Positions 1-64,000 of a stretch of DNA of 64,000 nt are shown here, one piece after another. Both the position numbers and the translations under genes were made by a program. Source of the stretch: Halomicrobium urmianum (GTDB taxonomy: Archaea; Halobacteriota; Halobacteria; Halobacteriales; Haloarculaceae). The stretch covers positions 62,001 through 126,000 of the forward strand of contig NZ_CP084091.1 in assembly GCF_020217425.1 (NCBI RefSeq), in the 5' to 3' direction. The notes under the pieces are model-generated. The model had not been told where the DNA came from. It searched no databases and worked only from the letters and a program-made list of their open reading frames with translations. Numbering within the stretch: the stretch's first letter is position 1; every line of letters begins with the position of its first letter.

Positions 1-677
1 GCGAGCATCGAATGCTCCTTCTCGTACGACTGTGCTTCGGGGAGCAGATGGGCCGCAGAGACGTAGATCAGCACGCCCGAGACGAAGCCAAGCAGGAGGC
101 CCAGATCGCTTTTCCCCACACCGCGCACCAGTGGATAGGCGACGAAGGTGCCGATCGGTGTCGTCAATGCCGCGACGAAAAACGCGTACGTTGCGGCCGT
201 TCGTTCCGTCATGTCACCCTTCAGCAAGACGAGATACGTGATGACCCCCTCGGCGAATTCGTGGACGACCAGTCCGGTTCCGGCCAGAACGCCGGTCAGC
301 AGCGAGATGTTGAACGTGACGGTGTAGACGACGCCGTCGATCAGCGAGTGAATCCCGATGCCCTCCGCAGCAGTCACCCCGAACGCGAGCGTCTCCTCTC
401 CGGTGCGACGTTTGATCACTTGGTTAGAGAGATACATAAAGAGGAAGCCAGCCAGGGCGGTGAAGCCCGCATCAGCGTTGTTCCCGACCGCGTTCGGGAG
501 GGCATGAATCAACGGCGTCGTGATGAGAATCCCCGCAGCGAAGCACATGAGATACGGGAGCGATCGTTCCGCCCACTCCCGGTGTCGAAATATAGCGATG
601 ATTCCCGCACTGTTCACAAGCGCCGCGACAATGGCAAATGCTGCAATCCAGTAGAACTCATCTGGAAACGCTACCAT
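1..677 (-). CDS. ZIP-family metal transporter, 3' end cut by window edge
   Basis: Reading the minus strand from the ATG at 677 gives an open frame to the window edge with no stop, so the C-terminus is missing. It is a hydrophobic protein of several membrane segments containing the ZIP-type helices GIGIHSLIDG and VVHEFAEG, whose His and Glu residues form the binuclear metal site in this family. It should move divalent metal (zinc, iron or manganese) across the cytoplasmic membrane. By eye it is nearly identical to the complete gene at 54355-55086, so the two are recent duplicates or ends of one duplicated region. Family assignment is firm; the metal is not known. Confidence 0.88.
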   Translation of the reverse strand, partial: MVAFPDEFYWIAAFAIVAALVNSAGIIAIFRHREWAERSLPYLMCFAAGILITTPLIHALPNAVGNNADAGFTALAGFLFMYLSNQVIKRRTGEETLAFGVTAAEGIGIHSLIDGVVYTVTFNISLLTGVLAGTGLVVHEFAEGVITYLVLLKGDMTERTAATYAFFVAALTTPIGTFVAYPLVRGVGKSDLGLLLGFVSGVLIYVSAAHLLPEAQSYEKEHSML

Positions 678-847
678 GGCTGATTCCTATGTTCCTCCGG
701 GGCGTCTCGACGGCTCGCTCTTGGTCACGAGAAGGGCCATCTGACTTGCCAATCTGAGACTTGCTGGCTGGCTCACACCGAAAACTACAGCGGTTGAGTA
801 GCGAAGTGCCTCGGGGTCAAGCGGTTCGAGAGACCTCTGGTCTCTCG

Positions 848-1051
848 TCATCCCGGAAGACTTCGTCCTCCGGCGACCCCGAGGCTTCCTGTTTCCACGG
901 CACGCTTTGCAGATTCCACGGGGGGATCCACAGGGAGCGCAGTCTCCGCAGGCGCGGATTCGGCCTCTCCCAGACCTACCTGGTGGCGTCGGAGAGGCGT
1001 CTGAGTGCCCTTGTTTTCGGACACCGAGCCAGCCGCGATGAGCGCCGTCAC
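848..1051 (-). pseudogene. tnpB: TnpB (IS200/IS605) C-terminal remnant
   Basis: The minus-strand frame encodes only a low-complexity acidic tail of the type that ends haloarchaeal TnpB proteins (motif ETALPVDPPVESAKRAVETG). Upstream the frame is closed by stops, so the catalytic RuvC and zinc-finger parts are gone. The DNA just downstream (about 770-850) keeps a strong stem with ccgaggc/gcctcgg-type arms, as expected for the right end from which the guide (omega) RNA would be made. I judge it a dead fragment. The call rests on tail similarity and so is tentative. Confidence 0.5.
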
Positions 1052-1612
1052 ACTTTCTTGTTCGAAATATTTCGACTTAATGATTTGGTCTACTACGTGT
1101 CGGCTTCATACACGGGGTCAGGTCCCGTGGTATTCGCCTCGTACCGCTCGTAAAATCAGTGTTCGTCCGGCTGGCATCGTCTTGGAATCTGGGTACGTCG
1201 CTGTACAGAAGCGATGCTGCCGTTGTGATCTACAGACCTCGTCGAGATTCTCAATTAGTCATAGTTCCTGGACTACCTTGTAAACACGTAGCGCGCATCT
1301 CACGACCACATCACGGATTAGAGAGAGAGAGAGAGAGTGACTATAGCGGGATGTTTGATCGCTGGTCCGCAGAGGTTGTGAAGACATTCTACACAACTGT
1401 CTCTACACGGTAGCCAGAGAGCAGAGCACTGACCCGAACTGGGAGCAAATCGCATCCCAACAGATATGCGTAGAAAGCACTATACTATACACGATGGAAC
1501 ACAGAAACCTGAATCATCGGACGTGCCGTCGAGTGTCGGTTCTCAGTCCCGGTATCGAGGCTGGCACAGACGCTCTGCCTACCGCAATCAGTCCCGGTCG
1601 CCGAGAACTACG
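1052..1612. other. Intergenic, no gene seen
   Basis: Open frames here have poor haloarchaeal codon usage and no recognisable motifs. A short AG-repeat tract (gagagagagagagag) lies at about 1321-1336. I see no supported gene; the segment may be decayed insertion-sequence DNA. Confidence 0.5.
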
Positions 1613-2668
1613 ATGACACTCTACGATCGCGTTTCAGACCTGACACTGACGATCGAGACCACTGACCGGACCAGTCGTCGCCGAGAGATGGCCGGCGATT
1701 TCACCCGCGTTACGTCGACGCTCGTCCTGCTGGCCGGAGACGAGTTCGGTGCCGGGGAAGACGTCACCTACGATACCGTCGATCACGAGGTGTTACCCGA
1801 GCCATCGGTGTTCGATCTCACGGGTGAATACACACTGGACGAGTTCTCCCGGACGCTCGAGGATATCGACCTCTTTCCGACGAAACCGCCTGAGCGGCAG
1901 ATATCCCGGAACTATCGGCGGTGGGCACTGGAGAGCGCCGCGCTCGATCTAGCGCTCAAACAAAACGAGACCACCCTCGCGTCGCTGCTCGGTCGAGAAC
2001 GGTCGCCAGTCCGATTCGTCGCCAGCACCCGGTTGCCGGACGGGAATCCGACGCGAGTCGAGGACACGCTCGCGGTCAACCCCACCTGCGAGTTCAAACT
2101 CGGTCCGACTGCTGCGTGGAGTGAAGAGACGTTCGCGACGCTTGCAGAGACTGACGCGGTTCGCGTCCTCGACCTGAATGGGCAGGCCGAGGGGTTCGTT
2201 GGGAGACAGCCTCCGGATTTCGACCGCTATCAACGAGTTTTCGAGACGTTCCCCGATGCGCTCGTGGAGGACCCGGCCATCTCCGACGACGTCCAGAATC
2301 TACTCGCAGCGAACACGGACCGCCTCTCCTGGGACGCGCCGATCCAAGGGGTCGCCGACCTTCGCGACCGCCCCTTCGAGCCAAACTGGTGTAACATCAA
2401 GCCGTCGCGGTTCGGAACGGTTCAATCGCTGTTCGAGACGATCGAGTACTGTGACGATCAGGGAATCAGTATGTACGGCGGCGGTCAGTTCGAACTCTGT
2501 GTCGGCCGCGGACACATACAGTTGCTCGCGTCGCTGTTCTACCCCGACGGCCCAAACGACGTAGCGCCGCGCGCATACAATGAACCGGAGGTTCGGGCAG
2601 AGCTGATCGAGAGTCCTCTCGAGCCTCCTGCAGACCCGGACGGACTGGAGTGGAAAACCCTCGACTAG
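1613..2668 (+). CDS. Enolase-superfamily (MLE/OSBS-like) protein
   Basis: This is a 351-aa protein with the layout of the mandelate racemase/muconate-lactonising subgroup of the enolase superfamily. There is an N-terminal capping domain, then a barrel with three acidic metal ligands in order: D187 (LDLNGQ), E219 (VEDP) and D241 (WDAPI). A lysine at K263 (NIKPSRFG) matches the usual catalytic lysine after the third ligand. The first lysine motif, normally KxK, reads K162-L-G. Family members bind Mg2+ and abstract a proton alpha to a carboxylate; the substrate here cannot be inferred. I chose the ATG at 1613 because the longer frame from 1466 adds a basic, low-complexity stretch that does not look coding. 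No operon partner is visible. Confidence 0.75.
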   Translation: MTLYDRVSDLTLTIETTDRTSRRREMAGDFTRVTSTLVLLAGDEFGAGEDVTYDTVDHEVLPEPSVFDLTGEYTLDEFSRTLEDIDLFPTKPPERQISRNYRRWALESAALDLALKQNETTLASLLGRERSPVRFVASTRLPDGNPTRVEDTLAVNPTCEFKLGPTAAWSEETFATLAETDAVRVLDLNGQAEGFVGRQPPDFDRYQRVFETFPDALVEDPAISDDVQNLLAANTDRLSWDAPIQGVADLRDRPFEPNWCNIKPSRFGTVQSLFETIEYCDDQGISMYGGGQFELCVGRGHIQLLASLFYPDGPNDVAPRAYNEPEVRAELIESPLEPPADPDGLEWKTLD

Positions 2669-2798
2669 ACGACGCCCTTTCGCGGGGAGTATCCTGCGCT
2701 CCTCACTCGTTGTGATTCTCAGCGAGAGTTTCAACAGGGCCGGGGTCACGGAGGTTAAGAGGGCATTCTGAAGCAGATTCCGCTCGTCGATCCAGCCG

Positions 2799-2843
2799 AA
2801 ACCACGCATCGTAGGCCCGCTAAACCCGCTGTAGTCTCAACTT
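2799..2843 (+). repeat. Dispersed 45-bp IS-end repeat, copy 1
   Basis: This 45-bp stretch (starts aaaccacgcat, ends gtagtctcaactt) recurs at 50427-50471 and, inverted, at 50486-50530. Similarity extends leftwards to about 2765. The other two copies follow the stop codons of 558-aa IS4-like transposases, so this is probably an orphan 3' end of that element. The rest of 2669-3053 holds no gene. A degenerate IS5-type end (gagtttcaacagggcc) lies at about 2725-2741. Confidence 0.7.
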
Positions 2844-3053
2844 CAGAGGTTGACTGTTTGGCGTGATTGACAAATGGAACCGGTGTTTTCGATGCTTCTT
2901 GAAGTTGAAAGAACCTATCCAAACTGGATACCGGTGACTGCCGAGATCGTACCGTGTTGATTCGGAATTACACTGTTTCCAAACCGGAAATCACGGTGAA
3001 AATGAGAGTGCCGGCGCTAACGAGTTCACACGAACACGGGGTATGAGCTGCCG

Positions 3054-4871
3054 TCAGTCGCCAGGATCGAACAGGCAGAACGCCACCAGCTCGATAATCT
3101 CCCCGGCTCGCAGCGGGGGTTTCTCACCTAGGTCCACATCGACTTCATCGCGGAGCAGGAAGTTCGTTAGCCGCCACACGTTGTGCATCATTACGCCGAT
3201 GGTGAAGTACAGGAACCGTACGCGGCAATCCTTCGATGCTGACGATGGCAGGAGGTATTTGCGGATGGATTTGTATTGGTTTTCTATCATCCACCTGTCA
3301 CGGTACTGCGCCGTGATTCCCTTCGCTCTGTCAGGGCCAACCCGGTAGTTGGTCGTGAAGATCGTGTACTCATCCCCGTCATCACCGTTGTCGTCTTCCT
3401 CGTTCTCGATGGCTGCGTCCTTAGGGGTGTATATGATGCTCAGGTCGTGTGTGGCCCCATCAACGGTGAGCGAGGCGTACTCGACCTGCACATCAATCAC
3501 TGGATCTTCTTCGACTTCTTCGATGTTCTGCTTATCCTCATCAGATTGCTTCTTCTTCCCGATGACGTAGTACAGGTCACGCTGGTCGATCACGTGCCGG
3601 ACTTCGTGAGTATCGAATTCACGGTCGGCGAACACCTTGTTAATGTCCACGTGCCGCTGTGCCTGTTCTAAGAGCCGATCCACGATGTCTGCACGCGATG
3701 TTCGGAAGTCATCCTCTGTGTCTCCCCACGCGCGGGCGTCACGGACGGGTTCAATCGCCAGAACAATCGGTGTGTTCTCGGCGACGATCGTGAGCGTGGC
3801 GAACTTGTACCCGCGTTCGTGACTCTCTTTGAACCCGGACGCCATCACTGGGTAGTCGTTTTTGAGGTACTTTGTCCGGGTATGCCCGGAACTGGTTGTG
3901 TACGTGACTGGCTGCTCACCAGGATCGGCGTCTGCTCGCTTCTTGAATGGTGACGGCCAGAAGTTCCACGTCACAATATCCAGTGCGGCGTTGACCGGTT
4001 CTCGAAACCCGGCCTCCTTGTGTTCGTCTGACTGGATCTCGTCCAAGATACGTTCCACACCGGTGTGGAATGCATCGAGCGTTTCGTCACGGATTCGTTG
4101 CCAGTCGGGGATTCGGCCGCCGTCTACGAACTCATCGAAAGTGAGTTGCGAGTCCGGGTCTGCGATTTTCTTCATCGTTCGGTTATGCGATGACCCGTGC
4201 GGTACCTCTTCTCGATCACTCACCCGTTCGAACCGACGCTTCGGCGTGGTTGCAGAGGCGTTCCCCATGTTCAGGAACGCCTGCCGTTCAAGATAGGCGT
4301 CCAACACGTACTTCGCGTTACTCGCTCGGTCAGCAGAGAACCCGGAGAATCCGAGGTTTGACGCTCTCTCAACAGCGTCCATTATCTGCTCTTCTTTGAT
4401 ATCTGTGCCTTCGATGTCTTCAGGCTCCAGTGCGGGCTCAACCGTGGTGTCTATCCGGACGTTGTCGTGGTCCGCACAGATGTGGTGGATCAACGCACCC
4501 AAGCTTTTCAACAGCTGCTGCTCCTTTCGCGTGAACCGGTTTTTCTTGTTGTAATTGATGTCTTGCTTCGTTGGTGGATGGTCGAAGTCGAACTGGACAT
4601 AAATGAACGCCGCGCCCTTCATTCGGCGTGCTGTTTTAGCTTCGGTGAACCTCTTGGTGTGCATATAGAGGAAGGTCTTGACCATCCCTTCGTAGTTGAA
4701 CCGGGCCATTTCGGAGTGCTCGTATCCACTGAACCAGTGGTCCCCAATATCGAGATCCGCAATAATCCGAGTACTGTTATCGTGGAGACAAGCGAGCCCT
4801 TCAACCTGCTCCTTAATGGAGACGGCAATCTCGTGCTTCGGCAGGGTTGAGGGTTGAGATGACATGATCAA
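3054..4871 (-). CDS. IS4-like DDE transposase, 605 aa
   Basis: The C-terminal half carries the catalytic pattern of IS4-like DDE transposases: ALDIVTW (first Asp), FADREFD (second Asp) and the YRDRWMIENQYKSI block holding the Glu. The order and wording match the two 558-aa transposases at 48606 and 50675, but the rest diverges. The N-terminal 250 residues are helical and unrecognised. The frame is intact and probably active or recently active. It is divergent from a winged-helix gene at 5204, and the shared intergenic region carries repeated boxes. I could not find convincing terminal inverted repeats, so the element borders are not given. A domesticated role with the neighbouring regulator is possible but unproven. 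Confidence 0.85.
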   Translation of the reverse strand: MIMSSQPSTLPKHEIAVSIKEQVEGLACLHDNSTRIIADLDIGDHWFSGYEHSEMARFNYEGMVKTFLYMHTKRFTEAKTARRMKGAAFIYVQFDFDHPPTKQDINYNKKNRFTRKEQQLLKSLGALIHHICADHDNVRIDTTVEPALEPEDIEGTDIKEEQIMDAVERASNLGFSGFSADRASNAKYVLDAYLERQAFLNMGNASATTPKRRFERVSDREEVPHGSSHNRTMKKIADPDSQLTFDEFVDGGRIPDWQRIRDETLDAFHTGVERILDEIQSDEHKEAGFREPVNAALDIVTWNFWPSPFKKRADADPGEQPVTYTTSSGHTRTKYLKNDYPVMASGFKESHERGYKFATLTIVAENTPIVLAIEPVRDARAWGDTEDDFRTSRADIVDRLLEQAQRHVDINKVFADREFDTHEVRHVIDQRDLYYVIGKKKQSDEDKQNIEEVEEDPVIDVQVEYASLTVDGATHDLSIIYTPKDAAIENEEDDNGDDGDEYTIFTTNYRVGPDRAKGITAQYRDRWMIENQYKSIRKYLLPSSASKDCRVRFLYFTIGVMMHNVWRLTNFLLRDEVDVDLGEKPPLRAGEIIELVAFCLFDPGD

Positions 4872-5021
4872 TCAGCCGGCGTTCTGGATACGCGAGAACT
4901 GGCTCGGCACCGAGTTATTCTCGCGCGTGTTGTTTCCGAAAAGCCGCTGAGAGACGATATTTCACCATAGTTGGCCGATTTTCCGCGGTGCGGAACCGCA
5001 AGATAGCGGAGAAGTTCCAAG

Positions 5022-5168
5022 GCGGAGTTTCCGCCAAACGGAAACTCCGCTTTACGGAAATTACGGGAAACCGTTTATAAAGAACGCTTCTGAATCCTTC
5101 GAGAGAAGCCGGAAACTCCCCACTCGGGAAACTCCGGATAACAGGGATTCCCCAAAGCGGAGAGTCCG
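5022..5168 (+). promoter_or_regulatory. Promoter with repeated GGAAACTCC boxes
   Basis: A perfect 11-bp inverted repeat, GCGGAGTTTCC at 5022-5032 and GGAAACTCCGC at 5040-5050, lies just upstream of a TATA-like tttataaa (5074-5081). Two more GGAAACTCC copies follow at 5111-5119 and 5127-5135, 16 bp apart, and a degenerate GCGGAGAGTCCG lies at 5157-5168. Placement on both sides of the expected start point suggests operator sites for autoregulation by the winged-helix protein at 5204, or control of the divergent transposase. The repeats are seen directly; the binding protein is inferred. Confidence 0.6.
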
Positions 5169-5203
5169 TCTTGGGGACTTCTGGACCACCCACCATGAGC
5201 AAT

Positions 5204-5794
5204 CCCAACGAAGAACTTCCAGTGGCTGACGTCTTTGACGACTGGCACGCAATCGGTCTCATCACCCGAATCGACAGAGACGACGGGAACATCAAGGCCG
5301 AAATCGAGGAGAAGGTGGATCTAAGCGGGAAGCCGTTGAAAACCTTGCTTGACAACGCGATTGATGCGGATTTAATCACAGAAACCACGAGATATGGGAG
5401 TGACCATCCTCGATCCGACAGGTATCAACTGACGGAACGAGGGAAGGCGATTCAATCACTGCTGCGAAGCCAGGGACTCGACGACCTGCAGCGTGCGTAT
5501 ATCACCGCGAAATCCGAGCTACAGAATGCGACGGAAGATGTGCAGGGTATCATCGAGGCAGAAGATCTGCACATGAAGTACCCGCAGCGGGACTACTGGG
5601 TTCGAACCGGTTCTGAACAACCCGAGATCGACACGGAACAGTTGGTCACGGAAGCAGAGGAAGAGCATGAGGATCTGTTTAATGCGGACATCAGAGGCGA
5701 CTGGAAAGTGGATGTGCTGGATGAGGAGACAGATCCCCGCGAACCTATGGAAACCTGGGGTGACGCTTCCGAGGAAGACGACCAAGAAGAGTAG
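5204..5794 (+). CDS. Winged-helix DNA-binding protein
   Basis: This is a 196-aa acidic protein. Residues of about 10-85 read as a winged helix-turn-helix: an opening helix (DDWHAIGLITRI), a recognition region (SGKPLKTLLDNAIDADLI) and a wing ending YQLTERGKAI, a common phrasing in archaeal repressors. The remainder is acidic and helical and may form dimers. I chose the ATG at 5204 over an upstream start at 5171 because it sits after the operator-like boxes and begins the conserved region. It is divergent from the transposase at 3054-4871. It is probably a transcriptional regulator; the target is unknown. Confidence 0.7.
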   Translation, partial: PNEELPVADVFDDWHAIGLITRIDRDDGNIKAEIEEKVDLSGKPLKTLLDNAIDADLITETTRYGSDHPRSDRYQLTERGKAIQSLLRSQGLDDLQRAYITAKSELQNATEDVQGIIEAEDLHMKYPQRDYWVRTGSEQPEIDTEQLVTEAEEEHEDLFNADIRGDWKVDVLDEETDPREPMETWGDASEEDDQEE

Positions 5795-5940
5795 TTGCTA
5801 GCGCGATTTCTTGTTCAGATGAATGCCTGGAAACGGGAACAGCTGAATCGGTAAGTAGGTGTGCGAATTGAGTGTTCAGTTACCGAGGGAGGAGTCGTTC
5901 ATCAGAAAGGATATGCCCTCAGGACAAATAGTTGAATAGT

Positions 5941-6189
5941 ATGGCGGAAACGCTCACAGCCCTCTCCCAGCGGAATGAAGCGTTCTGGATCGGTTTGTCC
6001 CTGTTCCTTCTCGGGGTAATCACTCCTGAAGCCCTATCTCTTGGGGGAATCGGGCTTTCGAGGCTTTTGATTTTTGTTGGTGGCGGAATCCTTCTAGTTC
6101 GGACTATTGTGGGGTGCGTTAGAATACTCAAAACGACGGCAGTAGCCGGAGCGATCGGGTATCGTGAAGGGCAAAGCAACGGTCGATAG
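5941..6189 (+). CDS. Small two-helix membrane protein
   Basis: This 82-aa frame has two hydrophobic stretches (FWIGLSLFLLGVITPEAL and LLIFVGGGILLVRTIVGC) and a basic tail. I do not recognise a family. The ATG at 5941 is preferred to a TTG nine bases upstream. It ends about 60 bp before an IS-type terminal repeat. It may be a real small integral membrane protein, but the evidence is only hydrophobicity and an intact frame. Confidence 0.45.
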   Translation: MAETLTALSQRNEAFWIGLSLFLLGVITPEALSLGGIGLSRLLIFVGGGILLVRTIVGCVRILKTTAVAGAIGYREGQSNGR

Positions 6190-6334
6190 ACCGTCCCTTT
6201 GTACTGAACGGGTGTTACCCCTCGAACAGTAAGTGAAGAAATCGTGGCTCTGTTGAAACCCTCAGCAGATGATAGAAATTGGCCTTGTTGAAACCCTTGC
6301 TAACTAACACGACAGACTAATAGCTGGAGGAAAG

Positions 6335-7162
6335 ATGGATGCGCTCCCTAAATCACGGCTTCTTCGATTCGTTGAACGAGCTATGGTATTGGCTCGTCGT
6401 GCCGTGCCACGGTTTTCAAGTCGCTATTCGCGGAAGCGGTTCACGCTCCGACAACACGTTGTCCTGCTCTGTCTCAAAGTGAAGAAGACAACCACGTACC
6501 GCGACCTCGTTGACGAACTCATCGAAATGCCCCGCATCCGCGACGCCCTCGACCTTGATGCGATCCCCGCGCCATCGACACTCTGCAAAGCCTTCGACCG
6601 TTTGGAGATGGCAGTCTGGCGCGTTCTCTTAAACGCCTCGCTCTCGGACGTGCCGATGAACGGTGTCGCCGGCATCGATGCGTCCGGATTTGAGCGGGCG
6701 CATGCCTCAACTCACTACACGAAGCGAACGAACCTCACCATCCAGCAGTTGAAGACAACGCTGCTGGTCGATACGGCGACCAACACCGTGCTCGATATCC
6801 ACGTAACTACGACACGGAAACACGATACACAGATTGCGCCACAGGTGGTGAAACGGAACGCAGCGTCCATCGCAGTCCTGACCGGTGACAAGGGATATGA
6901 CGACCAGACGATCCGCCAGCTCGCCCGTGAGCACGACGTTCGACCACTCATCAAACACCGTGAGTTCACACCACTCCACAAGGCGTGGAACGCACGACTG
7001 GACACAGACCTCTACCATCAACGGAATATGAACGAGACAGTCAACGCGGCGATCAAACAGAAATACGGCGCATTCGTCCGGTCGCGTATCTGGTGGAAAC
7101 AGTTCCGCGAGCTCGTCATCAAATGCATTGTGTACAACATAGAGCGGTTTCTTGGAGACTGA
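6335..7162 (+). CDS. IS5-family transposase
   Basis: This 275-aa DDE transposase has the motifs GIDASGFERAHAS (first Asp), VLTGDKGYDD (second Asp) and NETVNAAIKQKYGAF (Glu region). It cuts and rejoins DNA at element ends. It is clearly a paralogue of the 273-aa protein at 45464-46285, and both start about 53 bp after a GGCYYTGTTGAA left end. No matching right end follows closely here; the next candidate is at 9008-9028, after four other genes. The frame is intact. Confidence 0.92.
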   Translation: MDALPKSRLLRFVERAMVLARRAVPRFSSRYSRKRFTLRQHVVLLCLKVKKTTTYRDLVDELIEMPRIRDALDLDAIPAPSTLCKAFDRLEMAVWRVLLNASLSDVPMNGVAGIDASGFERAHASTHYTKRTNLTIQQLKTTLLVDTATNTVLDIHVTTTRKHDTQIAPQVVKRNAASIAVLTGDKGYDDQTIRQLAREHDVRPLIKHREFTPLHKAWNARLDTDLYHQRNMNETVNAAIKQKYGAFVRSRIWWKQFRELVIKCIVYNIERFLGD

Positions 7163-7266
7163 CCGAGACGAGCTGAACCAAAAAGTCCTAACGACGAGCT
7201 GTTGGAGCGGCGATGTCGGTTGTCCGGCCAATGTCCCGGGCACGTATCCCGCTTGAACACGTACGG

Positions 7267-7935
7267 ATGGGAATGAGCGTTATCCTGGAGTTCACAATCG
7301 AGACTGATGCCTTCGAACTCGGGCGGGTGTTAGCTCGTCCGCCTCCACACGGGCATATCGAACTCGAACGCGTCATCCCCACGCAGAGCAATCTGATGCC
7401 GTTTCTATGGGTGACCGGCGTGGACACTGACGCGTTCGAAGCGTCGGTGCGGGAACAGCCGAGTATCAAGACCATCCATGCACTCGACCACGTCGAGGGA
7501 AGCACGCTGTACCGCATCGAGTGGGCCACCCGGCCAGCGGACATACTGGCAGCCCTCGCAGACGCCGACGCTGTCGTTCTCGAAGCAAGTGGGGACGGCG
7601 TGTGGGAGTTTCGGGTTCGGTTTCCCGACCACGACAAACTCTCGACGTTCCACAACGCCATCATCAAAGAGGACATCCCCATCCACATCGACCGGACGTA
7701 CACACTGTCCGAGCCGACCGCCACTGGCCACCCGCTCGGGCTCACGACCGGCCAGCGAGAGGCGCTCGTGCTGGCGCTCAACTGGGGCTACTTCGCAAGC
7801 CCGAGCGAGACGAGTCTCGACGACATCGCCGACGAGCTCGGGATCTCCCGGCAAGCGGTGTCGAAACGCATCCGTCGGGGCAACGAAACAGTCCTCCGCA
7901 AGACCCTGCTATCCTCGGCCGAGGATTTCACGTGA
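7267..7935 (+). CDS. HTH_10 (bacterio-opsin activator type) regulator
   Basis: This is a 222-aa protein with an N-terminal alpha/beta ligand-type domain and a C-terminal helix-turn-helix of the haloarchaeal HTH_10 class (LTTGQREALVLALNWGYF, then LDDIADELGISRQAVSKRIR). Such proteins act as transcription regulators. The start at 7267 is chosen because residues after MGMSVILEFTIET match the family opening; an upstream ATG at 7213 is possible. It is followed by a DUF7344-type gene and two zinc-ribbon genes on the same strand, a grouping that suggests one regulatory unit. It has no sensor PAS/GAF module, unlike larger Bat proteins. Confidence 0.82.
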   Translation: MGMSVILEFTIETDAFELGRVLARPPPHGHIELERVIPTQSNLMPFLWVTGVDTDAFEASVREQPSIKTIHALDHVEGSTLYRIEWATRPADILAALADADAVVLEASGDGVWEFRVRFPDHDKLSTFHNAIIKEDIPIHIDRTYTLSEPTATGHPLGLTTGQREALVLALNWGYFASPSETSLDDIADELGISRQAVSKRIRRGNETVLRKTLLSSAEDFT

Positions 7936-8013
7936 CAATCGCTCTGTCTTAAACACAGCGACCAGTCAAACAGAGTGCTCATCTCCGGTGGACGGATACT
8001 ATTGATACAGCCA

Positions 8014-8364
8014 ATGTCCAGCGACGCCACCAGCGAGCCTGACGCAGACCGGGCCCCAGATAGCTTTGATGTCGTGGTATCAGCCCTGTTGAACGAGCAA
8101 GCGCGGCGGGTGGTCGAATTCTTCCAGATATCGGGAGAGCAGGTCGTCTCGCGCGATGCGCTTGTAGACCACCTGCACGACATGACGGAGACAGCCGACG
8201 ACCGAGAGCAGGTTGCAATCAGACTCACGCACGTCACGCTTCCGAAACTGGACGATGTCGGACTGGTCGAGTACGACCGCCAGAGTCACACGGTCAGATA
8301 TCGAGAGCCCCCTCTGCCTGAGTGGGTGTCCGCGTTCCTCACTCTCAGGGAAGAGGCCATCTGA
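8014..8364 (+). CDS. DUF7344-type small winged-helix protein
   Basis: This is a 116-aa acidic protein. It opens with SFDVVVSALLNEQARRVVEFF, followed by VSRDALVDHLHDM and LPKLDDVGLVEYDRQSHTVRY, a winged-helix phrase typical of the haloarchaeal DUF7344 family. It is probably a DNA-binding or regulatory partner of the preceding HTH_10 protein. The ATG at 8014 is preferred over 7975, which would add an unconserved hydrophobic leader. Confidence 0.72.
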   Translation: MSSDATSEPDADRAPDSFDVVVSALLNEQARRVVEFFQISGEQVVSRDALVDHLHDMTETADDREQVAIRLTHVTLPKLDDVGLVEYDRQSHTVRYREPPLPEWVSAFLTLREEAI

Positions 8365-8430
8365 TGGAGTTGGGAGTGTACAGTAGCGGTTCTATCTACC
8401 TCCGTTTCCGCATATCGAACTAACAAGATA

Positions 8431-8613
8431 ATGATGTGTGCGACCTGTAACAGCGAACCCCGGCCGGCGACGGAGTGCAGTCTTCAAATCCGTGGACGAG
8501 ACGACACACGAACGTCTGTACGGATTGGACTCTGTGAACTCTGTGCGACTGATTTTCTCGAATGTGACTGGATTGAACACCAAGATCTGAAGCCCGACGA
8601 GAACCGAGTATGA
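8431..8613 (+). CDS. Small double-CxxC zinc-ribbon protein
   Basis: This 60-aa protein has CATC near the N-terminus and CELC around residue 34, the four-cysteine pattern of a zinc ribbon. Its stop overlaps the start of the next gene by 4 bp, so the two are translationally coupled. The function is unknown; small zinc-ribbon proteins of this kind are common in haloarchaea. Confidence 0.65.
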   Translation: MMCATCNSEPRPATECSLQIRGRDDTRTSVRIGLCELCATDFLECDWIEHQDLKPDENRV

Positions 8614-8819
8614 AATCGGTCCTCACGTGGGTGCGCTCAGTCGCGCCGACAGCAGAACCGGCGGCGAGTACTCCCGAACAAGAAGCATCCGAGACACCAA
8701 CGCCCTCTCTGTATAAGTGCCACAGCTGTAACTCGGTGTATATCGCTGTCGAGAAACAGACCTGCTCGTCGTGTGAAACACCTGTTGAGCGGGTCTCCGA
8801 GTCAGGCGATGATTTGTGA
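8610..8819 (+). CDS. Small zinc-ribbon protein
   Basis: This 69-aa protein has an unstructured acidic start followed by CHSCNSVYI and CSSCETPVER, a rubredoxin-like zinc ribbon. It overlaps the upstream gene by 4 bp. It is the last gene before the IS-type right end at 9008-9028. The role is unknown. Confidence 0.65.
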   Translation: MKSVLTWVRSVAPTAEPAASTPEQEASETPTPSLYKCHSCNSVYIAVEKQTCSSCETPVERVSESGDDL

Positions 8820-9017
8820 TTAGTCTGTACTGACCGATGGTAGAGACAAGCTTGAGGTTACTCACAGTTGTTTTCAACATACGTTCTCGGTACTGTCCGA
8901 ACCATATTCTACAGCGTCTAAACACGGCCCCGATTTTCTAATATTTGGGAGAGAAAACGCTATGTCGAGCATCAGTCTCTCAGATTGCCTACTGCAACCT
9001 CTCACCGGCTGAGGGTT

Positions 9018-9509
9018 TCAACAAAGCCGTATCGGAGAGTCGTGATCGTACAGCATGGTCCCGTCGGTGACGTAGAGCACGTTGGTCAGCGGGAGGTCGT
9101 ACCTGTCGTTGTACACTCGGTTGTAGTGGAGTAGCGCCCACAGGAGTTGGTGGGGAGTGACGAACTCTCTGCCCGCCACGTCTGTGACGCTCTCACTGCG
9201 AGTCAGCGGCGCATCGAACGTCGTTAGAGTGTGGAGGTGCCGTCGCCGGGAGTGTTCGTGCCACTGGCGGCGAACGTCCAAGTCGTACGGCGCGTCACCG
9301 GTCCAGTCGTCGAGCACTCGCGTCGTCGTGACTGCCCGGTGGTCCATGGCGTATCGGTGACGCGCCGCCGCAACGATGCGCTCACGCGGGGAGTCGCCCG
9401 TCGGTGGCGCCGGATCGTACGGCCGGACGTCTGCGATTCGGAGACCCCCGTATCCCGCGACCGCACCGGTGGCCGTCCCGACGCCGGCGAGAAATTGACG
9501 GCGGTTCAT
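9018..9509 (-). CDS. TAT-type secreted protein, 3' end replaced by IS end
   Basis: From the ATG at 9509 the protein opens MNRRQFLAGVGTATGAVAGY, a twin-arginine-type signal (RRQFLAG) with a hydrophobic core. The mature part has many Arg, Asp and His and no family I recognise. Its last codons read into the IS-type right end: after DHDSPIR the frame continues as LC and stops inside GGCTTTGTTGAA. The natural C-terminus was therefore probably lost by insertion. It overlaps the upstream lipoprotein gene at 9506 by 4 bp, so the two form an operon. Confidence 0.6.
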   Translation of the reverse strand: MNRRQFLAGVGTATGAVAGYGGLRIADVRPYDPAPPTGDSPRERIVAAARHRYAMDHRAVTTTRVLDDWTGDAPYDLDVRRQWHEHSRRRHLHTLTTFDAPLTRSESVTDVAGREFVTPHQLLWALLHYNRVYNDRYDLPLTNVLYVTDGTMLYDHDSPIRLC

Positions 9510-9931
9510 CCGTCGGCCCCCGACGTATCGGTCTCGGGACGCCAGACGTCGATCGCCATCGACCGGACTCGATCGGGCGCCACCCAGACCAGACGAGTCA
9601 TCGCGGGTTCGGGAATTTCGTGGGTCACCGTCGCGCCCGGCGTGAGCGGGAACTCCGCGACTGACTCCGCGGCGGTGTCGTCGGCGACCCACACCGTCTC
9701 TGTCGACTCGGCGTCGGGTGTGACGACGGCCAGGCGACTCGTGTTCGCGGCGGTGACGCGGTTCCCCCTGTCGAACGTGACGGTGAGTTCCCTGCGGTCG
9801 GGGTTCCAGTCGAACGAGACGAAGATGTTCGGGCCGCTGGTCGGATACTGGCCCGTCGAGGGACCGCTCGGTGCGAGTGAACATCCCGCGAAAGCGGAGA
9901 ACAACGAGGCAAGGAGGGCGCGGCGGTACAC
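9506..9931 (-). CDS. Small lipoprotein
   Basis: Using the GTG at 9931 gives a 141-aa protein opening with a short positively charged and hydrophobic leader ending in the lipobox-like SAFAGC, then a beta-rich mature domain (NIFVSFDWNPDRRELTVTF). It is probably anchored to the outer face of the membrane by a lipidated Cys. It is the first gene of a two-gene unit with the TAT protein downstream and is divergent from another lipoprotein pair at 10230-12211. No family is recognised. Confidence 0.6.
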   Translation of the reverse strand: MYRRALLASLFSAFAGCSLAPSGPSTGQYPTSGPNIFVSFDWNPDRRELTVTFDRGNRVTAANTSRLAVVTPDAESTETVWVADDTAAESVAEFPLTPGATVTHEIPEPAMTRLVWVAPDRVRSMAIDVWRPETDTSGADG

Positions 9932-10229
9932 GGGTGATGTCTCTCCATACGGGGGTGAAGTATCTACCGGACGGGCCACTTCGCCGCGACTCACTCGGAA
10001 ATTCTCACCTGCGGCGTCGTCGGGGGGCAGATTCATGACGTACCGACGGTCTGGGCGTCCCGTGTTCGCACTCGGCCATACGACTCCAGGTTTCCGCCGC
10101 CTACCCGTCTGCAGTCTATCGGTTCTGACACTGAAGCAAGTCACGTCCGGGCGATCCGGAGACGATCACAGCCCGGAGTCCCGACGTCTCGCAAACGTTT
10201 CAAGTAGCGGCGGAGTAGTGCCGGACGTC

Positions 10230-10874
10230 ATGCCCGGTTGGTCCCGGCGGCGCACCCTCCACGCAGCCGCGAGTGCACTGACGCTCACGCTCGCCGGATG
10301 TAACGGCGAGCAACGCGCGTCGACCCGCGATGCACCTCCGGAGGGTGAACCGGTCACCGGCTACGACGTAGAGAAGGTCCGTAACACCGACGGCGAGATC
10401 CTGATCCGCCGGACGGACGTAACGGACGAAGCGAGGCGACGTGCCCATCAGGCGAGACAGTACCTTCACGTCACCGACGAGAAGACGCTAGAGGACGTCG
10501 CCTTCACCAGCGACATCGCGGAGTCGACAGCTTTACGCGAGTTCACGACAGGAACCGACCTCGAAACCGAGTCCGTGTTCCTCTTGCAGCGCGACGTCGC
10601 GGAGTGCCGCGACCTCGTACTACAGGGCGTCAGACGAGAATCCGACTCGGTCCACGTCGACACCTGTTCGGACGTACGACCCGCCGACGTCGAGTGCTCG
10701 AAAGAGCGGCGAGACGTCGTCGCGTTCGCCATCCGACTTCCGTTTCCGGGCGACGATTTCAACGGCTACGGGGCGAGCAGCGGGAGTTCCTGCCGCACGC
10801 GACCGACCCCGTTCGATCCGGAGGCCTACAACGACTCGGCGACCGACGACGGGTCGAGGGGTGACTCTTCGTGA
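10230..10874 (+). CDS. Lipoprotein of unknown function
   Basis: The protein is 214 aa. It begins MPGWSRRRTLHAAASALT with a twin-arginine-like RRR and a lipobox TLAGC, so it is likely exported and lipidated. The mature domain has several cysteines (AECRD, VDTCSD, VECSKE, SSCRT) that could form disulfides. It ends overlapping the next gene by 4 bp. The region 9932-10229 between the two divergent units is the likely promoter region; the frames there look non-coding. Confidence 0.68.
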   Translation: MPGWSRRRTLHAAASALTLTLAGCNGEQRASTRDAPPEGEPVTGYDVEKVRNTDGEILIRRTDVTDEARRRAHQARQYLHVTDEKTLEDVAFTSDIAESTALREFTTGTDLETESVFLLQRDVAECRDLVLQGVRRESDSVHVDTCSDVRPADVECSKERRDVVAFAIRLPFPGDDFNGYGASSGSSCRTRPTPFDPEAYNDSATDDGSRGDSS

Positions 10875-12211
10875 TCGACGACACCGACGGCCTGTCGCGT
10901 CGCTCCCTGCTGACCGTCTGCAGTGCGAGCCTCGCCAGCATCGCCGGCTGTTCGGCCCTCCCGTTCGGCTCCGACGACGACGAACGGTCCTACGAACAGG
11001 GACCGCTCCGGACGCTCGCCGAACAGGACCTCCCGGAACCACCGACAGGCGTCACCGTCACTGTCCCGGAGGGCGCTCTGGACCGACACCGTCGGCGGGC
11101 GCGAGAGCTCCTGGAGGAGGTTCCCGAGGAACCTGCCGTTCCGAACGGACTGATTGCCGCACGGCTCGCACGGAATCGGGCGAACGTCGCGGAGGACTTG
11201 GAGAGAGGATCGACCGCGGAGCCCTTCCAGCTCCCACTCGACCGACTGGGTCACTGGCGGTACCTGCGTGGCGAAGCAGCCGAAGTTCGCGGTGCGTACC
11301 GTGCAGCGACGTCGGACGTCTCCGAGGCGACCGTCGACGAGCGGCGCGGCGAAATCCGGACCGACCTGTACGACTTCCTGAGCGAGTGGGAGTACCGGGG
11401 CGAGGATCCGGCGAGGGCACTCGCCGTTCACTACCGGATCGAGCGACTGATCGACCAGTGTCGGAACTACCTCGATCTGTGGCCAAAGTTCCCCGAACGT
11501 CCTGCAGACGACGTCGAGCGCGTCGGGCGTATCGCCGGCGATGTAGAGACAGCCCGTGCTGCCCTCGAAGACGCCGTCGCGATGCGCGATCGCTACGTAA
11601 ACGGCCTCGACGATCCGCACTCCTACAGGCGGGCGTTCACTGCCGTCGCGAGGGAGGTCCACCGGACGACCGACTTCACGATCCACCGGAAGGGACTGAG
11701 ACAGTACCTCGACGCGATCGGGAGGCCAGAGTGGCCGCACGACCGAAACCTCGACGGGACGGTCGCAGAGACACTCTACAGGCGAGTGCAGAACCTCGCT
11801 CACTATCGGCGACACCGCGAGGCACGGCAGCAGGAGAGGTACGCGACCACCGTGGTCGACGGTGGAATCTCGCTCGCGGCCGTCGTCGCACTCGAAGACG
11901 TCGTCGCGGCGATCCGAGACGGCGACCATGGACAGGTCGAGTCGTCCTCGGAGGTCCAGACGCTCGCCGGGGAGGCACAGCGGGCCCTGGATGGAGCGTT
12001 GACCACTGAACCACAGACGGTGAGCCTGCAGGTCGCGATGCCGGCGTTCGATCTACTGCAGGACGTGACACATCACCTCGCCGAGCACCGCGTCGGCGAG
12101 CACGAAATTCACAGGGCCGCGGGCACCTACGCGTCCGCTCGGTACTTCGCCCGCTCGGTTCCGCCGGTCGTTCGGTATCTCGACGAATCGCTCTCTGAGG
12201 CTTCGCGCTGA
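10871..12211 (+). CDS. Large TAT/lipobox helical protein
   Basis: This 446-aa protein starts at a GTG overlapping the upstream gene by 4 bp. It has SRRSLLTV (twin-arginine) and the lipobox ASIAGC near residues 5-27. The mature part is almost all helix, rich in Arg and acidic pairs, with a TPR-like or four-helix look but no motif I can name. Together with the preceding lipoprotein and the divergent pair at 9018-9931 it forms a four-gene exported cluster of unknown role. Confidence 0.7.
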   Translation: MIDDTDGLSRRSLLTVCSASLASIAGCSALPFGSDDDERSYEQGPLRTLAEQDLPEPPTGVTVTVPEGALDRHRRRARELLEEVPEEPAVPNGLIAARLARNRANVAEDLERGSTAEPFQLPLDRLGHWRYLRGEAAEVRGAYRAATSDVSEATVDERRGEIRTDLYDFLSEWEYRGEDPARALAVHYRIERLIDQCRNYLDLWPKFPERPADDVERVGRIAGDVETARAALEDAVAMRDRYVNGLDDPHSYRRAFTAVAREVHRTTDFTIHRKGLRQYLDAIGRPEWPHDRNLDGTVAETLYRRVQNLAHYRRHREARQQERYATTVVDGGISLAAVVALEDVVAAIRDGDHGQVESSSEVQTLAGEAQRALDGALTTEPQTVSLQVAMPAFDLLQDVTHHLAEHRVGEHEIHRAAGTYASARYFARSVPPVVRYLDESLSEASR

Positions 12212-12540
12212 CACGAGACTACTCCCCAGACTCTCGTCGGCGGTGCCTTTGTAGAAGCTAGCCGTCGATAGACGTCGAGGACGATCACACGACCGCAAAA
12301 CGAGAGCGTAGTCCCGGTCACCCCCTCGACGAACCTCTGATGCAAACCGCCTTCTCCTGGACATCCTCCCCGCCCTAAAGGGCGAGGATTCCCCGAAGGG
12401 GATATTCAGGTTGCGCGTTTCCTCGGATCTCAAGTACGCTTTCGCGTGGAACGTCAACGGTCGCCACCGAGTTGTGACTAACGGTGTGCTTTCCAGCGCG
12501 TACAGCCCTGTCAATGAGGCCTTCCTCCCTGCATACAGCA

Positions 12541-12602
12541 GGCGTCCTCAGAAGTCGAAGACTTCTGGTGTGCGAACGAGACGCGGAGCGTCTCGTCAAC
12601 GA
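12541..12602 (-). ncRNA. TnpB-associated guide (omega) RNA region
   Basis: Read on the minus strand, this segment has consecutive inverted repeats (cgagacgc/gcgtctcg and agaagtc/gacttct) just after the tnpB stop, the usual place of the omega RNA. A close relative of the same segment occurs at 41590-41651. Since the tnpB here is broken, the RNA may be a relic or act with a TnpB encoded elsewhere. Confidence 0.5.
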
Positions 12603-12652
12603 CGGCGGGTTATTCAGCCCGCGAGGTAGCACGGTTCGACTCGCCCGAAGCG

Positions 12653-13701
<1,049 letters not shown>

Positions 13702-13770
13702 TACAATGTAATCAAGTACACTATTTGAAATATTCAATGGGATATCAGGCCATGCTATCGTCTGTGGTTT

Positions 13771-14565
<795 letters not shown>

Positions 14566-14668
14566 GGCGGCTCCCACAATTGAGAGTGGTTTGTTATGTC
14601 TGAGGTGACACCCCCTGTCACATCCGCCCAGAGATGACGTAAAGTCCCGACACCACGTTCTATCGAGT

Positions 14669-15940
14669 ATGAAGGTCCTCGTCGCTGGTGGTACCGGTTT
14701 CGTCGGTACCGCCCTCGTCCGGGAATTGATCGCCCGCGGCCACGATGTGTCCGTCCTCGCGCGCTCGTCCACTGACGCAGACGTGCCCACGGGAGTCGGT
14801 CGTATCGCTCTCGACCTGACGAGCGCCGACGCTGATAGCGTTCGGGATGCTCTCACCGGACACGATGCCGTTATCAACCTCGTCGCACTCTCGCCATTGT
14901 TTACCCCTCTCGACGGGAACGAAATGCACGAGACGGTTCACCTCCGTGGAACTGAAGCCCTTATCGACGCTGCCGAGACGGCAGGTGTCTCCCGATTCGT
15001 CCAGATGAGCGCCCTCGGCGCCGATGCCGATGGCGATACTCACTATATCCAGGCGAAGGGTCGGGCCGAGAGGGTCGTCCGTGACTCAGCCCTCGACTGG
15101 GTCATTGTTCGCCCCTCCGTCGTCTTCGGCGATGGCGGGGAGTTCGTCGACTTCACCCGCTTGCTAACGACGCCGTACGTCACCGGTCTCCCCGGCGGTG
15201 GGAACACCCGGTTCCAACCTATCTGGGTTGGCGACTTGGCCCCAATACTCGCCGACTGTGTCGACGATGAGGGTCGTGGGGGCGAGACATTTGAACTCGG
15301 CGGTCCCGAGGTGCTGACCCTTGCCGACGTGGCTCGCCGGATACACGCTGCTGAGGGCACCTCGCTCCGAGTGCTCCCGATTCCAATGCCACTGGCGAAG
15401 CTTGGCCTCACCGTTGGCCAGATTATTCCGGGTTTCCCCATGGGGCCTGATCAGTATCGGTCGCTCCAGTTCGACAACAGTGTCGGCGGTGGCGACCCCA
15501 ATGCGAACGACGTGCGTGCGTTCGGTGTTGATCCGGCAGACCTCCGGACGTTCGATGACTACCTCGCTGACGGCGACGGCGGGGGGTCGGGGACCGATTC
15601 CGGATCGGTCCTCGTCGGCGCGGAGACGATCGGTCTGTTCACGTTCCTTTCAGTAGCGTGGTTCCTCCCCACAGTTGTCGACATTTATTCGATTCCGGGG
15701 CTTGTCCTATTGTTCATCCCGTCGTATCTGGTGAACATGGTGTTCTACGACGGCGTCATCGGCCTCGAAGCTGTCGTCTACACGCTCGAAGGCGTCGTTG
15801 GTGAGTCACCCTTCTTGTGGGACGCTGGCCTACTGGTCACCTACTACCTGTTCTCAGTCATCACTGTTGCCTTCGGTCGGGCCCTGAAGCGCAGGTTCGG
15901 ATCGCTCCCTGCTGACGCAAGCCCTTCCAACGTCCGATGA
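14669..15940 (+). CDS. NAD(P)-dependent epimerase/NDUFA9-like protein with membrane tail
   Basis: This 423-aa protein opens with the Rossmann motif GGTGFVGTALV (residues 7-17) and continues as an atypical short-chain dehydrogenase of the complex I NDUFA9/NmrA-like type (INLVALSP, FVQMSALGAD, YIQAKGRAERVV). The active-site YxxxK reads YIQAK, so the Tyr and Lys are present. After residue 305 it has about three membrane helices. It may bind NAD(P)H at the membrane face; the substrate is unknown. The start is supported by the Rossmann motif beginning right after MKVLV. Confidence 0.8.
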   Translation: MKVLVAGGTGFVGTALVRELIARGHDVSVLARSSTDADVPTGVGRIALDLTSADADSVRDALTGHDAVINLVALSPLFTPLDGNEMHETVHLRGTEALIDAAETAGVSRFVQMSALGADADGDTHYIQAKGRAERVVRDSALDWVIVRPSVVFGDGGEFVDFTRLLTTPYVTGLPGGGNTRFQPIWVGDLAPILADCVDDEGRGGETFELGGPEVLTLADVARRIHAAEGTSLRVLPIPMPLAKLGLTVGQIIPGFPMGPDQYRSLQFDNSVGGGDPNANDVRAFGVDPADLRTFDDYLADGDGGGSGTDSGSVLVGAETIGLFTFLSVAWFLPTVVDIYSIPGLVLLFIPSYLVNMVFYDGVIGLEAVVYTLEGVVGESPFLWDAGLLVTYYLFSVITVAFGRALKRRFGSLPADASPSNVR

Positions 15941-15992
15941 GTTCCATTGACTCACTCGCATGCGGTCGAATCGCTGTCTACCTCACCCATCG

Positions 15993-16262
15993 ATGACGCT
16001 TCGCTACACCGTCGCCGCTGGCTGTCTGCTCATCGGTTTTCTGCTCGTCGTACAGGGTCTCGCCGTCTCTCCGCAGATCACGTCCGTCGAATGTACGTCG
16101 TCGTCTTCAGCGAATACTACTGGGCCGAGTCCCACGCCCGACTGCATCCGGACGTCCGAACCCGCGACCGGCCAGCGCCTCTACATCCTCGGGCTCGGCG
16201 TTGGTGTCGCCGGCCTAGGGGCCACCGTCATTGTTCTAGATCGCCGGTTCGCTCGGCGGTAG
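15993..16262 (+). CDS. Small membrane protein with two helices
   Basis: This 89-aa protein has an N-terminal helix (YTVAAGCLLIGFLLVVQGLAV), a Ser/Thr/Pro-rich loop with two cysteines, and a second helix (LYILGLGVGVAGLGATVIV) followed by RR. The loop would lie outside the cell. It lies 52 bp after the epimerase-like gene and is probably co-transcribed. The function is unknown. Confidence 0.62.
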   Translation: MTLRYTVAAGCLLIGFLLVVQGLAVSPQITSVECTSSSSANTTGPSPTPDCIRTSEPATGQRLYILGLGVGVAGLGATVIVLDRRFARR

Positions 16263-16379
16263 TGTGGAACTGATTGCCCTCGGTGGCCCTTTCTCAGGAT
16301 GTGGACATCCCTTAGACGGTACCAATACTGGGGGTGGGCCACGCCCTATCACAAAAATAGCTCGTAGTGACAGCTCTGT

Positions 16380-16817
16380 CTAAGTGGTGTTCCGTTCTGG
16401 CTGATAATCCTCCTCGACGGTGATCGTTAGGTCCCCGCTCTCGTAATCGGCCTCGAACTCAACCGAGAACGTATCCGACTTGTAGGCGGCGTGGTACGCA
16501 TGATGTCGCTTGAGCGACCCGGTCGCCTTGAAGTGGAAGAAGACAGCAGCTGTGTACGGTTTGCTTGCTGTTTCGATTTGCGCTTCGACTGATGCCGGGA
16601 GTGCGATGTGCGGCGTGTCACTGTCGATTCCGGCGGCGAAAGCTCGAGCTTCGTCGACGCTTGCTTGCGAATGTGCTGGCGTCTCACCGGTCAACACTTT
16701 CACGGGTGTTTCCGTCTCGTCTGTGAATAGTACGTCTTCGAAGGTGTGAGTGCCAAGAATCGCGTCTGGGCTCAGCTCACACTCCTCAAACGGATCGTTC
16801 GATGGTTGTTCAGACAT
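16380..16817 (-). CDS. Hypothetical acidic protein, plasmid-type
   Basis: This 145-aa acidic protein (from MSEQPS) has a beta-rich C-terminal half (DTFSVEFEADYESGDLTITVEEDY). I do not recognise a family. The start at 16817 is preferred because a palindromic agccctgagggct lies just upstream at about 16829. It is on the same strand as the gene at 16900-17280 and probably shares its transcript. Confidence 0.6.
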   Translation of the reverse strand: MSEQPSNDPFEECELSPDAILGTHTFEDVLFTDETETPVKVLTGETPAHSQASVDEARAFAAGIDSDTPHIALPASVEAQIETASKPYTAAVFFHFKATGSLKRHHAYHAAYKSDTFSVEFEADYESGDLTITVEEDYQPERNTT

Positions 16818-16899
16818 TAAATCACGAAGCCCTGAGGGCTCAGTCATTCAGCCCTCGAAAAACAGGACCTTCGCATCTCGCGGGAAGATTGATTTTCGG

Positions 16900-17280
16900 C
16901 TACTCACCTCTCGTTTTGAGGGTGCTGAGGTCCGCGTAGAGGACCTCGCCGTCGCGAACCACGTATCGCTTCGCCAGAACCGGGAACCGACACTTCGTGT
17001 ACCCCGCGGTCTGGATGTCGAATTCCTCACCGGGTTCGAGATAGTTGGTCAGCTTTCGGAGGAACTCGTGAGTGACGAGACCACCTTCGTAGTCAGGAAG
17101 CCCATCCTCACGAGTTTCGTAGATCTCGAAGGTGTCGTATCCCCATATGACGAGCTCTCCTTCTTCGTCCACCTCCCAATTCAGGGCCCCGAAGCAATGT
17201 GCTTCGCAGAGCTGGCGTACTGACTGTGCATCGGTTACGACTGCGCCGGTCGATGTCGTCGCTGCTTGGAGCGTTGCCAT
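16900..17280 (-). CDS. Hypothetical 126-aa protein
   Basis: The protein is beta-rich and acidic (ALNWEVDEEGELVIWGYDTFEIY) with two cysteines and no motif I can name. It is preceded by the GC-rich hairpin leader seen before several other start codons in this window (17281-17331). It is probably first in a two-gene unit with 16380-16817. Confidence 0.6.
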   Translation of the reverse strand: MATLQAATTSTGAVVTDAQSVRQLCEAHCFGALNWEVDEEGELVIWGYDTFEIYETREDGLPDYEGGLVTHEFLRKLTNYLEPGEEFDIQTAGYTKCRFPVLAKRYVVRDGEVLYADLSTLKTRGE

Positions 17281-17331
17281 TGTTTGTACCCGAGGGCATG
17301 TTCCTGCCCCCGCACCCCTTTGGGGGCGACA
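17281..17331 (-). promoter_or_regulatory. GC-hairpin 5' leader, copy A
   Basis: On the minus strand this reads tcgcccccaaaggggtgcgg followed by gggca and about 26 bases to the ATG. The C-run and G-runs can pair in more than one way. Closely similar leaders precede the genes starting at 31419, 32618 and 43254, whose products are unrelated. Confidence 0.55.
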
Positions 17332-17497
17332 AAACCGACTGGAAGAGAAGCTGAATCGATGCTGTTGAGGTTACTGAACGCGCGATGCAGCCGGTATCCT
17401 GGTGTATCTCGTGGGTCCATGATGTACGCCTCCGTCAACGTCGGGCGCAGAAGAACGAAGCAGGTACGCTGATGTCTCCCGCTGAAGCCCTTCAATA

Positions 17498-17543
17498 GGC
17501 TTAACCAACAAATTTCGTTCCGACAGCCCACGTTGGTTAAGCC
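17498..17543. repeat. Inverted repeat ggcttaaccaac / gttggttaagcc
   Basis: Perfect 12-bp arms at 17498-17509 and 17532-17543 with a 22-bp spacer, just downstream of the gene at 17562. Related arms, ttaaccaac (42764-42772) and gttggttaa (42796-42804), lie upstream of the second TumE/HTH pair. It could be a terminator hairpin or a mobile-element/recombination site. Confidence 0.6.
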
Positions 17544-17561
17544 CTTGTTCAACCGAGTACC

Positions 17562-18446
17562 CTACTGAGGAGTTGGTCCGTGACGAGGCGACTGACACAC
17601 CTGACACTCCCACATCGGCTGGCCCGACCACTCGTCATCTGGGAGAGACTCGAACTCCTGAAACTGGTGTTTAGTCATTCGACCGCACTTGCGACATTCA
17701 AGCTGTGTTTTCGAGGGAACACTGGGTTGGCGATTCTCGGACTGGTTGTCGTCGACGGAACGCTGGAGTGCAATCGACGGCACCAGCCAGACGTCGTCAT
17801 CGGCGCTCTCAAGTAGCTCTGTAACCCGATCTTCGTCACGAACGTCGTTCCCTCTCTCGTCGTAGAGGAACGTCGTGTGTGCCCCTTCATACCGCGACTG
17901 CGTCGACTCTGCCTGTCCAGTCCGCTCACGAGCGGCTGTGAGTAGCTGTTCGCCGCTTTCAGAGGTGACTCGAACTGCTTCGGGGAGCGAGGGCCACTTG
18001 TCGGTCAGCTGTGTGGCGGGCCTTGCATCGAGGTCGTAGATCAGCTGGCAGTCGTCGACCGCTGGATCCCTATCGGTCTTCGCGAGGAGCGTGGCCGCAG
18101 CAGCACCTTTCGCCACGGCCGCGTAGAACGTCGACGCCTCGACGAGCAGATGTACGACGTGGAGTAGTGTCCACTCAGTATCCGGAGGACGACTACTGTC
18201 GCTGGTTCCATCGAGATGATTTGAGAGGCAGAACCGACACTTGGTACGGTTCCCAGGAATCGACGCACCGCACGAGGAACACTCGCTCCGCGCCGATCTC
18301 ACTCGATCAGGATACGATCTGAGCCCTTCCTTTCGCTTTCGTTCTGCTCGTTCAGTGTTCCCCCGTCCAGAAAGCCCGTCGTCGGGAACGTGGTTCGCTT
18401 CGCCAAGTGGTCGTAGTTCCTCAAAACCAGAGTAGTGGTCCGTCAT
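17562..18446 (-). CDS. Two-zinc-ribbon protein of unknown function
   Basis: This 294-aa protein has an N-terminal zinc ribbon (CSSCGASIPGNRTKCRFC), a central helical and acidic domain, and a C-terminal ribbon (CRKCGRMTKHQF ... WECQVCQSPRHG). I recall this family from haloarchaeal plasmids, where it is sometimes labelled a biosurfactant protein, a name with little support. The two ribbons suggest nucleic-acid or protein binding. It is next to a TumE-like/HTH pair on the same strand but about 60 bp downstream. Confidence 0.65.
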   Translation of the reverse strand: MTDHYSGFEELRPLGEANHVPDDGLSGRGNTERAERKRKEGLRSYPDRVRSARSECSSCGASIPGNRTKCRFCLSNHLDGTSDSSRPPDTEWTLLHVVHLLVEASTFYAAVAKGAAAATLLAKTDRDPAVDDCQLIYDLDARPATQLTDKWPSLPEAVRVTSESGEQLLTAARERTGQAESTQSRYEGAHTTFLYDERGNDVRDEDRVTELLESADDDVWLVPSIALQRSVDDNQSENRQPSVPSKTQLECRKCGRMTKHQFQEFESLPDDEWSGQPMWECQVCQSPRHGPTPQ

Positions 18447-18506
18447 CTCTTGTGGATGGCTTCCCTCGTTATCGTACTTGAACTCATGCTCCCCTTCATC
18501 ACGAAA

Positions 18507-18956
18507 TCACTGTGACGACCACAGTGTCTCTATGCGTTGCTCTATTGCCGTGAGGACGGTGGAGTATACTTCGAGTGGATGGAGCGACGGGAGTTCGAGG
18601 TCGGTAATTTCGGCGGCAGTCGGTGGCTTGTGGAAGTGCAACCGGGTGTTGTGCGCGTTCGGGTGCCGGTCCCAGCGACACTCCCAGCGGTCCCCGTCCT
18701 CGTGCTCTTCGACGTAGTGGACTGAGAAATCGCCAGTCGTGAACCATCGGATGTCGAGACGGGCCGCTGTTACTGTGTCAGGATATCGTCCAGCGTCGAG
18801 CAGTCCACGAAGCAGTCGAGGTTCGTATGAATCCGGATCGAACGCAGTCTCGGCGACGAGTGAATCCGACGAGAGGTGTCGCTCCAGCAGGCGCAGCGTC
18901 TGTCGATCCGGCGGGCCCGTCGAGTGTGGGGCCGGATCCTCCGGTGGCTGACTCAT
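18507..18956 (-). CDS. TumE-like toxin (DUF6516), copy 1
   Basis: This 149-aa protein has the signature block WECRWDRHPNAHNTRLHFHKPP in its second half, matching the TumE/DUF6516 toxin family. By eye it is a paralogue of 41681-42115. It starts immediately after the stop of the HTH gene upstream, an antitoxin-toxin arrangement. TumE-type proteins are reported as toxins of a two-gene module with an HTH partner; the molecular activity is not visible here. Confidence 0.75.
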   Translation of the reverse strand: MSQPPEDPAPHSTGPPDRQTLRLLERHLSSDSLVAETAFDPDSYEPRLLRGLLDAGRYPDTVTAARLDIRWFTTGDFSVHYVEEHEDGDRWECRWDRHPNAHNTRLHFHKPPTAAEITDLELPSLHPLEVYSTVLTAIEQRIETLWSSQ

Positions 18957-19484
18957 TTAGGCCGGAAGCAGATGCCCATCATTCTGGGAGAGCTGGCGAG
19001 CAAGTTCGTATAGCCGGATATCTCGAATCACGCCCTGCCACTCGCTGACTGCGGTCATCCGCTCGTGGATGGTTTCGTGACTATCGTGATCAAACACGTT
19101 GACAGCCGTTGGGTCTGTCGTCTCGAACTGCGCTTCGTATTCCGTTCGCTGGGCTTCGAGCGCCTCCACGCGGTCGATGATCGCTTCGATAGAGAGCTCG
19201 GTTGCGATTCGACTGGCGTCCTGCCATTCGAGATACCCCTCGTTACGTTCGTATGTTGCTGGACGGCTGTCTCTCTCGGCTCGGGCGATGCCCATCTCCG
19301 TCAAGCGGTCGAGGTGCTTTTTCGCGGCATTCGGAGAGCAGTCCGCAAGCTCAGCGATCTCGGTGTAGGCAGTCGGAGCGGTAACGCCGAGGACGACGTC
19401 GTAGACACGACCAAACGTGTCTGTCCCCGTCTGCCACCGGCGCTGCGTATCGTCGGGCGTGGGGGCCGGGTCGAACTCGGTCAT
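18957..19484 (-). CDS. HTH antitoxin-like partner of TumE, copy 1
   Basis: This 175-aa protein has an N-terminal winged helix (YTEIAELADCSPNAAKKHLDRLTEMGIA, residues about 40-70), a linker with ATYERNEGYLEWQ, and a coiled helical tail. It is a paralogue of 42124-42657. It directly precedes the toxin gene with no gap. The inverted repeat TTTGGA-ttc-TCCAAA at 19517-19531 upstream is a good autoregulatory operator candidate. The start at 19484 follows that site. Confidence 0.75.
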   Translation of the reverse strand: MTEFDPAPTPDDTQRRWQTGTDTFGRVYDVVLGVTAPTAYTEIAELADCSPNAAKKHLDRLTEMGIARAERDSRPATYERNEGYLEWQDASRIATELSIEAIIDRVEALEAQRTEYEAQFETTDPTAVNVFDHDSHETIHERMTAVSEWQGVIRDIRLYELARQLSQNDGHLLPA

Positions 19485-19584
19485 ACCTATCTGTAGGCGG
19501 CCACTCTCAATATATCTTTGGATTCTCCAAATATGTGCAAAAGGGTGCTGTGCTGGTTTACTGGGAGGGCAGGACCAGACTTGG

Positions 19585-19689
19585 TCAATCGCGTAGTCTT
19601 GCGACTGCCTTTCCGATCTGCCGGACGTGTTCACTCCGCTCCAGATCTAACTCCTCGGCAAGATAATCGACCGTCTCTGTGAGCGTCAT
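19585..19689 (-). CDS. 34-aa small protein
   Basis: This is a short intact frame reading MTLTETVDYLAEELDL then a basic helix ending GKAVARLRD. It is amphipathic and looks like an isolated antitoxin-type dimerisation helix. It has haloarchaeal codon usage and a TATA-like cttaaaaac upstream at about 19728. It lies between the HTH gene and TFB on the same strand. I do not recognise it with certainty. Confidence 0.4.
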   Translation of the reverse strand: MTLTETVDYLAEELDLERSEHVRQIGKAVARLRD

Positions 19690-19741
19690 GGTTGAGTAAC
19701 TCATCTCTCAGCGTATGAAGCTGATGTCCTTAAAAACCGGC

Positions 19742-20662
19742 TCACGCCGCGTTGAGTTCGTCTCTCCTGGCACGAACTGTTACAGCTGACATCCCTGCAG
19801 CATCCGCAACTCTCTGCTGTGTGAGTGGTCTTCCGTGTTCCTGTGCAGCTTTGTATATGCAGGCCGCCGCGACGCCACTCGGACGACACCCGTTTGAAAT
19901 AGCAGTTTCTTGATGGTGCTTCGAGAGTGCCACTGCTCGACGCCGGGTGGCGTCTGAAATGCTAAGCTCTGACGCGAGACGGGGGATGAATTCGCTCGGT
20001 CGAACAGGCTGGGTCGGTAGTCCGAGTTCTGTATTCAGCGTCTTGTACGCATTCGCGACTCTCGATTGCTCGACGCGTGCTGCGTCGACGACGTCGTCGA
20101 GTAACCGCGAGTGACCGTTACAGCGACAGGCTCCGTAGATGCTTGCTGCCGCTATCGCCTCGATTGATCGGCCTCGAAGCAGATCTTCGGTTTGAGCGCT
20201 CCGGAACAGTTGACACGCCTGATCACGGACCGAACCTGAGAGCTCGAGGGCGCTCGCGATTCTTCGAACTTCACCCAGGCCGTGTGCGAGATTTCGCTCG
20301 GCTTTCGACTGGAACCGACCACGAGTCTGTTCACGCCGCATTCGGGATAGCCGCTGGCGCTTTCGTCCAGAGAGTTCGTTCCCGTTCGCATCTTTCCCGC
20401 GACCAATTTCCGTCGACAGCCCTCGGTCATGCCGTGCCGCAGTCAGTGGAGCGCCCGTCCGCTTTCGCTGGTCCTGATCGTGAGCTCTCCATTCCGGACC
20501 GTGGTCGATTCGTTGTTCGTCAATAACGAGTCCACAGTCCTCACAGATGGTTTCGACCGAGTTGGTAGTGACCAGGCCACTGCACTCGGGACATTGGTTT
20601 GCGTTCGATTCTGTCTGGATGTCCTCATCGAAAGTCGTTTCGTAGATGTCTCTGGTTGCCAT
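19742..20662 (-). CDS. tfb: Transcription initiation factor IIB (TFB) paralogue
   Basis: This 306-aa protein has the B-ribbon CPECSGLVTTNSVETICEDC (residues about 21-40), a B-finger/linker with a conserved basic stretch (GRKRQRLSRMRREQTR), and two cyclin-fold repeats (AEVRRI-like from about 125, and SEFIPRLASELS from about 225). TFB recruits RNA polymerase to TATA/BRE promoters; haloarchaea carry several, some dedicated to subsets of genes. It is divergent from the ApeA homologue at 20783, with a 120-bp shared promoter region. The start at 20662 (MATRDIYE) is chosen; 20671 is also possible. Confidence 0.9.
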   Translation of the reverse strand: MATRDIYETTFDEDIQTESNANQCPECSGLVTTNSVETICEDCGLVIDEQRIDHGPEWRAHDQDQRKRTGAPLTAARHDRGLSTEIGRGKDANGNELSGRKRQRLSRMRREQTRGRFQSKAERNLAHGLGEVRRIASALELSGSVRDQACQLFRSAQTEDLLRGRSIEAIAAASIYGACRCNGHSRLLDDVVDAARVEQSRVANAYKTLNTELGLPTQPVRPSEFIPRLASELSISDATRRRAVALSKHHQETAISNGCRPSGVAAACIYKAAQEHGRPLTQQRVADAAGMSAVTVRARRDELNAA

Positions 20663-20782
20663 CGTTCTCACCGTGTTTCGGGAACTCGCCAGTTCGGCGC
20701 GCCCCTCGCCCTTTTAAGGGTCAATAAACGCTATCAAACGGAACGACCCAACGCTAATCAACAGGCCTTCGGATATTGTTCT
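20663..20782. promoter_or_regulatory. Shared promoter region between TFB and ApeA-like gene
   Basis: About 120 bp separate the divergent starts. A TATA-like cttttaagg occurs at 20711-20719 and aataaacg just after. The arrangement would let one region control both the general factor and the HEPN protein. Confidence 0.4.
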
Positions 20783-22102
20783 ATGGAAGAACTGGAATAT
20801 CGTGGGGAATGGTGGCTTGCTGACGAAGACGAAGAGAATCGGGTTGCAGGCATTCTGGAGTTTGACCCCGATGAAGGAGGAAATTTGGAACTAATCGGCT
20901 CATTCGGAGACTTCGGGAGCGGCACATTTGGTGAGTACGACCTGATTAAGGGACACACGACCGACGGAAAGATCGTCACCCTACAGGACTGCTACGTCAA
21001 TCAGAGTGGACTTTCAGGAACGATGCAGAGCCAGTCGGTGAGCGTTCAGAAGGTCTTCACGGGAGTCCAATTCAGTGACGGCGACCTCGAATTAGACAAG
21101 GTGTGTCTTTCGTTTCCGCTTTTAGAGATGTGGACCGCGACTAACATTATCGGCGTCCCAGAAGGTCAGATGAGTGGTGCAGAGATTGGTGAATTCGACG
21201 AGGTAGAGGCTGAGTTGGAGAACGCGAATATCCGACTCAATATCACACCCTCTCAAATGATGAATCGATACGAGGGAATGGACATCACTCAACAGGCGTA
21301 TTTCTGCATCGAACCTGACGAACCACTCACCGTTTCTGAGTTCATTGATGACTACATTCGTCACCTACAGCATTTCGTCTGCCTCGCAATCGGGGAGCCT
21401 GTGAATCCTACCGATGTGAAAGGATACTTCGAGCATGACGGCGAAACCGAACGCATTCAAATTTCCTATCAGGTCTCGCACCTTCCGGGGGTTCCCAACA
21501 AGAAACATCCACACAAGCTCCAGTTCAACCTACGGGACATCGATTTTGAAGAGGCCATCCAGAATTGGTTTGAGGACGCAGAGGGTGCAGAGATGACTCA
21601 CAATCTGTACTTCGGCACTCAGTACAACAAGACGATGTTCGAGGAGAACAAATTTCTCTCACTCGTCATCGCGTTGGAGTCCTACCAGAGCTACCTATTC
21701 CCTGACCACCGGCTGATGGATGAGGACGAATATTCCGAACTCCACGACGATATTCTGGACACGATTCCCGACGATGCCGAGGCGAAAAGACGGGTAGACG
21801 ATCTGCTCGGGAGCATCGGGAACAAGGGTTCGCTCGGTGACCAACTTGAAATGGTGTTTTACGAGTACGAGGAAATTCTGGAAGACCTCATCGAGATGGA
21901 TGATGTTATCCAAGACGCGAAGAACGGTCGGCACACTATCGCTCACGGACTTGAACGGGAATACGACGTTAGCGAACTGGGAGATACTGCCCGACTTCTT
22001 CAGGTCGTAATTGAGGCGATCTTCCTGAGCGCAGTCGGTCTTGGTGACGAGTTCGTCAAGGAGAAACTGACGGAGAACCGGAAATACATTCTGAACCAGT
22101 AG
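20783..22102 (+). CDS. apeA: ApeA-like HEPN anti-phage protein
   Basis: This 439-aa protein has an N-terminal half that reads like the ApeA N-terminal domain (GEWWLADEDEENRVAGILEF, then LELIGSFGDFG). The C-terminal helical domain ends with a HEPN RNase motif R-x4-H at R383 and H388 (GRHTIAHG). In bacteria ApeA is a single-gene abortive defence protein; HEPN proteins usually cut RNA. The ATG at 20783 is chosen because the upstream frame overlaps TFB antisense and is not conserved. The lower G+C content than its neighbours and the small gap to a STAND NTPase suggest lateral transfer within a defence island. Domain call is good; activity is inferred. Confidence 0.8.
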   Translation: MEELEYRGEWWLADEDEENRVAGILEFDPDEGGNLELIGSFGDFGSGTFGEYDLIKGHTTDGKIVTLQDCYVNQSGLSGTMQSQSVSVQKVFTGVQFSDGDLELDKVCLSFPLLEMWTATNIIGVPEGQMSGAEIGEFDEVEAELENANIRLNITPSQMMNRYEGMDITQQAYFCIEPDEPLTVSEFIDDYIRHLQHFVCLAIGEPVNPTDVKGYFEHDGETERIQISYQVSHLPGVPNKKHPHKLQFNLRDIDFEEAIQNWFEDAEGAEMTHNLYFGTQYNKTMFEENKFLSLVIALESYQSYLFPDHRLMDEDEYSELHDDILDTIPDDAEAKRRVDDLLGSIGNKGSLGDQLEMVFYEYEEILEDLIEMDDVIQDAKNGRHTIAHGLEREYDVSELGDTARLLQVVIEAIFLSAVGLGDEFVKEKLTENRKYILNQ

Positions 22103-22316
22103 CCTCATCTGAATGATGTCCACTACTCAGCACCACGTAGTCGTACTCCATTTCGTCACATGAGGGTCTACCATGATGTCCGTTGAGGCAAAAGCTCGAG
22201 CGTACACGTAGTGCGGAACTAGCGTTGGGAATTGCTCCACCCTTTAGAGCGGATTTCGGGGTCTCAGAAACGACTCAACGACTATCGAATGCCTTTGAAA
22301 TATAGGGGATAATGGA
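22103..22316. other. Intergenic, no gene seen
   Basis: This is the region between the convergent ends of the ApeA-like gene and the 22317 gene. No structure beyond short AT-rich stretches is visible. Confidence 0.4.
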
Positions 22317-22709
22317 CTACTGCTGACCCTCTGATTCGGGACTGTATGCCAGTACTTCAGCGTCGATGAGACGAACCGCGTCATCGTAGAATTTCCCCTC
22401 AACAGTTCCCTCAAAGTGCTCCAGAAGCCCCTCGACTACTGCCTGTTCCTTGCCGACCTGCCGACCTTCCTCTGGGAGTCGGCGGGCATCATCGCAATTC
22501 GCACAGAATCGGAACCGCTGGTACCACTCTTCATCACCCCGTTCCTGGTCTTTCACGTAGTAGATGATGACACCATCTCCGGCCTCCATACTCTCTTGGC
22601 AGTTGTGGGGACCGTAATCGACCTTCCCCATCTGTGGGTGTCCTTGACAGTGGACGACGCCACCCTTTGTGTGACGGACCACATCTCCGACGAACTCCTC
22701 TCGATTCAT
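22317..22709 (-). CDS. Cys/His-containing 130-aa protein
   Basis: The protein is acidic with scattered metal-ligand candidates (VVHCQGHPQMG, GPHNCQES, RFCANCDD). The pattern is not a standard ribbon. Its promoter probably includes the TATA-like gtataaag at about 22728-22735. It is antisense between the ApeA-like gene and the STAND NTPase. No family is recognised; by position it may belong to the defence cluster. Confidence 0.6.
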   Translation of the reverse strand: MNREEFVGDVVRHTKGGVVHCQGHPQMGKVDYGPHNCQESMEAGDGVIIYYVKDQERGDEEWYQRFRFCANCDDARRLPEEGRQVGKEQAVVEGLLEHFEGTVEGKFYDDAVRLIDAEVLAYSPESEGQQ

Positions 22710-22808
22710 TAGATCAGAATGTTTCCTTTATACCCATTAACCTAACGAGCAGAAGAGTCGGTGTGTCCGAAGGTTCTTTCGTATCAGAGTAATACAGAAT
22801 TCTAAGAA

Positions 22809-24935
22809 ATGCCTCGGATACGCGAAGACGAGTTCTACGCGGTTCTTCAAGCTGTGGATGACGGTGTCCAGTCTGTTCACATCTCGGGGCAACCGGGCGT
22901 CGGGAAGAGTACGTTCTTGGAGGAATTGGAAGAAGAACTTTCGGAGTGGTACCGAACCCGAGTACTCTACGTTCGTGAAGGCAACACTCCTACAACACTC
23001 TCGCAAGATCTCCTCATCGAAGCCCGTGACGCGGTCGGAACTCTCAGTGCTCTGATTAACAAAGCGACTGGAATGAGTGTAGGAATCAGTCCTGCGAGTG
23101 CTGGGGTATCCACTGACGACCGCGCACGGCATCTTCGAAAGTTAGCCAGTCTCTCGGAGTCTGTCAACGAGTACAAACGGCTCATTTTCTTCGTCGACGA
23201 CGTACACAAGCTCGACGAACCGGAGGTCACGCGGGACTTCCTCCGTGAATTATCTTCCACTCTCGGAGAGAATGTCCACCTCATCACGGCAGGACGCCTT
23301 TCATTTGATGACGTTGACTACACCGTCCATCTGGAAACGTTCTCACGCGAGGAAACTGCGAACTATTTCCAAGAGGAGCACCCAGACGTCGACGACGAAA
23401 CGATAGACGGCGTCTACGAGAAGTTGGACGGCCATCCCTATTATCTCGGTCTACTCAGGGAGGCTGCAGGTGACGACGGTACATTCGAGATTCCCAAAGA
23501 GGACACACGGGACTTCATCGAGAGAGCGTACCTTGACTCGATGTCGGAGGCTGAAGAGGAGTTCATTCGGAAGACTGCGGGACTTGCTGAGTTGGACGAA
23601 GACATCTGCTCGGCAGTATTGGATGACGTGAGTCGCACACAGGCCCGGCGCACTCTTGACTCTCTGAGCACCAAGGCAGTCGTTCAGGAATTAGGTCGCT
23701 CAGAAGACACCGGAGATAGAGTGTTCAAAGTCCACGACCTATTCCAAGAATTCCTCTACGAGCAACTCGAGAACCCAGAAAAGCTCCACCGAGCAGCGTT
23801 CCAATACTACGCAGAGAAGCTCTATGATGAGGTTGAGGGAAGTGAAGCACCCATGCTGGAGGGATTCGTGTACGGATTGCTTGGGAATGCCCACCTGCAA
23901 GAGATTTACAACGGGGACCCGGAGGTCGAACAATTTCGTGAGGAAGTCGACCGGTTGGAGTTTGAGCCTCACGAACGCCTTCAGTTTATGTTCGGATACG
24001 CTCCATATGCACCTACACCTGAGGACCAATCTGCTACACTGCTCGCTCTGGAGCTAGATGACTATACGGAATGGATCCGTGGTCTGGAACCAGAAGATGA
24101 CGGGGAAGAGCTAAAATTAGAATTCGTCGGAGTGCTGTTCGATTTGATGCGGGCCACAGTCCGACCCAATACCGATGTCGAATTCGATGATTCGTCTGTG
24201 GAGATCTATGAGTCCACGTTACAGCGGGTCGAGGACTTCGACTTCGTCGCGTTCTTCGATGAAGAGGAGCAAGACACGGCTCAGATTATCCCTGACATGC
24301 TCCGCCTATGTGTACATGTCTCTGCCCACCGAGACCTTGAGGAGGGTGAACATGATGGTGGACACCTGACTGCAGCCTACGATGTACTGGAGAGGTATGG
24401 CCTGAATCGAGTTGCTGTTGAAGGGTTCATTGACAACTGCCGAGAATTGGCTGAGGAATATGAAGCAGGTGAGCAGGCGGAAGAGATGATCGAGGGCCAG
24501 ATGGAGGAGTTCTTCGGGCAGTTTGACCAAGACGATGCGACCCGGAATACCCTCATTCGAATGCAGTCAGACCTCTACAGCGAGATGATGGGGCTGGCGA
24601 ACTCGGCGTTCACTGCGATGATTTCAGAGTCCGACCGCCTACTGGAGTTCATCCACGAGTGCGGTGACAGTCTGGAGCAAGCAGATAATCCATTCTTCGT
24701 CGCTGCGTGGTACTCGTTCGCTGCCCACGTCTACCGGATGTTCGCCCCGAATGCGGATTCCACAAGGGAACTGGAAGAAGCTGCTCAGCACTACGCAGAG
24801 GTCCGTATGGAGTACGAAGAAGATCTCGATAATCCTATCTATGAGATCGAAGAGTTCGAAGTCTACGACATGGACTTCCCTGACTTGATGGACGAGATCG
24901 CCAGTAGCGATGGAGACCGCCAGCTGACGGAATAA
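22809..24935 (+). CDS. P-loop STAND/AAA NTPase with helical repeats
   Basis: This is a 708-aa protein. Walker A GQPGVGKST is at residues 27-35, Walker B RLIFFVDDVH at about 124-133, and an arginine-bearing sensor-like ITAGR at about 159-163. A winged-helix-like segment follows (TRRTLDSLSTKAV, FKVHDLFQEFLYEQL), then 350 residues of acidic helices that look like TPR-type repeats. This order is that of STAND NTPases, which oligomerise on sensing a trigger. No N-terminal effector domain is present, so the effector would have to be separate; the ApeA-like HEPN protein upstream or the membrane proteins downstream are candidates. The frame starts at the ATG that opens the conserved region. Confidence 0.8.
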   Translation: MPRIREDEFYAVLQAVDDGVQSVHISGQPGVGKSTFLEELEEELSEWYRTRVLYVREGNTPTTLSQDLLIEARDAVGTLSALINKATGMSVGISPASAGVSTDDRARHLRKLASLSESVNEYKRLIFFVDDVHKLDEPEVTRDFLRELSSTLGENVHLITAGRLSFDDVDYTVHLETFSREETANYFQEEHPDVDDETIDGVYEKLDGHPYYLGLLREAAGDDGTFEIPKEDTRDFIERAYLDSMSEAEEEFIRKTAGLAELDEDICSAVLDDVSRTQARRTLDSLSTKAVVQELGRSEDTGDRVFKVHDLFQEFLYEQLENPEKLHRAAFQYYAEKLYDEVEGSEAPMLEGFVYGLLGNAHLQEIYNGDPEVEQFREEVDRLEFEPHERLQFMFGYAPYAPTPEDQSATLLALELDDYTEWIRGLEPEDDGEELKLEFVGVLFDLMRATVRPNTDVEFDDSSVEIYESTLQRVEDFDFVAFFDEEEQDTAQIIPDMLRLCVHVSAHRDLEEGEHDGGHLTAAYDVLERYGLNRVAVEGFIDNCRELAEEYEAGEQAEEMIEGQMEEFFGQFDQDDATRNTLIRMQSDLYSEMMGLANSAFTAMISESDRLLEFIHECGDSLEQADNPFFVAAWYSFAAHVYRMFAPNADSTRELEEAAQHYAEVRMEYEEDLDNPIYEIEEFEVYDMDFPDLMDEIASSDGDRQLTE

Positions 24936-24966
24936 ATCAAGGTCTTAGCTGCCTGCGGCGGAAAGA

Positions 24967-25893
24967 CTACAGATCCGGATTCCTGTAAGGAGATGAGATT
25001 GCGAAGAGATCGATATCTTTAGAGATTTGTGAGATCACATTCTGAATCACCGATTCAAAATTAACATCGGCAGTCACCACCTCGTACGTATTCTCGGCGA
25101 ATCTCCGGTACTCGTGGACGACTTCTTCTGCCTTGGCCGGAATGTCTTCGAGGCCCAGATCCGAGAATTCGCGGAGTATCGCGAGCGTCTGCGTTGCCAT
25201 CGAGGTTAGATATGTTACGAACTCATCGGGGGTTCGGAGTGCTGCGGGCAGAATCCCCCGGATCGCGTAATGAATCTCGCTGAGCATTAGACGATGAAGG
25301 CCTTTCAACGCCACATCTACTGAGCCAGAGAACCCACTATGACGAAGCGAGTACAGGAACCTATTGTTTAGATAACGCGTTCCCTTCCAGGCCATCCGAT
25401 AATTGAGGGGAGTTGTGAACAGAATCGCTTCCGCAACGAACAAACCGATGGCGCGGTAGAATTCGTGAAACCGCTTTGCAGCGATATCCTGAACCGACCC
25501 GATAGAGGTGTGCGCACGATCCAGTTTGTCTGCGCTTATCAAAAGATTGTGTCCGGCAATCACCAGTGCTACTCCGGAACTCAACTGTGCGCCCGTCATC
25601 GCAATACGGGCCAGTTTGCTGTGGCCCAGGCCGATTTGGAGGCTATCTTCTAAGACTTCGACGGTCTTCCGTGTCCGTTGTAGATCTCTGTCGACACCAC
25701 TGAAGAACGCTCTGATGTCTGTGGTCTCGTCAGCGGTCGGAAGCTGAGTGTCGGTGATTTGATCGTGGATCAAAGCCAGCTCATCGGCAAGCCTGACTGA
25801 CTGAATGCGACGCTCTCCCCGTGCGTGTACTCGCAGTCCTGATTGGAGTCTGGACTGCACATCAGCCACTCGTTCCGGGCTCGGTTCTGCCAC
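24967..25893 (-). CDS. Helical protein with two membrane segments
   Basis: This 308-aa protein has an N-terminal coiled region (SGVDRDLQRTRKTVEVLEDSL), two hydrophobic stretches at about residues 100-125 (MTGAQLSSGVALVIAGHNLLI) and 150-165 (IGLFVAEAILFTTPL), then helices. No family is recognised. It is divergent from 25948-26907 across 54 bp that contain an AT-rich tttaaaaattata (25918-25930). The close divergent pairing with another membrane-anchored helical protein suggests the two work together. Confidence 0.6.
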   Translation of the reverse strand: MAEPSPERVADVQSRLQSGLRVHARGERRIQSVRLADELALIHDQITDTQLPTADETTDIRAFFSGVDRDLQRTRKTVEVLEDSLQIGLGHSKLARIAMTGAQLSSGVALVIAGHNLLISADKLDRAHTSIGSVQDIAAKRFHEFYRAIGLFVAEAILFTTPLNYRMAWKGTRYLNNRFLYSLRHSGFSGSVDVALKGLHRLMLSEIHYAIRGILPAALRTPDEFVTYLTSMATQTLAILREFSDLGLEDIPAKAEEVVHEYRRFAENTYEVVTADVNFESVIQNVISQISKDIDLFAISSPYRNPDL

Positions 25894-25947
25894 TAACGGG
25901 TGGTCGCCCCGGAAGAATTTAAAAATTATAGACAGTAGGCATGTGTA

Positions 25948-26907
25948 GTGCGAGATTCGGATCGATCTACTGACGGATTCGATCTTGAGGACCTCCGTGA
26001 GGAGGTTGCCCGTCGGAAATTATTGTTGGGTGTGGCCGTGCTGGGTGGTGGATCGCTTCTCATTACCCAGTCGGATTCCACACAAAAGGAAGACACTGAC
26101 GAGCTTGCCCAGGCCGAAACCCAGCTTGTAGACGTCGCTGAACGGGTAAACGAAGCAGATCTGGCTAATCCACGGGAAGCCTCTTTCCTCCACAATGAGA
26201 TCACTCAATCGGTGAAACCGGTTACTGATACTCTCGATCAACACGACTCAGGCGGACCCAAGACCGAGCAACGGGCCTCCGCTCTTAATGCTGCGATAGA
26301 CTACTACAACACGCTCGCGAGGACGCTCAACACGGGGACAACCCTCCTGTCACAGGTGGCTGAGTCTGAACTGGAGGTACTCCGCCACAAGCGAAGCCTC
26401 GGGTATGAACCTGTGACCGCATTCGACCTTGGGTCATTCGAGGAGTCTATCACGCGACTTAGCCAGTCAAAAAAGGATCCTGAGACGGTCACCTCAAACG
26501 GTCGCAAGCTTGTTCCAAATCAGAGCCAAGTCATCGATTCCCTTCGCGTTCAGCGTGATGTGTTCGACCGACACCTCACTGCACAGCAAACCTATCTTAA
26601 TACGGCCATAACGATCGAATCAGGCATCCGAGCCTACGAACAGTCCCAATACGATACGGCTCAGTCCAAACTGAGTCAAGCCCATGAGTCGCTCTCTGCG
26701 GGAATCCCACGCACTGAAGTCTCCTACCGCTTATCTAATGCTGGTCTTTCGCTTGATCAGTATATGACATTGTTGGGCCTGCGACGTGAGGGCGTATCCA
26801 AACTGCTTGATGTCTGTGATGAGTCTGTCCCTGAGCAAGAACGGCGTGCTGTGGCTAATACGGCTCTCAAACACTTTTTCGAGGCGCGCCAGGTCGCAAC
26901 TGATTGA
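25948..26907 (+). CDS. Membrane-anchored coiled-coil protein
   Basis: This 319-aa protein starts from a GTG. A single N-terminal membrane helix (KLLLGVAVLGGGSLLIT, about residues 29-45) is preceded by RR and followed by a long soluble helical part rich in Gln, Glu and Ser (AQAETQLVDVAERVNEADL). It probably sits outside the cell or faces the membrane as a bundle. It is followed after 37 bp by a small membrane protein. No family is recognised. Confidence 0.6.
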   Translation: MRDSDRSTDGFDLEDLREEVARRKLLLGVAVLGGGSLLITQSDSTQKEDTDELAQAETQLVDVAERVNEADLANPREASFLHNEITQSVKPVTDTLDQHDSGGPKTEQRASALNAAIDYYNTLARTLNTGTTLLSQVAESELEVLRHKRSLGYEPVTAFDLGSFEESITRLSQSKKDPETVTSNGRKLVPNQSQVIDSLRVQRDVFDRHLTAQQTYLNTAITIESGIRAYEQSQYDTAQSKLSQAHESLSAGIPRTEVSYRLSNAGLSLDQYMTLLGLRREGVSKLLDVCDESVPEQERRAVANTALKHFFEARQVATD

Positions 26908-26944
26908 AAGGCCACAGAAAACATATGAAGGTTGCCTCAAAGAT

Positions 26945-27151
26945 ATGAATATGACCGAACAGGTAGTCGAAGCAGCGGTCGCCGCTATAGTTATGGCTGT
27001 CTGTTTTGGTGCTGCCGCTATTATTCTAGGAGCGAATGCGGGGGTTGTGAGTGGCCTCATTACCGTGGTTGTCAAGCTGGCCGCCGGTGTCGCTGTTATT
27101 GGTGTCTTTGCGGCTGTTATCTTCTCGTTTGTACGGGCAGCTGCTCCCTGA
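26945..27151 (+). CDS. Small two-helix membrane protein, 68 aa
   Basis: It opens MNMTEQVVEAAVAAIVMAV and contains two long hydrophobic, Ala/Gly/Val-rich helices separated by GANAGVVSG, with a short charged tail. Such composition resembles small pore-like or pilin-like proteins. It sits directly after the coiled-coil protein on the same strand. The start at 26945 is chosen because the upstream frame overlaps the previous gene. Confidence 0.55.
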   Translation: MNMTEQVVEAAVAAIVMAVCFGAAAIILGANAGVVSGLITVVVKLAAGVAVIGVFAAVIFSFVRAAAP

Positions 27152-27171
27152 CCAACCACCCCGCTCTCCGT

Positions 27172-27771
27172 TTACAGGTGGCGAACTTCGATTGAATCGT
27201 CTCTTCTATCCACACCGCCATAGTCCATCATGCAAAGTCCATCATTCAGCACACCGACGTTCATCTCTACATCCTCAACTGTCCACCCTAGCTCGGTCAA
27301 TTCCTCTTCCATCCATTCGGGTGCGTCAGGATCGTAGATATACTCTTGACCGGAAAGCAGATACGCTATATCTCCTTTATGCGGAGAAACAGGCCTTACA
27401 CGTCTCATAATCAACCATCTGTAGTCCTCTGCATCCCATGCATGGATTGGGGCAAAAAGGGACTCGTGTTTCCGCCCCAAATCGCAGGCCTTCTGCCATA
27501 CCTTGATTTCTCTATAACTATGCGGCAGAGGTTTCCCCGATGCCTTGATTACGTAGAATGTTTCAAGATCGGTGTCTCCAATGAAGTCATCGCGAACCAG
27601 TGAGTCGGGGAGAGAAAAGATCCTCCGGCCCAAAGAGCCCCCAGTAAACTCCTTTACTCCGTAGCGTTCGATAAAGGCCTCCACCTTCTCGTCGTTATGG
27701 AGAACCGAACAGAGTTCTTCAACAAATCTCTCGCCTGGATCAGTCAAAAGTTCCTGGTGATTCCGTGCCAT
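27172..27771 (-). CDS. Small protein-kinase-like fold protein
   Basis: The protein is 199 aa. The N-lobe elements are visible: a Gly-containing strand (GGSLGRRIF), a VIKA lysine (residue about 75), a helix with REIKVW (Glu partner) and a hinge (LIMRRV). The C-lobe is very short. The catalytic loop is reduced to MNVGVLNDG and the metal motif reads MDYGG, in place of HRD and DFG. Such minimal kinases occur in viruses and conflict islands; it may be a pseudokinase or bind a nucleotide without transfer. It lies 14 bp after the large membrane protein gene, as its downstream partner. The fold call is my inference from motif order. Confidence 0.5.
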   Translation of the reverse strand: MARNHQELLTDPGERFVEELCSVLHNDEKVEAFIERYGVKEFTGGSLGRRIFSLPDSLVRDDFIGDTDLETFYVIKASGKPLPHSYREIKVWQKACDLGRKHESLFAPIHAWDAEDYRWLIMRRVRPVSPHKGDIAYLLSGQEYIYDPDAPEWMEEELTELGWTVEDVEMNVGVLNDGLCMMDYGGVDRRDDSIEVRHL

Positions 27772-27785
27772 CGTCCTTCAACCCC

Positions 27786-30023
27786 TCACCGAGTATTTTT
27801 ATCGTGACTCAGGTACTCCCTTAGAGCTACACCCTGAGCTACTGCTGATCGGATATCATGCCGGGTTTTCAAATCGAAATGGAACCATCGATACTGCCTT
27901 TCTCTTGGCTTATCTGCCCCTTCTATTCCTTCCGCTAATTCATGGTGTAGCTGATTGTCTTGCCCAAAGTTCTGATTCATCTCGGCTGAGATAGCATACT
28001 GAACCTTGCTCCCCCAAACCTGGGATCCAGACATTGTCCAAGGTCTAACCCAATCACCACCGTGCTTCGATGCATAACCAAACTTCTGTGTAGGGGATGC
28101 CGGAAGGGCCTTTCCTCTCTGTACCACGTCTTGGAAATCAGACACCAATACATCGAACAATTTGGGGAAGTCTTTTTGAACATCGAACGACAGGCTCAGC
28201 CAGCAGCCATACAGCTTCAAATGCTTGTAGAGAGACCGATTCACTGCATCTCCCCATCTTCCGTCCTGGTTCTTCGGCAAGTTACTATAGAGATTCACAA
28301 AGTCTCCAGTGAACTCTTGGAGTGATTCTTTGTCTTCTCGGTGGAAGATAATCTGGAGAGCGTAGTAGTCCATCATGCTCTCCTCTACCTTTGAGTAGAC
28401 TCCTTCGTCTTCCTCGATACAGTGTTGATAGTACTGCTCGATGTAGTCAAGCCAGTTATCGTTGATCTGCTTCAACAGTTCTGGCTCGAACTCGTCGCTG
28501 AGTTCGATTTTGTAGCAAACAAGGTAGAGCATCTCCGGAAACACACTGTAGGAAGAGGAGTGTTTGTTACCGATATCGGTCGTAAGACTCCGATGGTGGA
28601 AGTCGATGTACTCTTCGAGATATTCCTTTGTGATCCGTTCAATACGTGGATTCTCAATCCCTTGGATATCTGCTCTCTTGAGCTTCCAGTTGAACGAATT
28701 CGCTCCGTACAGGGCCGCATAGAGAAGCTGTTCTTGGCTAAGTGAGGTCTCACTGGTTGCTTCGTTGAATCTGTTGGCCAGGTCGTCGAAGAAGTCTCGG
28801 ATCTGCCATTCCTCGACTGCAAGCTTCTCATCGAGTAGAAGCTGTACCAGTTTCACGTACTGCCACTGGTACTTATTCAATGCTCTCTGGAGAAGCAGTG
28901 CCGAATAGTACTGCTTAGCTTCCGCACAAATATCTGCGATGTCGTCTAAGTGACTGTTGTAATAGTTGTAAGAGCTGTAATCTCCATCTTCCAAGGCTGC
29001 GACGGATACTTCGTCGATCTTGTCGATGCAGACGTGCCCGACCGAGGTCAGATCTAGACCATATGACTTGAAAAACAGGTCCTTCATCGACTTCAAAAGG
29101 CGACCCGCCATCTGGCTCTGACCGCCCATGTCCCGATGCTCGACAATCGAGAGAGCTATATCACCCATTGCCTCCGCGATATCATCCAGATATTTCTGCC
29201 GTGAATCCTCTTCCAGTGCCGTTCTAATCAAGAACTCGAAGTAGTCTGCGACTTCATTAATGAAGTCGTCATTCGTAATCTCACCGCTAGTCTGCTCCAA
29301 ATACCGATCTGAGACCTCAGAGATCGAATTCAGGGTCGATTCAAACACGTCTCTCTGGTCTTTTTCAATAGCCCTGCTCCCTGTCGAAAACAAGAGATGA
29401 ACATCCTTGACCAAATCCTCAGTAAACTCCTCGTCGTGCTCCGGGACAAGAGGCCTCCAAGTCGAATAGATATTACGCGGCTCAATCTTTCGCAGCATCC
29501 GATCCGTGACGTAGTCCACAATATTCGAGATATTCAGGAAGTAGCCCGTGAAGAGGATAATAGCACCAATCAAGAGAACTGCAATAATTGACAGAACGTA
29601 GCTAACCAAATCATACGGCGACGCCCAATCCAGATACAGGCCTGTCAAGTTGAAGGCTGAGAATCCGAGGATAAAGACAAGGATCCCTATGAGGTACTTG
29701 TCTTTGAAAATGAGCATCGAAAGGCGCGGCGAGTACTCTTGATTCGCATTCTGAATTAAGAATATCACCAAGAGAAATATCACACTCATAAAATTTAGAA
29801 TCAAGCTGAGCGACTGATCGAAGATAGCCGGATTAGAAACCTCTTGAATAATCGAGCCTATTCCGAAAGGTCTCCAGACAACCGTTATTGTCAGGAGAAC
29901 GAGGGTCAAAGCGGAAGCTAGGCACAGAAGCTCTCCGTACCTATAAAGAGAGACGCTGAAAATCGCTTTTATGCGCCTCCATGCTATATAAAGCAGATAT
30001 CTAATCCAGTAACGAACCCTCAT
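27786..30023 (-). CDS. Large membrane protein, DUF2254-like N-terminus
   Basis: This 745-aa protein has about five membrane helices in the first 190 residues, including FLIQNANQEYSPRLSMLIF, which resembles the SSQYSPR signature of DUF2254 membrane proteins. The following 550 residues are soluble helices with many Tyr, Asp and Glu and no catalytic motif I can see. Codon usage is AT-richer than the flanks, a sign of transfer. It is probably transcribed together with the kinase-like gene downstream. The function is unknown; a membrane sensor is possible. Confidence 0.6.
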   Translation of the reverse strand: MRVRYWIRYLLYIAWRRIKAIFSVSLYRYGELLCLASALTLVLLTITVVWRPFGIGSIIQEVSNPAIFDQSLSLILNFMSVIFLLVIFLIQNANQEYSPRLSMLIFKDKYLIGILVFILGFSAFNLTGLYLDWASPYDLVSYVLSIIAVLLIGAIILFTGYFLNISNIVDYVTDRMLRKIEPRNIYSTWRPLVPEHDEEFTEDLVKDVHLLFSTGSRAIEKDQRDVFESTLNSISEVSDRYLEQTSGEITNDDFINEVADYFEFLIRTALEEDSRQKYLDDIAEAMGDIALSIVEHRDMGGQSQMAGRLLKSMKDLFFKSYGLDLTSVGHVCIDKIDEVSVAALEDGDYSSYNYYNSHLDDIADICAEAKQYYSALLLQRALNKYQWQYVKLVQLLLDEKLAVEEWQIRDFFDDLANRFNEATSETSLSQEQLLYAALYGANSFNWKLKRADIQGIENPRIERITKEYLEEYIDFHHRSLTTDIGNKHSSSYSVFPEMLYLVCYKIELSDEFEPELLKQINDNWLDYIEQYYQHCIEEDEGVYSKVEESMMDYYALQIIFHREDKESLQEFTGDFVNLYSNLPKNQDGRWGDAVNRSLYKHLKLYGCWLSLSFDVQKDFPKLFDVLVSDFQDVVQRGKALPASPTQKFGYASKHGGDWVRPWTMSGSQVWGSKVQYAISAEMNQNFGQDNQLHHELAEGIEGADKPRERQYRWFHFDLKTRHDIRSAVAQGVALREYLSHDKNTR

Positions 30024-30284
30024 ACCAAAATCAACTTTCTGTCGAGCAATGGTGTATCTACTGTTATCTTTGTTACCCTCTCAGACGGATGAGTCTATCA
30101 TCTACCGGCCTGCTAACTCACTGTCCGGTACGGTCTGCTCGACGTTTTCTAGAACCTGCCCGAGCTTTTCTTAGTCTCCTCTATCGAAGTGCTTCTCAGG
30201 CTTTCGAACCCAGAACAGTAATATCAGGCTTCGAATACCCGCGTAAAGTGTGATTATTTAGGTCCTGGAGAGGTTTTTCGTTCT
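30024..30284. promoter_or_regulatory. Divergent promoter region
   Basis: About 260 bp lie between the divergent DUF2254-like and rhomboid genes. The DNA is AT-richer than the window average. I see no frame with coding character; it likely holds both promoters. Confidence 0.4.
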
Positions 30285-31136
30285 ATGGCGTGGCTTGGTA
30301 ATTTCCGGAGCGAAGTAAGAGAGAATGCGCGGGTATCGGATTTGGCTTTGATTTTCTCGGTGCCGATCTTTCTTTCGTTGATCTTCCTGCTTCCTGAGTC
30401 AATTCAGAACTCTTTGATCTTGGACTACGGTAATTACTCTATCGTCAATCTCTGGAGCTCGGCCTTTGTGCATCGAGGATTCAATCACTTCAGCAATAAT
30501 TTGGCGGCTTACTGCGTTCTGATCGGTCCAATATATTTGCTTTTCGTGCTGGCTGATGAACGGCAGCTGTTCCGATACACGTTCCTGGCATTCCTCTTCA
30601 TCCTCCCGTTCGTCATAGCTCTAAGCAACATAGCCGCTCTTGGCTCTGGAACCGGAGCAGGCTTCTCTGGAATCGGCTCCGCATTCTTCGGGCTCCTCCC
30701 CGTCTCGCTATTTCTATTCATCCACAACAAGGTCTCAGAGGAGATAGAACCCGCTCACGGGGTCGTACTGTTTCTCATAGCCGCCGCAATCATCGCAGGA
30801 ACCTACTCCGGCGTTACTGCAGCAGCTGGCATTCTGTTGTTCGCTGTATTGATCACCGTCTACGACACCTACCAGGTGGGCCTTGACGAGGTAAAGGAAG
30901 CCGCTGCCGGGCTAACCTCGATGGAAGGCTATTTTGAACTGGTAATGATCGCGGGCCTCCTATTCTTGCTGTCTCCTGTACTGCTCTTTCCTCAAGATAT
31001 CGCCCAAGGCGACGGCACTGTGAACATTCTATCCCACTATCTGGGGCTTCTCTGGGGATTTTTCGGGCCCATTATTTATTTGTTCTACCGAAGACATCGG
31101 AGGCAGCTCATCCCAGACATCCAGAGTGGTTTCTAA
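30285..31136 (+). CDS. Rhomboid-family intramembrane serine protease
   Basis: This 283-aa protein has seven or so membrane helices. The rhomboid pattern is complete: HRGFNHFSNN in the second helix region, the catalytic serine in GFSG (S128) and the catalytic histidine H251 in SHYLGLLWG. Rhomboids cut other membrane proteins within the bilayer. A neighbouring single-span protein, such as the one at 25948-26907, could be a substrate, but that is only a guess. Low G+C content like the previous genes suggests they arrived together. Confidence 0.85.
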   Translation: MAWLGNFRSEVRENARVSDLALIFSVPIFLSLIFLLPESIQNSLILDYGNYSIVNLWSSAFVHRGFNHFSNNLAAYCVLIGPIYLLFVLADERQLFRYTFLAFLFILPFVIALSNIAALGSGTGAGFSGIGSAFFGLLPVSLFLFIHNKVSEEIEPAHGVVLFLIAAAIIAGTYSGVTAAAGILLFAVLITVYDTYQVGLDEVKEAAAGLTSMEGYFELVMIAGLLFLLSPVLLFPQDIAQGDGTVNILSHYLGLLWGFFGPIIYLFYRRHRRQLIPDIQSGF

Positions 31137-31185
31137 CTGTGTTTCGCCAATTGGAGAATCAACTTTCACCGGGCACCCTGCTCGG

Positions 31186-31419
31186 TTAGCGGTATTCCTG
31201 CCGCAACGACTGCGTACAGTCGTGATTGCGAATCCGCTCTGGGAGTCCGACCTTCCCGCAGACGGGACACTCCCGAAGGGGTGTCGGCGGTAGGTCGTTC
31301 CAAGCCTCTAGAGCAGCCGTTAACTGTGCTTCGACGATTGGTGAGTCGGTTGTCCGGCGGGCTTCGCGGAGGTGAATGCGAAGCCGTTCACGGGCTATGA
31401 GCGTTGTATCTTCGGTCAT
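31186..31419 (-). CDS. Small CxxC..H..C zinc-finger protein
   Basis: This 77-aa protein (MTEDTT start) has a helical first half and a C-terminal zinc finger, CPVCGKVGLPERIRNHDC. The start at 31419 is chosen because the hairpin leader copy C lies right upstream. It follows the HNH gene on the same strand and may be co-transcribed. The role is unknown. Confidence 0.6.
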   Translation of the reverse strand: MTEDTTLIARERLRIHLREARRTTDSPIVEAQLTAALEAWNDLPPTPLRECPVCGKVGLPERIRNHDCTQSLRQEYR

Positions 31420-31467
31420 GCTGGTACGGGAAGCTAGTGTCCCCGCCGCCCATTGGCGGGGGCGAGA
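31420..31467 (-). promoter_or_regulatory. GC-hairpin 5' leader, copy C
   Basis: A perfect stem CCCCGCC (31441-31447) / GGCGGGG (31455-31461) with a 7-nt loop lies 22 bp before the ATG at 31419. The minus strand reads tctcgcccccgccaatgggc, matching the leaders before 17280 and 43254. Confidence 0.55.
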
Positions 31468-31484
31468 AACACCACCGTGAGCGG

Positions 31485-32618
31485 TTAGCGAATATCGGGC
31501 TGGAGCGGAGCGAACTGTTCCCACATCATATGGTGTCGCTGACAGAGCGTGACCAAGTTCTCAAGCCGGTTCGACCGTTCGTAGTCGAGGACGCCATCGG
31601 CATCGATGAATGTGCCAAGTGGCGTAATGTGGTGGACGTTCAGGTCACGATCCCAGCGTTCGTGGTGTGCCTCTCGGTCAATTGTACAGCCCGGCATCTG
31701 GCACTCGAAGTCGTCACGCCCCAACGCGCGTTTGCGCTGCTTGTACCAGTTCGGTCCGTACGAAATGTCCCCGTAGCCGCCCTTCCAGTGCGGATGATCT
31801 GGTCCGCTCGGTTGCCCCCGGTACTCGAGCCCGGCTGCCTCCACGGCCTGCTTCCATGACCCATACCGATGGATGTATGGGTAGATCGTGATCTCTTCGT
31901 GTTTTCGCACTTCAACAGATGAGGGCACATGACCCAGCTCATCGCGGAGCTGAGTCAGCTCCTGAAGTAACTCCTCTTCTGAGATATTTCGCCGCGTATG
32001 TGGGTTAAAACCCGCTTCCTGAAGTGCAGCGTTCCAACTACCGAAGCGCCACTGGGCGACTTTCGTTGCATACTCCCCTTGTTCATCCATTTCATAGGCG
32101 GTCGGTGGCCGCCCAAGGTCGTCAGCGAGGGCCTGAATTGCTGTGATTACTTCTTGCCGTGTGACTTTGGTCGATTTCGTCGTCGACAGCCCTGCAGCAT
32201 CGAGTCCGGTATTCCACGATCCGAATTGCCATGTTACCGCACCTGGAGATACTTCTCCATATTTCTTCATTTCCCTTACTGACGGGGAGTGACCGAGCAT
32301 CTCGGCCACGCGCCGCAACTCGTCGGTTAGCTCCTCTCCTGAGTACGAGTGATCGAGTGGTTCAAGCCCCGCTTCTCTCAGCCCATCTCTCCAACTCCCG
32401 AACGTTGATTGTACGGCACCAACTGTAAACTCCGTCTCCTTCTCAACTTCGGGTTGCATCGGCGTTCGGCCTTTCTGTTCGGCGACGCGTCTGAGCTCCT
32501 CGATGATGTGGTCTGGTGAGATTGACTGCTTGTGGCCTGCTATATGGCCTGCGATCCCAACGTTCGTCTCGAACGATTCGCCACAGATGTCGCACGTGTA
32601 GTCTCCTTCAATTTTCAT
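31485..32618 (-). CDS. HNH endonuclease with homing-endonuclease-associated repeats
   Basis: This is a 377-aa protein. The N-terminus is a C2H2-like finger (CDICGESFETNVGIAGHIAGH). Four repeats of about 55 residues follow, each ending in a FGSWNxGLxxAG-type phrase (FGSWRDGLREAGL, FGSWNTGLDAAGL, FGSWNAALQEAGF, YGSWKQAVEAAGL). The C-terminal HNH nuclease has HHITPLGTF and NLVTLCQRHH plus two cysteines. Such repeats bind DNA in homing and phage-type nucleases. It could be a free-standing homing endonuclease or part of the defence island. The start at 32618 follows leader copy D. Confidence 0.85.
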   Translation of the reverse strand: MKIEGDYTCDICGESFETNVGIAGHIAGHKQSISPDHIIEELRRVAEQKGRTPMQPEVEKETEFTVGAVQSTFGSWRDGLREAGLEPLDHSYSGEELTDELRRVAEMLGHSPSVREMKKYGEVSPGAVTWQFGSWNTGLDAAGLSTTKSTKVTRQEVITAIQALADDLGRPPTAYEMDEQGEYATKVAQWRFGSWNAALQEAGFNPHTRRNISEEELLQELTQLRDELGHVPSSVEVRKHEEITIYPYIHRYGSWKQAVEAAGLEYRGQPSGPDHPHWKGGYGDISYGPNWYKQRKRALGRDDFECQMPGCTIDREAHHERWDRDLNVHHITPLGTFIDADGVLDYERSNRLENLVTLCQRHHMMWEQFAPLQPDIR

Positions 32619-32669
32619 GCGTAACTCTGAGCGCTGGTGCGCCCGCACCCTCCGTGGGGTCGGACAAAC
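32619..32669 (-). promoter_or_regulatory. GC-hairpin 5' leader, copy D
   Basis: The minus strand reads tccgaccccacggagggtgc then gggcgcacc, about 22 bp before the ATG. It resembles leader copies A-C but is less perfect. The rest of the gap to 32889 holds no gene. Confidence 0.45.
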
Positions 32670-32889
32670 ACGCCCGGTCGCGCACACCTTCTCCCGTTTT
32701 CTGTTATAAATGTCACACCGACACCCGAGGTTGTGGCTGCGCGCGCAGCGGAGTCCTCGTGAGCATCGCAAACGAGGGCACGTGAGACGAGCGAATGCGA
32801 GTCTCACGGAGCGAGCACGGAGCGGAGGGTGGGGAGGAGGGGCCTGGGTCGGTCCGGCACGTAGCAAAAAAGAAGGGTACGACGACTGG

Positions 32890-33786
32890 CTATTCCCACC
32901 ACCGACCGCGCTCAGGGAAGTGCAGGGTCGACCAGCCAGTGATGGCTACTGAGACGCGCCCGTTGTACCAGTTCTTCGCCGCTCCGTGAATCCTCACGCG
33001 CTCGCCCTCTTCGATCCAGGGGGCATCTGACGCTTTCCAGCTGGTGAACTTCGTCCGCCCACTGTCGTCTTCGATGAGACCGACTTGTTGAATGGCCGGA
33101 GAGTTGCTCTCCCAGAGTACCGTAACACGACCTTCGATGCTCACCTCTTTGCGATTGACGTTCTCGAGCATCCCGATGGGAACCACCGTCCCAGGAGCCG
33201 TCTGCAACTCCTCGAACACCCCAACGACTGCGCTCATCATGTCTTTCCCACCGACTACGGCTTCACCCAGCCGCCGACCAATCGCTGCTCGCGACCAGCC
33301 ATCCAGTTTCTCCGCCAGCCGCATCGACTGCTTGTTCACCGCCGCCAACTGCTCCTGCCTGAGTTCTGCACGAGGATCGTTTCTCTCCGGGTCTGCCCAC
33401 GGGTCCACGCTTGCCGCCCGCTTTTGGAACTCTGCACGCCGCTCAGCGCTTCGCTTCGCTACGATATCTCGCGTCCGCTTTTCCCGACCTTCTTGCGTCC
33501 CCATCTCTGCCTTGGCACTGATGCGCTCCAGTTCAGCCTCCCGCGCCCGAATGCGCTCTTCCTGTTCGAGGGTCGCACCGTAGATCCGCTCTTCGCTGGT
33601 GTCGACCATCCCATCCGGGTGGTTCGCATCGACCTTTGCCTGCACCTCCATCTGCACCGTCGCCTGGAACTCAGGGGTCTCATCGACGACCTCGAAGCCC
33701 TCTTCATCGACCGCCGCTTCGTCCGCTTTTTCGAATGCTTGTTCATCGACCGAAACTACTTCACTGGTAACGTTCTTACTTGACAT
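32890..33786 (-). CDS. RPA-like single-stranded DNA-binding protein
   Basis: This 298-aa protein has a long charged and coiled N-terminal part (EERIRAREAELERISAKAE) and a C-terminal OB fold from about residue 205 (RKEVSIEGRVTVLWESNSPAIQQVGLIEDDSGRTKFTSW in two pieces, then VRIHGAAKNWYNGRVSVAI). This matches plasmid-borne haloarchaeal SSB/RPA-like proteins that coat ssDNA during replication or repair. It is divergent from the release-factor gene across an 850-bp structured non-coding region, an arrangement that would suit a plasmid maintenance locus. Confidence 0.75.
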   Translation of the reverse strand: MSSKNVTSEVVSVDEQAFEKADEAAVDEEGFEVVDETPEFQATVQMEVQAKVDANHPDGMVDTSEERIYGATLEQEERIRAREAELERISAKAEMGTQEGREKRTRDIVAKRSAERRAEFQKRAASVDPWADPERNDPRAELRQEQLAAVNKQSMRLAEKLDGWSRAAIGRRLGEAVVGGKDMMSAVVGVFEELQTAPGTVVPIGMLENVNRKEVSIEGRVTVLWESNSPAIQQVGLIEDDSGRTKFTSWKASDAPWIEEGERVRIHGAAKNWYNGRVSVAITGWSTLHFPERGRWWE

Positions 33787-34639
33787 TGGATCTCACTGAT
33801 CCGAAGGCGCCCAGCGCCCGACACCGCGATGCTGCAACATCGCGGTTTTCCGACGACAACGCCCGACAGAACCATCTACGCGCTCTCGCTCGCGCCTTCG
33901 TGAGCGCCCCTTGGGGCGCGAGCGAGAGCGCGCCTCAGGGAGACCACCCAACCAGAACCGCGCGCCGACCCGCCCGGAGCGAGCGGCCAGCTTTAAGCCG
34001 TTTCTCGCGTCCGGCCCGGACTGCGGGTCCGTGTCCAGGGCGACGGTCGTGAGCACGGCGAGCCGTGGTGTGGCTCGCCGCGCGGAACGGCTCAAAGCGC
34101 TGGAACGCGAAAGCCCGCGAGGGGCGCAACCGAAAACGCACTTAATGCTGGCGTCGAGACCAGATTTACTTTAGCCCGGAACGGGCGCTCCCCGCACCGC
34201 GAGCGCCCGCACGCCCGGAATGGTCGGTCGCGAGCGACGCGGAGGGCAGAAGCGGCGAGCGGGGCGTGCCGTAACAAAGAACCTGTTCAACCGGGCTCGA
34301 CGCTCTGTCACACAGCCGATATCCTGGTGGACTCAGAAAGGGCGAGGTCGTCTCGGTCGCCCCCCGACCCCGCAAGCACCACAGGCACGAGGAGCGCAGT
34401 GTGGGTCGCGGGATGCCGAGCGGCCGAGGGCTTTCTATTCGTTCTCAGCCACCCCCTGCCGTCTCGACGGAAGCATTATCCTGCACCGCCACGGACGATA
34501 TAGTATGCACCACACACCGCCGGTGCAACGGGTGAACGTGCGGACGATGAGCGCTTGCTCTGTTCTTTCGTAGTTGGTAGCGGCGCCGGCGGGTGTATCG
34601 CCTTCTCATCGAGCAGCGACGCCGCTTTCACCGAGACAA
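33787..34639. other. 850-bp structured intergenic region
   Basis: No supported gene. The DNA is GC-rich with nested inverted repeats: perfect 15-bp arms at 33880-33894 and 33917-33931, and inside them 7-bp arms gcgcccc/ggggcgc at 33904-33910 and 33913-33919. An inverted repeat cgcgatg...catcgcg lies at about 33823-33843. It could be an origin, a long structured leader for the SSB gene, or a regulatory RNA. Confidence 0.5.
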
Positions 34640-35716
34640 ATGCAGACCACCGAGTACGAACTCCGCGATCGAATCGACCAGCTCATAAACTACCGTGGCG
34701 AGGGCACCGAGCTCATCACCGTGGCCGTCCCGCCAGACAAATCGCTCCATGCGGTTCGTGAGCGCATTGACCGCGAATATGCACAGGCTGCGAACATCAA
34801 ATCCGATCAGACACGAACTCACGTCCAGGACGCGCTCGGACGTATCCGACGCCTCCTCCAAGCGTACGAAGAGCCACCACCAAGCGGCCTTGTCATCTAC
34901 GCTGGTGTCGTTGATGGTGAGCTGCAGGACGCCGTCTTCGACGATCTCGACGTCCCCGTCGACGTCTCACTGTACCGCTGTGCAGCCGAATTCGAGACAG
35001 CCCCCGTCGAGCAGGCGCTCACCCCGTCAGAGGTGTACGGTCTGGTCGTCCTCGAACGGGGCCGTGCTGCCCTCGGTCGCCTCGCCGGCGAACGCATCGT
35101 TTCCAGCCGGACCTTCGAGAGCCAAGTGATGGGAAAATCCCGTGCTGGCGGTCAGAGTGCGCAGCGATTCGAACGCGAGCGCGACCGCCAGAAACACGAG
35201 TTCTTCGAGCAGGTCGCCGACGCTGCCGAGCAGACGTTCCTCGATGAGCCCACTGTCGATGGCGTCATCCTCGGCGGGACGACAATCACCGTCGACGAGT
35301 TCCAGCAGGGTGACTATCTCCACCACGAGTTGCGGGACCACATACTAGGCGTCTATCCGATTGAGTACGCGACCAAGCAGGGTCTCTCGCAGCTCGTAGA
35401 GCGTGCCGAGGACGTACTGTCTGATGCTGAGCGCCGACGGGAGCGGGAATCCCTCGATCGGTTCTTCACGGCGCTGGGACAGGGTGGAGATGTCGCCTAC
35501 GGAGCTGATGAAACGCGAACCGCCCTCGACTATGGAGCGGTCGACGTCCTTCTCGTTTCCGACGCACGGCCACCAGCGGAGATTCGTGAACTGGAGGAAG
35601 CGACGACCGACCAAGGCGGTGAGTGTCTCGTTGTGTCGACTGACACAGATCGAGGTGCTCAGTTCGATACTGCATTCGGGGGCCTTGGAGCGCTCCTCCG
35701 GTTCCGTATTAACTAA
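34640..35716 (+). CDS. Second peptide chain release factor (aRF1/eRF1-like)
   Basis: This 358-aa protein, shorter than the usual 410-420, keeps all the decoding marks: NIKS at residues 52-55, YxCxxxF at Y112-C114-F118 and GGQ at 170-172 (RAGGQSAQRFERER). The C-terminal domain (VDVLLVSDARPPAE, CLVVSTDTDRG) is also present. aRF1 recognises stop codons and releases the peptide. An extra copy in accessory DNA beside an SSB gene and a toxin-antitoxin pair suggests a conflict or virus-derived role. The start at 34640 is preferred because it begins the conserved region. Confidence 0.85.
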   Translation: MQTTEYELRDRIDQLINYRGEGTELITVAVPPDKSLHAVRERIDREYAQAANIKSDQTRTHVQDALGRIRRLLQAYEEPPPSGLVIYAGVVDGELQDAVFDDLDVPVDVSLYRCAAEFETAPVEQALTPSEVYGLVVLERGRAALGRLAGERIVSSRTFESQVMGKSRAGGQSAQRFERERDRQKHEFFEQVADAAEQTFLDEPTVDGVILGGTTITVDEFQQGDYLHHELRDHILGVYPIEYATKQGLSQLVERAEDVLSDAERRRERESLDRFFTALGQGGDVAYGADETRTALDYGAVDVLLVSDARPPAEIRELEEATTDQGGECLVVSTDTDRGAQFDTAFGGLGALLRFRIN

Positions 35717-35862
35717 GCCGAGTAGTTTTTGACGCCATAGCTGTTCTAGCGTCCCAGTGTACGGGTCTGGAGGCAGTCATCGGTCGTGCAGACGACCTCA
35801 AATGGCCGTAAACCGGGCAGGCGCGGTGTCGCTCTTGGAGACACGAATAACTCACACCGGTC

Positions 35863-36192
35863 TCAACCGTCGTCCTGTGCGTTCAATTCTGTAAGGACCT
35901 GGCCGGCCGCCGTCCCGATACGAATGCCATCTACGTTACGCATCTCGAGGTCGTGCGTGGCAGTCCGAAAGGGGTAGTGGTCGACGAGGATGCGATGGAT
36001 AACGGTTCGGACGGGGTCAGTCCCGTACCTGTCGACGACAGTAGCCATCATCTCGTCGAGATGCACGTCCCGGTGCTCCGTCCGGGGATTCTGTGCGCGT
36101 TCGAGCACGAGTTCGACTACATCGTCAACTGATGCGTGCTCGGGATTCTTGGTTCGTTCACGAACGTCGTAGAGAGCGTCGTTATCGGGCAT
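35863..36192 (-). CDS. Hypothetical 109-aa protein
   Basis: This is an acidic helical protein (VDDVVELVLERAQNPRTEH) with no motif I recognise. It lies 30 bp downstream of the PIN gene on the same strand and may be the third gene of that unit. Confidence 0.55.
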   Translation of the reverse strand: MPDNDALYDVRERTKNPEHASVDDVVELVLERAQNPRTEHRDVHLDEMMATVVDRYGTDPVRTVIHRILVDHYPFRTATHDLEMRNVDGIRIGTAAGQVLTELNAQDDG

Positions 36193-36223
36193 TCCTGTTC
36201 ACTTCGAAGTATTCTCCACAGTG

Positions 36224-36736
36224 TCAGGTCACCTCGAGCAACGAGCGAGCCCGCTGTACGTAACTGTTCGCGCCCCAGCTACGGGCGTTGCTAATCTCAT
36301 CGAGGAGCAGCCGCGCATCGGCAGCTGATAGGTGTTCAGTTCGAACGAGAACCGAGAGCAGCGTCGGTGTCGTGACGAGTCGGGTATCAGCGAGTGAGGC
36401 GTGGATCAAGCCAAGTTGGTTGAACTCGTCACAGAGGAAGAGCGCAGCATCGAGATCGTTCGCGAGCGTGACCGCCGCGTTCTCACCGTCATCGAGGGGG
36501 AACTCGGCATCGAGGTCGACCGACTGTGTCGTGAATGACTCTGCTTGGTCGAGTACGGCAGACGCGGCGTGTCCATGGACGTCATCGTAGGAGGCGATCT
36601 CTTGGAGTTCATCGATGACCGCTGTTGGGACGACGACCTCGTACCGGGAGAGACAGAGTGCGAGTGGATCGGGGTCGTCGTCAGTAACGATCCCGAGACT
36701 CACGAGAGCGGAGGCGTCTGCGATAAGCCGCGACAT
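36224..36736 (-). CDS. PIN-domain toxin-like protein
   Basis: This 170-aa protein has the PIN acidic pattern: D in LIADASALVSLG (about residue 7), E in VIDELQEI (about 43), and later aspartates in ENAAVTLANDLDAALFLCDE. PIN toxins are Mg2+-dependent RNases. It starts at the base after the stop of the upstream ribbon-helix-helix gene, a classic antitoxin-toxin order. Confidence 0.82.
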   Translation of the reverse strand: MSRLIADASALVSLGIVTDDDPDPLALCLSRYEVVVPTAVIDELQEIASYDDVHGHAASAVLDQAESFTTQSVDLDAEFPLDDGENAAVTLANDLDAALFLCDEFNQLGLIHASLADTRLVTTPTLLSVLVRTEHLSAADARLLLDEISNARSWGANSYVQRARSLLEVT

Positions 36737-37039
36737 CTATGCGTCGGCGACCTCGTCGATGAAGTCCTCGTCCAACTGCTGTTTCAACACTCGGAGGTTT
36801 GCCGCCTCCTCGGCGCCGACGAGCGCTTTGAGCTGCTCGAAGCTGATCTCATCGTCGTAATAGGCGGCGGCGATCTCCTGGGTGAGTGCGTCGTCGTGAG
36901 CGGCGTCTTGGAGGTACTCCCGAAGCGCGGTCACGAGGACGTCTGTTCGGTCTTCCCCGAGGACTGCGGCCAGTGCGTCGGCGCGGTCGATGAGCCGATT
37001 GGGGGCCCGAAACTGCACGCGCTTCTTATCGGCGCTCAT
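36737..37039 (-). CDS. Ribbon-helix-helix/UPF0175-like antitoxin
   Basis: This 100-aa protein starts from MSADKKRVQFRAPNRLIDR, a ribbon-helix-helix opening, and its second half (YYDDEISFEQLKALVGAEEA) resembles UPF0175 antitoxins. It should bind its own promoter and neutralise the PIN protein encoded next to it. The start at 37039 is chosen because it begins the RHH strand. Confidence 0.78.
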   Translation of the reverse strand: MSADKKRVQFRAPNRLIDRADALAAVLGEDRTDVLVTALREYLQDAAHDDALTQEIAAAYYDDEISFEQLKALVGAEEAANLRVLKQQLDEDFIDEVADA

Positions 37040-37110
37040 GATGTGTACATTGTGAGCCAACGCACTTAGCCGTTTTCGTGTGTACGATGTGAGCCTCACT
37101 CGGCCAAGCG

Positions 37111-37344
37111 TCACCTGTCCACGAGATGCTCTTCGAGGTCACGCGTCCAGTGCGTATCGGTCCCACCGGGACTCCATCTCGCACACAGCTGTAGTGGGCC
37201 TTCCAAGTGACCGAGTTCGACACGGAACCGTGTGATGGCTGCAAGCGCATCGACGATGATACCACAGCTATCGCATGCATGCTGGTCAGGGTAGTCGGGA
37301 TCGCGACTCGACTGGATCGCGCAGTCGATGCAGATTGGGTACAT
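37111..37344 (-). CDS. Small zinc-binding protein (DUF7558-like)
   Basis: This 77-aa protein starts MYPICIDCAIQS and has a second CDSC pair, giving two CxxC knuckles, then a helical or beta tail. A decayed copy of its opening region lies at about 41075-41157 in front of the broken histidine kinase. The start at 37344 is preferred because both cysteine pairs follow it directly. Confidence 0.6.
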   Translation of the reverse strand: MYPICIDCAIQSSRDPDYPDQHACDSCGIIVDALAAITRFRVELGHLEGPLQLCARWSPGGTDTHWTRDLEEHLVDR

Positions 37345-37437
37345 AACTACTTTCGTCTTTTCTCCAGGTATGAGCCTCCCCCACGTCTGTACCGAGAACC
37401 GGATTGCAGAAGACACAGCCAGGGAGCATCTGTTGCA

Positions 37438-37590
37438 TCACTGTCCTCCCCCGTGGGTGTCGCGAGCGGCGGTCCAGCCTTGAGGGAAGACTGCGAGTTG
37501 AAGAATCAGGTCGAATGCCTCGTCGCTTGGTTCGTGGACGAGGACCCGTTCGTCGGGGATGGGAGTGACCACCTTGTCGTCGACCAGGTC
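37438..37590 (-). pseudogene. Fragment of the 41254-type small protein
   Basis: The minus strand reads DLVDDKVVTPIPDERVLVHE and ends GWTAARDTHGGGQ, matching the C-terminal half of the protein at 41254-41544. No start and a stop just upstream make it a remnant. Together with 37111-37344 it shows that the two-gene unit exists twice in the window. Confidence 0.55.
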
Positions 37591-37839
37591 ATTGATGGAA
37601 GATGGGCCCTCCCGTCATCGCGGGACGCGTCAACCGTCATGGATTTGGTGGGTTTCGTGCTCGGTCATCGAACAAGTGTCATCAGAGCCGACGTAGCTGG
37701 CCGGGGCTGCGGTCGCAGTGCCGGTGCCTGCGAGCAGCGCGCCTCGTCACGGGCGGGTCGTGGTCTACCGTATCTGGATGGACGCACGACCACCATAGAT
37801 AGTCATTTCAGAGCTTCATGGCTAGAATCTGCCTAGAGG

Positions 37840-38685
37840 TTAGTTCAAATCCGCGCGGTCGAATCGGCGGAATCCGAGCATCAGGGGGACCACGGCCCAG
37901 GCCAACAGGACGCAGAGACCGAATAACTGGACGGTGGTGTCACCCACGGACCCGGATGTGGAGTTGACGAGGCCGGCGACGAATCCGTGGGTCATCGTGA
38001 AAGTCTCCATCGGATTGAGGCGCTGAACGTAGAGGTACCAGGTCGGCCACGTTCCGGGATCAAGCTGGCTGATTCCGGGCGACGTGGAGCCGGTGAACAG
38101 TAGAGCGGCGGCCGGGATGGCAAGGTCGTGCCAGAGGCGGAACGGCCCGAACACGAGGAAGAGACCGAGCATCCCGGTCAGTGATTGGAGCCGTGTCTCA
38201 GCGGCCGCTGACACCCCGACAGTCAGGGTCGTCATCACCGCACCGTAGGCCGCGACGTAGGCGGCGACGACGACTAGGAGGAGCAGCGGGAGTTCGCCGT
38301 ACGTAGCGACGATGGCGACTGTCAAGGCGGCCGTGGCGGTCAGGAGGACTGCGACCACGAGCGCGATGCGCGAGAACGTCTTGCCGAGGACGAAGTCACG
38401 CCGCGTTACGGGGTGGCCGAAGAGGAGCCGCAGGCTCCCCGAAGAGCGTTCGCCGACGATTGACCGGTACGCCACGATTATCGCCAGCGGGGTGACGTAG
38501 AACTGGAACGACATCGGGACAAACGCGGCGGCATCGGCCGCGTCATCGATAATCTGAGAACCAAGCAGGCCGTTGAACGCAGGAAGCGTTGCGACGATCA
38601 GGACCGCGGTCACGCCCCAGAGGAGCTTCGAACGGGCAGCGTCCGCGAAATCTCTGCGGGCGATTGTAAGCGCCGCTCGGCTCAT
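37840..38685 (-). CDS. ABC-2 type transporter permease (NosY-like)
   Basis: This 281-aa protein has six membrane helices. The motif region RSIVGERSSGSLRLLFGHPVTRRDF is the ABC-2 EGER-like loop. It forms the membrane channel of an exporter with the ATPase encoded just upstream, overlapping by 4 bp. The substrate is unknown; NosFY-type transporters serve copper or other export roles. Confidence 0.85.
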   Translation of the reverse strand: MSRAALTIARRDFADAARSKLLWGVTAVLIVATLPAFNGLLGSQIIDDAADAAAFVPMSFQFYVTPLAIIVAYRSIVGERSSGSLRLLFGHPVTRRDFVLGKTFSRIALVVAVLLTATAALTVAIVATYGELPLLLLVVVAAYVAAYGAVMTTLTVGVSAAAETRLQSLTGMLGLFLVFGPFRLWHDLAIPAAALLFTGSTSPGISQLDPGTWPTWYLYVQRLNPMETFTMTHGFVAGLVNSTSGSVGDTTVQLFGLCVLLAWAVVPLMLGFRRFDRADLN

Positions 38686-39605
38686 GACCGGGCCTCCTCA
38701 GCGTCGCCTGCGGTGTAGCTGGCGAAGACTTCTTGGAGGCTGGTCTCCTCGACGTCGATGTCCGTGACGGTCGCCCCGGTGGACTCGACGGCGGCGATTA
38801 CCTGCGCCTTGGCGGCCGGATCCGTGCAGTCGACGCGGAGGGTTTCACCGTCCCGACGCACTCCGGCGACGGCGTCGATGTCGTTGAACACGGGGTCGAC
38901 TGCGATATCGTCGACGGTGAGGACCAACGTCGTGGTCGTGTTCGCGGCGCTGCGCAGGTCGTCGACAGTATCGACGGTTACCAGTTCGCCGTCGTCCATA
39001 ATTGCAACCCGGTCACAGACCGCTTCGACCTGCTCCATAATGTGGCTGGAGAAGAACACGGTGGCACCCCGGTCGGCCTCGGCGCGGACAATCTCGCGCA
39101 TCTTGCGGGCGCCGTTTGGATCGAGCCCAGATGACGGCTCGTCGAGAATTAGCAAATCTGGTTCATCGACGAGCGCCATCGCCAAGGCGAGGCGCTGGGC
39201 CATCCCCTTCGAGAAGTCGCCCGCGATGCGATCTGCGGCGTCCCCGAGACCGACCCGTTCGAGCACCGCGTCGGGGTCGGTCGCGCAGTCCTCCAGATCG
39301 GCGGCGAACTGCACGTGCTTGCGGGCTGAGAGGCGGTCGTAGAGGCTATATCCTTCTGGGAGGATCCCGATGCGGTCGCGGACGGCACGCTGTTCGGTCT
39401 GGGGATCGCAGCCCAGCACCGAGATCGATCCGCTCGTCGGCCGGACGAAATCGAGTAGCATGTTGATCGTCGTTGACTTGCCGGCACCGTTGGGTCCGAG
39501 AAAGCCGAATACTTCCCCGGGAACAACCGTGAGATCAAGATTGTTGACAGCGACGACATCGTCACCAAAGCGTTTCATCAGGCCGCGCGTCTCGATGGAG
39601 GGCAT
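38682..39605 (-). CDS. ABC transporter ATP-binding protein
   Basis: This 307-aa protein has Walker A GPNGAGKST (residues about 36-44), the signature read as FSKGMAQR, Walker B LLILDEPSSGLDP and the switch histidine in FFSSHIM. The C-terminal tail (DPAAKAQVIAAVESTGATV) is typical of ABC-2 exporters. It is first of a two-gene operon with the permease. Confidence 0.92.
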   Translation of the reverse strand: MPSIETRGLMKRFGDDVVAVNNLDLTVVPGEVFGFLGPNGAGKSTTINMLLDFVRPTSGSISVLGCDPQTEQRAVRDRIGILPEGYSLYDRLSARKHVQFAADLEDCATDPDAVLERVGLGDAADRIAGDFSKGMAQRLALAMALVDEPDLLILDEPSSGLDPNGARKMREIVRAEADRGATVFFSSHIMEQVEAVCDRVAIMDDGELVTVDTVDDLRSAANTTTTLVLTVDDIAVDPVFNDIDAVAGVRRDGETLRVDCTDPAAKAQVIAAVESTGATVTDIDVEETSLQEVFASYTAGDAEEARS

Positions 39606-40076
39606 GGTATTTCCGCTTAGCTAACCATAGAGATAAGAAACTAATCATCTCCCGATTACTTGGATCCGTCCGATCCAGCAACGGGGATCCAAGTGTTCAG
39701 TAAGATGTCCACTTCGACTCCTTTGTTCGTACAAATTCCTGAACCGCGTATCTCCGATACAATTCTAGTGATCCACCTTCTGTACTGACCGATTCAAGCC
39801 ACCTCTTTCTGGAAAAGCTTCCGTGCGAGAGACGCGCCCTTAACTCAGCAGTGGCCGAGTCTTCTACTCGACTACTGCCAGGACGAACATGCTGAATACA
39901 GAGACTATACTCATCCCGCCTTTACACGACTTGCTCTTTCGATGAATCTGTCGCAGCGGATAAGAGGGTGACTGTGTTCCCCCTATACTTGATCTCTGAA
40001 TACGGATACTAGTCCACCACCGTGTCTTCTGCTGGTTCCCTTATCGTATCCTGCTCCCTTTGACCCGATACTCGGT
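39606..40076. other. Intergenic with a 31-nt hairpin
   Basis: No gene seen. A hairpin with 13-nt arms (GCAGTGGCCGAGT / ACTCGACTACTGC, one mismatch, loop CTTCT) lies at 39849-39879. It could terminate transcription of the broken kinase gene or be a small RNA element. Confidence 0.4.
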
Positions 40077-41157
40077 CAGCTCTTCATCTCGATGCCGCAC
40101 AGTTCGAACCGCGTCCCGCCGGTGTCACCGTCCGTGATCGCGATCTCCCAGCCTTCGGCCTGGTAATCTGTTTCACGCTCTTGAGGCCGATTCCCGTCCC
40201 ACCGGCTTTCGTTGAGTGTTGCCAATCGAATACCTTCTCCCGCGCTTCCGGTGCAATCCCTGGCCCGTCGTCCTCAAAGAAAAATCCATTCCCCTCATTG
40301 AGGCGGCCAAGCCAGACATGTACTGATTCGCCGGCATGTTCGACCGCATTCCGGAAGAGGTTGGTCAGCAGGTGCTCCAAATGGCGTCGGTCCGCCGTAA
40401 TGACGATCCCATTCTCAATCGCGGCGCCGCCATGGCCGGGATTGACCCTCGACCAGACCCGTCCGGCCAGAGCCGATACATCCACGGTCGTCTTTGAGAT
40501 ACCGCCCTCTCCCGGTTGGGAGATGGCAAGCACGTCATCGATGACATGTTCGATTCGAGTGACGGCGGCCTTGGCGGCCTCAAGGTGTTCGGCTCGTTCA
40601 TCAGGTGTGGCACTGTTTTTGAGAAGTTCCAGACGCCCATGGGCAACCTGAACGGAATTTTGTAAGTCGTGGGAAAGAACGCCTGCGAACTCAGAGAGCC
40701 GTTCCTTCTCGAAGTACATCTCGCGCTCGGATTTGCGTCTATCGGTGATATCACGCAAGATGGAGAGGTGTAGCCCCGGCGTGATGTTCGTACTTGCGGC
40801 GTATTTGGCGACGCATACCGAGCTGTCTGGGCGTTCAACGGGATAGACCGCGCATGTCTCCCTTATCTTGGAAAGTATCCCACGCCGCCTCGAAGTCGAA
40901 ATCGTCAACCGTGTACTCCTCGGCCACTGTCCCCAGGAGTTCGTCTTCCCGGCGGCCGAAGAGCAGACACGCCGCGGCGTTAACGTTCTGTAGAACGCCG
41001 TCGTCATCCGCAATGAGCATCGCGTCGGACGCTTGTTCGAACACGGCTTGAAAGCGATCCTTTTCCGTGTCGACCTGTTGCTCCGGGCCACAGCTATCGC
41101 AGGCCTAGTGGTCACGGTCGTCGGGATAGGGACTCGACTGGACCGCGCAGTCGACAC
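40077..41157 (-). pseudogene. PAS histidine kinase, frameshifted at both ends
   Basis: The PAS part (FEQASDAMLIADDDGVLQNV) is in one frame. The body (ITDRRKSEREMYFEKERL, H-box FAGVLSHDLQNSVQ, N-box NLFRNAVEHAG, DDGPGIAP, GTGIGLKSVKQI) is in a second. The tail (EAEGWEIAITDGDTGGTRF) is in the first-type frame again. Shifts are near 40860 and 40165. Upstream, a decayed cysteine-knuckle protein (ICVDCAVQSS, with a stop before ACDSCG) is joined to the PAS start. The gene cannot give a full kinase. Confidence 0.82.
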
Positions 41158-41253
41158 AGATCTGGTGAGTGACTCGCTCTTCTTTCCCTCAGGTATGGCT
41201 TCACCGGTCTCTGCGCCGAATGGGGCGGCACAGCCAACGAACGGTTGCTTGCA

Positions 41254-41544
41254 TTACTCGGCCTCCACGTTGGCGTTGCAAGCGGCCGTCCAGCCATGAT
41301 GGTAGACGGCTAGCTGAGTCGTCGAGTCGAACGCGGTCCCGCTCGGTTCGTGGACTAGGACGCACTCCTCGGGAATTGGAGTGACGACGTCCGCGTTGAC
41401 GAGGTCGTCGACCAGACTGCAGGCGATCATGCTATCGATATCCTGCGTGTCGACGCCGGCGTTGTCGCGGTCCTTCGCGAGCAACACTCTCTCGACCTGT
41501 TCGTAGTCGGGACTCGTATCGTCGAGAGGATCGGGAGTAGCCAT
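41254..41544 (-). CDS. Small haloarchaeal protein of unknown function
   Basis: This 96-aa acidic protein ends with the block VLVHEPSGTAFDSTTQLAVY and HHGWTAACNAN. A broken relative lies at 37438-37590, again beside a DUF7558-like cysteine-knuckle sequence. No catalytic motif is visible. Confidence 0.55.
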   Translation of the reverse strand: MATPDPLDDTSPDYEQVERVLLAKDRDNAGVDTQDIDSMIACSLVDDLVNADVVTPIPEECVLVHEPSGTAFDSTTQLAVYHHGWTAACNANVEAE

Positions 41545-41589
41545 TATGAGTCACGCCGTGCACGCTATCGCGCGCTGCACGACTTTCGG

Positions 41590-41651
41590 CGTTAACGAGA
41601 CACATCGCATCTCGTTCGCACACCAGAACGCGAAGCGTTCCTGGGGACGCC
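41590..41651 (+). ncRNA. Orphan TnpB right-end/guide-RNA-like segment
   Basis: The stretch cgttaacgagacacatcgca followed by tctcgttcgcacaccagaa closely matches the region after the broken tnpB (12541-12602, reverse strand), including its stem positions. No tnpB lies beside it, so it is an orphan relic or a guide-like RNA acting in trans. Confidence 0.45.
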
Positions 41652-41680
41652 GACGAACACTCCACACGAGATGTGACCCC

Positions 41681-42115
41681 TTATTCGCTCCAGAGGGCTG
41701 TGATTCGGTCTTCGATCTCCTCGAGGACGAGCGCAACGACGTCACGATGGTCGTCTGGCCACGATGCGTCCTCGCCGGGCGCCAAGGCGGTGGGCGGGGG
41801 GTGGAAATGGTCTCGTGTATTGTGCGGATTCGGGTGTCGGTCCCACCGGCACTCCCAGGCGTGGTCCGAGTGCTGCTCTCGATAGTGCAGTTTGAAGTCG
41901 TCATTCGTGTACCAACGGACCGTCAACTGCGCCTCGTCGACGGCTGCCGGGTAGTACGACGGGGCAAAGACGACGTGGAGTTCCAGATGGCCGCTGGCGT
42001 CCGTGACGGTCGCTCGGGAGACCTGCCTCGTCACTTGGAGCCGCGACTGGAGGAACTCGAGGATGGGACGATCGATGGAGGCAGGGCTCCCGCCATCCCC
42101 TGTCGGTGGTACCAT
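41681..42115 (-). CDS. TumE-like toxin (DUF6516), copy 2
   Basis: This 144-aa protein has the block WECRWDRHPNPHNTRDHFHPPP and is similar along its length to 18507-18956. It starts 8 bp after the stop of the HTH partner. It is predicted to be the toxin of a TumE-type pair. Confidence 0.75.
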   Translation of the reverse strand: MVPPTGDGGSPASIDRPILEFLQSRLQVTRQVSRATVTDASGHLELHVVFAPSYYPAAVDEAQLTVRWYTNDDFKLHYREQHSDHAWECRWDRHPNPHNTRDHFHPPPTALAPGEDASWPDDHRDVVALVLEEIEDRITALWSE

Positions 42116-42123
42116 CGAGCGGG

Positions 42124-42657
42124 CTACCCGGACGCCTGTTCGCGCTCGCCACCCGTGCGTTGCTGGCGCGCACGTTCGTAGCGGTCACGCTCTTCGCGGG
42201 CGGTCGCCCAGTCGGCCAGGTCGCTGTACACGTCGTCGATGGTCCGCTCGTCGCTGTCCTCCGCGGCGGCGACGGCGTCGACTGCGGCCGGTGAAGCGGC
42301 GTCGTACGTCGTCTCGTACTCGGTGATGCGCGTCGTTAGCTCACGAACGCGATCCTGCAGGTCCTCGATGGAATGGTCGGCCGCGAGCTGGTTGATGCGT
42401 CGCCACTCAAAATACGCGTCATTCCGTTCGTAGGTGGCCGGATGGCCATCGTGTCGAGTGACGATTCCCAAATCGTCGAACCAGCCAAGGTACTTCCGAG
42501 CGGTCTTGGGGTCACAGTCGGCGCTGTCGGCGATCGCGCTCGCCGTCGTCGGCTTCCGGGTCTGCAGGATGGTGCCGTAGATGCGTTGTTCGACATCGTC
42601 GCTACTGAACGCGTCCTCGAAAGGGGGTGGCCCATCGGCGGCGTCTGTCTCAGACAT
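42124..42657 (-). CDS. HTH antitoxin-like partner of TumE, copy 2
   Basis: This 177-aa protein (MSETDAADG start) has a winged helix (ASAIADSADCDPKTARKYLGWF), ATYERNDAYFEWR and a coiled tail, as in 18957-19484. An inverted repeat AGGAA-tagt-TTCCT (42697-42710) upstream is a candidate operator. The frame stays open upstream of 42657, but that part belongs to other sequence. Confidence 0.75.
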   Translation of the reverse strand: MSETDAADGPPPFEDAFSSDDVEQRIYGTILQTRKPTTASAIADSADCDPKTARKYLGWFDDLGIVTRHDGHPATYERNDAYFEWRRINQLAADHSIEDLQDRVRELTTRITEYETTYDAASPAAVDAVAAAEDSDERTIDDVYSDLADWATAREERDRYERARQQRTGGEREQASG

Positions 42658-42763
42658 ACTCGGGATTACAAGGCGAAGGATATAGTTCTTACTTCGAGGA
42701 ATAGTTTCCTGATTAGAGTAGCGTACAGGGGGCCGCCTGGTTGGCTTCGAAAGGAGCACGATA

Positions 42764-42804
42764 TTAACCAACAACAGGTCGTGGCTCAGGAAACTGTTGG
42801 TTAA
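42764..42804. repeat. Inverted repeat ttaaccaac / gttggttaa
   Basis: Nine-bp arms with a 23-bp spacer, upstream of TumE/HTH pair 2. The arms match the core of the 12-bp arms at 17498-17543, which lie downstream of pair 1. It may be a shared mobile or regulatory site. Confidence 0.5.
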
Positions 42805-42814
42805 CTCACGCAGG

Positions 42815-43254
42815 TCAGCGCATCCGGAGCACTCGAGCAGGTTTGACGCTGAATGTATCTGGGTTGTCGACCGGCACGTCGTGACTGCGATCAGTTGCTT
42901 GTGACGACGCCCGGGTGAGCCGGGTGATGAGATCCTCACGAACAGCCCGCCGACTGACTGTCGACTCGTGCCACCCAAGTCGTTCATCGTAGTGCCGTTT
43001 CCGAAACATCTCCCCGTTGTCGTCGATGGGATGAACTGCGTTCGCTTTGCTCCCCACACGTTCGTAGAGACGTACTCCGCACCAACCTCTTCGTGAGTGA
43101 GTTCCACGAGGACACACTCGACGAATGAAACGATGGAGAGCTGACTTCTCTCGTTGGGAACCGTCAGTTCGAGATCCGCCCACGGCGCTTCGCTTGATTG
43201 TTCTATCTGTTCGCCACGTAGTCCCGATTGCTGTCGCTCGTGTTCTGAAGACAT
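42815..43254 (-). pseudogene. Frameshifted hypothetical gene with hairpin leader
   Basis: The first 60 residues (MSSEHERQQSGLRGEQIEQS ... VLVELTHEEVGAEY) are in one frame. The continuation (VRLYERVGSKANAVHPIDDN ... DTFSVKPARVLRMR) is in another, with the shift near 43075. The leader upstream (copy B) and the haloarchaeal codon use support a formerly real gene. No family is recognised. A sequencing error cannot be excluded. Confidence 0.5.
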
Positions 43255-43305
43255 AGTAGTTCGGTGGGGGCTCACTGCGCCCCTCTCCCCTCTTGGGGGG
43301 TGAGA
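43255..43305 (-). promoter_or_regulatory. GC-hairpin 5' leader, copy B
   Basis: The minus strand reads tctcaccccccaagagggga then ggggcgca, about 25 bp before the ATG at 43254. It matches leader copies A and C in order and spacing. Confidence 0.5.
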
Positions 43306-44014
43306 AAATCCACCGCGAATCGCGTCACTATCCAATGAGCGGCTTCTGATATGTTTGCTGTAGACACTTGTCGTTTGATAGCCCCTCGGCCGGAGAGAGC
43401 CCGCGGCGTTTGCACCGGTGTACCCTAGCCTTCCTTTGGATAATTCTGGAGGTGCAAAGGATATCAAAACGGGCTTAGATTCAACAATAGGTCCGTCGGG
43501 CTTTTTTTAGGCGGTGGAAATGTCTTCGACGAAATTCAAACTCGGCTTCCCGGGGTAATTGTGCTTGACGAGGTGGTGAGGGCCTCGAATTCGAAGGAAT
43601 CAGTATTACATATTGGCCGCACTCGCCGACGACGAATTTCAGCAGCTAACGAAGGTTAGCTGCGACTCGTGTCGAATACACCCCATATCGGCCGAATATA
43701 GGGGAGATAGGCTCTGAAAAGCGCGTGACGAGGTTCTTAACTCCCCGGACCACCTCTCCGATAGAAATATAGAAACTATGGTAGTACCCTCATAGACGCC
43801 GAAAAATCGCCGGATCGGCTAGTCCAAGACAACGGTCAGTATTCCTTAAGGTTCATTTTTGATTAGTCTGAGAAGCTCGCGTTCGGGACCGGCGAAGAGT
43901 GAATTGTAGGTTTTACTCGATTCGCTTGGCTCTGTTGAAATCCTCTTCTTTAGAGAATTGTTCACGTGAATCTACTGAACACTACACGTGCAAACTGAGC
44001 AAAAACGTGGCAAT
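43306..44014. other. 700-bp intergenic with inverted repeats and an IS end
   Basis: No supported gene. It holds perfect 9-bp arms gcagctaac/gttagctgc (43642-43650, 43655-43663), a looser ccccatat...atatagggg at 43681-43704, and an IS5-type left end GGCTCTGTTGAAATCC at 43928-43943 pointing right. Confidence 0.5.
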
Positions 44015-44443
44015 TTATTCCTCGGCAGGAATTTCGTAAATTGCATCAATATAACCTTGAGGACTATCTGGCTTAGTGAAATACATATCTGCTTGAGGGC
44101 CTTCCGATTGGATTTTCTCTTTCTGGTGCTTCGCGCTGGTCATTATGGCTACAGAGGTATGAGGCAGCGTATCTTTAATTTCCGTCAGAACCTCCCTTGC
44201 TGTTCCCTTTTCAAGGTTCCAATCAAGTAAGATTGCATCAGGACGGAGATCAGCATCGTATTCACCGGGCTGATGAATTATATCGCGAGCCTCCTCCTTA
44301 TCAGACGCTATATAGAGTGTAGTTTCTATATCGGCGGTCTCAACGATCTCCTCTATAAGCCGAATCTCGCCGGGATGATCATCAATTATGAGGAGATCAT
44401 CAGGTTCCTGTGAGCGTGAAGACACAGATTGGACTATCAACAT
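44015..44443 (-). CDS. Single-domain response regulator
   Basis: This 142-aa receiver domain has an acidic pair in LLIIDDHPG, the phospho-acceptor Asp in ILLDWNL, a Ser/Thr in IMTSAKH and a Lys in YFTKPDS. It should be phosphorylated by a histidine kinase. The only kinase in the window (40077-41157) is broken. There is no output domain. It lies inside the region bounded by IS5-type ends at 43928 and 46989. Confidence 0.88.
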   Translation of the reverse strand: MLIVQSVSSRSQEPDDLLIIDDHPGEIRLIEEIVETADIETTLYIASDKEEARDIIHQPGEYDADLRPDAILLDWNLEKGTAREVLTEIKDTLPHTSVAIMTSAKHQKEKIQSEGPQADMYFTKPDSPQGYIDAIYEIPAEE

Positions 44444-44539
44444 CTAATCGGAAATGTCGTGTGCTTCTCCTGTACTTAGTCTATATACCAAATTGGGAAA
44501 ACACGTTATTTAAGTACTCAGCAAAGACACATCGGTTGT

Positions 44540-44905
44540 ATGCCCTCCCTGAAACGCATCCACATAGCAGCAGTGTTCGTCCTGTTTGGTATTGCTGCCC
44601 TCCTGTACTCGATGGTTATCGCCTATGAGCCCCTCCTCGGCACGGGCGTCGCGTTCGCATCCTCCGTCGTCGCAGCGTTCGCGTACCATGGCGACGCCAC
44701 CCGGCAGACGGTCACTCGTGCAACGATCATCGTTACGCTCATCTACGGCGTTTTCACTCTCCAGCTCCCTATTGCTGTCATCGCAGCCTGCGTCGTCTAC
44801 CTCACCGCGTGGCTCACAGGTTCGGATAGCCCATTCAATGCACCTGACACGCAGATCTTCCCGGTCGAATCGACGGCTACTACTGAATCCGACCGTAGCG
44901 AGTAA
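44540..44905 (+). CDS. Membrane protein with three to four helices
   Basis: This 121-aa protein has helices at IAAVFVLFGIAALLYSMVIA, LLGTGVAFASSVVAAFAY, ATIIVTLIYGVFTL and AVIAACVVYLTAWL, then an acidic Ser/Thr tail. No family is recognised. It is divergent from the response regulator. Confidence 0.65.
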   Translation: MPSLKRIHIAAVFVLFGIAALLYSMVIAYEPLLGTGVAFASSVVAAFAYHGDATRQTVTRATIIVTLIYGVFTLQLPIAVIAACVVYLTAWLTGSDSPFNAPDTQIFPVESTATTESDRSE

Positions 44906-45034
44906 ATCGGCGACCTGCGGATGCTGGGTCGTGGTTTGTTTGGTGACTCTCTTGTACTGATCGAAGCGACTCTCCCGATCGAGGAGGGTTCTCACCACCT
45001 GATTTGGTGTGAAGCATCCGTTCGGTAGGTGTGC

Positions 45035-45205
45035 CTATGTATCAACATCGGGATTCCCAAGGGCCAGTCCGATGAGGCTAATGAGGAGGCCGAAGCCCGT
45101 GATCCAGTTCACCCACGTCGCGTAATTGAGCGCTTCAGTGACGGCGAAGAATCCTCCGAACAGAATTACTGCAATACCGAACAGAATGATATCCGTGTTC
45201 GCCAT
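45035..45205 (-). CDS. Small two-helix membrane protein
   Basis: This 56-aa protein from MANTDIILFG has helices IILFGIAVILFGGFFAV and WITGFGLLISLIGLAL. The start at 45205 is preferred to 45232. It is next to another, truncated small membrane gene on the same strand. Confidence 0.5.
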   Translation of the reverse strand: MANTDIILFGIAVILFGGFFAVTEALNYATWVNWITGFGLLISLIGLALGNPDVDT

Positions 45206-45250
45206 ATAATCGGCTGATGAACGGCAGCCCATAGGTTTTCTGACTGGAGA

Positions 45251-45411
45251 CTATTCCGAGAAGTGAGACTGTAGTTTGCCGATCACGAGCAACAGTAGTC
45301 CAAGTCCGACGAAGATGACAACCGCAAAGAAGGCCTCACCGCCATAGTCTCGTCCGAAAACTAGCCCGCCAAGGAAGCTCACAGCTAGAACCAAGAGGAA
45401 TTGAATTCTCC
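45251..45411 (-). pseudogene. Small membrane protein gene, 5' end cut by IS end
   Basis: The minus-strand frame runs from the IS border: RIQFLLVLAVSFLGGLVF, a charged loop, then VVIFVGLGLLLLVIGKL and a stop at 45251. It has no start codon, and its upstream sequence is the IS end GGCTCTGTTGAAATCC at 45412. The insertion therefore removed the N-terminus. An ATG reading MRQEI lies just past the matching right end at 46873, but it joins one base out of frame. Confidence 0.55.
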
Positions 45412-45463
45412 GGCTCTGTTGAAATCCTTAGTGAATTGCAGGCTCAGTCAGTAGTTTGAGTAG

Positions 45464-46285
45464 ATGCAGGCCTTCCCAAAGTCTCGGTTGCTCCGATTTG
45501 TTGAGGAAGCATTTCAGTTAGCGCAACGTGCTGTGGCTCGATATTCCTCGAAGTTCTCGAAACGACGGTACACACTTCATCAGCACATCGTTCTCCTGTG
45601 TCTCAAAGTGCGGAAGGACACGACCTATCGGACTCTCCTCGACGAACTCATCGAGATGCCCCGCATTCGAAAAGCGATCAACCTCACCGAACTCCCTGCG
45701 CCGTCAACGCTGTGCAAAGCGTTCGACAGACTTGACATGGCCGTTTGGCGTGTCTTGCTCAACCTCTCTGTTTCACTGCTCCCGACTAACGGTGTCGTCG
45801 GGATCGATGCCTCCGGATTTGACCGGAGCCACGCCTCGAAACACTACACGAAGCGAACGAAGTTGACGATTCAACAGTTGAAAGTTACACTTCTCGTGGA
45901 TACCAGAGCGAATGCCATCCTTGATCTCCACGTGACGACGACCAGAAAACACGACTCGAAGATCGCGCCATCACTCATTAAACGAAATGCTGGTGAAGTA
46001 GCGGTGCTCCTCGGCTATAAGGGATACGACGACCAGCAGATTCGCGCGTTAGCTCGTGAAGATGGCATTCGTCCCCTGATCAAGCACCGAGAATTTTCGT
46101 CACTCCACAAGGCATGGAACGCTCGGTTGGACGACGACCTCTACGGCCAACGGAGTCAGAATGAGACTGTGAACTCTCGCCTGAAACGGAAATATGGCGC
46201 ATTCATCCGATCACGACGCTGGTGGAAGCAGTTCCGTGAACTCGTTGTCGGCTGTCTCACTCACAACCTCGAAAAGGCACTCTGA
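45464..46285 (+). CDS. IS5-family transposase
   Basis: This 273-aa DDE transposase (GIDASGFDRSHAS, VLLGYKGYDD, NETVNSRLKRKYGAF) is closely related to 6335-7162. In the second-Asp block the usual GDKGYDD reads GYKGYDD here, so one acidic residue differs; the catalytic Asp may be affected. The frame is otherwise intact. Confidence 0.9.
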   Translation: MQAFPKSRLLRFVEEAFQLAQRAVARYSSKFSKRRYTLHQHIVLLCLKVRKDTTYRTLLDELIEMPRIRKAINLTELPAPSTLCKAFDRLDMAVWRVLLNLSVSLLPTNGVVGIDASGFDRSHASKHYTKRTKLTIQQLKVTLLVDTRANAILDLHVTTTRKHDSKIAPSLIKRNAGEVAVLLGYKGYDDQQIRALAREDGIRPLIKHREFSSLHKAWNARLDDDLYGQRSQNETVNSRLKRKYGAFIRSRRWWKQFRELVVGCLTHNLEKAL

Positions 46286-46433
46286 ACGTTCAATAGAGAG
46301 GACTCACCTATCATTCAGTACAGGCAAACTTCTTTTATGACCGGGCACAACAATACACTATGCTCCCTGATCGGCTCACCCGTCACGAAACTCTCCCCAT
46401 CGGAAACTTCTGGGTGTTATCCTCGGAAGTACG

Positions 46434-46811
46434 ATGTTTGGGGCCGGATTCGTTCGATACGCGCAACTCATAGATGGGAGTGGCCCAGTACTCGATATAT
46501 TGGCCGTATACGGTCTGTGGAGCCTCAGTGCTATAATTATCGTCGTGGCAGCATTACCGACTGCTTGGGGGTATAGTGTATTATATTCATATGCGATTCC
46601 ATTCGGTCTGCTATTCGGGGCTGTGTCCGTTATTGGGATTGCCTATACAGGTCAGCCCCCGTCGCAGTTAGAAAAGTTCGGCTACGGGCTTCTTATTGGA
46701 GCTGGGTCGGCCCTCACACTCGGTACGCTGGCGGCCATCCTTGGTACACTGTGGAAACAGATCATAGCGGTGTTCAGACGCCGAAATGACCGTCTCTCTC
46801 TAATGAACTGA
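46434..46811 (+). CDS. Membrane protein between transposase and IS end
   Basis: This 125-aa protein has helices LWSLSAIIIVVAALPTAW, YAIPFGLLFGAVSVIGIAY and YGLLIGAGSALTLGTLAAIL, and a basic tail. The same frame upstream reads LLGVILGST without a start, and an ATG at 46360 is out of frame, so the 5' end may be damaged. No family is recognised. Confidence 0.5.
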   Translation: MFGAGFVRYAQLIDGSGPVLDILAVYGLWSLSAIIIVVAALPTAWGYSVLYSYAIPFGLLFGAVSVIGIAYTGQPPSQLEKFGYGLLIGAGSALTLGTLAAILGTLWKQIIAVFRRRNDRLSLMN

Positions 46812-46967
46812 TCGAACGAGCAAAGTTCAATCAGACAGCAGTATAATGATGGTCGGATAGCTTCAACAGAGCCACTATTTCCTGCCTCATCTACAACAAT
46901 GATCGATCACTCTGAGCGGTCAGCACGCAATCCTACCTAACGGCTGTTTCAGCGGAAAGGTGTCGAA

Positions 46968-47462
46968 CTAATAGGGTTTCAACAGAGCCGGGTCAGCCTC
47001 ATTCCCACGGACCCCCGAAAGCAACCGGTCGTGCATTTCGCAAAGCAATTCGACGGTAATAGGATCGCCAGCTGTGATCGCATCCAATCCGTGCGTCAAC
47101 GCGTGCAGATAGTTCACGACTTCTTGGGTCCCCTGTTGCCTGTCTTCGTCGATCAGGGCTTCTTGTCCGGCTTCGTACGCGTAGATATCCGAGAGAGTGG
47201 CATGTGTCCCCTCAATCTGTGATGATTCCAGCGCTTCTTTTCGGATGAACGGCTCGATCAGGATCTCTCTCGAGCCGACACGTGGACCAATGCCATGGAG
47301 CCGACCAAGTGCCTGTGTTGCCTCCGCCAGCGGGGTAATGAGTTGTTCAGTAGTGATTGAGGGGGGAAGCGGGTCAGGCCGGAACGCCGAATACGTCCCC
47401 TTCGGTGTCGTCGTGGGAACGATTTCACCGGGCGCTGCCTCGTCGAAGTCATCTCGCTCCAT
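46968..47462 (-). pseudogene. Fic-family protein, catalytic domain lost to IS end
   Basis: It opens MERDDFDEAAPGEIVPTTTP and has the Fic N-terminal domain with the inhibitory-type motif SSQIEGTHATL. It continues to VELLCEMHDRLLSGVRGNEA and then runs into the IS end (DPALLKPY, stop), read from GGCTCTGTTGAAACCC. The HPFxxGNGR motif that transfers AMP is absent. It is a 3'-truncated Fic gene. Confidence 0.8.
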
Positions 47463-47721
47463 TAGTGGTATCCCTACGAATACGCCCGCCACTATTGGTA
47501 TTTTCGGTACTAAATCAAAATAACAGTCTGGCTGATTGCGCTGTTACAACTACGCAGGATCTCTGGGACAGGCTTGGAGACACATATTTTTTCTTCGCTG
47601 GTTTTGCGGGGGGAACACCTGCTCAGTGTGCGTGCGTATTGAGCAGTCCTTTTCAGTGAGTTAGACGCATGGTGAAGCCACCGAATCGGGTTGGTACATA
47701 CCTGAGTCACACCGACGATCT

Positions 47722-48480
47722 CTACTCACCGACGTATCTGATCTCGATACGGCGGAAGAGCCGGAAGCCGACGTAGAGCCCGACGAGTGGCCCGGCGATC
47801 GAGAGGCCACTCCCAAGTACTGACTCCATTTGGCCTGGCTCGTTTTGGCTGGCAAGATAGACGCGATAATACGTGTCGCCATCGACGAGGAGCGGTGTCT
47901 GTGGGATCTTGACCTCCTGGTCCGATGTTGCGGACCCCTGTCTTGCGGCTTGGATTGCGACTGGTGGCACGTCATCACTCTCGGTCGAGACATCGATCGA
48001 GACCTGCTGAAGCGCGTCAGTGGCCGATGCCGGTTCAAGCGCGAGGTCGAGCCGATAGAGGCCGTCGTCTCGCTGTGCCGAGCGGTTTCCGACATATCCG
48101 GGATCGTAGACGGAACCGTTGATTTGGACGTACTGATACCGATTGATTCCCACGTCGAATGGAGCAGCTGGATTGTTCGTGTACGTCTCAGTCGGAATCG
48201 TCTCATTCGAGAGGAGGTATCGCTCGAAGGCACACACTCGCGTGTCCTGCGGCACCGAACAGCCGATATCCGCACTGATGTACTTGTCCTCCAGCGGTGG
48301 GTCTCCCTCATATGTGATGCCGCTGTCCTCGTTACTGACTACTTCTGCGCGTTCGTACGTGTATGTAGTCCCCGAGATGTTCGCCACGGCAACCCACACA
48401 GGGGACAAAAGAAGTACGAGCGCGAAGAGTGCAAGCAATGCGTCTCGTCGAACCGGAGTAACGATCGTGGTGGAGGGCAC
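47722..48480 (-). CDS. Membrane-anchored extracytoplasmic protein
   Basis: This 252-aa protein has an N-terminal helix (LLALFALVLLLSPVWVAVA), a 180-residue beta-rich domain with three cysteines and several NxS/T sites, and a C-terminal helix (GLSIAGPLVGLYVGFRLF). Topology places the domain outside. No family is recognised. Confidence 0.65.
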   Translation of the reverse strand: MPSTTIVTPVRRDALLALFALVLLLSPVWVAVANISGTTYTYERAEVVSNEDSGITYEGDPPLEDKYISADIGCSVPQDTRVCAFERYLLSNETIPTETYTNNPAAPFDVGINRYQYVQINGSVYDPGYVGNRSAQRDDGLYRLDLALEPASATDALQQVSIDVSTESDDVPPVAIQAARQGSATSDQEVKIPQTPLLVDGDTYYRVYLASQNEPGQMESVLGSGLSIAGPLVGLYVGFRLFRRIEIRYVGE

Positions 48481-48605
48481 AGCCGCGGCTTGAACAGCCA
48501 GTTAGGAAATAGTTTGCCATCTATGACATAGGATACTCGTTACCTCCCCACTCTGTATCGAGCAGTTAGATGAATACTTGAGCGTGTCGTTGCCACCGTC
48601 CCTCC

Positions 48606-50282
48606 GTGCCCCCAACCCGTGAGTCTCGCCGTACTGTCTTCCAGCAGATCGCCCAGCTATCCTTTGTCGGCTGGCCCACCTACGAGTCGAGCCCACTGTT
48701 CGATCGCACATCACTCCTCGGAGTAGAATCGGATGTTCGTCTTGTTGCGGAAACATGGTTCCAGCATGACGATCACGAGGGCGTTGATCCATTCGTCCAC
48801 GCAGTGCCCCTCGCATACGTCCAGTTCGATCCCCACGACCGATACGCAAGCTCAACGAGCTACGAGATGGAGACACTGTTTCGCCTGTTCCTGCTGAAAG
48901 AATGCCATGGCTGGGACCACGAGACTGCCCTCGTCGAATACCTCACCCAACACCCCGATCTCTGTGATCAACTCGGCCTGGAATCGGTCCCGAAACAGTC
49001 CACGCTGTGGCGCAGCTGGCACCATCGGTTCACGGCCGATCTCCAAGACACCGTCGAGACAGCAGCGCGAACGATCCTCATCAAAGCCCAAAACGCGGGT
49101 GTCTCTGTTCCGCGTAAGCCAGAACGACAGAGCCGCAGACACGGTGACAAGAGTACGGAATCGAACCCCGATGACCAGACCGTATTAGAGCAGGCCGAGA
49201 CCGTCACTGAGAATGTTAGCCGTGTTGCGTTCCCAGCGTTCTCGCTGGACCGTGGCGAGGGCTGTGAAATCCACGAGAACGCCTACTGGGATATCCAGAC
49301 CTATCTCGGACTTCGAGAGAACCTCGCCGTCAATGAGGGCGCTCGGAGCTTCATTCACGAGTCCAATCGAGAGCGGACACCACTCGGCCACGCCCATCGC
49401 GAGCATGTACGCGACCTTTCCATCGAACAGATTCGGGAGATGTACCGCCAAGCCGTGGGTCGCCTCTTGGATCGAGTCGCAAAGACGGAGGAGTTCTTCC
49501 GAGCTGGTATCGTCGCCGTCGATATTACCGAGGACGACCCGTTCACCGGAGATCGAGAGGGGCACGAAGACGAGATTATCGGAACAAAGGAGAACACGGA
49601 CGAGTACGCCTACCAGTGGGCGACGGTCCAGTTGGTCGGGAACGCTGTTCCGATAGTTCTCGATGCGCGCCCAGTTCGGAAAGGCGATACGCGCAAGGAA
49701 ATCGTTGAGGACCTCTTGGATTCGGCAGAGGCGGCTGTTCACGTTGATAATGTGTTGATGGACCGCGAGTTCGACAGCCAGCACATCCTAGAGATGCTGA
49801 GTCAACGCGGGCTCTCCTACGTCGTGCCGAAGCGGATGCAAACCAGCGAGAAAGCCCAGGCCAAGCGTCTTCTCAAGCGGGGGAAGGACCGCTACGAGAC
49901 TGATCGAAAACTGCATTTGGGCGATAACGAATGGTACTCGACAACGCTGATCTATCGGCGGAAGGAAAACTCGGAATACTCTGATCACCGGCAGTACTCG
50001 GTGTTTATGACGAATCGGAAGAGTGGCCTTCTCTCGGAATACGGATACAGATGGGAGATTGAGAGTGGCTACAAATCGATCAAACGATTCATGGGCGCGA
50101 CGACCTCGAAGGATTTTGGACTACGATTCTTCTATTTCGCGTTCGCCTGTCTATTGTACTCGATCTGGCGAGCGGTCGATTTGCTCGTGCAGGTCGAATT
50201 GACCGGTGAATACGAACACTCTCCGATTGTGACTGCCGACAACACGCTGACGCTGGTGAAGAAGGAGACCGGAATTGGATAG
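48606..50282 (+). CDS. IS4-like DDE transposase, copy A
   Basis: This 558-aa protein has the triad at D306 (VAVDITEDD), D386 (MDREFD) and E486 (YRWEIESGYKSIK). It is a paralogue of copy B (50675-52351); by eye they share most residues. It is followed by a 3' region of about 190 bp that ends in the 45-bp repeat at 50427-50471. It is intact. Confidence 0.92.
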   Translation: MPPTRESRRTVFQQIAQLSFVGWPTYESSPLFDRTSLLGVESDVRLVAETWFQHDDHEGVDPFVHAVPLAYVQFDPHDRYASSTSYEMETLFRLFLLKECHGWDHETALVEYLTQHPDLCDQLGLESVPKQSTLWRSWHHRFTADLQDTVETAARTILIKAQNAGVSVPRKPERQSRRHGDKSTESNPDDQTVLEQAETVTENVSRVAFPAFSLDRGEGCEIHENAYWDIQTYLGLRENLAVNEGARSFIHESNRERTPLGHAHREHVRDLSIEQIREMYRQAVGRLLDRVAKTEEFFRAGIVAVDITEDDPFTGDREGHEDEIIGTKENTDEYAYQWATVQLVGNAVPIVLDARPVRKGDTRKEIVEDLLDSAEAAVHVDNVLMDREFDSQHILEMLSQRGLSYVVPKRMQTSEKAQAKRLLKRGKDRYETDRKLHLGDNEWYSTTLIYRRKENSEYSDHRQYSVFMTNRKSGLLSEYGYRWEIESGYKSIKRFMGATTSKDFGLRFFYFAFACLLYSIWRAVDLLVQVELTGEYEHSPIVTADNTLTLVKKETGIG

Positions 50283-50426
50283 TAACAAGACTCAGCCCAC
50301 GGTAGGAAGGCGTCTGAGTGGCGACACTATCCGGAGTCTCAGAATTCTCATGAATTAGTTGTCTACGAGATAGGAACGGTCGTTCAGAAAGCGATCTGCA
50401 GCAGATTCCGGTTGTCGATTCGGTCG

Positions 50427-50530
50427 AAACCACGCATTACAGGCCCGCTATACCCGCTGTAGTCTCAACTTTCCGTGAAGATTGGAAGTTGAAACTACAG
50501 CGGGTTTAGCAGGGCTGTGATGCGTGGTTT
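50427..50530. repeat. Head-to-head IS 3' ends (large inverted repeat)
   Basis: Two 45-bp arms (50427-50471 and 50486-50530), 40 of 45 positions matching, flank a 14-bp spacer. Each arm is the 3' end of one of the two convergent transposase copies. A third copy lies alone at 2799-2843. Confidence 0.7.
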
Positions 50531-50674
50531 CCGACGAATCAGGGACCGGGAACTGCTTCAAATCCTCTCTCGTGTGCTTCTTCCTGTCGCACTAACGACC
50601 AGACCGTGGTTTTCCCGAGACTCTCGATAGCGTTACCACTCAGAAATCTGCGCTGACCCAGACCGAGGATCCTA

Positions 50675-52351
50675 CTATCCGATTCCTGTCTCCTTCTTCA
50701 GCAGCGTCAGCGTATTATCCGCCGTCACAATCGGTGCGTGCTCATACTCACCAGTCAACTCGACTTGGACGAGCAGATCGACCGCTCGCCAGATCGAGTA
50801 CAGGAGACACGCGAACGCGAAGTAGAAGAATCGAAGCCCGAAATTCTTCGATGTCGTTGCAGCCATGAACCGCTTTATCGATCTGTAACCGCTCTCGATT
50901 TCCCACCTGTAGCCATACTCAGTGAGGTGTCCTCTCCCTCTATTCGTCATGAACACCGAATACTGCCGATGGTCGTCGTGCTCGGAGTCCTCTTTCCGAC
51001 GGTAGATGAGCGTCGTCTCGTGCCATTCGTTCTTTCCGAGATGGAGCTTCCGATGGGTTTCATAGCGATCTTGGTCTCGCTGGAGCAACCGCTTGGCCTG
51101 GGCTTTCTCGCTGGTCTGCATCCGCTTCGGAACGACGTAGGAGAGCCCACGCTGGCTGATCATCTCCAAGACGTGCTGGCTATCGAACTCCCGATCCATC
51201 AAGACGTTGTCGACGTGAACGAGGCCCTCAGCAGAGTTGAGCAAATCTTCGACGATTTCCTTGCGTGATTCGCCTTTCCGCACGGGACGAGCATCAAGCA
51301 CGAGTGGAACAGCGTTCCCGACCAACTGGACTGTGGCCCACTGATAGGCGTATTCGTCGGTGTTCTCTTTCGTCCCGATGATCTCGTCCTCGTGGCCGGT
51401 GCGGTCGCCCGTGAAGGGGTCTGCCTCGGTGATGTCTATGGCGGCGATTCCGGCCCGGAAGAACTCCTCCGTTTCTGCGACCTCGTCGATGAGGTTCCGG
51501 ATCGCCTGTCGATACATCTCGCGGATCTGCACGATAGAGAGATCACGGATGTGGTCGCGATGAGTGTGTCCGAGCGGTGTTCTCTCCCGTGTTGATTCAT
51601 ATACGAAACTGCGAGCACCCTCGTTAGCGGCCAACCTCTCACGAAGCCCCAGATACGTCTGTAAGTCCCAGTAGGCGTTCTCGTGGATCTCACAGCTGTC
51701 TCCACGATTCAACGAGAACGCAGGGAAGGCGACACGACTGGCGTGCTCGGTAATCGCCTCGGCTTTGCCGAGAATAGCTCGATTATCTGGGTCCGATTCA
51801 TTTGTATCGTCGCCCCGAAGCGGGAGGCTTCGTTCTGGTTCACGTGGAACGGCGACCTCAGCGTTCTGCGCTTTGACGAGAATTGTTCGAGCCGCCGTCT
51901 CGACGGTGTCGCGGAGATCGGCGGTGAAACGCTGATGCCAGCTACGCCACAGCGTCGACTGATCTGGCACCCACTCCAGGCCGAGTCGGTCGCAGAGATC
52001 GGAGTGTTGGCTGAGGTACTCGACGAGCGCGGTCTCGTGGTCCCAGCCGTGGCATTCTTTCAGGAGGAATACGCGAAACAGCGTCTGCATATGGTAGGAC
52101 GTAGAGCCTGCGTAGCAGTCGTGCGCTTCGAATCTGAAATACGTTAACGGAACCGAACAGACGAACCCATCAACCGACTCGTGGGCGTCGTGTCTGAACC
52201 ACTGCTCGGAAACCGTGCGAACGTCTGCTTCCAGCCCTGCCGTTGACGTTCGATCGTACAACGGCGTTGAATCGTACGCTGGCCACTCGATGTGCGGGTG
52301 TCGGGCAATCCGGCGAAAGATAGTTCGGCGAGATATGTGACCTGAAGACAT
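50675..52351 (-). CDS. IS4-like DDE transposase, copy B
   Basis: This 558-aa paralogue of copy A in opposite orientation has the same triad wording (AAIDITEAD, MDREFD, YRWEIESGYRSIK). It differs by scattered substitutions, so it is an independent copy and not a fresh duplication. It is intact. With copy A it could act on the ends that meet at 50472-50485. Confidence 0.92.
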   Translation of the reverse strand: MSSGHISRRTIFRRIARHPHIEWPAYDSTPLYDRTSTAGLEADVRTVSEQWFRHDAHESVDGFVCSVPLTYFRFEAHDCYAGSTSYHMQTLFRVFLLKECHGWDHETALVEYLSQHSDLCDRLGLEWVPDQSTLWRSWHQRFTADLRDTVETAARTILVKAQNAEVAVPREPERSLPLRGDDTNESDPDNRAILGKAEAITEHASRVAFPAFSLNRGDSCEIHENAYWDLQTYLGLRERLAANEGARSFVYESTRERTPLGHTHRDHIRDLSIVQIREMYRQAIRNLIDEVAETEEFFRAGIAAIDITEADPFTGDRTGHEDEIIGTKENTDEYAYQWATVQLVGNAVPLVLDARPVRKGESRKEIVEDLLNSAEGLVHVDNVLMDREFDSQHVLEMISQRGLSYVVPKRMQTSEKAQAKRLLQRDQDRYETHRKLHLGKNEWHETTLIYRRKEDSEHDDHRQYSVFMTNRGRGHLTEYGYRWEIESGYRSIKRFMAATTSKNFGLRFFYFAFACLLYSIWRAVDLLVQVELTGEYEHAPIVTADNTLTLLKKETGIG

Positions 52352-52475
52352 TATCTGTATCTGGATGATTTACCCGACACAAATTCATCCCAGTTATCGG
52401 AAGCACCGAACAGCGATCTGGTTCTTCACCCAAAATACTCAGTACGCCCACATATACTTCCAGTTCCGAACCCCG

Positions 52476-53051
52476 TTAGACCGGACACTTCTCGCGCAGG
52501 TGTGTTAGAACCCCGTCAACGGCGTCAACCACCCAGTCGAGACGGCGACGGGTTGCTCGTGTTCGTTTGGAAATCGTGAGCCGCGCTGCGTCGTAGGTGT
52601 TACCAAGTAAGTTCCCAAAGTAGATCGCGTGGACGAAGGCACGGATGTCCGCGGCCGTCTCCGGGTCGTAGGCTTCCCGTAACGCCGCCCGTGCGTCGGG
52701 GCCGGGATTACCATCGGCTTCGGCGTAGCGCTGGGCGAACAGGAGCGCAGGCCGTTCGGCGTCGTCGACGGCCGCCTCGACGTCCGACTCGAGGATCTGG
52801 TCGATCGTCGCTTGGTCTATTCCCGCCTCACGTGCCAACGACGTGTGGAATCGTGTACAATACTGACACTCGTTGACCGCCGTGGTCGAGAGCATAATCT
52901 TCTCAGCGAAGGCGTCGTCGACCCTGTCGCCCCGGCGAGCGTGGGCGAGTTGCGGGAGCGAACGGCCGAGTCGCATTGCGCTTTCATAAAACGACGACAC
53001 CGTAAATGTCTTTTTCCGGAACCCGTCCGTAGATTTGTCCGTTTCGTGCAT
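52476..53051 (-). CDS. AhpD/carboxymuconolactone-decarboxylase-like protein
   Basis: This 191-aa protein has CQYCTRFHTS (CxxC plus nearby His, residues about 62-71), the peroxidase/disulfide-reductase centre of AhpD-like proteins, in an all-helical fold. It could remove peroxides or reduce partner proteins. It lies between IS copy B and a ZIP transporter. Confidence 0.8.
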   Translation of the reverse strand: MHETDKSTDGFRKKTFTVSSFYESAMRLGRSLPQLAHARRGDRVDDAFAEKIMLSTTAVNECQYCTRFHTSLAREAGIDQATIDQILESDVEAAVDDAERPALLFAQRYAEADGNPGPDARAALREAYDPETAADIRAFVHAIYFGNLLGNTYDAARLTISKRTRATRRRLDWVVDAVDGVLTHLREKCPV

Positions 53052-53232
53052 ATCTCGGCCTTGCCTTCCCGAAGGAAGTTGATTTCGGTGTGAGCGAGTG
53101 GTACCAGCTATACTGACTAAATCTGTTGTAGTACGGCAGTTTTTGGTGAGTTGGCACTGCCGATTCGTTCCCGATTCGAGGTACGCACGGAATATTTATT
53201 AAGACTCATAGTATAGTTATTAGTGTACAATA

Positions 53233-54111
53233 GTGGTCAGGGGAAACTTGCACTCAGGAGTGACGAATCGGACAGCGACCGATCAGGAACGAATCGTCGG
53301 GGCGGTCGGACTAGTGGCGTTGATCGTCCTGTCAATAGTGGCGACGATCGCCGGTGTCAACTGGAAACTCGTGGCGATATCCTGGACGGCGTTTGCGGCA
53401 ATGGCCATCGGCGCGCCGCTTGGAGCACGTGCAGTACGGAGCAGCCACCCGTTAGAGCCCGTTTGGGGATACGGGCTGGCCAGCGGCGCGATGGTGACCA
53501 GCGCCGCGCTCTTTCTGGTGCCCCAAGCGCTCGGCCAGCACGGCCGCCTCGGTAGCTTGGGTATCGCGATCGGCTTCCTCGGCGGGTATGTCGGTCACAC
53601 CGTGGGCCACCGCTTTGCACACCTAGACCTACCCGTCGATCGGACGGCGACGGAGCTGACGGTCCACGCCCTCTCGGCTGGGGCCATCATCGGTGCGATC
53701 TACACGGCGATGCCGTCGCTCACCTCCATCCTCGGAATCGCGTTGATCTCCCATAAGGCACCCGCGGGATATGCCGCCGCTCGCCGCCTTGCCGAACGCG
53801 GGCAGTCCGTCGCGCCCCTCCTGTTGCCCGCAGCGGCGGTCGGCCTCGTTGCCCTCCCGGTGGGTATCGTCGGCTTCTCACCGGGGAGCGAACTACGCGG
53901 GCTCCTGTTCGGTGTCGCGGCTGGTGTGTTCCTCCACGTCGCCGTCGACCTGCTCCCCGAGTGCACCACGGGGAGCGAGACGTGCCCGGTCGACACCGCG
54001 GACCACGACGGCGACCTTCACCAGTTACAGGACCGACTCCACCGACACGCCGCCCTGAGTTCGATTCTCGGCGGCGTCGCGGTCGCCATCGCGTGGTCGC
54101 TCGTAATCTGA
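53233..54111 (+). CDS. ZIP-like metal transporter, distinct from the flanking pair
   Basis: This 292-aa protein starting from a GTG has about eight membrane helices, the motif TELTVHALSAGAIIGAIYT and ISHKAPAGYAAARRL in helices 4-5, and a Cys/His-containing loop near the end (CTTGSETCPVDTADHDGD). Divalent metal transport is inferred. A TATA-like region precedes it at about 53190-53215. It is not close to the ZIP at 54355. Confidence 0.72.
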   Translation: MVRGNLHSGVTNRTATDQERIVGAVGLVALIVLSIVATIAGVNWKLVAISWTAFAAMAIGAPLGARAVRSSHPLEPVWGYGLASGAMVTSAALFLVPQALGQHGRLGSLGIAIGFLGGYVGHTVGHRFAHLDLPVDRTATELTVHALSAGAIIGAIYTAMPSLTSILGIALISHKAPAGYAAARRLAERGQSVAPLLLPAAAVGLVALPVGIVGFSPGSELRGLLFGVAAGVFLHVAVDLLPECTTGSETCPVDTADHDGDLHQLQDRLHRHAALSSILGGVAVAIAWSLVI

Positions 54112-54124
54112 CGCTCCTCCATCA

Positions 54125-54205
54125 TGCGTCTCAACAGGAATATACGAAACAGCGTCTCCATCTCGGTGGATGTCGAATCTCGATGCCAGCGTGACCCAAG
54201 ACGAC
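54125..54205 (-). pseudogene. Fragment of the 558-aa transposase
   Basis: The minus strand reads STEMETLFRIFLLR, matching TSYEMETLFRLFLLK in copies A and B. Nothing else of the gene remains. Confidence 0.6.
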
Positions 54206-54354
54206 GGCAGCCGAACGAGCACCACGTTTAGTATTGCAACTGTTGTAGTCCTCAGTATGAGACGGCTGGAGTGTCCCGAAGTGACGAGTCAGAGGGTTCT
54301 TCCCGTAGTCGAAAGCGAGCAATCGAGGCTCTCAAAGGAAGGCAGGAATCGACT

Positions 54355-55086
54355 ATGGTAGTGTTTCCAGGAGAGTTCTACTGGATTGCGGCGTTCGCCA
54401 TCGTCGCCGCAGTGGTGAACAGCGCAGGCATCCTGGCGATCTTTCAACACCGAGAGTGGGCCGAACGATCGCTTCCCTACCTGATGTGCTTTGCTGCGGG
54501 AATTCTCATCACGACACCGTTGATCAACGCACTACCGAATGCGATCGCGAACAACGCTGACGCAGGTTTCACAGCTCTGGGCGGGTTCCTCTTCATGTAT
54601 CTCTCCAACCGGGTGATCAAACAGCGTACCGGCGAGGAGACGCTCGCGTTCGGGGTGACTGCTGCGGAGGGCATCGGGATTCACTCGCTTGTCGATGGAG
54701 TAATCTACACTATCACGTTCAAGATTTCCCTTCTGACCGGTGTGCTAGCCGGAACCGGGCTGGTCGTCCACGAATTCGCCGAGGGGGTTATCACCTATCT
54801 TGTCTTGCTGAAGGGAGACGTGACGGAACGAACGGCGGCAACGTATGCGTTCTTCATTGCCGCATTGACGACGCCAATCGGCGCCTTCGTCGCCTACCCG
54901 CTGGTGAGTCGGCTGGGCCAAAGCCATCTGGGTCTCATGCTTGGGTTCGTTTCAGGAGTGTTGATCTACGTCTCCGCAGCCCATCTGCTCCCGGAGGCCC
55001 AGTCCTATGAGAAAGAGCATTCGATGCTCGCCCTCCTAGCTGGTGTCGGCTTGGCGTTGTTCATCGTGTTCGCGCGGGCGTCGTGA
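54355..55086 (+). CDS. ZIP-family metal transporter
   Basis: This 243-aa protein has eight membrane helices with GIGIHSLVDGVIYT and VVHEFAEGVITY (His/Glu metal site). The ATG at 54355 is chosen because it matches the start of the paralogue at 677. Similarity to that gene covers all of its visible length, so the left edge and this locus share a duplicated gene. Confidence 0.9.
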   Translation: MVVFPGEFYWIAAFAIVAAVVNSAGILAIFQHREWAERSLPYLMCFAAGILITTPLINALPNAIANNADAGFTALGGFLFMYLSNRVIKQRTGEETLAFGVTAAEGIGIHSLVDGVIYTITFKISLLTGVLAGTGLVVHEFAEGVITYLVLLKGDVTERTAATYAFFIAALTTPIGAFVAYPLVSRLGQSHLGLMLGFVSGVLIYVSAAHLLPEAQSYEKEHSMLALLAGVGLALFIVFARAS

Positions 55087-55233
55087 ATTGATTCCGAAAG
55101 ACGGTGGTGAGATTACTCTCGGTGACCCGTTGGTGCGGTAGATTCAACACGAATTAGCCCGTCTATCTCGGTATGAGGTACTCATTGACGAACAGTGGAC
55201 GCTTCCGTCATCTCGTTCGTGACAATGTGACCA

Positions 55234-55449
55234 ATGAGTAACAGAACCCAATTCGATACGCCGACAGCCATGCTAGTTCTGTCGCTTCTCGTTATTGGAC
55301 TCCTCGTCGGAACCGGGATTCTGCGAGTATACCTGAGAGAGCCAGTCGGATCCGTACTCCGCTACTTCGCTATTGCGGTTATCCTCCTCGTATTTACCAT
55401 CGCACTCTATCGACAATGGAGTAACGAACTTGCCCCCGAAATAGACTGA
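55234..55449 (+). CDS. Small two-helix membrane protein
   Basis: This 71-aa protein has helices AMLVLSLLVIGLLVGTGIL and VLRYFAIAVILLVFTIALY. No family is recognised. It is convergent with the cydB-side gene at 55487. Confidence 0.55.
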   Translation: MSNRTQFDTPTAMLVLSLLVIGLLVGTGILRVYLREPVGSVLRYFAIAVILLVFTIALYRQWSNELAPEID

Positions 55450-55486
55450 CCAACGGATTGCCGACCCGTCGGAAACCACTATCCGT

Positions 55487-55798
55487 CTACTGATTACTCG
55501 TGGTTACGTCCATCCAGCCTTTAACCAGTTCGTTCACGTTGTAGAAGATGATCCCGACGGTGGCGAGTGACGTGGCGAGATAGACGATGAATCCTGGTGG
55601 CCCACCGACTGTGGTACCGAGTATCCCACCCGTGATGCCAAAGACTGTCAACTCCAGCCACGTGAGCAGAATCCGCGAGCCGAGTCGAGGCTGTGACTGT
55701 CCCGCTATCGAATGGGCCTGGCGCGGTTGCTTCGAGCCCGGAATCGTTTCGTCCTCAGGAATCTCTCGTTTCTCGTCCGTGCGCGTACCTTCGTCCAT
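55487..55798 (-). CDS. Small membrane protein after cydB
   Basis: This 103-aa protein has an acidic N-terminal half and two membrane helices (WLELTVFGITGGILGTTVGG, GFIVYLATSLATVGIIFY). It overlaps the end of cydB by one base, so it is part of the cyd operon. It may act as an accessory subunit of the oxidase, as other small CydX-like proteins do, though no sequence match supports that. Confidence 0.6.
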   Translation of the reverse strand: MDEGTRTDEKREIPEDETIPGSKQPRQAHSIAGQSQPRLGSRILLTWLELTVFGITGGILGTTVGGPPGFIVYLATSLATVGIIFYNVNELVKGWMDVTTSNQ

Positions 55799-56799
55799 CA
55801 GTACGATTCCTCCACGTCGATCGGCCCACTGAACGCCGAGTAGAGGATCCCGAAATACAAAAATACTAGCGGCAGCAGAAGGACCGCACCGACAGTCATA
55901 AGATTGAGGGGTATCGTCGAAACGACAGCCGAATCGACGGTCAATCCGACGGCTGGATCGACTGTCGGATACATGAGGGCAGCGACGATGCTGACTAGGG
56001 CGAAAACCAGACCTGCACCTGCGCCGAACGCGAGATAATAGCGGTCGCTGTACGTGGCCACGGCGTACACCGCGGCGAGAACGAGCGTCAACACGACAAG
56101 TAGCATGACGAGGGGAGAAAGCAGTGCTGACCTGAGATCCGGTATCTGTACGTAAATGTATCCCAATACTAGAACGATGAGGACGAGATACGCGCCCAAA
56201 GCACGGTACCCGTCCGTCTGGAGGTCCGCACGGAGATTGCCGCGGGTTTTCAGCCGCAGGAACGCGACCCCGTCGACGACAGTGAGTGCGACAACGGCGA
56301 GACCGACGACGATGCCGGGCAGCGTCACGATCGTCGTCGACCCGAGTAACCAGTTGGCGGTGAACATCCCGAGAAAAAATGGGGCAGTGACGCTCCCGAC
56401 GACGAACGCTCGCCCCCACCAGCGCTTCCAGCGGTCGTCCTCGCGCTGTTCGTACATTTCAGGTGCCAGTCCTCGAACGATGAGTGCACCGAGGATGGCG
56501 AACATCAGCAAGTAGTGGCGACTGAACAGGTTGGCGTACACTGCCGGGAACGCGGCGAACATGGCTCCGCCGAAGACGACCAGCCATACCTCGTTGCCGT
56601 CCCAGAACGGTCCGATAGCGGCCAGGAGCTGCTCGCGTTCGTGTTCATCCGAGCGGGTCGCAAACAGGAGGCCCGCACCGAAGTCGAAGCCATCGAGAAA
56701 CAGAAACATCGCGAAGATGAAAAACAGCAGTCCGAACCAGATATCCGCAAGTGGGAGTCCGAAGAGCGGACCGTCGGCGAGCCAGTTCGGGTTAGTCAT
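55798..56799 (-). CDS. cydB: Cytochrome bd quinol oxidase subunit II
   Basis: This 333-aa protein has about eight helices with the CydB phrasing DIWFGLLFFIFAMFLFLDGFD near the start and WDGNEVWLV. With CydA it reduces oxygen using quinol. It overlaps cydA by 8 bp. The start at 56799 is the first ATG before the conserved opening. Confidence 0.92.
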   Translation of the reverse strand: MTNPNWLADGPLFGLPLADIWFGLLFFIFAMFLFLDGFDFGAGLLFATRSDEHEREQLLAAIGPFWDGNEVWLVVFGGAMFAAFPAVYANLFSRHYLLMFAILGALIVRGLAPEMYEQREDDRWKRWWGRAFVVGSVTAPFFLGMFTANWLLGSTTIVTLPGIVVGLAVVALTVVDGVAFLRLKTRGNLRADLQTDGYRALGAYLVLIVLVLGYIYVQIPDLRSALLSPLVMLLVVLTLVLAAVYAVATYSDRYYLAFGAGAGLVFALVSIVAALMYPTVDPAVGLTVDSAVVSTIPLNLMTVGAVLLLPLVFLYFGILYSAFSGPIDVEESY

Positions 56800-58216
56800 T
56801 GACGGTCGCCTCCGTCGAGCTATCAGATGGACGGTCAGGTGTCGCCGAGGAAGATACGCTGGGGGGGCCAGCACGGACGAGACGGACGACGACGTAGAGG
56901 TACAGCACGAGCAGCACTAGGTAGACGAAGACGAACCCGACCAACGTGATCGTCGCCTCGGTGCTGGAGAGATTCGAGGAGACACCTTCGCTGGTCTTCA
57001 TGACGTCCTGGATGATCCAAGGCTGACGCCCGACCTCGGTGACGATCCACCCTAGGTGGACGGCGAGAATACCCAGCGGCGTCGAGACCATCAACGCCTT
57101 GTGCAAGAGATCGTCCTCGAGGAGTTCCCCGCTCCACCAGCGGTAGGCTCCCCAGAAGGCCAGCAGGATGAACCAGAAGCCGAGGGCGACCATGATGCGG
57201 AACGACCAAAAAATGAGCGCAACCGGTGGCTGTGGCCCCTCGAACTCTTCGAGGCCCCGAATCGTCGCCTGTGGGTCGCCACCGCTGGCGAGCCAGGAGG
57301 CCCCACCCGGGATGCCGATGCCGAAGATGTCCTTCGCCCGTGGATCGAGCAGATCCTGGACGCTCGTGGGGAAGGCGATGATGTACTCGGGGACGTAGGA
57401 GTCAGTCTCCCAGATGGCCTCCATGGCGGCGAACTTCTGGGGTTGGGTCTCGAAGACGTGGCGAGCATAGAGGTCGCCGTGGATGACCTGCAGCGGCGCG
57501 GTGATGATGAGAGCGATGAGACCGAACTTGAGCGTAGTCTCCCAGAACCCGACCTGTTCGACCGGATAGCCCCAGACGTGGTGGCGGAAGACGTAGTAGG
57601 CGCCCACCCCCGCCATAACGAGCGCCACCGACTCGACGGCGGCGTTCTGCATGTGAACGTACATCCAGAAGAATCGCGGATTGAAGTACGCCGCCAGTGG
57701 GTCTACGAGCGTGACCAGCTGCTGGCCGTTCTCCGAGACCAGTTCGTACCCCCGCGGCGTCTGCATCCAGGAGTTCGCCATCAGGATCCAGACGGCCGAC
57801 AGCCAGGTTCCGATACCGACCAGAACCGCCGAGGCCATGTACAGCGCGTCGCCGACCCGCTGGCGGCCGAACACGAAGATGCCCAGGAACGTTGCCTCCA
57901 GCATAAACGCCATCATGCCTTCGAACGCGAGCGGCCCGCCGAACAGATCCCCGGCGGTCGTCGAGAACACAGCAAAGTTCGTCCCGAACTCGAATTCGAG
58001 CACGATGCCCGTCACGGTCCCGACGACGAACGAGATCGCGAAGATCTTCGTCCAGAACCGTCTGAGTTGTTCATAGATGGGCTTGCCCGTGCGAATATCC
58101 TTCCAGGTGAAATAGACGAGAAACGGGGCAAGCCCCATACTCATCACGGGAAAGATGATGTGAACGATGGTCGTAACGGCGAACTGGAGTCGGCTTGCGA
58201 TGACTGGGTCAATCAT
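56792..58216 (-). CDS. cydA: Cytochrome bd quinol oxidase subunit I
   Basis: This 474-aa protein shows VHIIFPVMSMGLAPF (haem b595 His), EFEFGTNF, FNPRFFWMYVHMQ (haem b558 region) and GRQPWIIQ. It lacks the long Q-loop insertion. It binds the haems and quinol. It leads the operon cydA-cydB-55487. The promoter lies within 58217-58557, where no other gene is seen. Confidence 0.95.
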   Translation of the reverse strand: MIDPVIASRLQFAVTTIVHIIFPVMSMGLAPFLVYFTWKDIRTGKPIYEQLRRFWTKIFAISFVVGTVTGIVLEFEFGTNFAVFSTTAGDLFGGPLAFEGMMAFMLEATFLGIFVFGRQRVGDALYMASAVLVGIGTWLSAVWILMANSWMQTPRGYELVSENGQQLVTLVDPLAAYFNPRFFWMYVHMQNAAVESVALVMAGVGAYYVFRHHVWGYPVEQVGFWETTLKFGLIALIITAPLQVIHGDLYARHVFETQPQKFAAMEAIWETDSYVPEYIIAFPTSVQDLLDPRAKDIFGIGIPGGASWLASGGDPQATIRGLEEFEGPQPPVALIFWSFRIMVALGFWFILLAFWGAYRWWSGELLEDDLLHKALMVSTPLGILAVHLGWIVTEVGRQPWIIQDVMKTSEGVSSNLSSTEATITLVGFVFVYLVLLVLYLYVVVRLVRAGPPSVSSSATPDRPSDSSTEATVND

Positions 58217-58557
58217 AGGTGGAGTCGGATAGCCGCCTCCGCTGTGTTTCCAGACGGAAGGATGAGTGCGGATCGTGAAGCGATCCTTCGGAAAGTGCTC
58301 TTACACCACTTTACGGGGGGATATCTATTGGCTGTTGTGGTGCGTTCACAGAAGATCTGCGAGAGCAGTCTTCTGAACTGGGCGACTATCGCAACGGCGT
58401 GGTGATGAGTTACCGTCATTGCCCTCCGTCGGGAGATCTGTCTGCCCCATCGTCTTCCGGGAGTTGCTCCCCGGTGGCCCGAGCAATCGCGACGAGAAAC
58501 CCGAGTCCCCGTTGTCCCACCGATCGGGAGTCCTGCGTCTTCAGGCGCAAGAGGATG

Positions 58558-59229
58558 TCAATCGAGGTCTTTGAGGCAGAACCACCAGTCCAGACAGTCG
58601 TAGTCTTCTTCGTCAGCCCGCTGAAGGCGCTCTTCAGCAGTTGCGACATCGGAAGGCGGTTCGAGAAGGACCTGATCGCCGAAATTCGCGTTGTTTGGCC
58701 AGTCAGCTGGGACGGCAACATCGTTCTCGTCAGAAGTCTGCAGCGCCCGTATCGACCGGAGTATCTCGTCGATGTTTCGGCCGATCTCCATGGGATACTG
58801 GAGTTCGAGCCGAATCACGCCGTCCGGGTCGACGACGTAGACCGACCGGACTGTGCTCGACCCCATCTCGGGATGGAGCATGCCGAGCCGCGTCGCCACC
58901 TCGCCCCCCTCGTCGGCGATGATGGGGAACTCGATTTGCACGTCGAGCTCGTCTTCGATCCACTCGATCCACTTGATGTGAGAGTGCACGCGATCGACCG
59001 AGAGCCCGATCAGGTTGACACCCAGATCTTCGAACTCGTCGCTGCGCTGCTGGAACGCGACGAACTCGGTGGTACAGACAGGAGTGAAGTCACCGGGGTG
59101 GCTGAACAGGACGAACCACTCGCCCTCGTATGCATCCGGAAGTGATACTTCTCCGTGAGAGGTTTGAACGGTGAGATCGGGGAATCGGTCGCCTAGACCG
59201 GGTTGTCGGGAAGTCTCTTCGAATTCCAT
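58558..59229 (-). CDS. 1-Cys (Prx6-type) peroxiredoxin
   Basis: This 223-aa protein has [10 protein letters not shown] with the peroxidatic C52 and HPGDFTP. The C-terminal DCLDWWFC is typical of archaeal Prx6-type enzymes. It reduces peroxides and fits with CydAB and the AhpD-like protein. Confidence 0.92.
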
Positions 59230-59372
59230 CGTCAGTTAAACATCGGCGTGAGCGTTCTTATTACTATTGAGCGTTCTTGCACGACGGGAACAATTTCAGG
59301 ATAGACAGTCTGAGAGAAGAGTTAGACGTAATGGCAATTTATTATCGATGTGTGTATCTCCTAGAGTTGCTG

Positions 59373-60227
59373 TCAGAACCATTCACGGGCCTTCAGGCGG
59401 GCCGTCAGTTGTACACTCTTGCGAAGTCCGCGGCGGACGACACCGCCCGAATTCGGCACACCCTCTCCATCTTCATACTCTAGCCCTCGAACGACCGTAA
59501 CGGGGATCTGTTCGTCCGCCTGTCCGAACAGTAATGCTGACCCGGCTGTGAGCTCGTCTGCGACGAGGTCAACGCCGCCAATCTTCGGCTGATCATACAG
59601 GTCTGTTTGTCCGAAGTTGCTATCGATCGCTTCGATTCCCGAACACCCGATCGCCAGGTCCATCGAACCTGGGCCAGCGATTTCCGAGTCAGCCACGACG
59701 ACGGCCAATTCTGTATCTGTCCGTTCTTCGATCCCCTCGCGGAGACAACGGGCACTCTCGTCGGGATCTTCAGGCAGCAACGTCATCATCCCGCCCGGAC
59801 TGTTCGACCAATCGACACCCGCGTTTGTACAGAGTCGTCCGTTGCGCTCGGTCACGAGCATCGCTGGGACCTCCTCGAGTGCTTCCTGCGCCGCCTCGGG
59901 GTCGACAGCGTGTTCCAACAGCAGGTCTTCGCCGATCTCTGCGATCGGGATCGCACCGATGACTTCGCTTTCATCGTAGATCACGGAGACTTCCCGCGGA
60001 TCGATGCCAGTGATGTCTGCCACTCGCCGATCGCGGTCAGTAACTTCGACCTCATCGGCCTCGACGAGTCGATCCTCGGCGAACGATACGACCTTCGCGG
60101 TGACGACGACGACGTCGCCGTCTGACAGGGGATACTCTTCAGCCGTCGTTTCGACGATTCGATCGACGAGGTCGTCGTTCGGCTCAACTCGCCCGATGTC
60201 GAGGCCGTGGAATGTTACTTCTGGCAT
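59373..60227 (-). CDS. CofE-like F420:glutamyl ligase family protein
   Basis: This 284-aa protein has the CofE body: DGDVVVVTAKVVSFAEDRL, NGRLCTNAGVDWSNSPGG and VVRGLEYEDGEG. The catalytic-region motif usually reading DTxGRxxR is replaced by DSEIAGPGSMDLAIG. The fold is thus of F420-0:glutamate ligase, but the nucleotide or substrate site differs. It may add an amino acid to another acceptor. The start at 60227 (MPEVTFHG) begins the conserved part. Confidence 0.78.
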   Translation of the reverse strand: MPEVTFHGLDIGRVEPNDDLVDRIVETTAEEYPLSDGDVVVVTAKVVSFAEDRLVEADEVEVTDRDRRVADITGIDPREVSVIYDESEVIGAIPIAEIGEDLLLEHAVDPEAAQEALEEVPAMLVTERNGRLCTNAGVDWSNSPGGMMTLLPEDPDESARCLREGIEERTDTELAVVVADSEIAGPGSMDLAIGCSGIEAIDSNFGQTDLYDQPKIGGVDLVADELTAGSALLFGQADEQIPVTVVRGLEYEDGEGVPNSGGVVRRGLRKSVQLTARLKAREWF

Positions 60228-60469
60228 CACTTGAATATTAGAGCTATCACACTTCAACGCCGGGGCTATTGCATATTGAGGGAAATAAATGAGGTCTTTT
60301 TGAGATGTATCCCGCCCAGCCTACCGGCTGTGCTGAGCGGTTCCTATTTGGTGTGGGAAGTCTTCTATGATACCCTCGCGTGTAACAAAGTCTCGAACTG
60401 CGGGATTGAAGCCATTCATCACCGCAGTAGCGTACTGAGGCAAGAAAGTAGGTGTCGAACGCGGCGTGA

Positions 60470-60691
60470 CTATTCGAGCCCGAGATCCTCGAGGGAGTGA
60501 GTGTGCTGCCACGCCCCTGAGACGGCGTCGATATCGAACTCTAGGGTCCCATCGGTAAGTTCGAGATGCACAGTTTCGTCACCGATTTCTGTGTCGTGAA
60601 GGTGAAGTTCGATGGTTTCATCGAACTCAGCGACTTTTACCATGAGTTCTCCATTCTCCTTGAGCATCGACTGAAGGTCTTCCGGGTCCAT
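60470..60691 (-). CDS. Small acidic beta-rich protein
   Basis: This 73-aa protein (MDPEDLQSMLKENGELMVKV) has a helix then four strands. No family is recognised. The start at 60691 is preferred; the longer frame begins in likely promoter DNA. Confidence 0.5.
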   Translation of the reverse strand: MDPEDLQSMLKENGELMVKVAEFDETIELHLHDTEIGDETVHLELTDGTLEFDIDAVSGAWQHTHSLEDLGLE

Positions 60692-60832
60692 AGCAACTGT
60701 ATTATACGTCACGGTTTGCAATAAGTGCTTCCTGTCAGCTTCACTGAACGAGGGTGGTATTTAATTCAGCGATACCAAGACCGTCATTCTGAGGGGAGTT
60801 GCGGACGATATGATGTACAAGACTCTGGAGAG

Positions 60833-61353
60833 ATGTCTCAGCAATTAACACTCGCAGGGCCGCTCGTACTTGCTCTTGGGAGCCGAGGGTGCGGTCATCG
60901 CGGCCCTCATCGTGAGTATCGTCCGCCCGTCGCACCGCATATGGCCGCCCGGCGACATCTCTTGGACGTTCTGGTACTATTGGGGCAACGTGGCAATCAC
61001 GGCCGTCGCTCTCGCCACCGTCGGATACGCCGACGCCGGGAATTTCGTGTTTACGGGTCGCCTCTGGACCTGGATAGGAGGCCTGCTCATCGTGACAGGA
61101 GCGGCCTTTGCCGGCTGGGCTGGGCGAACACTTCAGATACACACGACCGTCGGTCTCGAAGGGGAGCTTCAGACCGACGGTCCGTACCAGTATACGCGCA
61201 ACCCACAACTCGTTGGACTGTCCGCAGTTCTCGTCGGAGTACTGTTCGCCGTGAACTCGAGCTACCTGGTCGTCGGCACCCTGCCAGTATTTGCTTGGAT
61301 AGTAGTAGGTGCCGGAACGATTCCACTATTAAAAGAAAGGGATGGAACAGCCG
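60833..61353 (+). pseudogene. ICMT-like membrane methyltransferase, N-terminal part
   Basis: It opens MSQQLTLAGPLVLA, then needs one frame shift near 60870 to continue as LLGAEGAVIAALIVSIVRP. It has the methyltransferase motif TDGPYQYTRNPQLVGL. The gene is cut after PLLKERDGTA by inserted DNA and resumes at 62145 in frame. Isoprenylcysteine/phospholipid-type membrane methyltransferases use SAM. As it stands it is broken. Confidence 0.72.
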
Positions 61354-62145
61354 TTCCGTACATCTGGACTAAACAGTATTATCAAAATCCCTCAGAGAGT
61401 AATTAAGTCATAATGTCAATCACTGTTAGGAATCGCAGGTTTTTCGAGAGGACCGTATATGGCCCGTCCTATGTTGTTTCTTGACTCAAGAACGTTCGAT
61501 GGCCCGCGAGATGGTCATATCCTCCGCCGAGAACGAGTCCATAGATGAGGTACGCGACTACCGTGATGACCAACATCGGGAGGTTCTCGGCGAGTGTTTC
61601 GCCTCCAAGTCCCATCTCGTAGATGACGGTGATACCATAACCTGACCAGAGAATTAGCCCGTAAACTACACCGTGAGCAAAGCCCGATTCTCCGGGGAGT
61701 CCCCACGTGAATCCAGCGAATAGAAGCGGCCATGCGATAACGTAGAGGGCAAGAAACCAGAAGAATGTAATTGCTGCTGCTGTTGTGCTGCCCGCTTCAC
61801 AGTATGGGGGTCCGCCGACTGCACACAGACTGGTGAAGGTGGCGAAGACAAATAGATTTGTTCCCTGTAGAAATACGTCAAGAGCCAGAAGAAATACCGT
61901 TAAGGCAATCGTAGCGGCGACACCGCCACCGAGGGCACTTCTGACTGGCTCCATACGTACTCTTCGTCGGTATGCAGGTTAAACGTATGCCTGTATCTGA
62001 TTCAGGTGACGGGCGTGCTTCTCTTACGGAGATACAGTCCACTTAATTCGAAATCCGACTTAGCGATTCAGCCATTCCAGTTTCAGGAATGTATGAATAA
62101 AGAACTCGTACTAACAACTACCGTTAGCACAACCGTCAGTAGCCG
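61354..62145. mobile_element. 792-bp insert flanked by AGCCG direct repeats
   Basis: Removing 61354-62145 joins the two methyltransferase parts in frame (GTA-EELWLEEQFGDEY). AGCCG occurs at 61349-61353 and 62141-62145. The insert has one gene (61469-61954), no transposase and no clear inverted ends. Confidence 0.65.
61469..61954 (-). CDS. Membrane protein, DUF6789-like
   Basis: This 161-aa protein has about four helices (VAATIALTVFLLALDVFLQG, FFWFLALYVIAWPLLFAGF, AHGVVYGLILWSGYGITVIY, MLVITVVAYLIYGLVLGGG). It resembles the haloarchaeal DUF6789 family. It is the only gene in the insert. Confidence 0.65.
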   Translation of the reverse strand: MEPVRSALGGGVAATIALTVFLLALDVFLQGTNLFVFATFTSLCAVGGPPYCEAGSTTAAAITFFWFLALYVIAWPLLFAGFTWGLPGESGFAHGVVYGLILWSGYGITVIYEMGLGGETLAENLPMLVITVVAYLIYGLVLGGGYDHLAGHRTFLSQETT

Positions 62146-62258
62146 AGGAACTGTGGCTGGAAGAACAGTTCGGTGATGAATACGAAGCGTACCGTCGCGA
62201 GGTCCCACGCTTTGTCGGGCTTCGCTCAATCACGAACCTGTGCGGTTACTCGCAGTAA
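62146..62258 (+). pseudogene. ICMT-like methyltransferase, C-terminal part
   Basis: It reads EELWLEEQFGDEYEAYRREV, then PRFVGLRSITNLCGYSQ and a stop. It completes the gene interrupted at 61353 and has no start of its own. Confidence 0.75.
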
Positions 62259-62263
62259 CGCGG

Positions 62264-63268
62264 CTACAGAATCTCTTCGAGTGCGGCGACGACTCGATCG
62301 TTGTCCTCGGGCCTGGCCGTCGTCACTCGCATGTATCCAGGACCGAGCTGGCTGTCTTCGAGCGGTTTCACGAAGATGTTCCGCTCTCGTAGTTGTGTAG
62401 CGACGTCGGTTGCATCGTGCGGGCTGAAATCCGCGAGGAAAAAGTACGTCTCAGTTGTGAACGTTCTGACGCCAAGCGATTCGAGTTCCGTGGCCAGTTG
62501 AGTCGTCCACGACCGGAGTCGTTCGATTCGCTTCCGAATCTTCGCCTCGTGCTGAAGCGTCGCGATCGCGGCAGCCTGGCTCGGCCGTGCGAGCGGATAA
62601 GCATCGTTGTTTGTGTTCAGGTCTTCGGTGACGGAGGCGGGAAGAACCGCATAGCCAATGCGAAAGCCAGCGAGGCTGTGGGCTTTCGACAACGTCTGGG
62701 TCACGAACAGATTGTCGTACTCGGGGACGAGAGGAGCGACTGATTCGCCGACGAAATCGACGAACGCCTCGTCGACTAGAAACCGGGTTTCAGGGTTGGT
62801 TTCGAGGAGATCCGGAAGCGGACTCATGTCAAACGCGCCTCCGTTCGGATTGTTCGGATTGACGATAACTGCGAGCGTCGTCTCGTTGGGAAACTCCAGT
62901 TCCTGAAGGTCGTACTGAAAGTCTTCGTCTGGTCGAAGCCGGGTTTCGGTGTACTGTTCGGCGATTTCCGTGAATAGCGGGTACGTCGGTGTCAGAAGGT
63001 GGACGTGCTGACCAAATCGATCGAATAGCTGGCGGAGAATGAGCTCGGATCCAGCGTTGACGTGAATGTGTTCGGTCGGGACGCCGAGACGGTCTCCAAG
63101 CAACTCGCGTAACGGTTCAGAGTACGGCTCTGTATAGTGATTACTTCTCGGCAGTTCGTCCGCAGCGGCTTCGATCGCCTCGTCGATCGGGGGCAAAGGG
63201 TTCTCACACAGCAGGAGTTTGACGCCGTCGAAGTCAGCGCCGCCTTTCTCCGTCGTTGAGTCTGTCAT
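62264..63268 (-). CDS. HisC-like class I/II aminotransferase
   Basis: This 334-aa PLP enzyme has VNPNNPNGG (cofactor/substrate loop), DEAFVDF (Asp for the pyridine N) and the Schiff-base lysine in TLSKAHSLAGFRIGYA. It resembles histidinol-phosphate aminotransferase, but no other his gene is near, so the substrate is uncertain. Confidence 0.85.
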   Translation of the reverse strand: MTDSTTEKGGADFDGVKLLLCENPLPPIDEAIEAAADELPRSNHYTEPYSEPLRELLGDRLGVPTEHIHVNAGSELILRQLFDRFGQHVHLLTPTYPLFTEIAEQYTETRLRPDEDFQYDLQELEFPNETTLAVIVNPNNPNGGAFDMSPLPDLLETNPETRFLVDEAFVDFVGESVAPLVPEYDNLFVTQTLSKAHSLAGFRIGYAVLPASVTEDLNTNNDAYPLARPSQAAAIATLQHEAKIRKRIERLRSWTTQLATELESLGVRTFTTETYFFLADFSPHDATDVATQLRERNIFVKPLEDSQLGPGYMRVTTARPEDNDRVVAALEEIL

Positions 63269-63358
63269 ACGAGAACGACGGGATGTGTCCGTAACAAGCT
63301 TTCTCGGCTCCGAACTCCATACCCAACGTTGGTAGTGCCACGCAGTCTACGTTCGAGT

Positions 63359-63988
63359 ATGCCGAAATCAGAACCGTTCGAGACCCATACCGACCGATAC
63401 GAAGGGTGGTTCGAGGAACACGACGATGCCTACCAGTCCGAACTGGCTGCTTTGGATCGGCTCGTGCCAGCGACCGGGCGCGGAATCGAGATCGGCGTCG
63501 GGAGCGCGCGGTTCGCCGCCCCGCTGGGAATCGACGTCGGGATCGACCCGGCCGAAGCGATGCTCGAACATGCTCGCGAGCGAGGAGTCAACGTGGTCAG
63601 AGGTGTTGCCGAGCATCTCCCTTTCCAGGACGACACCTTCGATACCGCGCTGATCGTGACGACGATTTGCTTTGTCGACGACATTCCCAGAACGTTGGCC
63701 GAAGCCGATCGAATCCTCTCGCAGTCAGGGGATCTCGTGATCGGCTACATCGACAAGGACAGCCCTGTCGGTCGGATCTACCAAGAAAAGAAAGAGCAGA
63801 ATCCCTTCTATAGGGAGGCGACATTCGTCTCGACCGAAGAACTCCTCAAGGCGCTCGAAGCGGCCGGATTCACTGACTTCGAGTTCGTACAAACGATCTA
63901 TCACTGGCTCGATGAGGTAGACGGCATCGAGCCGATCGAAGAGGGCTATGGCGATGGGTCGTTCGTCGGGATCAAGGCTAGTCGGTAG
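63359..63988 (+). CDS. Class I SAM-dependent methyltransferase
   Basis: This 209-aa protein has motif I GIEIGVGSARFA, an acidic loop at VGIDPAEAML, and LPFQDDTFDTALIVTT. The acceptor is unknown. The start at 63359 is chosen because the upstream ATG at 63329 lies in the promoter. It is divergent from the aminotransferase. Confidence 0.85.
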   Translation: MPKSEPFETHTDRYEGWFEEHDDAYQSELAALDRLVPATGRGIEIGVGSARFAAPLGIDVGIDPAEAMLEHARERGVNVVRGVAEHLPFQDDTFDTALIVTTICFVDDIPRTLAEADRILSQSGDLVIGYIDKDSPVGRIYQEKKEQNPFYREATFVSTEELLKALEAAGFTDFEFVQTIYHWLDEVDGIEPIEEGYGDGSFVGIKASR

Positions 63989-64000
63989 CGGCGGTCGGTC

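Follow-up and report, generated by a model that had tools for sequence, protein, structure and literature searches.

An archaeal ApeA homologue in a variable cargo slot beside a TFB gene of Halomicrobium urmianum

The protein described here is a member of ApeA, which appears in Anantharaman et al. 2013 as the ApeA/BMEI1217 family and in Gao et al. 2020 as a defence system. The phyletic entry of the ApeA family reads 'Bacteria > Archaea' (Anantharaman et al. 2013, PMC3710099). The R-x4-6-H motif of HEPN domains has been argued to be an endoRNase site (PMC3710099), and ApeA is listed among the defence systems with HEPN domains (PMC7699616). According to the title of a 2026 preprint cited in PMC13405049, bacterial ApeA is activated by deoxydinucleotides. 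A sequence-only reading of the present DNA had described ApeA as a single-gene defence protein of bacteria. The first part of this description holds, as the gene stands alone; the second is incomplete in view of the phyletic entry. The occurrence of ApeA in archaea is already on record, and the gene reported here extends a known family.

The window, by which we mean the whole stretch of 64,000 nucleotides analysed, carries the ApeA gene on the forward strand (20783–22102). The span 20663–22102 consists of a 120-bp intergenic region (20663–20782) and this gene, which begins with ATG and encodes 439 amino acids. A Pfam search of the protein bore out the N-terminal domain that had been read from the letters: ApeA_NTD1 (PF18862) matches residues 5–262 over its entire profile (1–271 of 271) at 9.8e-46, with a score of 156.8 bits against a curated cut-off of 25.5. 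At the C-terminus, HEPN_Apea (PF18739) matches residues 292–422 at 4.4e-14 (53.5 bits, curated cut-off 24.4). The best PADLOC model is PDC-S58, which covers the full length of the protein (residues 1–437) at 2.5e-57. The PADLOC Cas13-ApeA HEPN model gives 2.8e-18. The HEPN motif R383-x4-H388 lies at exactly the residues named beforehand, and 19 aligned homologues from haloarchaea show no variation at either R383 or H388, nor at G8, W10, W117, F248, W262, or E299. Both domains were matched by Pfam in all 19. The motif is kept in 20 of the 21 members of a larger homologue set, one degenerate member included.

Compared with the ApeA of Haloplanus ruber, there are 12 non-synonymous and 45 synonymous differences, which correspond to a dN/dS of 0.064 (all dN/dS and dS values given here are simple Nei–Gojobori counts). 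The protein is therefore maintained by purifying selection. A single-sequence AlphaFold2 model reached a mean pLDDT of 35, which is too low to be informative, and no solved structure has a significant sequence match to the protein. A PAZ domain was considered and rejected; the weak PAZ/Piwi matches at residues 216–292 recur in one of the 19 homologues, and the family profile gives no match. Judged by its sequence, the gene is a genuine, stand-alone ApeA homologue with an intact HEPN motif.

The distribution of ApeA is patchy. A profile search detected ApeA_NTD1 in 24 of 391 Halobacteria genomes, which represent 18 of 86 genera; none of the six other Halomicrobium genomes searched has it. The nearest relative is that of H. 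ruber (97% identical). Full-length homologues are present on named haloarchaeal plasmids of Halocatena salina (61% identity), Halanaeroarchaeum (46%), and Halobacterium (27%), and bacterial plasmids carry full-length homologues that are approximately 22–25% identical. No relatives were found in the phage records or viral contigs searched. ApeA is often plasmid-borne, and the copy of Halomicrobium urmianum is on a secondary replicon. The neighbours of the plasmid homologues vary, with transposases, an ATP-binding protein, and TPR proteins among them, and no conserved antitoxin-like partner was seen near the ApeA genes inspected. At 18 other ApeA loci (17 plus H. ruber, where the contig ends close on one side), both flanks were searched by tblastn over up to approximately 8 kb, and the genes that neighbour ApeA in the window were detected only in H. 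ruber. Database records label such archaeal genes “HEPN domain-containing proteins”.

Divergently from ApeA, a TFB gene occupies 19742–20662 on the reverse strand, with its start ATG at 20662, an in-frame GTG at 20671, and its end at 19742. It encodes a zinc ribbon and two TFIIB repeats (Pfam Zn_Ribbon_TF, 2e-13; TFIIB, 5e-35). The label of TFB paralogue that it had been given is right, because the 4.25-Mb genome contains approximately 11 TFB genes, three of them on the same 418-kb contig as ApeA. TFB matches at E≤1e-80 were found in 277 of 391 Halobacteria genomes. The conserved neighbour of TFB, p17565 (17562–18446, reverse strand), matches NCBIfam NF051898 ‘biosurfactant protein 1’ with 465 bits (cut-off 320), and a homologue lies downstream of TFB in 45 of 54 TFB loci.

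The 120-bp spacer shared by the two divergent genes is real, as had been noted. Nucleotide homology and aligned upstream regions divide it into two parts. Approximately 20663–20730 is the conserved TFB promoter with operator-like inverted repeats, and approximately 20731–20782 belongs to the ApeA unit. The promoter block, with its TTTATT-like box and inverted repeats of the CCCCTCA...TGAGGGG type, is the same in TFB loci without ApeA. Two operator-like inverted repeats, CCCCTCA...TGAGGGG and CTCGCC...GGCGAG, directly follow the TATA-like box of TFB in the window (20663–20730) and in loci L047, L048, and L068–L078.

Beyond this promoter block lies a variable cargo slot of approximately 12.1 kb, the limits of which are set by homology on the left and on the right. 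Six further TFB loci, among them the other two of this contig, share nucleotide homology with the TFB side as far as 20728–20733; in a seventh, L070, the homology stops at the TFB start. On the right, homology begins at 32805–32811 in 25 other loci. The slot therefore extends from about 20730 to 32806, with ApeA at the left end of its cargo. The right anchor is a gene for a 298-residue OB-fold nucleic-acid-binding-like protein (32890–33786, reverse strand), with a Pfam OB-fold match of 3.5e-5 that is just under the family cut-off. This protein is 90.6% identical to its homologue beside the G176 slot. An eRF1-like release factor paralogue with eRF1 domains 1–3 is located just outside the slot (34574–35716).

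The OB-fold gene is found upstream of TFB in 45 of 54 TFB loci. The gap between the two genes is 215–229 bp in 14 loci, which are empty (several of these are near-identical plasmids and not independent), and 418 bp in one. In the other 30, the gap is 1.6–8.4 kb and contains mostly unshared genes. Clustering of the 136 cargo ORFs gave 100 groups, each confined to three loci at most, whereas nine families recur in 11–29 loci on the opposite side of TFB. The region is a variable cargo slot, with conserved anchors, filled and empty sites, and unrelated cargo. We consider it to be more interesting than ApeA itself. The slot is not described in the literature found by a shallow search, which is weak evidence of novelty.

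The cargo next to ApeA begins with p22320, a small protein of 130 residues (22317–22709, reverse strand) with homologues in H. ruber and in the G029 slot. It is followed by an AAA_16-type P-loop ATPase (STAND/MalT-like) of 708 residues (22809–24935, forward strand), with a Pfam AAA_16 match of 4e-12 that is over the cut-off, a weak MalT match, and weak PADLOC matches only. This ATPase may be a separate defence gene. A membrane protein of 745 residues (27786–30023), which has a sub-threshold DUF2254 match only, is also slot cargo. An HNH endonuclease that carries homing-endonuclease-associated repeats (31485–32618, reverse strand; Pfam HNH_repeat 1.3e-74 and HNH_2 1.8e-4, both over the cut-off) occupies the right edge of the slot. 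Relatives that are 35–48% identical are located at the same edge of four other slots (L119, L125, L137, and L155), which makes five with the slot described here.

Cargo of defence type is present in other slots: an archaeal Argonaute-type REase protein, Lamassu LmuB, an nSTAND protein, a CBASS-type cyclase, a 2TM effector, and QatC. The Argonaute-type REase protein (PADLOC Aga_REase_Archaea, 8e-163) is encoded at 4507–5892 of L104, which is the corresponding slot in a different genome, and its gene recurs with two adjoining genes in three loci. At 1e-10, 90 slot proteins matched 80 PADLOC models, compared with 88 models from 85 control proteins; this is a coarse measure, in which models and not proteins are counted. 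The control proteins were taken from the other side of TFB, and their matches include CRISPR-Cas genes. We do not call the slot a defence-specific hotspot, because the control side matched just as many models.

The sequence-only reading had suggested that ApeA could be switched on by the divergent TFB, acting as a general factor dedicated to it. The shared spacer would fit such a role, and the same arrangement is present in H. ruber, but neither gene keeps to the other. None of 29 TFB orthologues (74–93% identical, with 1.5-kb flanks) has ApeA beside it. Among the 18 other ApeA loci, TFB adjoins ApeA in H. ruber only; in G225 the OB-fold gene separates ApeA from a TFB at a distance of approximately 5 kb, and ApeA genes of 60% and 47% identity have no TFB within approximately 8 kb. 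The TFB of H. ruber breaks off after residue 182, where it passes into a p17565 remnant, whereas the ApeA beside it is intact and still under purifying selection. Between the two genomes, ApeA has a dS of 0.18 and TFB residues 1–182 have one of 1.14, which is an approximately sixfold difference. Nucleotide identity to H. ruber is 92–98% only across approximately 20717–22117, a stretch that comprises ApeA and the sequence immediately before it; it is approximately 75–87% on the TFB side and 75–93% past the ApeA stop. ApeA therefore moved or was exchanged separately from TFB, and the two genes have separate histories. The TFB promoter element is also the same at loci without ApeA. There is no joint conservation of the two as a dedicated factor and target, and with H. 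ruber as the sole other case, the adjacency is essentially one of chance in this genome. Control of ApeA by this TFB is thus most unlikely. On the comparison of these loci, TFB is most likely only a neighbour of ApeA, because that spot of the replicon collects unrelated cargo genes.

Similar evidence bears on the possibility that ApeA forms a multi-gene system with p22320 and the AAA ATPase. Both genes are directly downstream of ApeA, and a 91% identical copy of p22320 also adjoins ApeA in H. ruber. However, apart from H. ruber, neither gene occurs near any other ApeA inspected, and the ATPase was not found near other ApeA genes at all. p22320 is encoded on the opposite strand, its dS to H. 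ruber is 0.64 compared with 0.18 for ApeA, and a 91% identical copy is present without ApeA in the G029 slot. For this last reason, p22320 was rejected as a partner. A multi-gene system appears very unlikely.

We consider it quite probable that this archaeal ApeA is a stand-alone HEPN ribonuclease for abortive antiviral defence that arrived as cargo in the TFB/OB-fold slot. Defence function, RNase activity, and trigger are attributed to it here by analogy with the family. The gene would have been dropped, or swapped by recombination, into the slot on a secondary replicon, and ApeA lies close to TFB because of the position of the slot and not because of a regulatory pairing. The protein would form a HEPN dimer that is probably silent in the uninfected cell. 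Infection would generate a nucleotide signal, and the N-terminal domain of ApeA may sense this product. The paired R383/H388 sites could then cut RNA, and the cell would shut down before the virus matures. If the properties of bacterial ApeA carry over to this archaeal protein, the trigger may be a deoxydinucleotide. The HEPN protein might instead have no antiviral role and act as an RNase in the stress response, or stabilise the replicon in the manner of a toxin. Such a function would suit a gene that is often plasmid-borne, and HEPN domains are also found in toxin–antitoxin and RNA-processing proteins (PMC3710099). We regard this as improbable, since the architecture is specifically that of ApeA, a listed HEPN defence system (PMC7699616), no conserved antitoxin-like partner was seen, and the patchy spread does not fit a housekeeping role.

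A broader proposal is that haloarchaeal replicons share a dedicated TFB/OB-fold integration slot, which is loaded and unloaded by the HNH homing-repeat endonuclease at its right edge and by way of which ApeA and other defence genes circulate. We put this forward tentatively, as an idea that is rather doubtful at present. Should the slot prove to be a true site of integration, new archaeal antiviral genes could be sought there, and the mechanism of gene exchange between haloarchaeal replicons would become testable. ApeA itself gives the family an archaeal member that is open to tests in laboratory strains of haloarchaea. The locus also carries a caution: a haloarchaeal gene that adjoins a general transcription factor need not be a target of that factor, since what lies upstream of this TFB is a slot for cargo.

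Compared with known ApeA, the protein has the same two-domain architecture, the R-x4-H motif, a single gene, and an accessory distribution. It differs in being haloarchaeal and approximately 22–25% identical to the bacterial plasmid homologues. PDC-S58, the PADLOC model that it matches best, represents a candidate single-gene defence protein and is a candidate profile without an assigned function. Cas13, Csm6, and Tha (PMC11087260) are likewise HEPN RNase effectors with the R-x4-6-H motif and are presumed to be dimeric; in contrast to these, ApeA has no guide RNA and no CARF domain, and its N-terminal sensor is different. The slot shares conserved anchors, empty sites, and unrelated cargo at one position with the cargo hotspots described between conserved backbone genes of plasmids and prophages. 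Here, however, TFB and OB-fold genes serve as the anchors, and the replicons are haloarchaeal.
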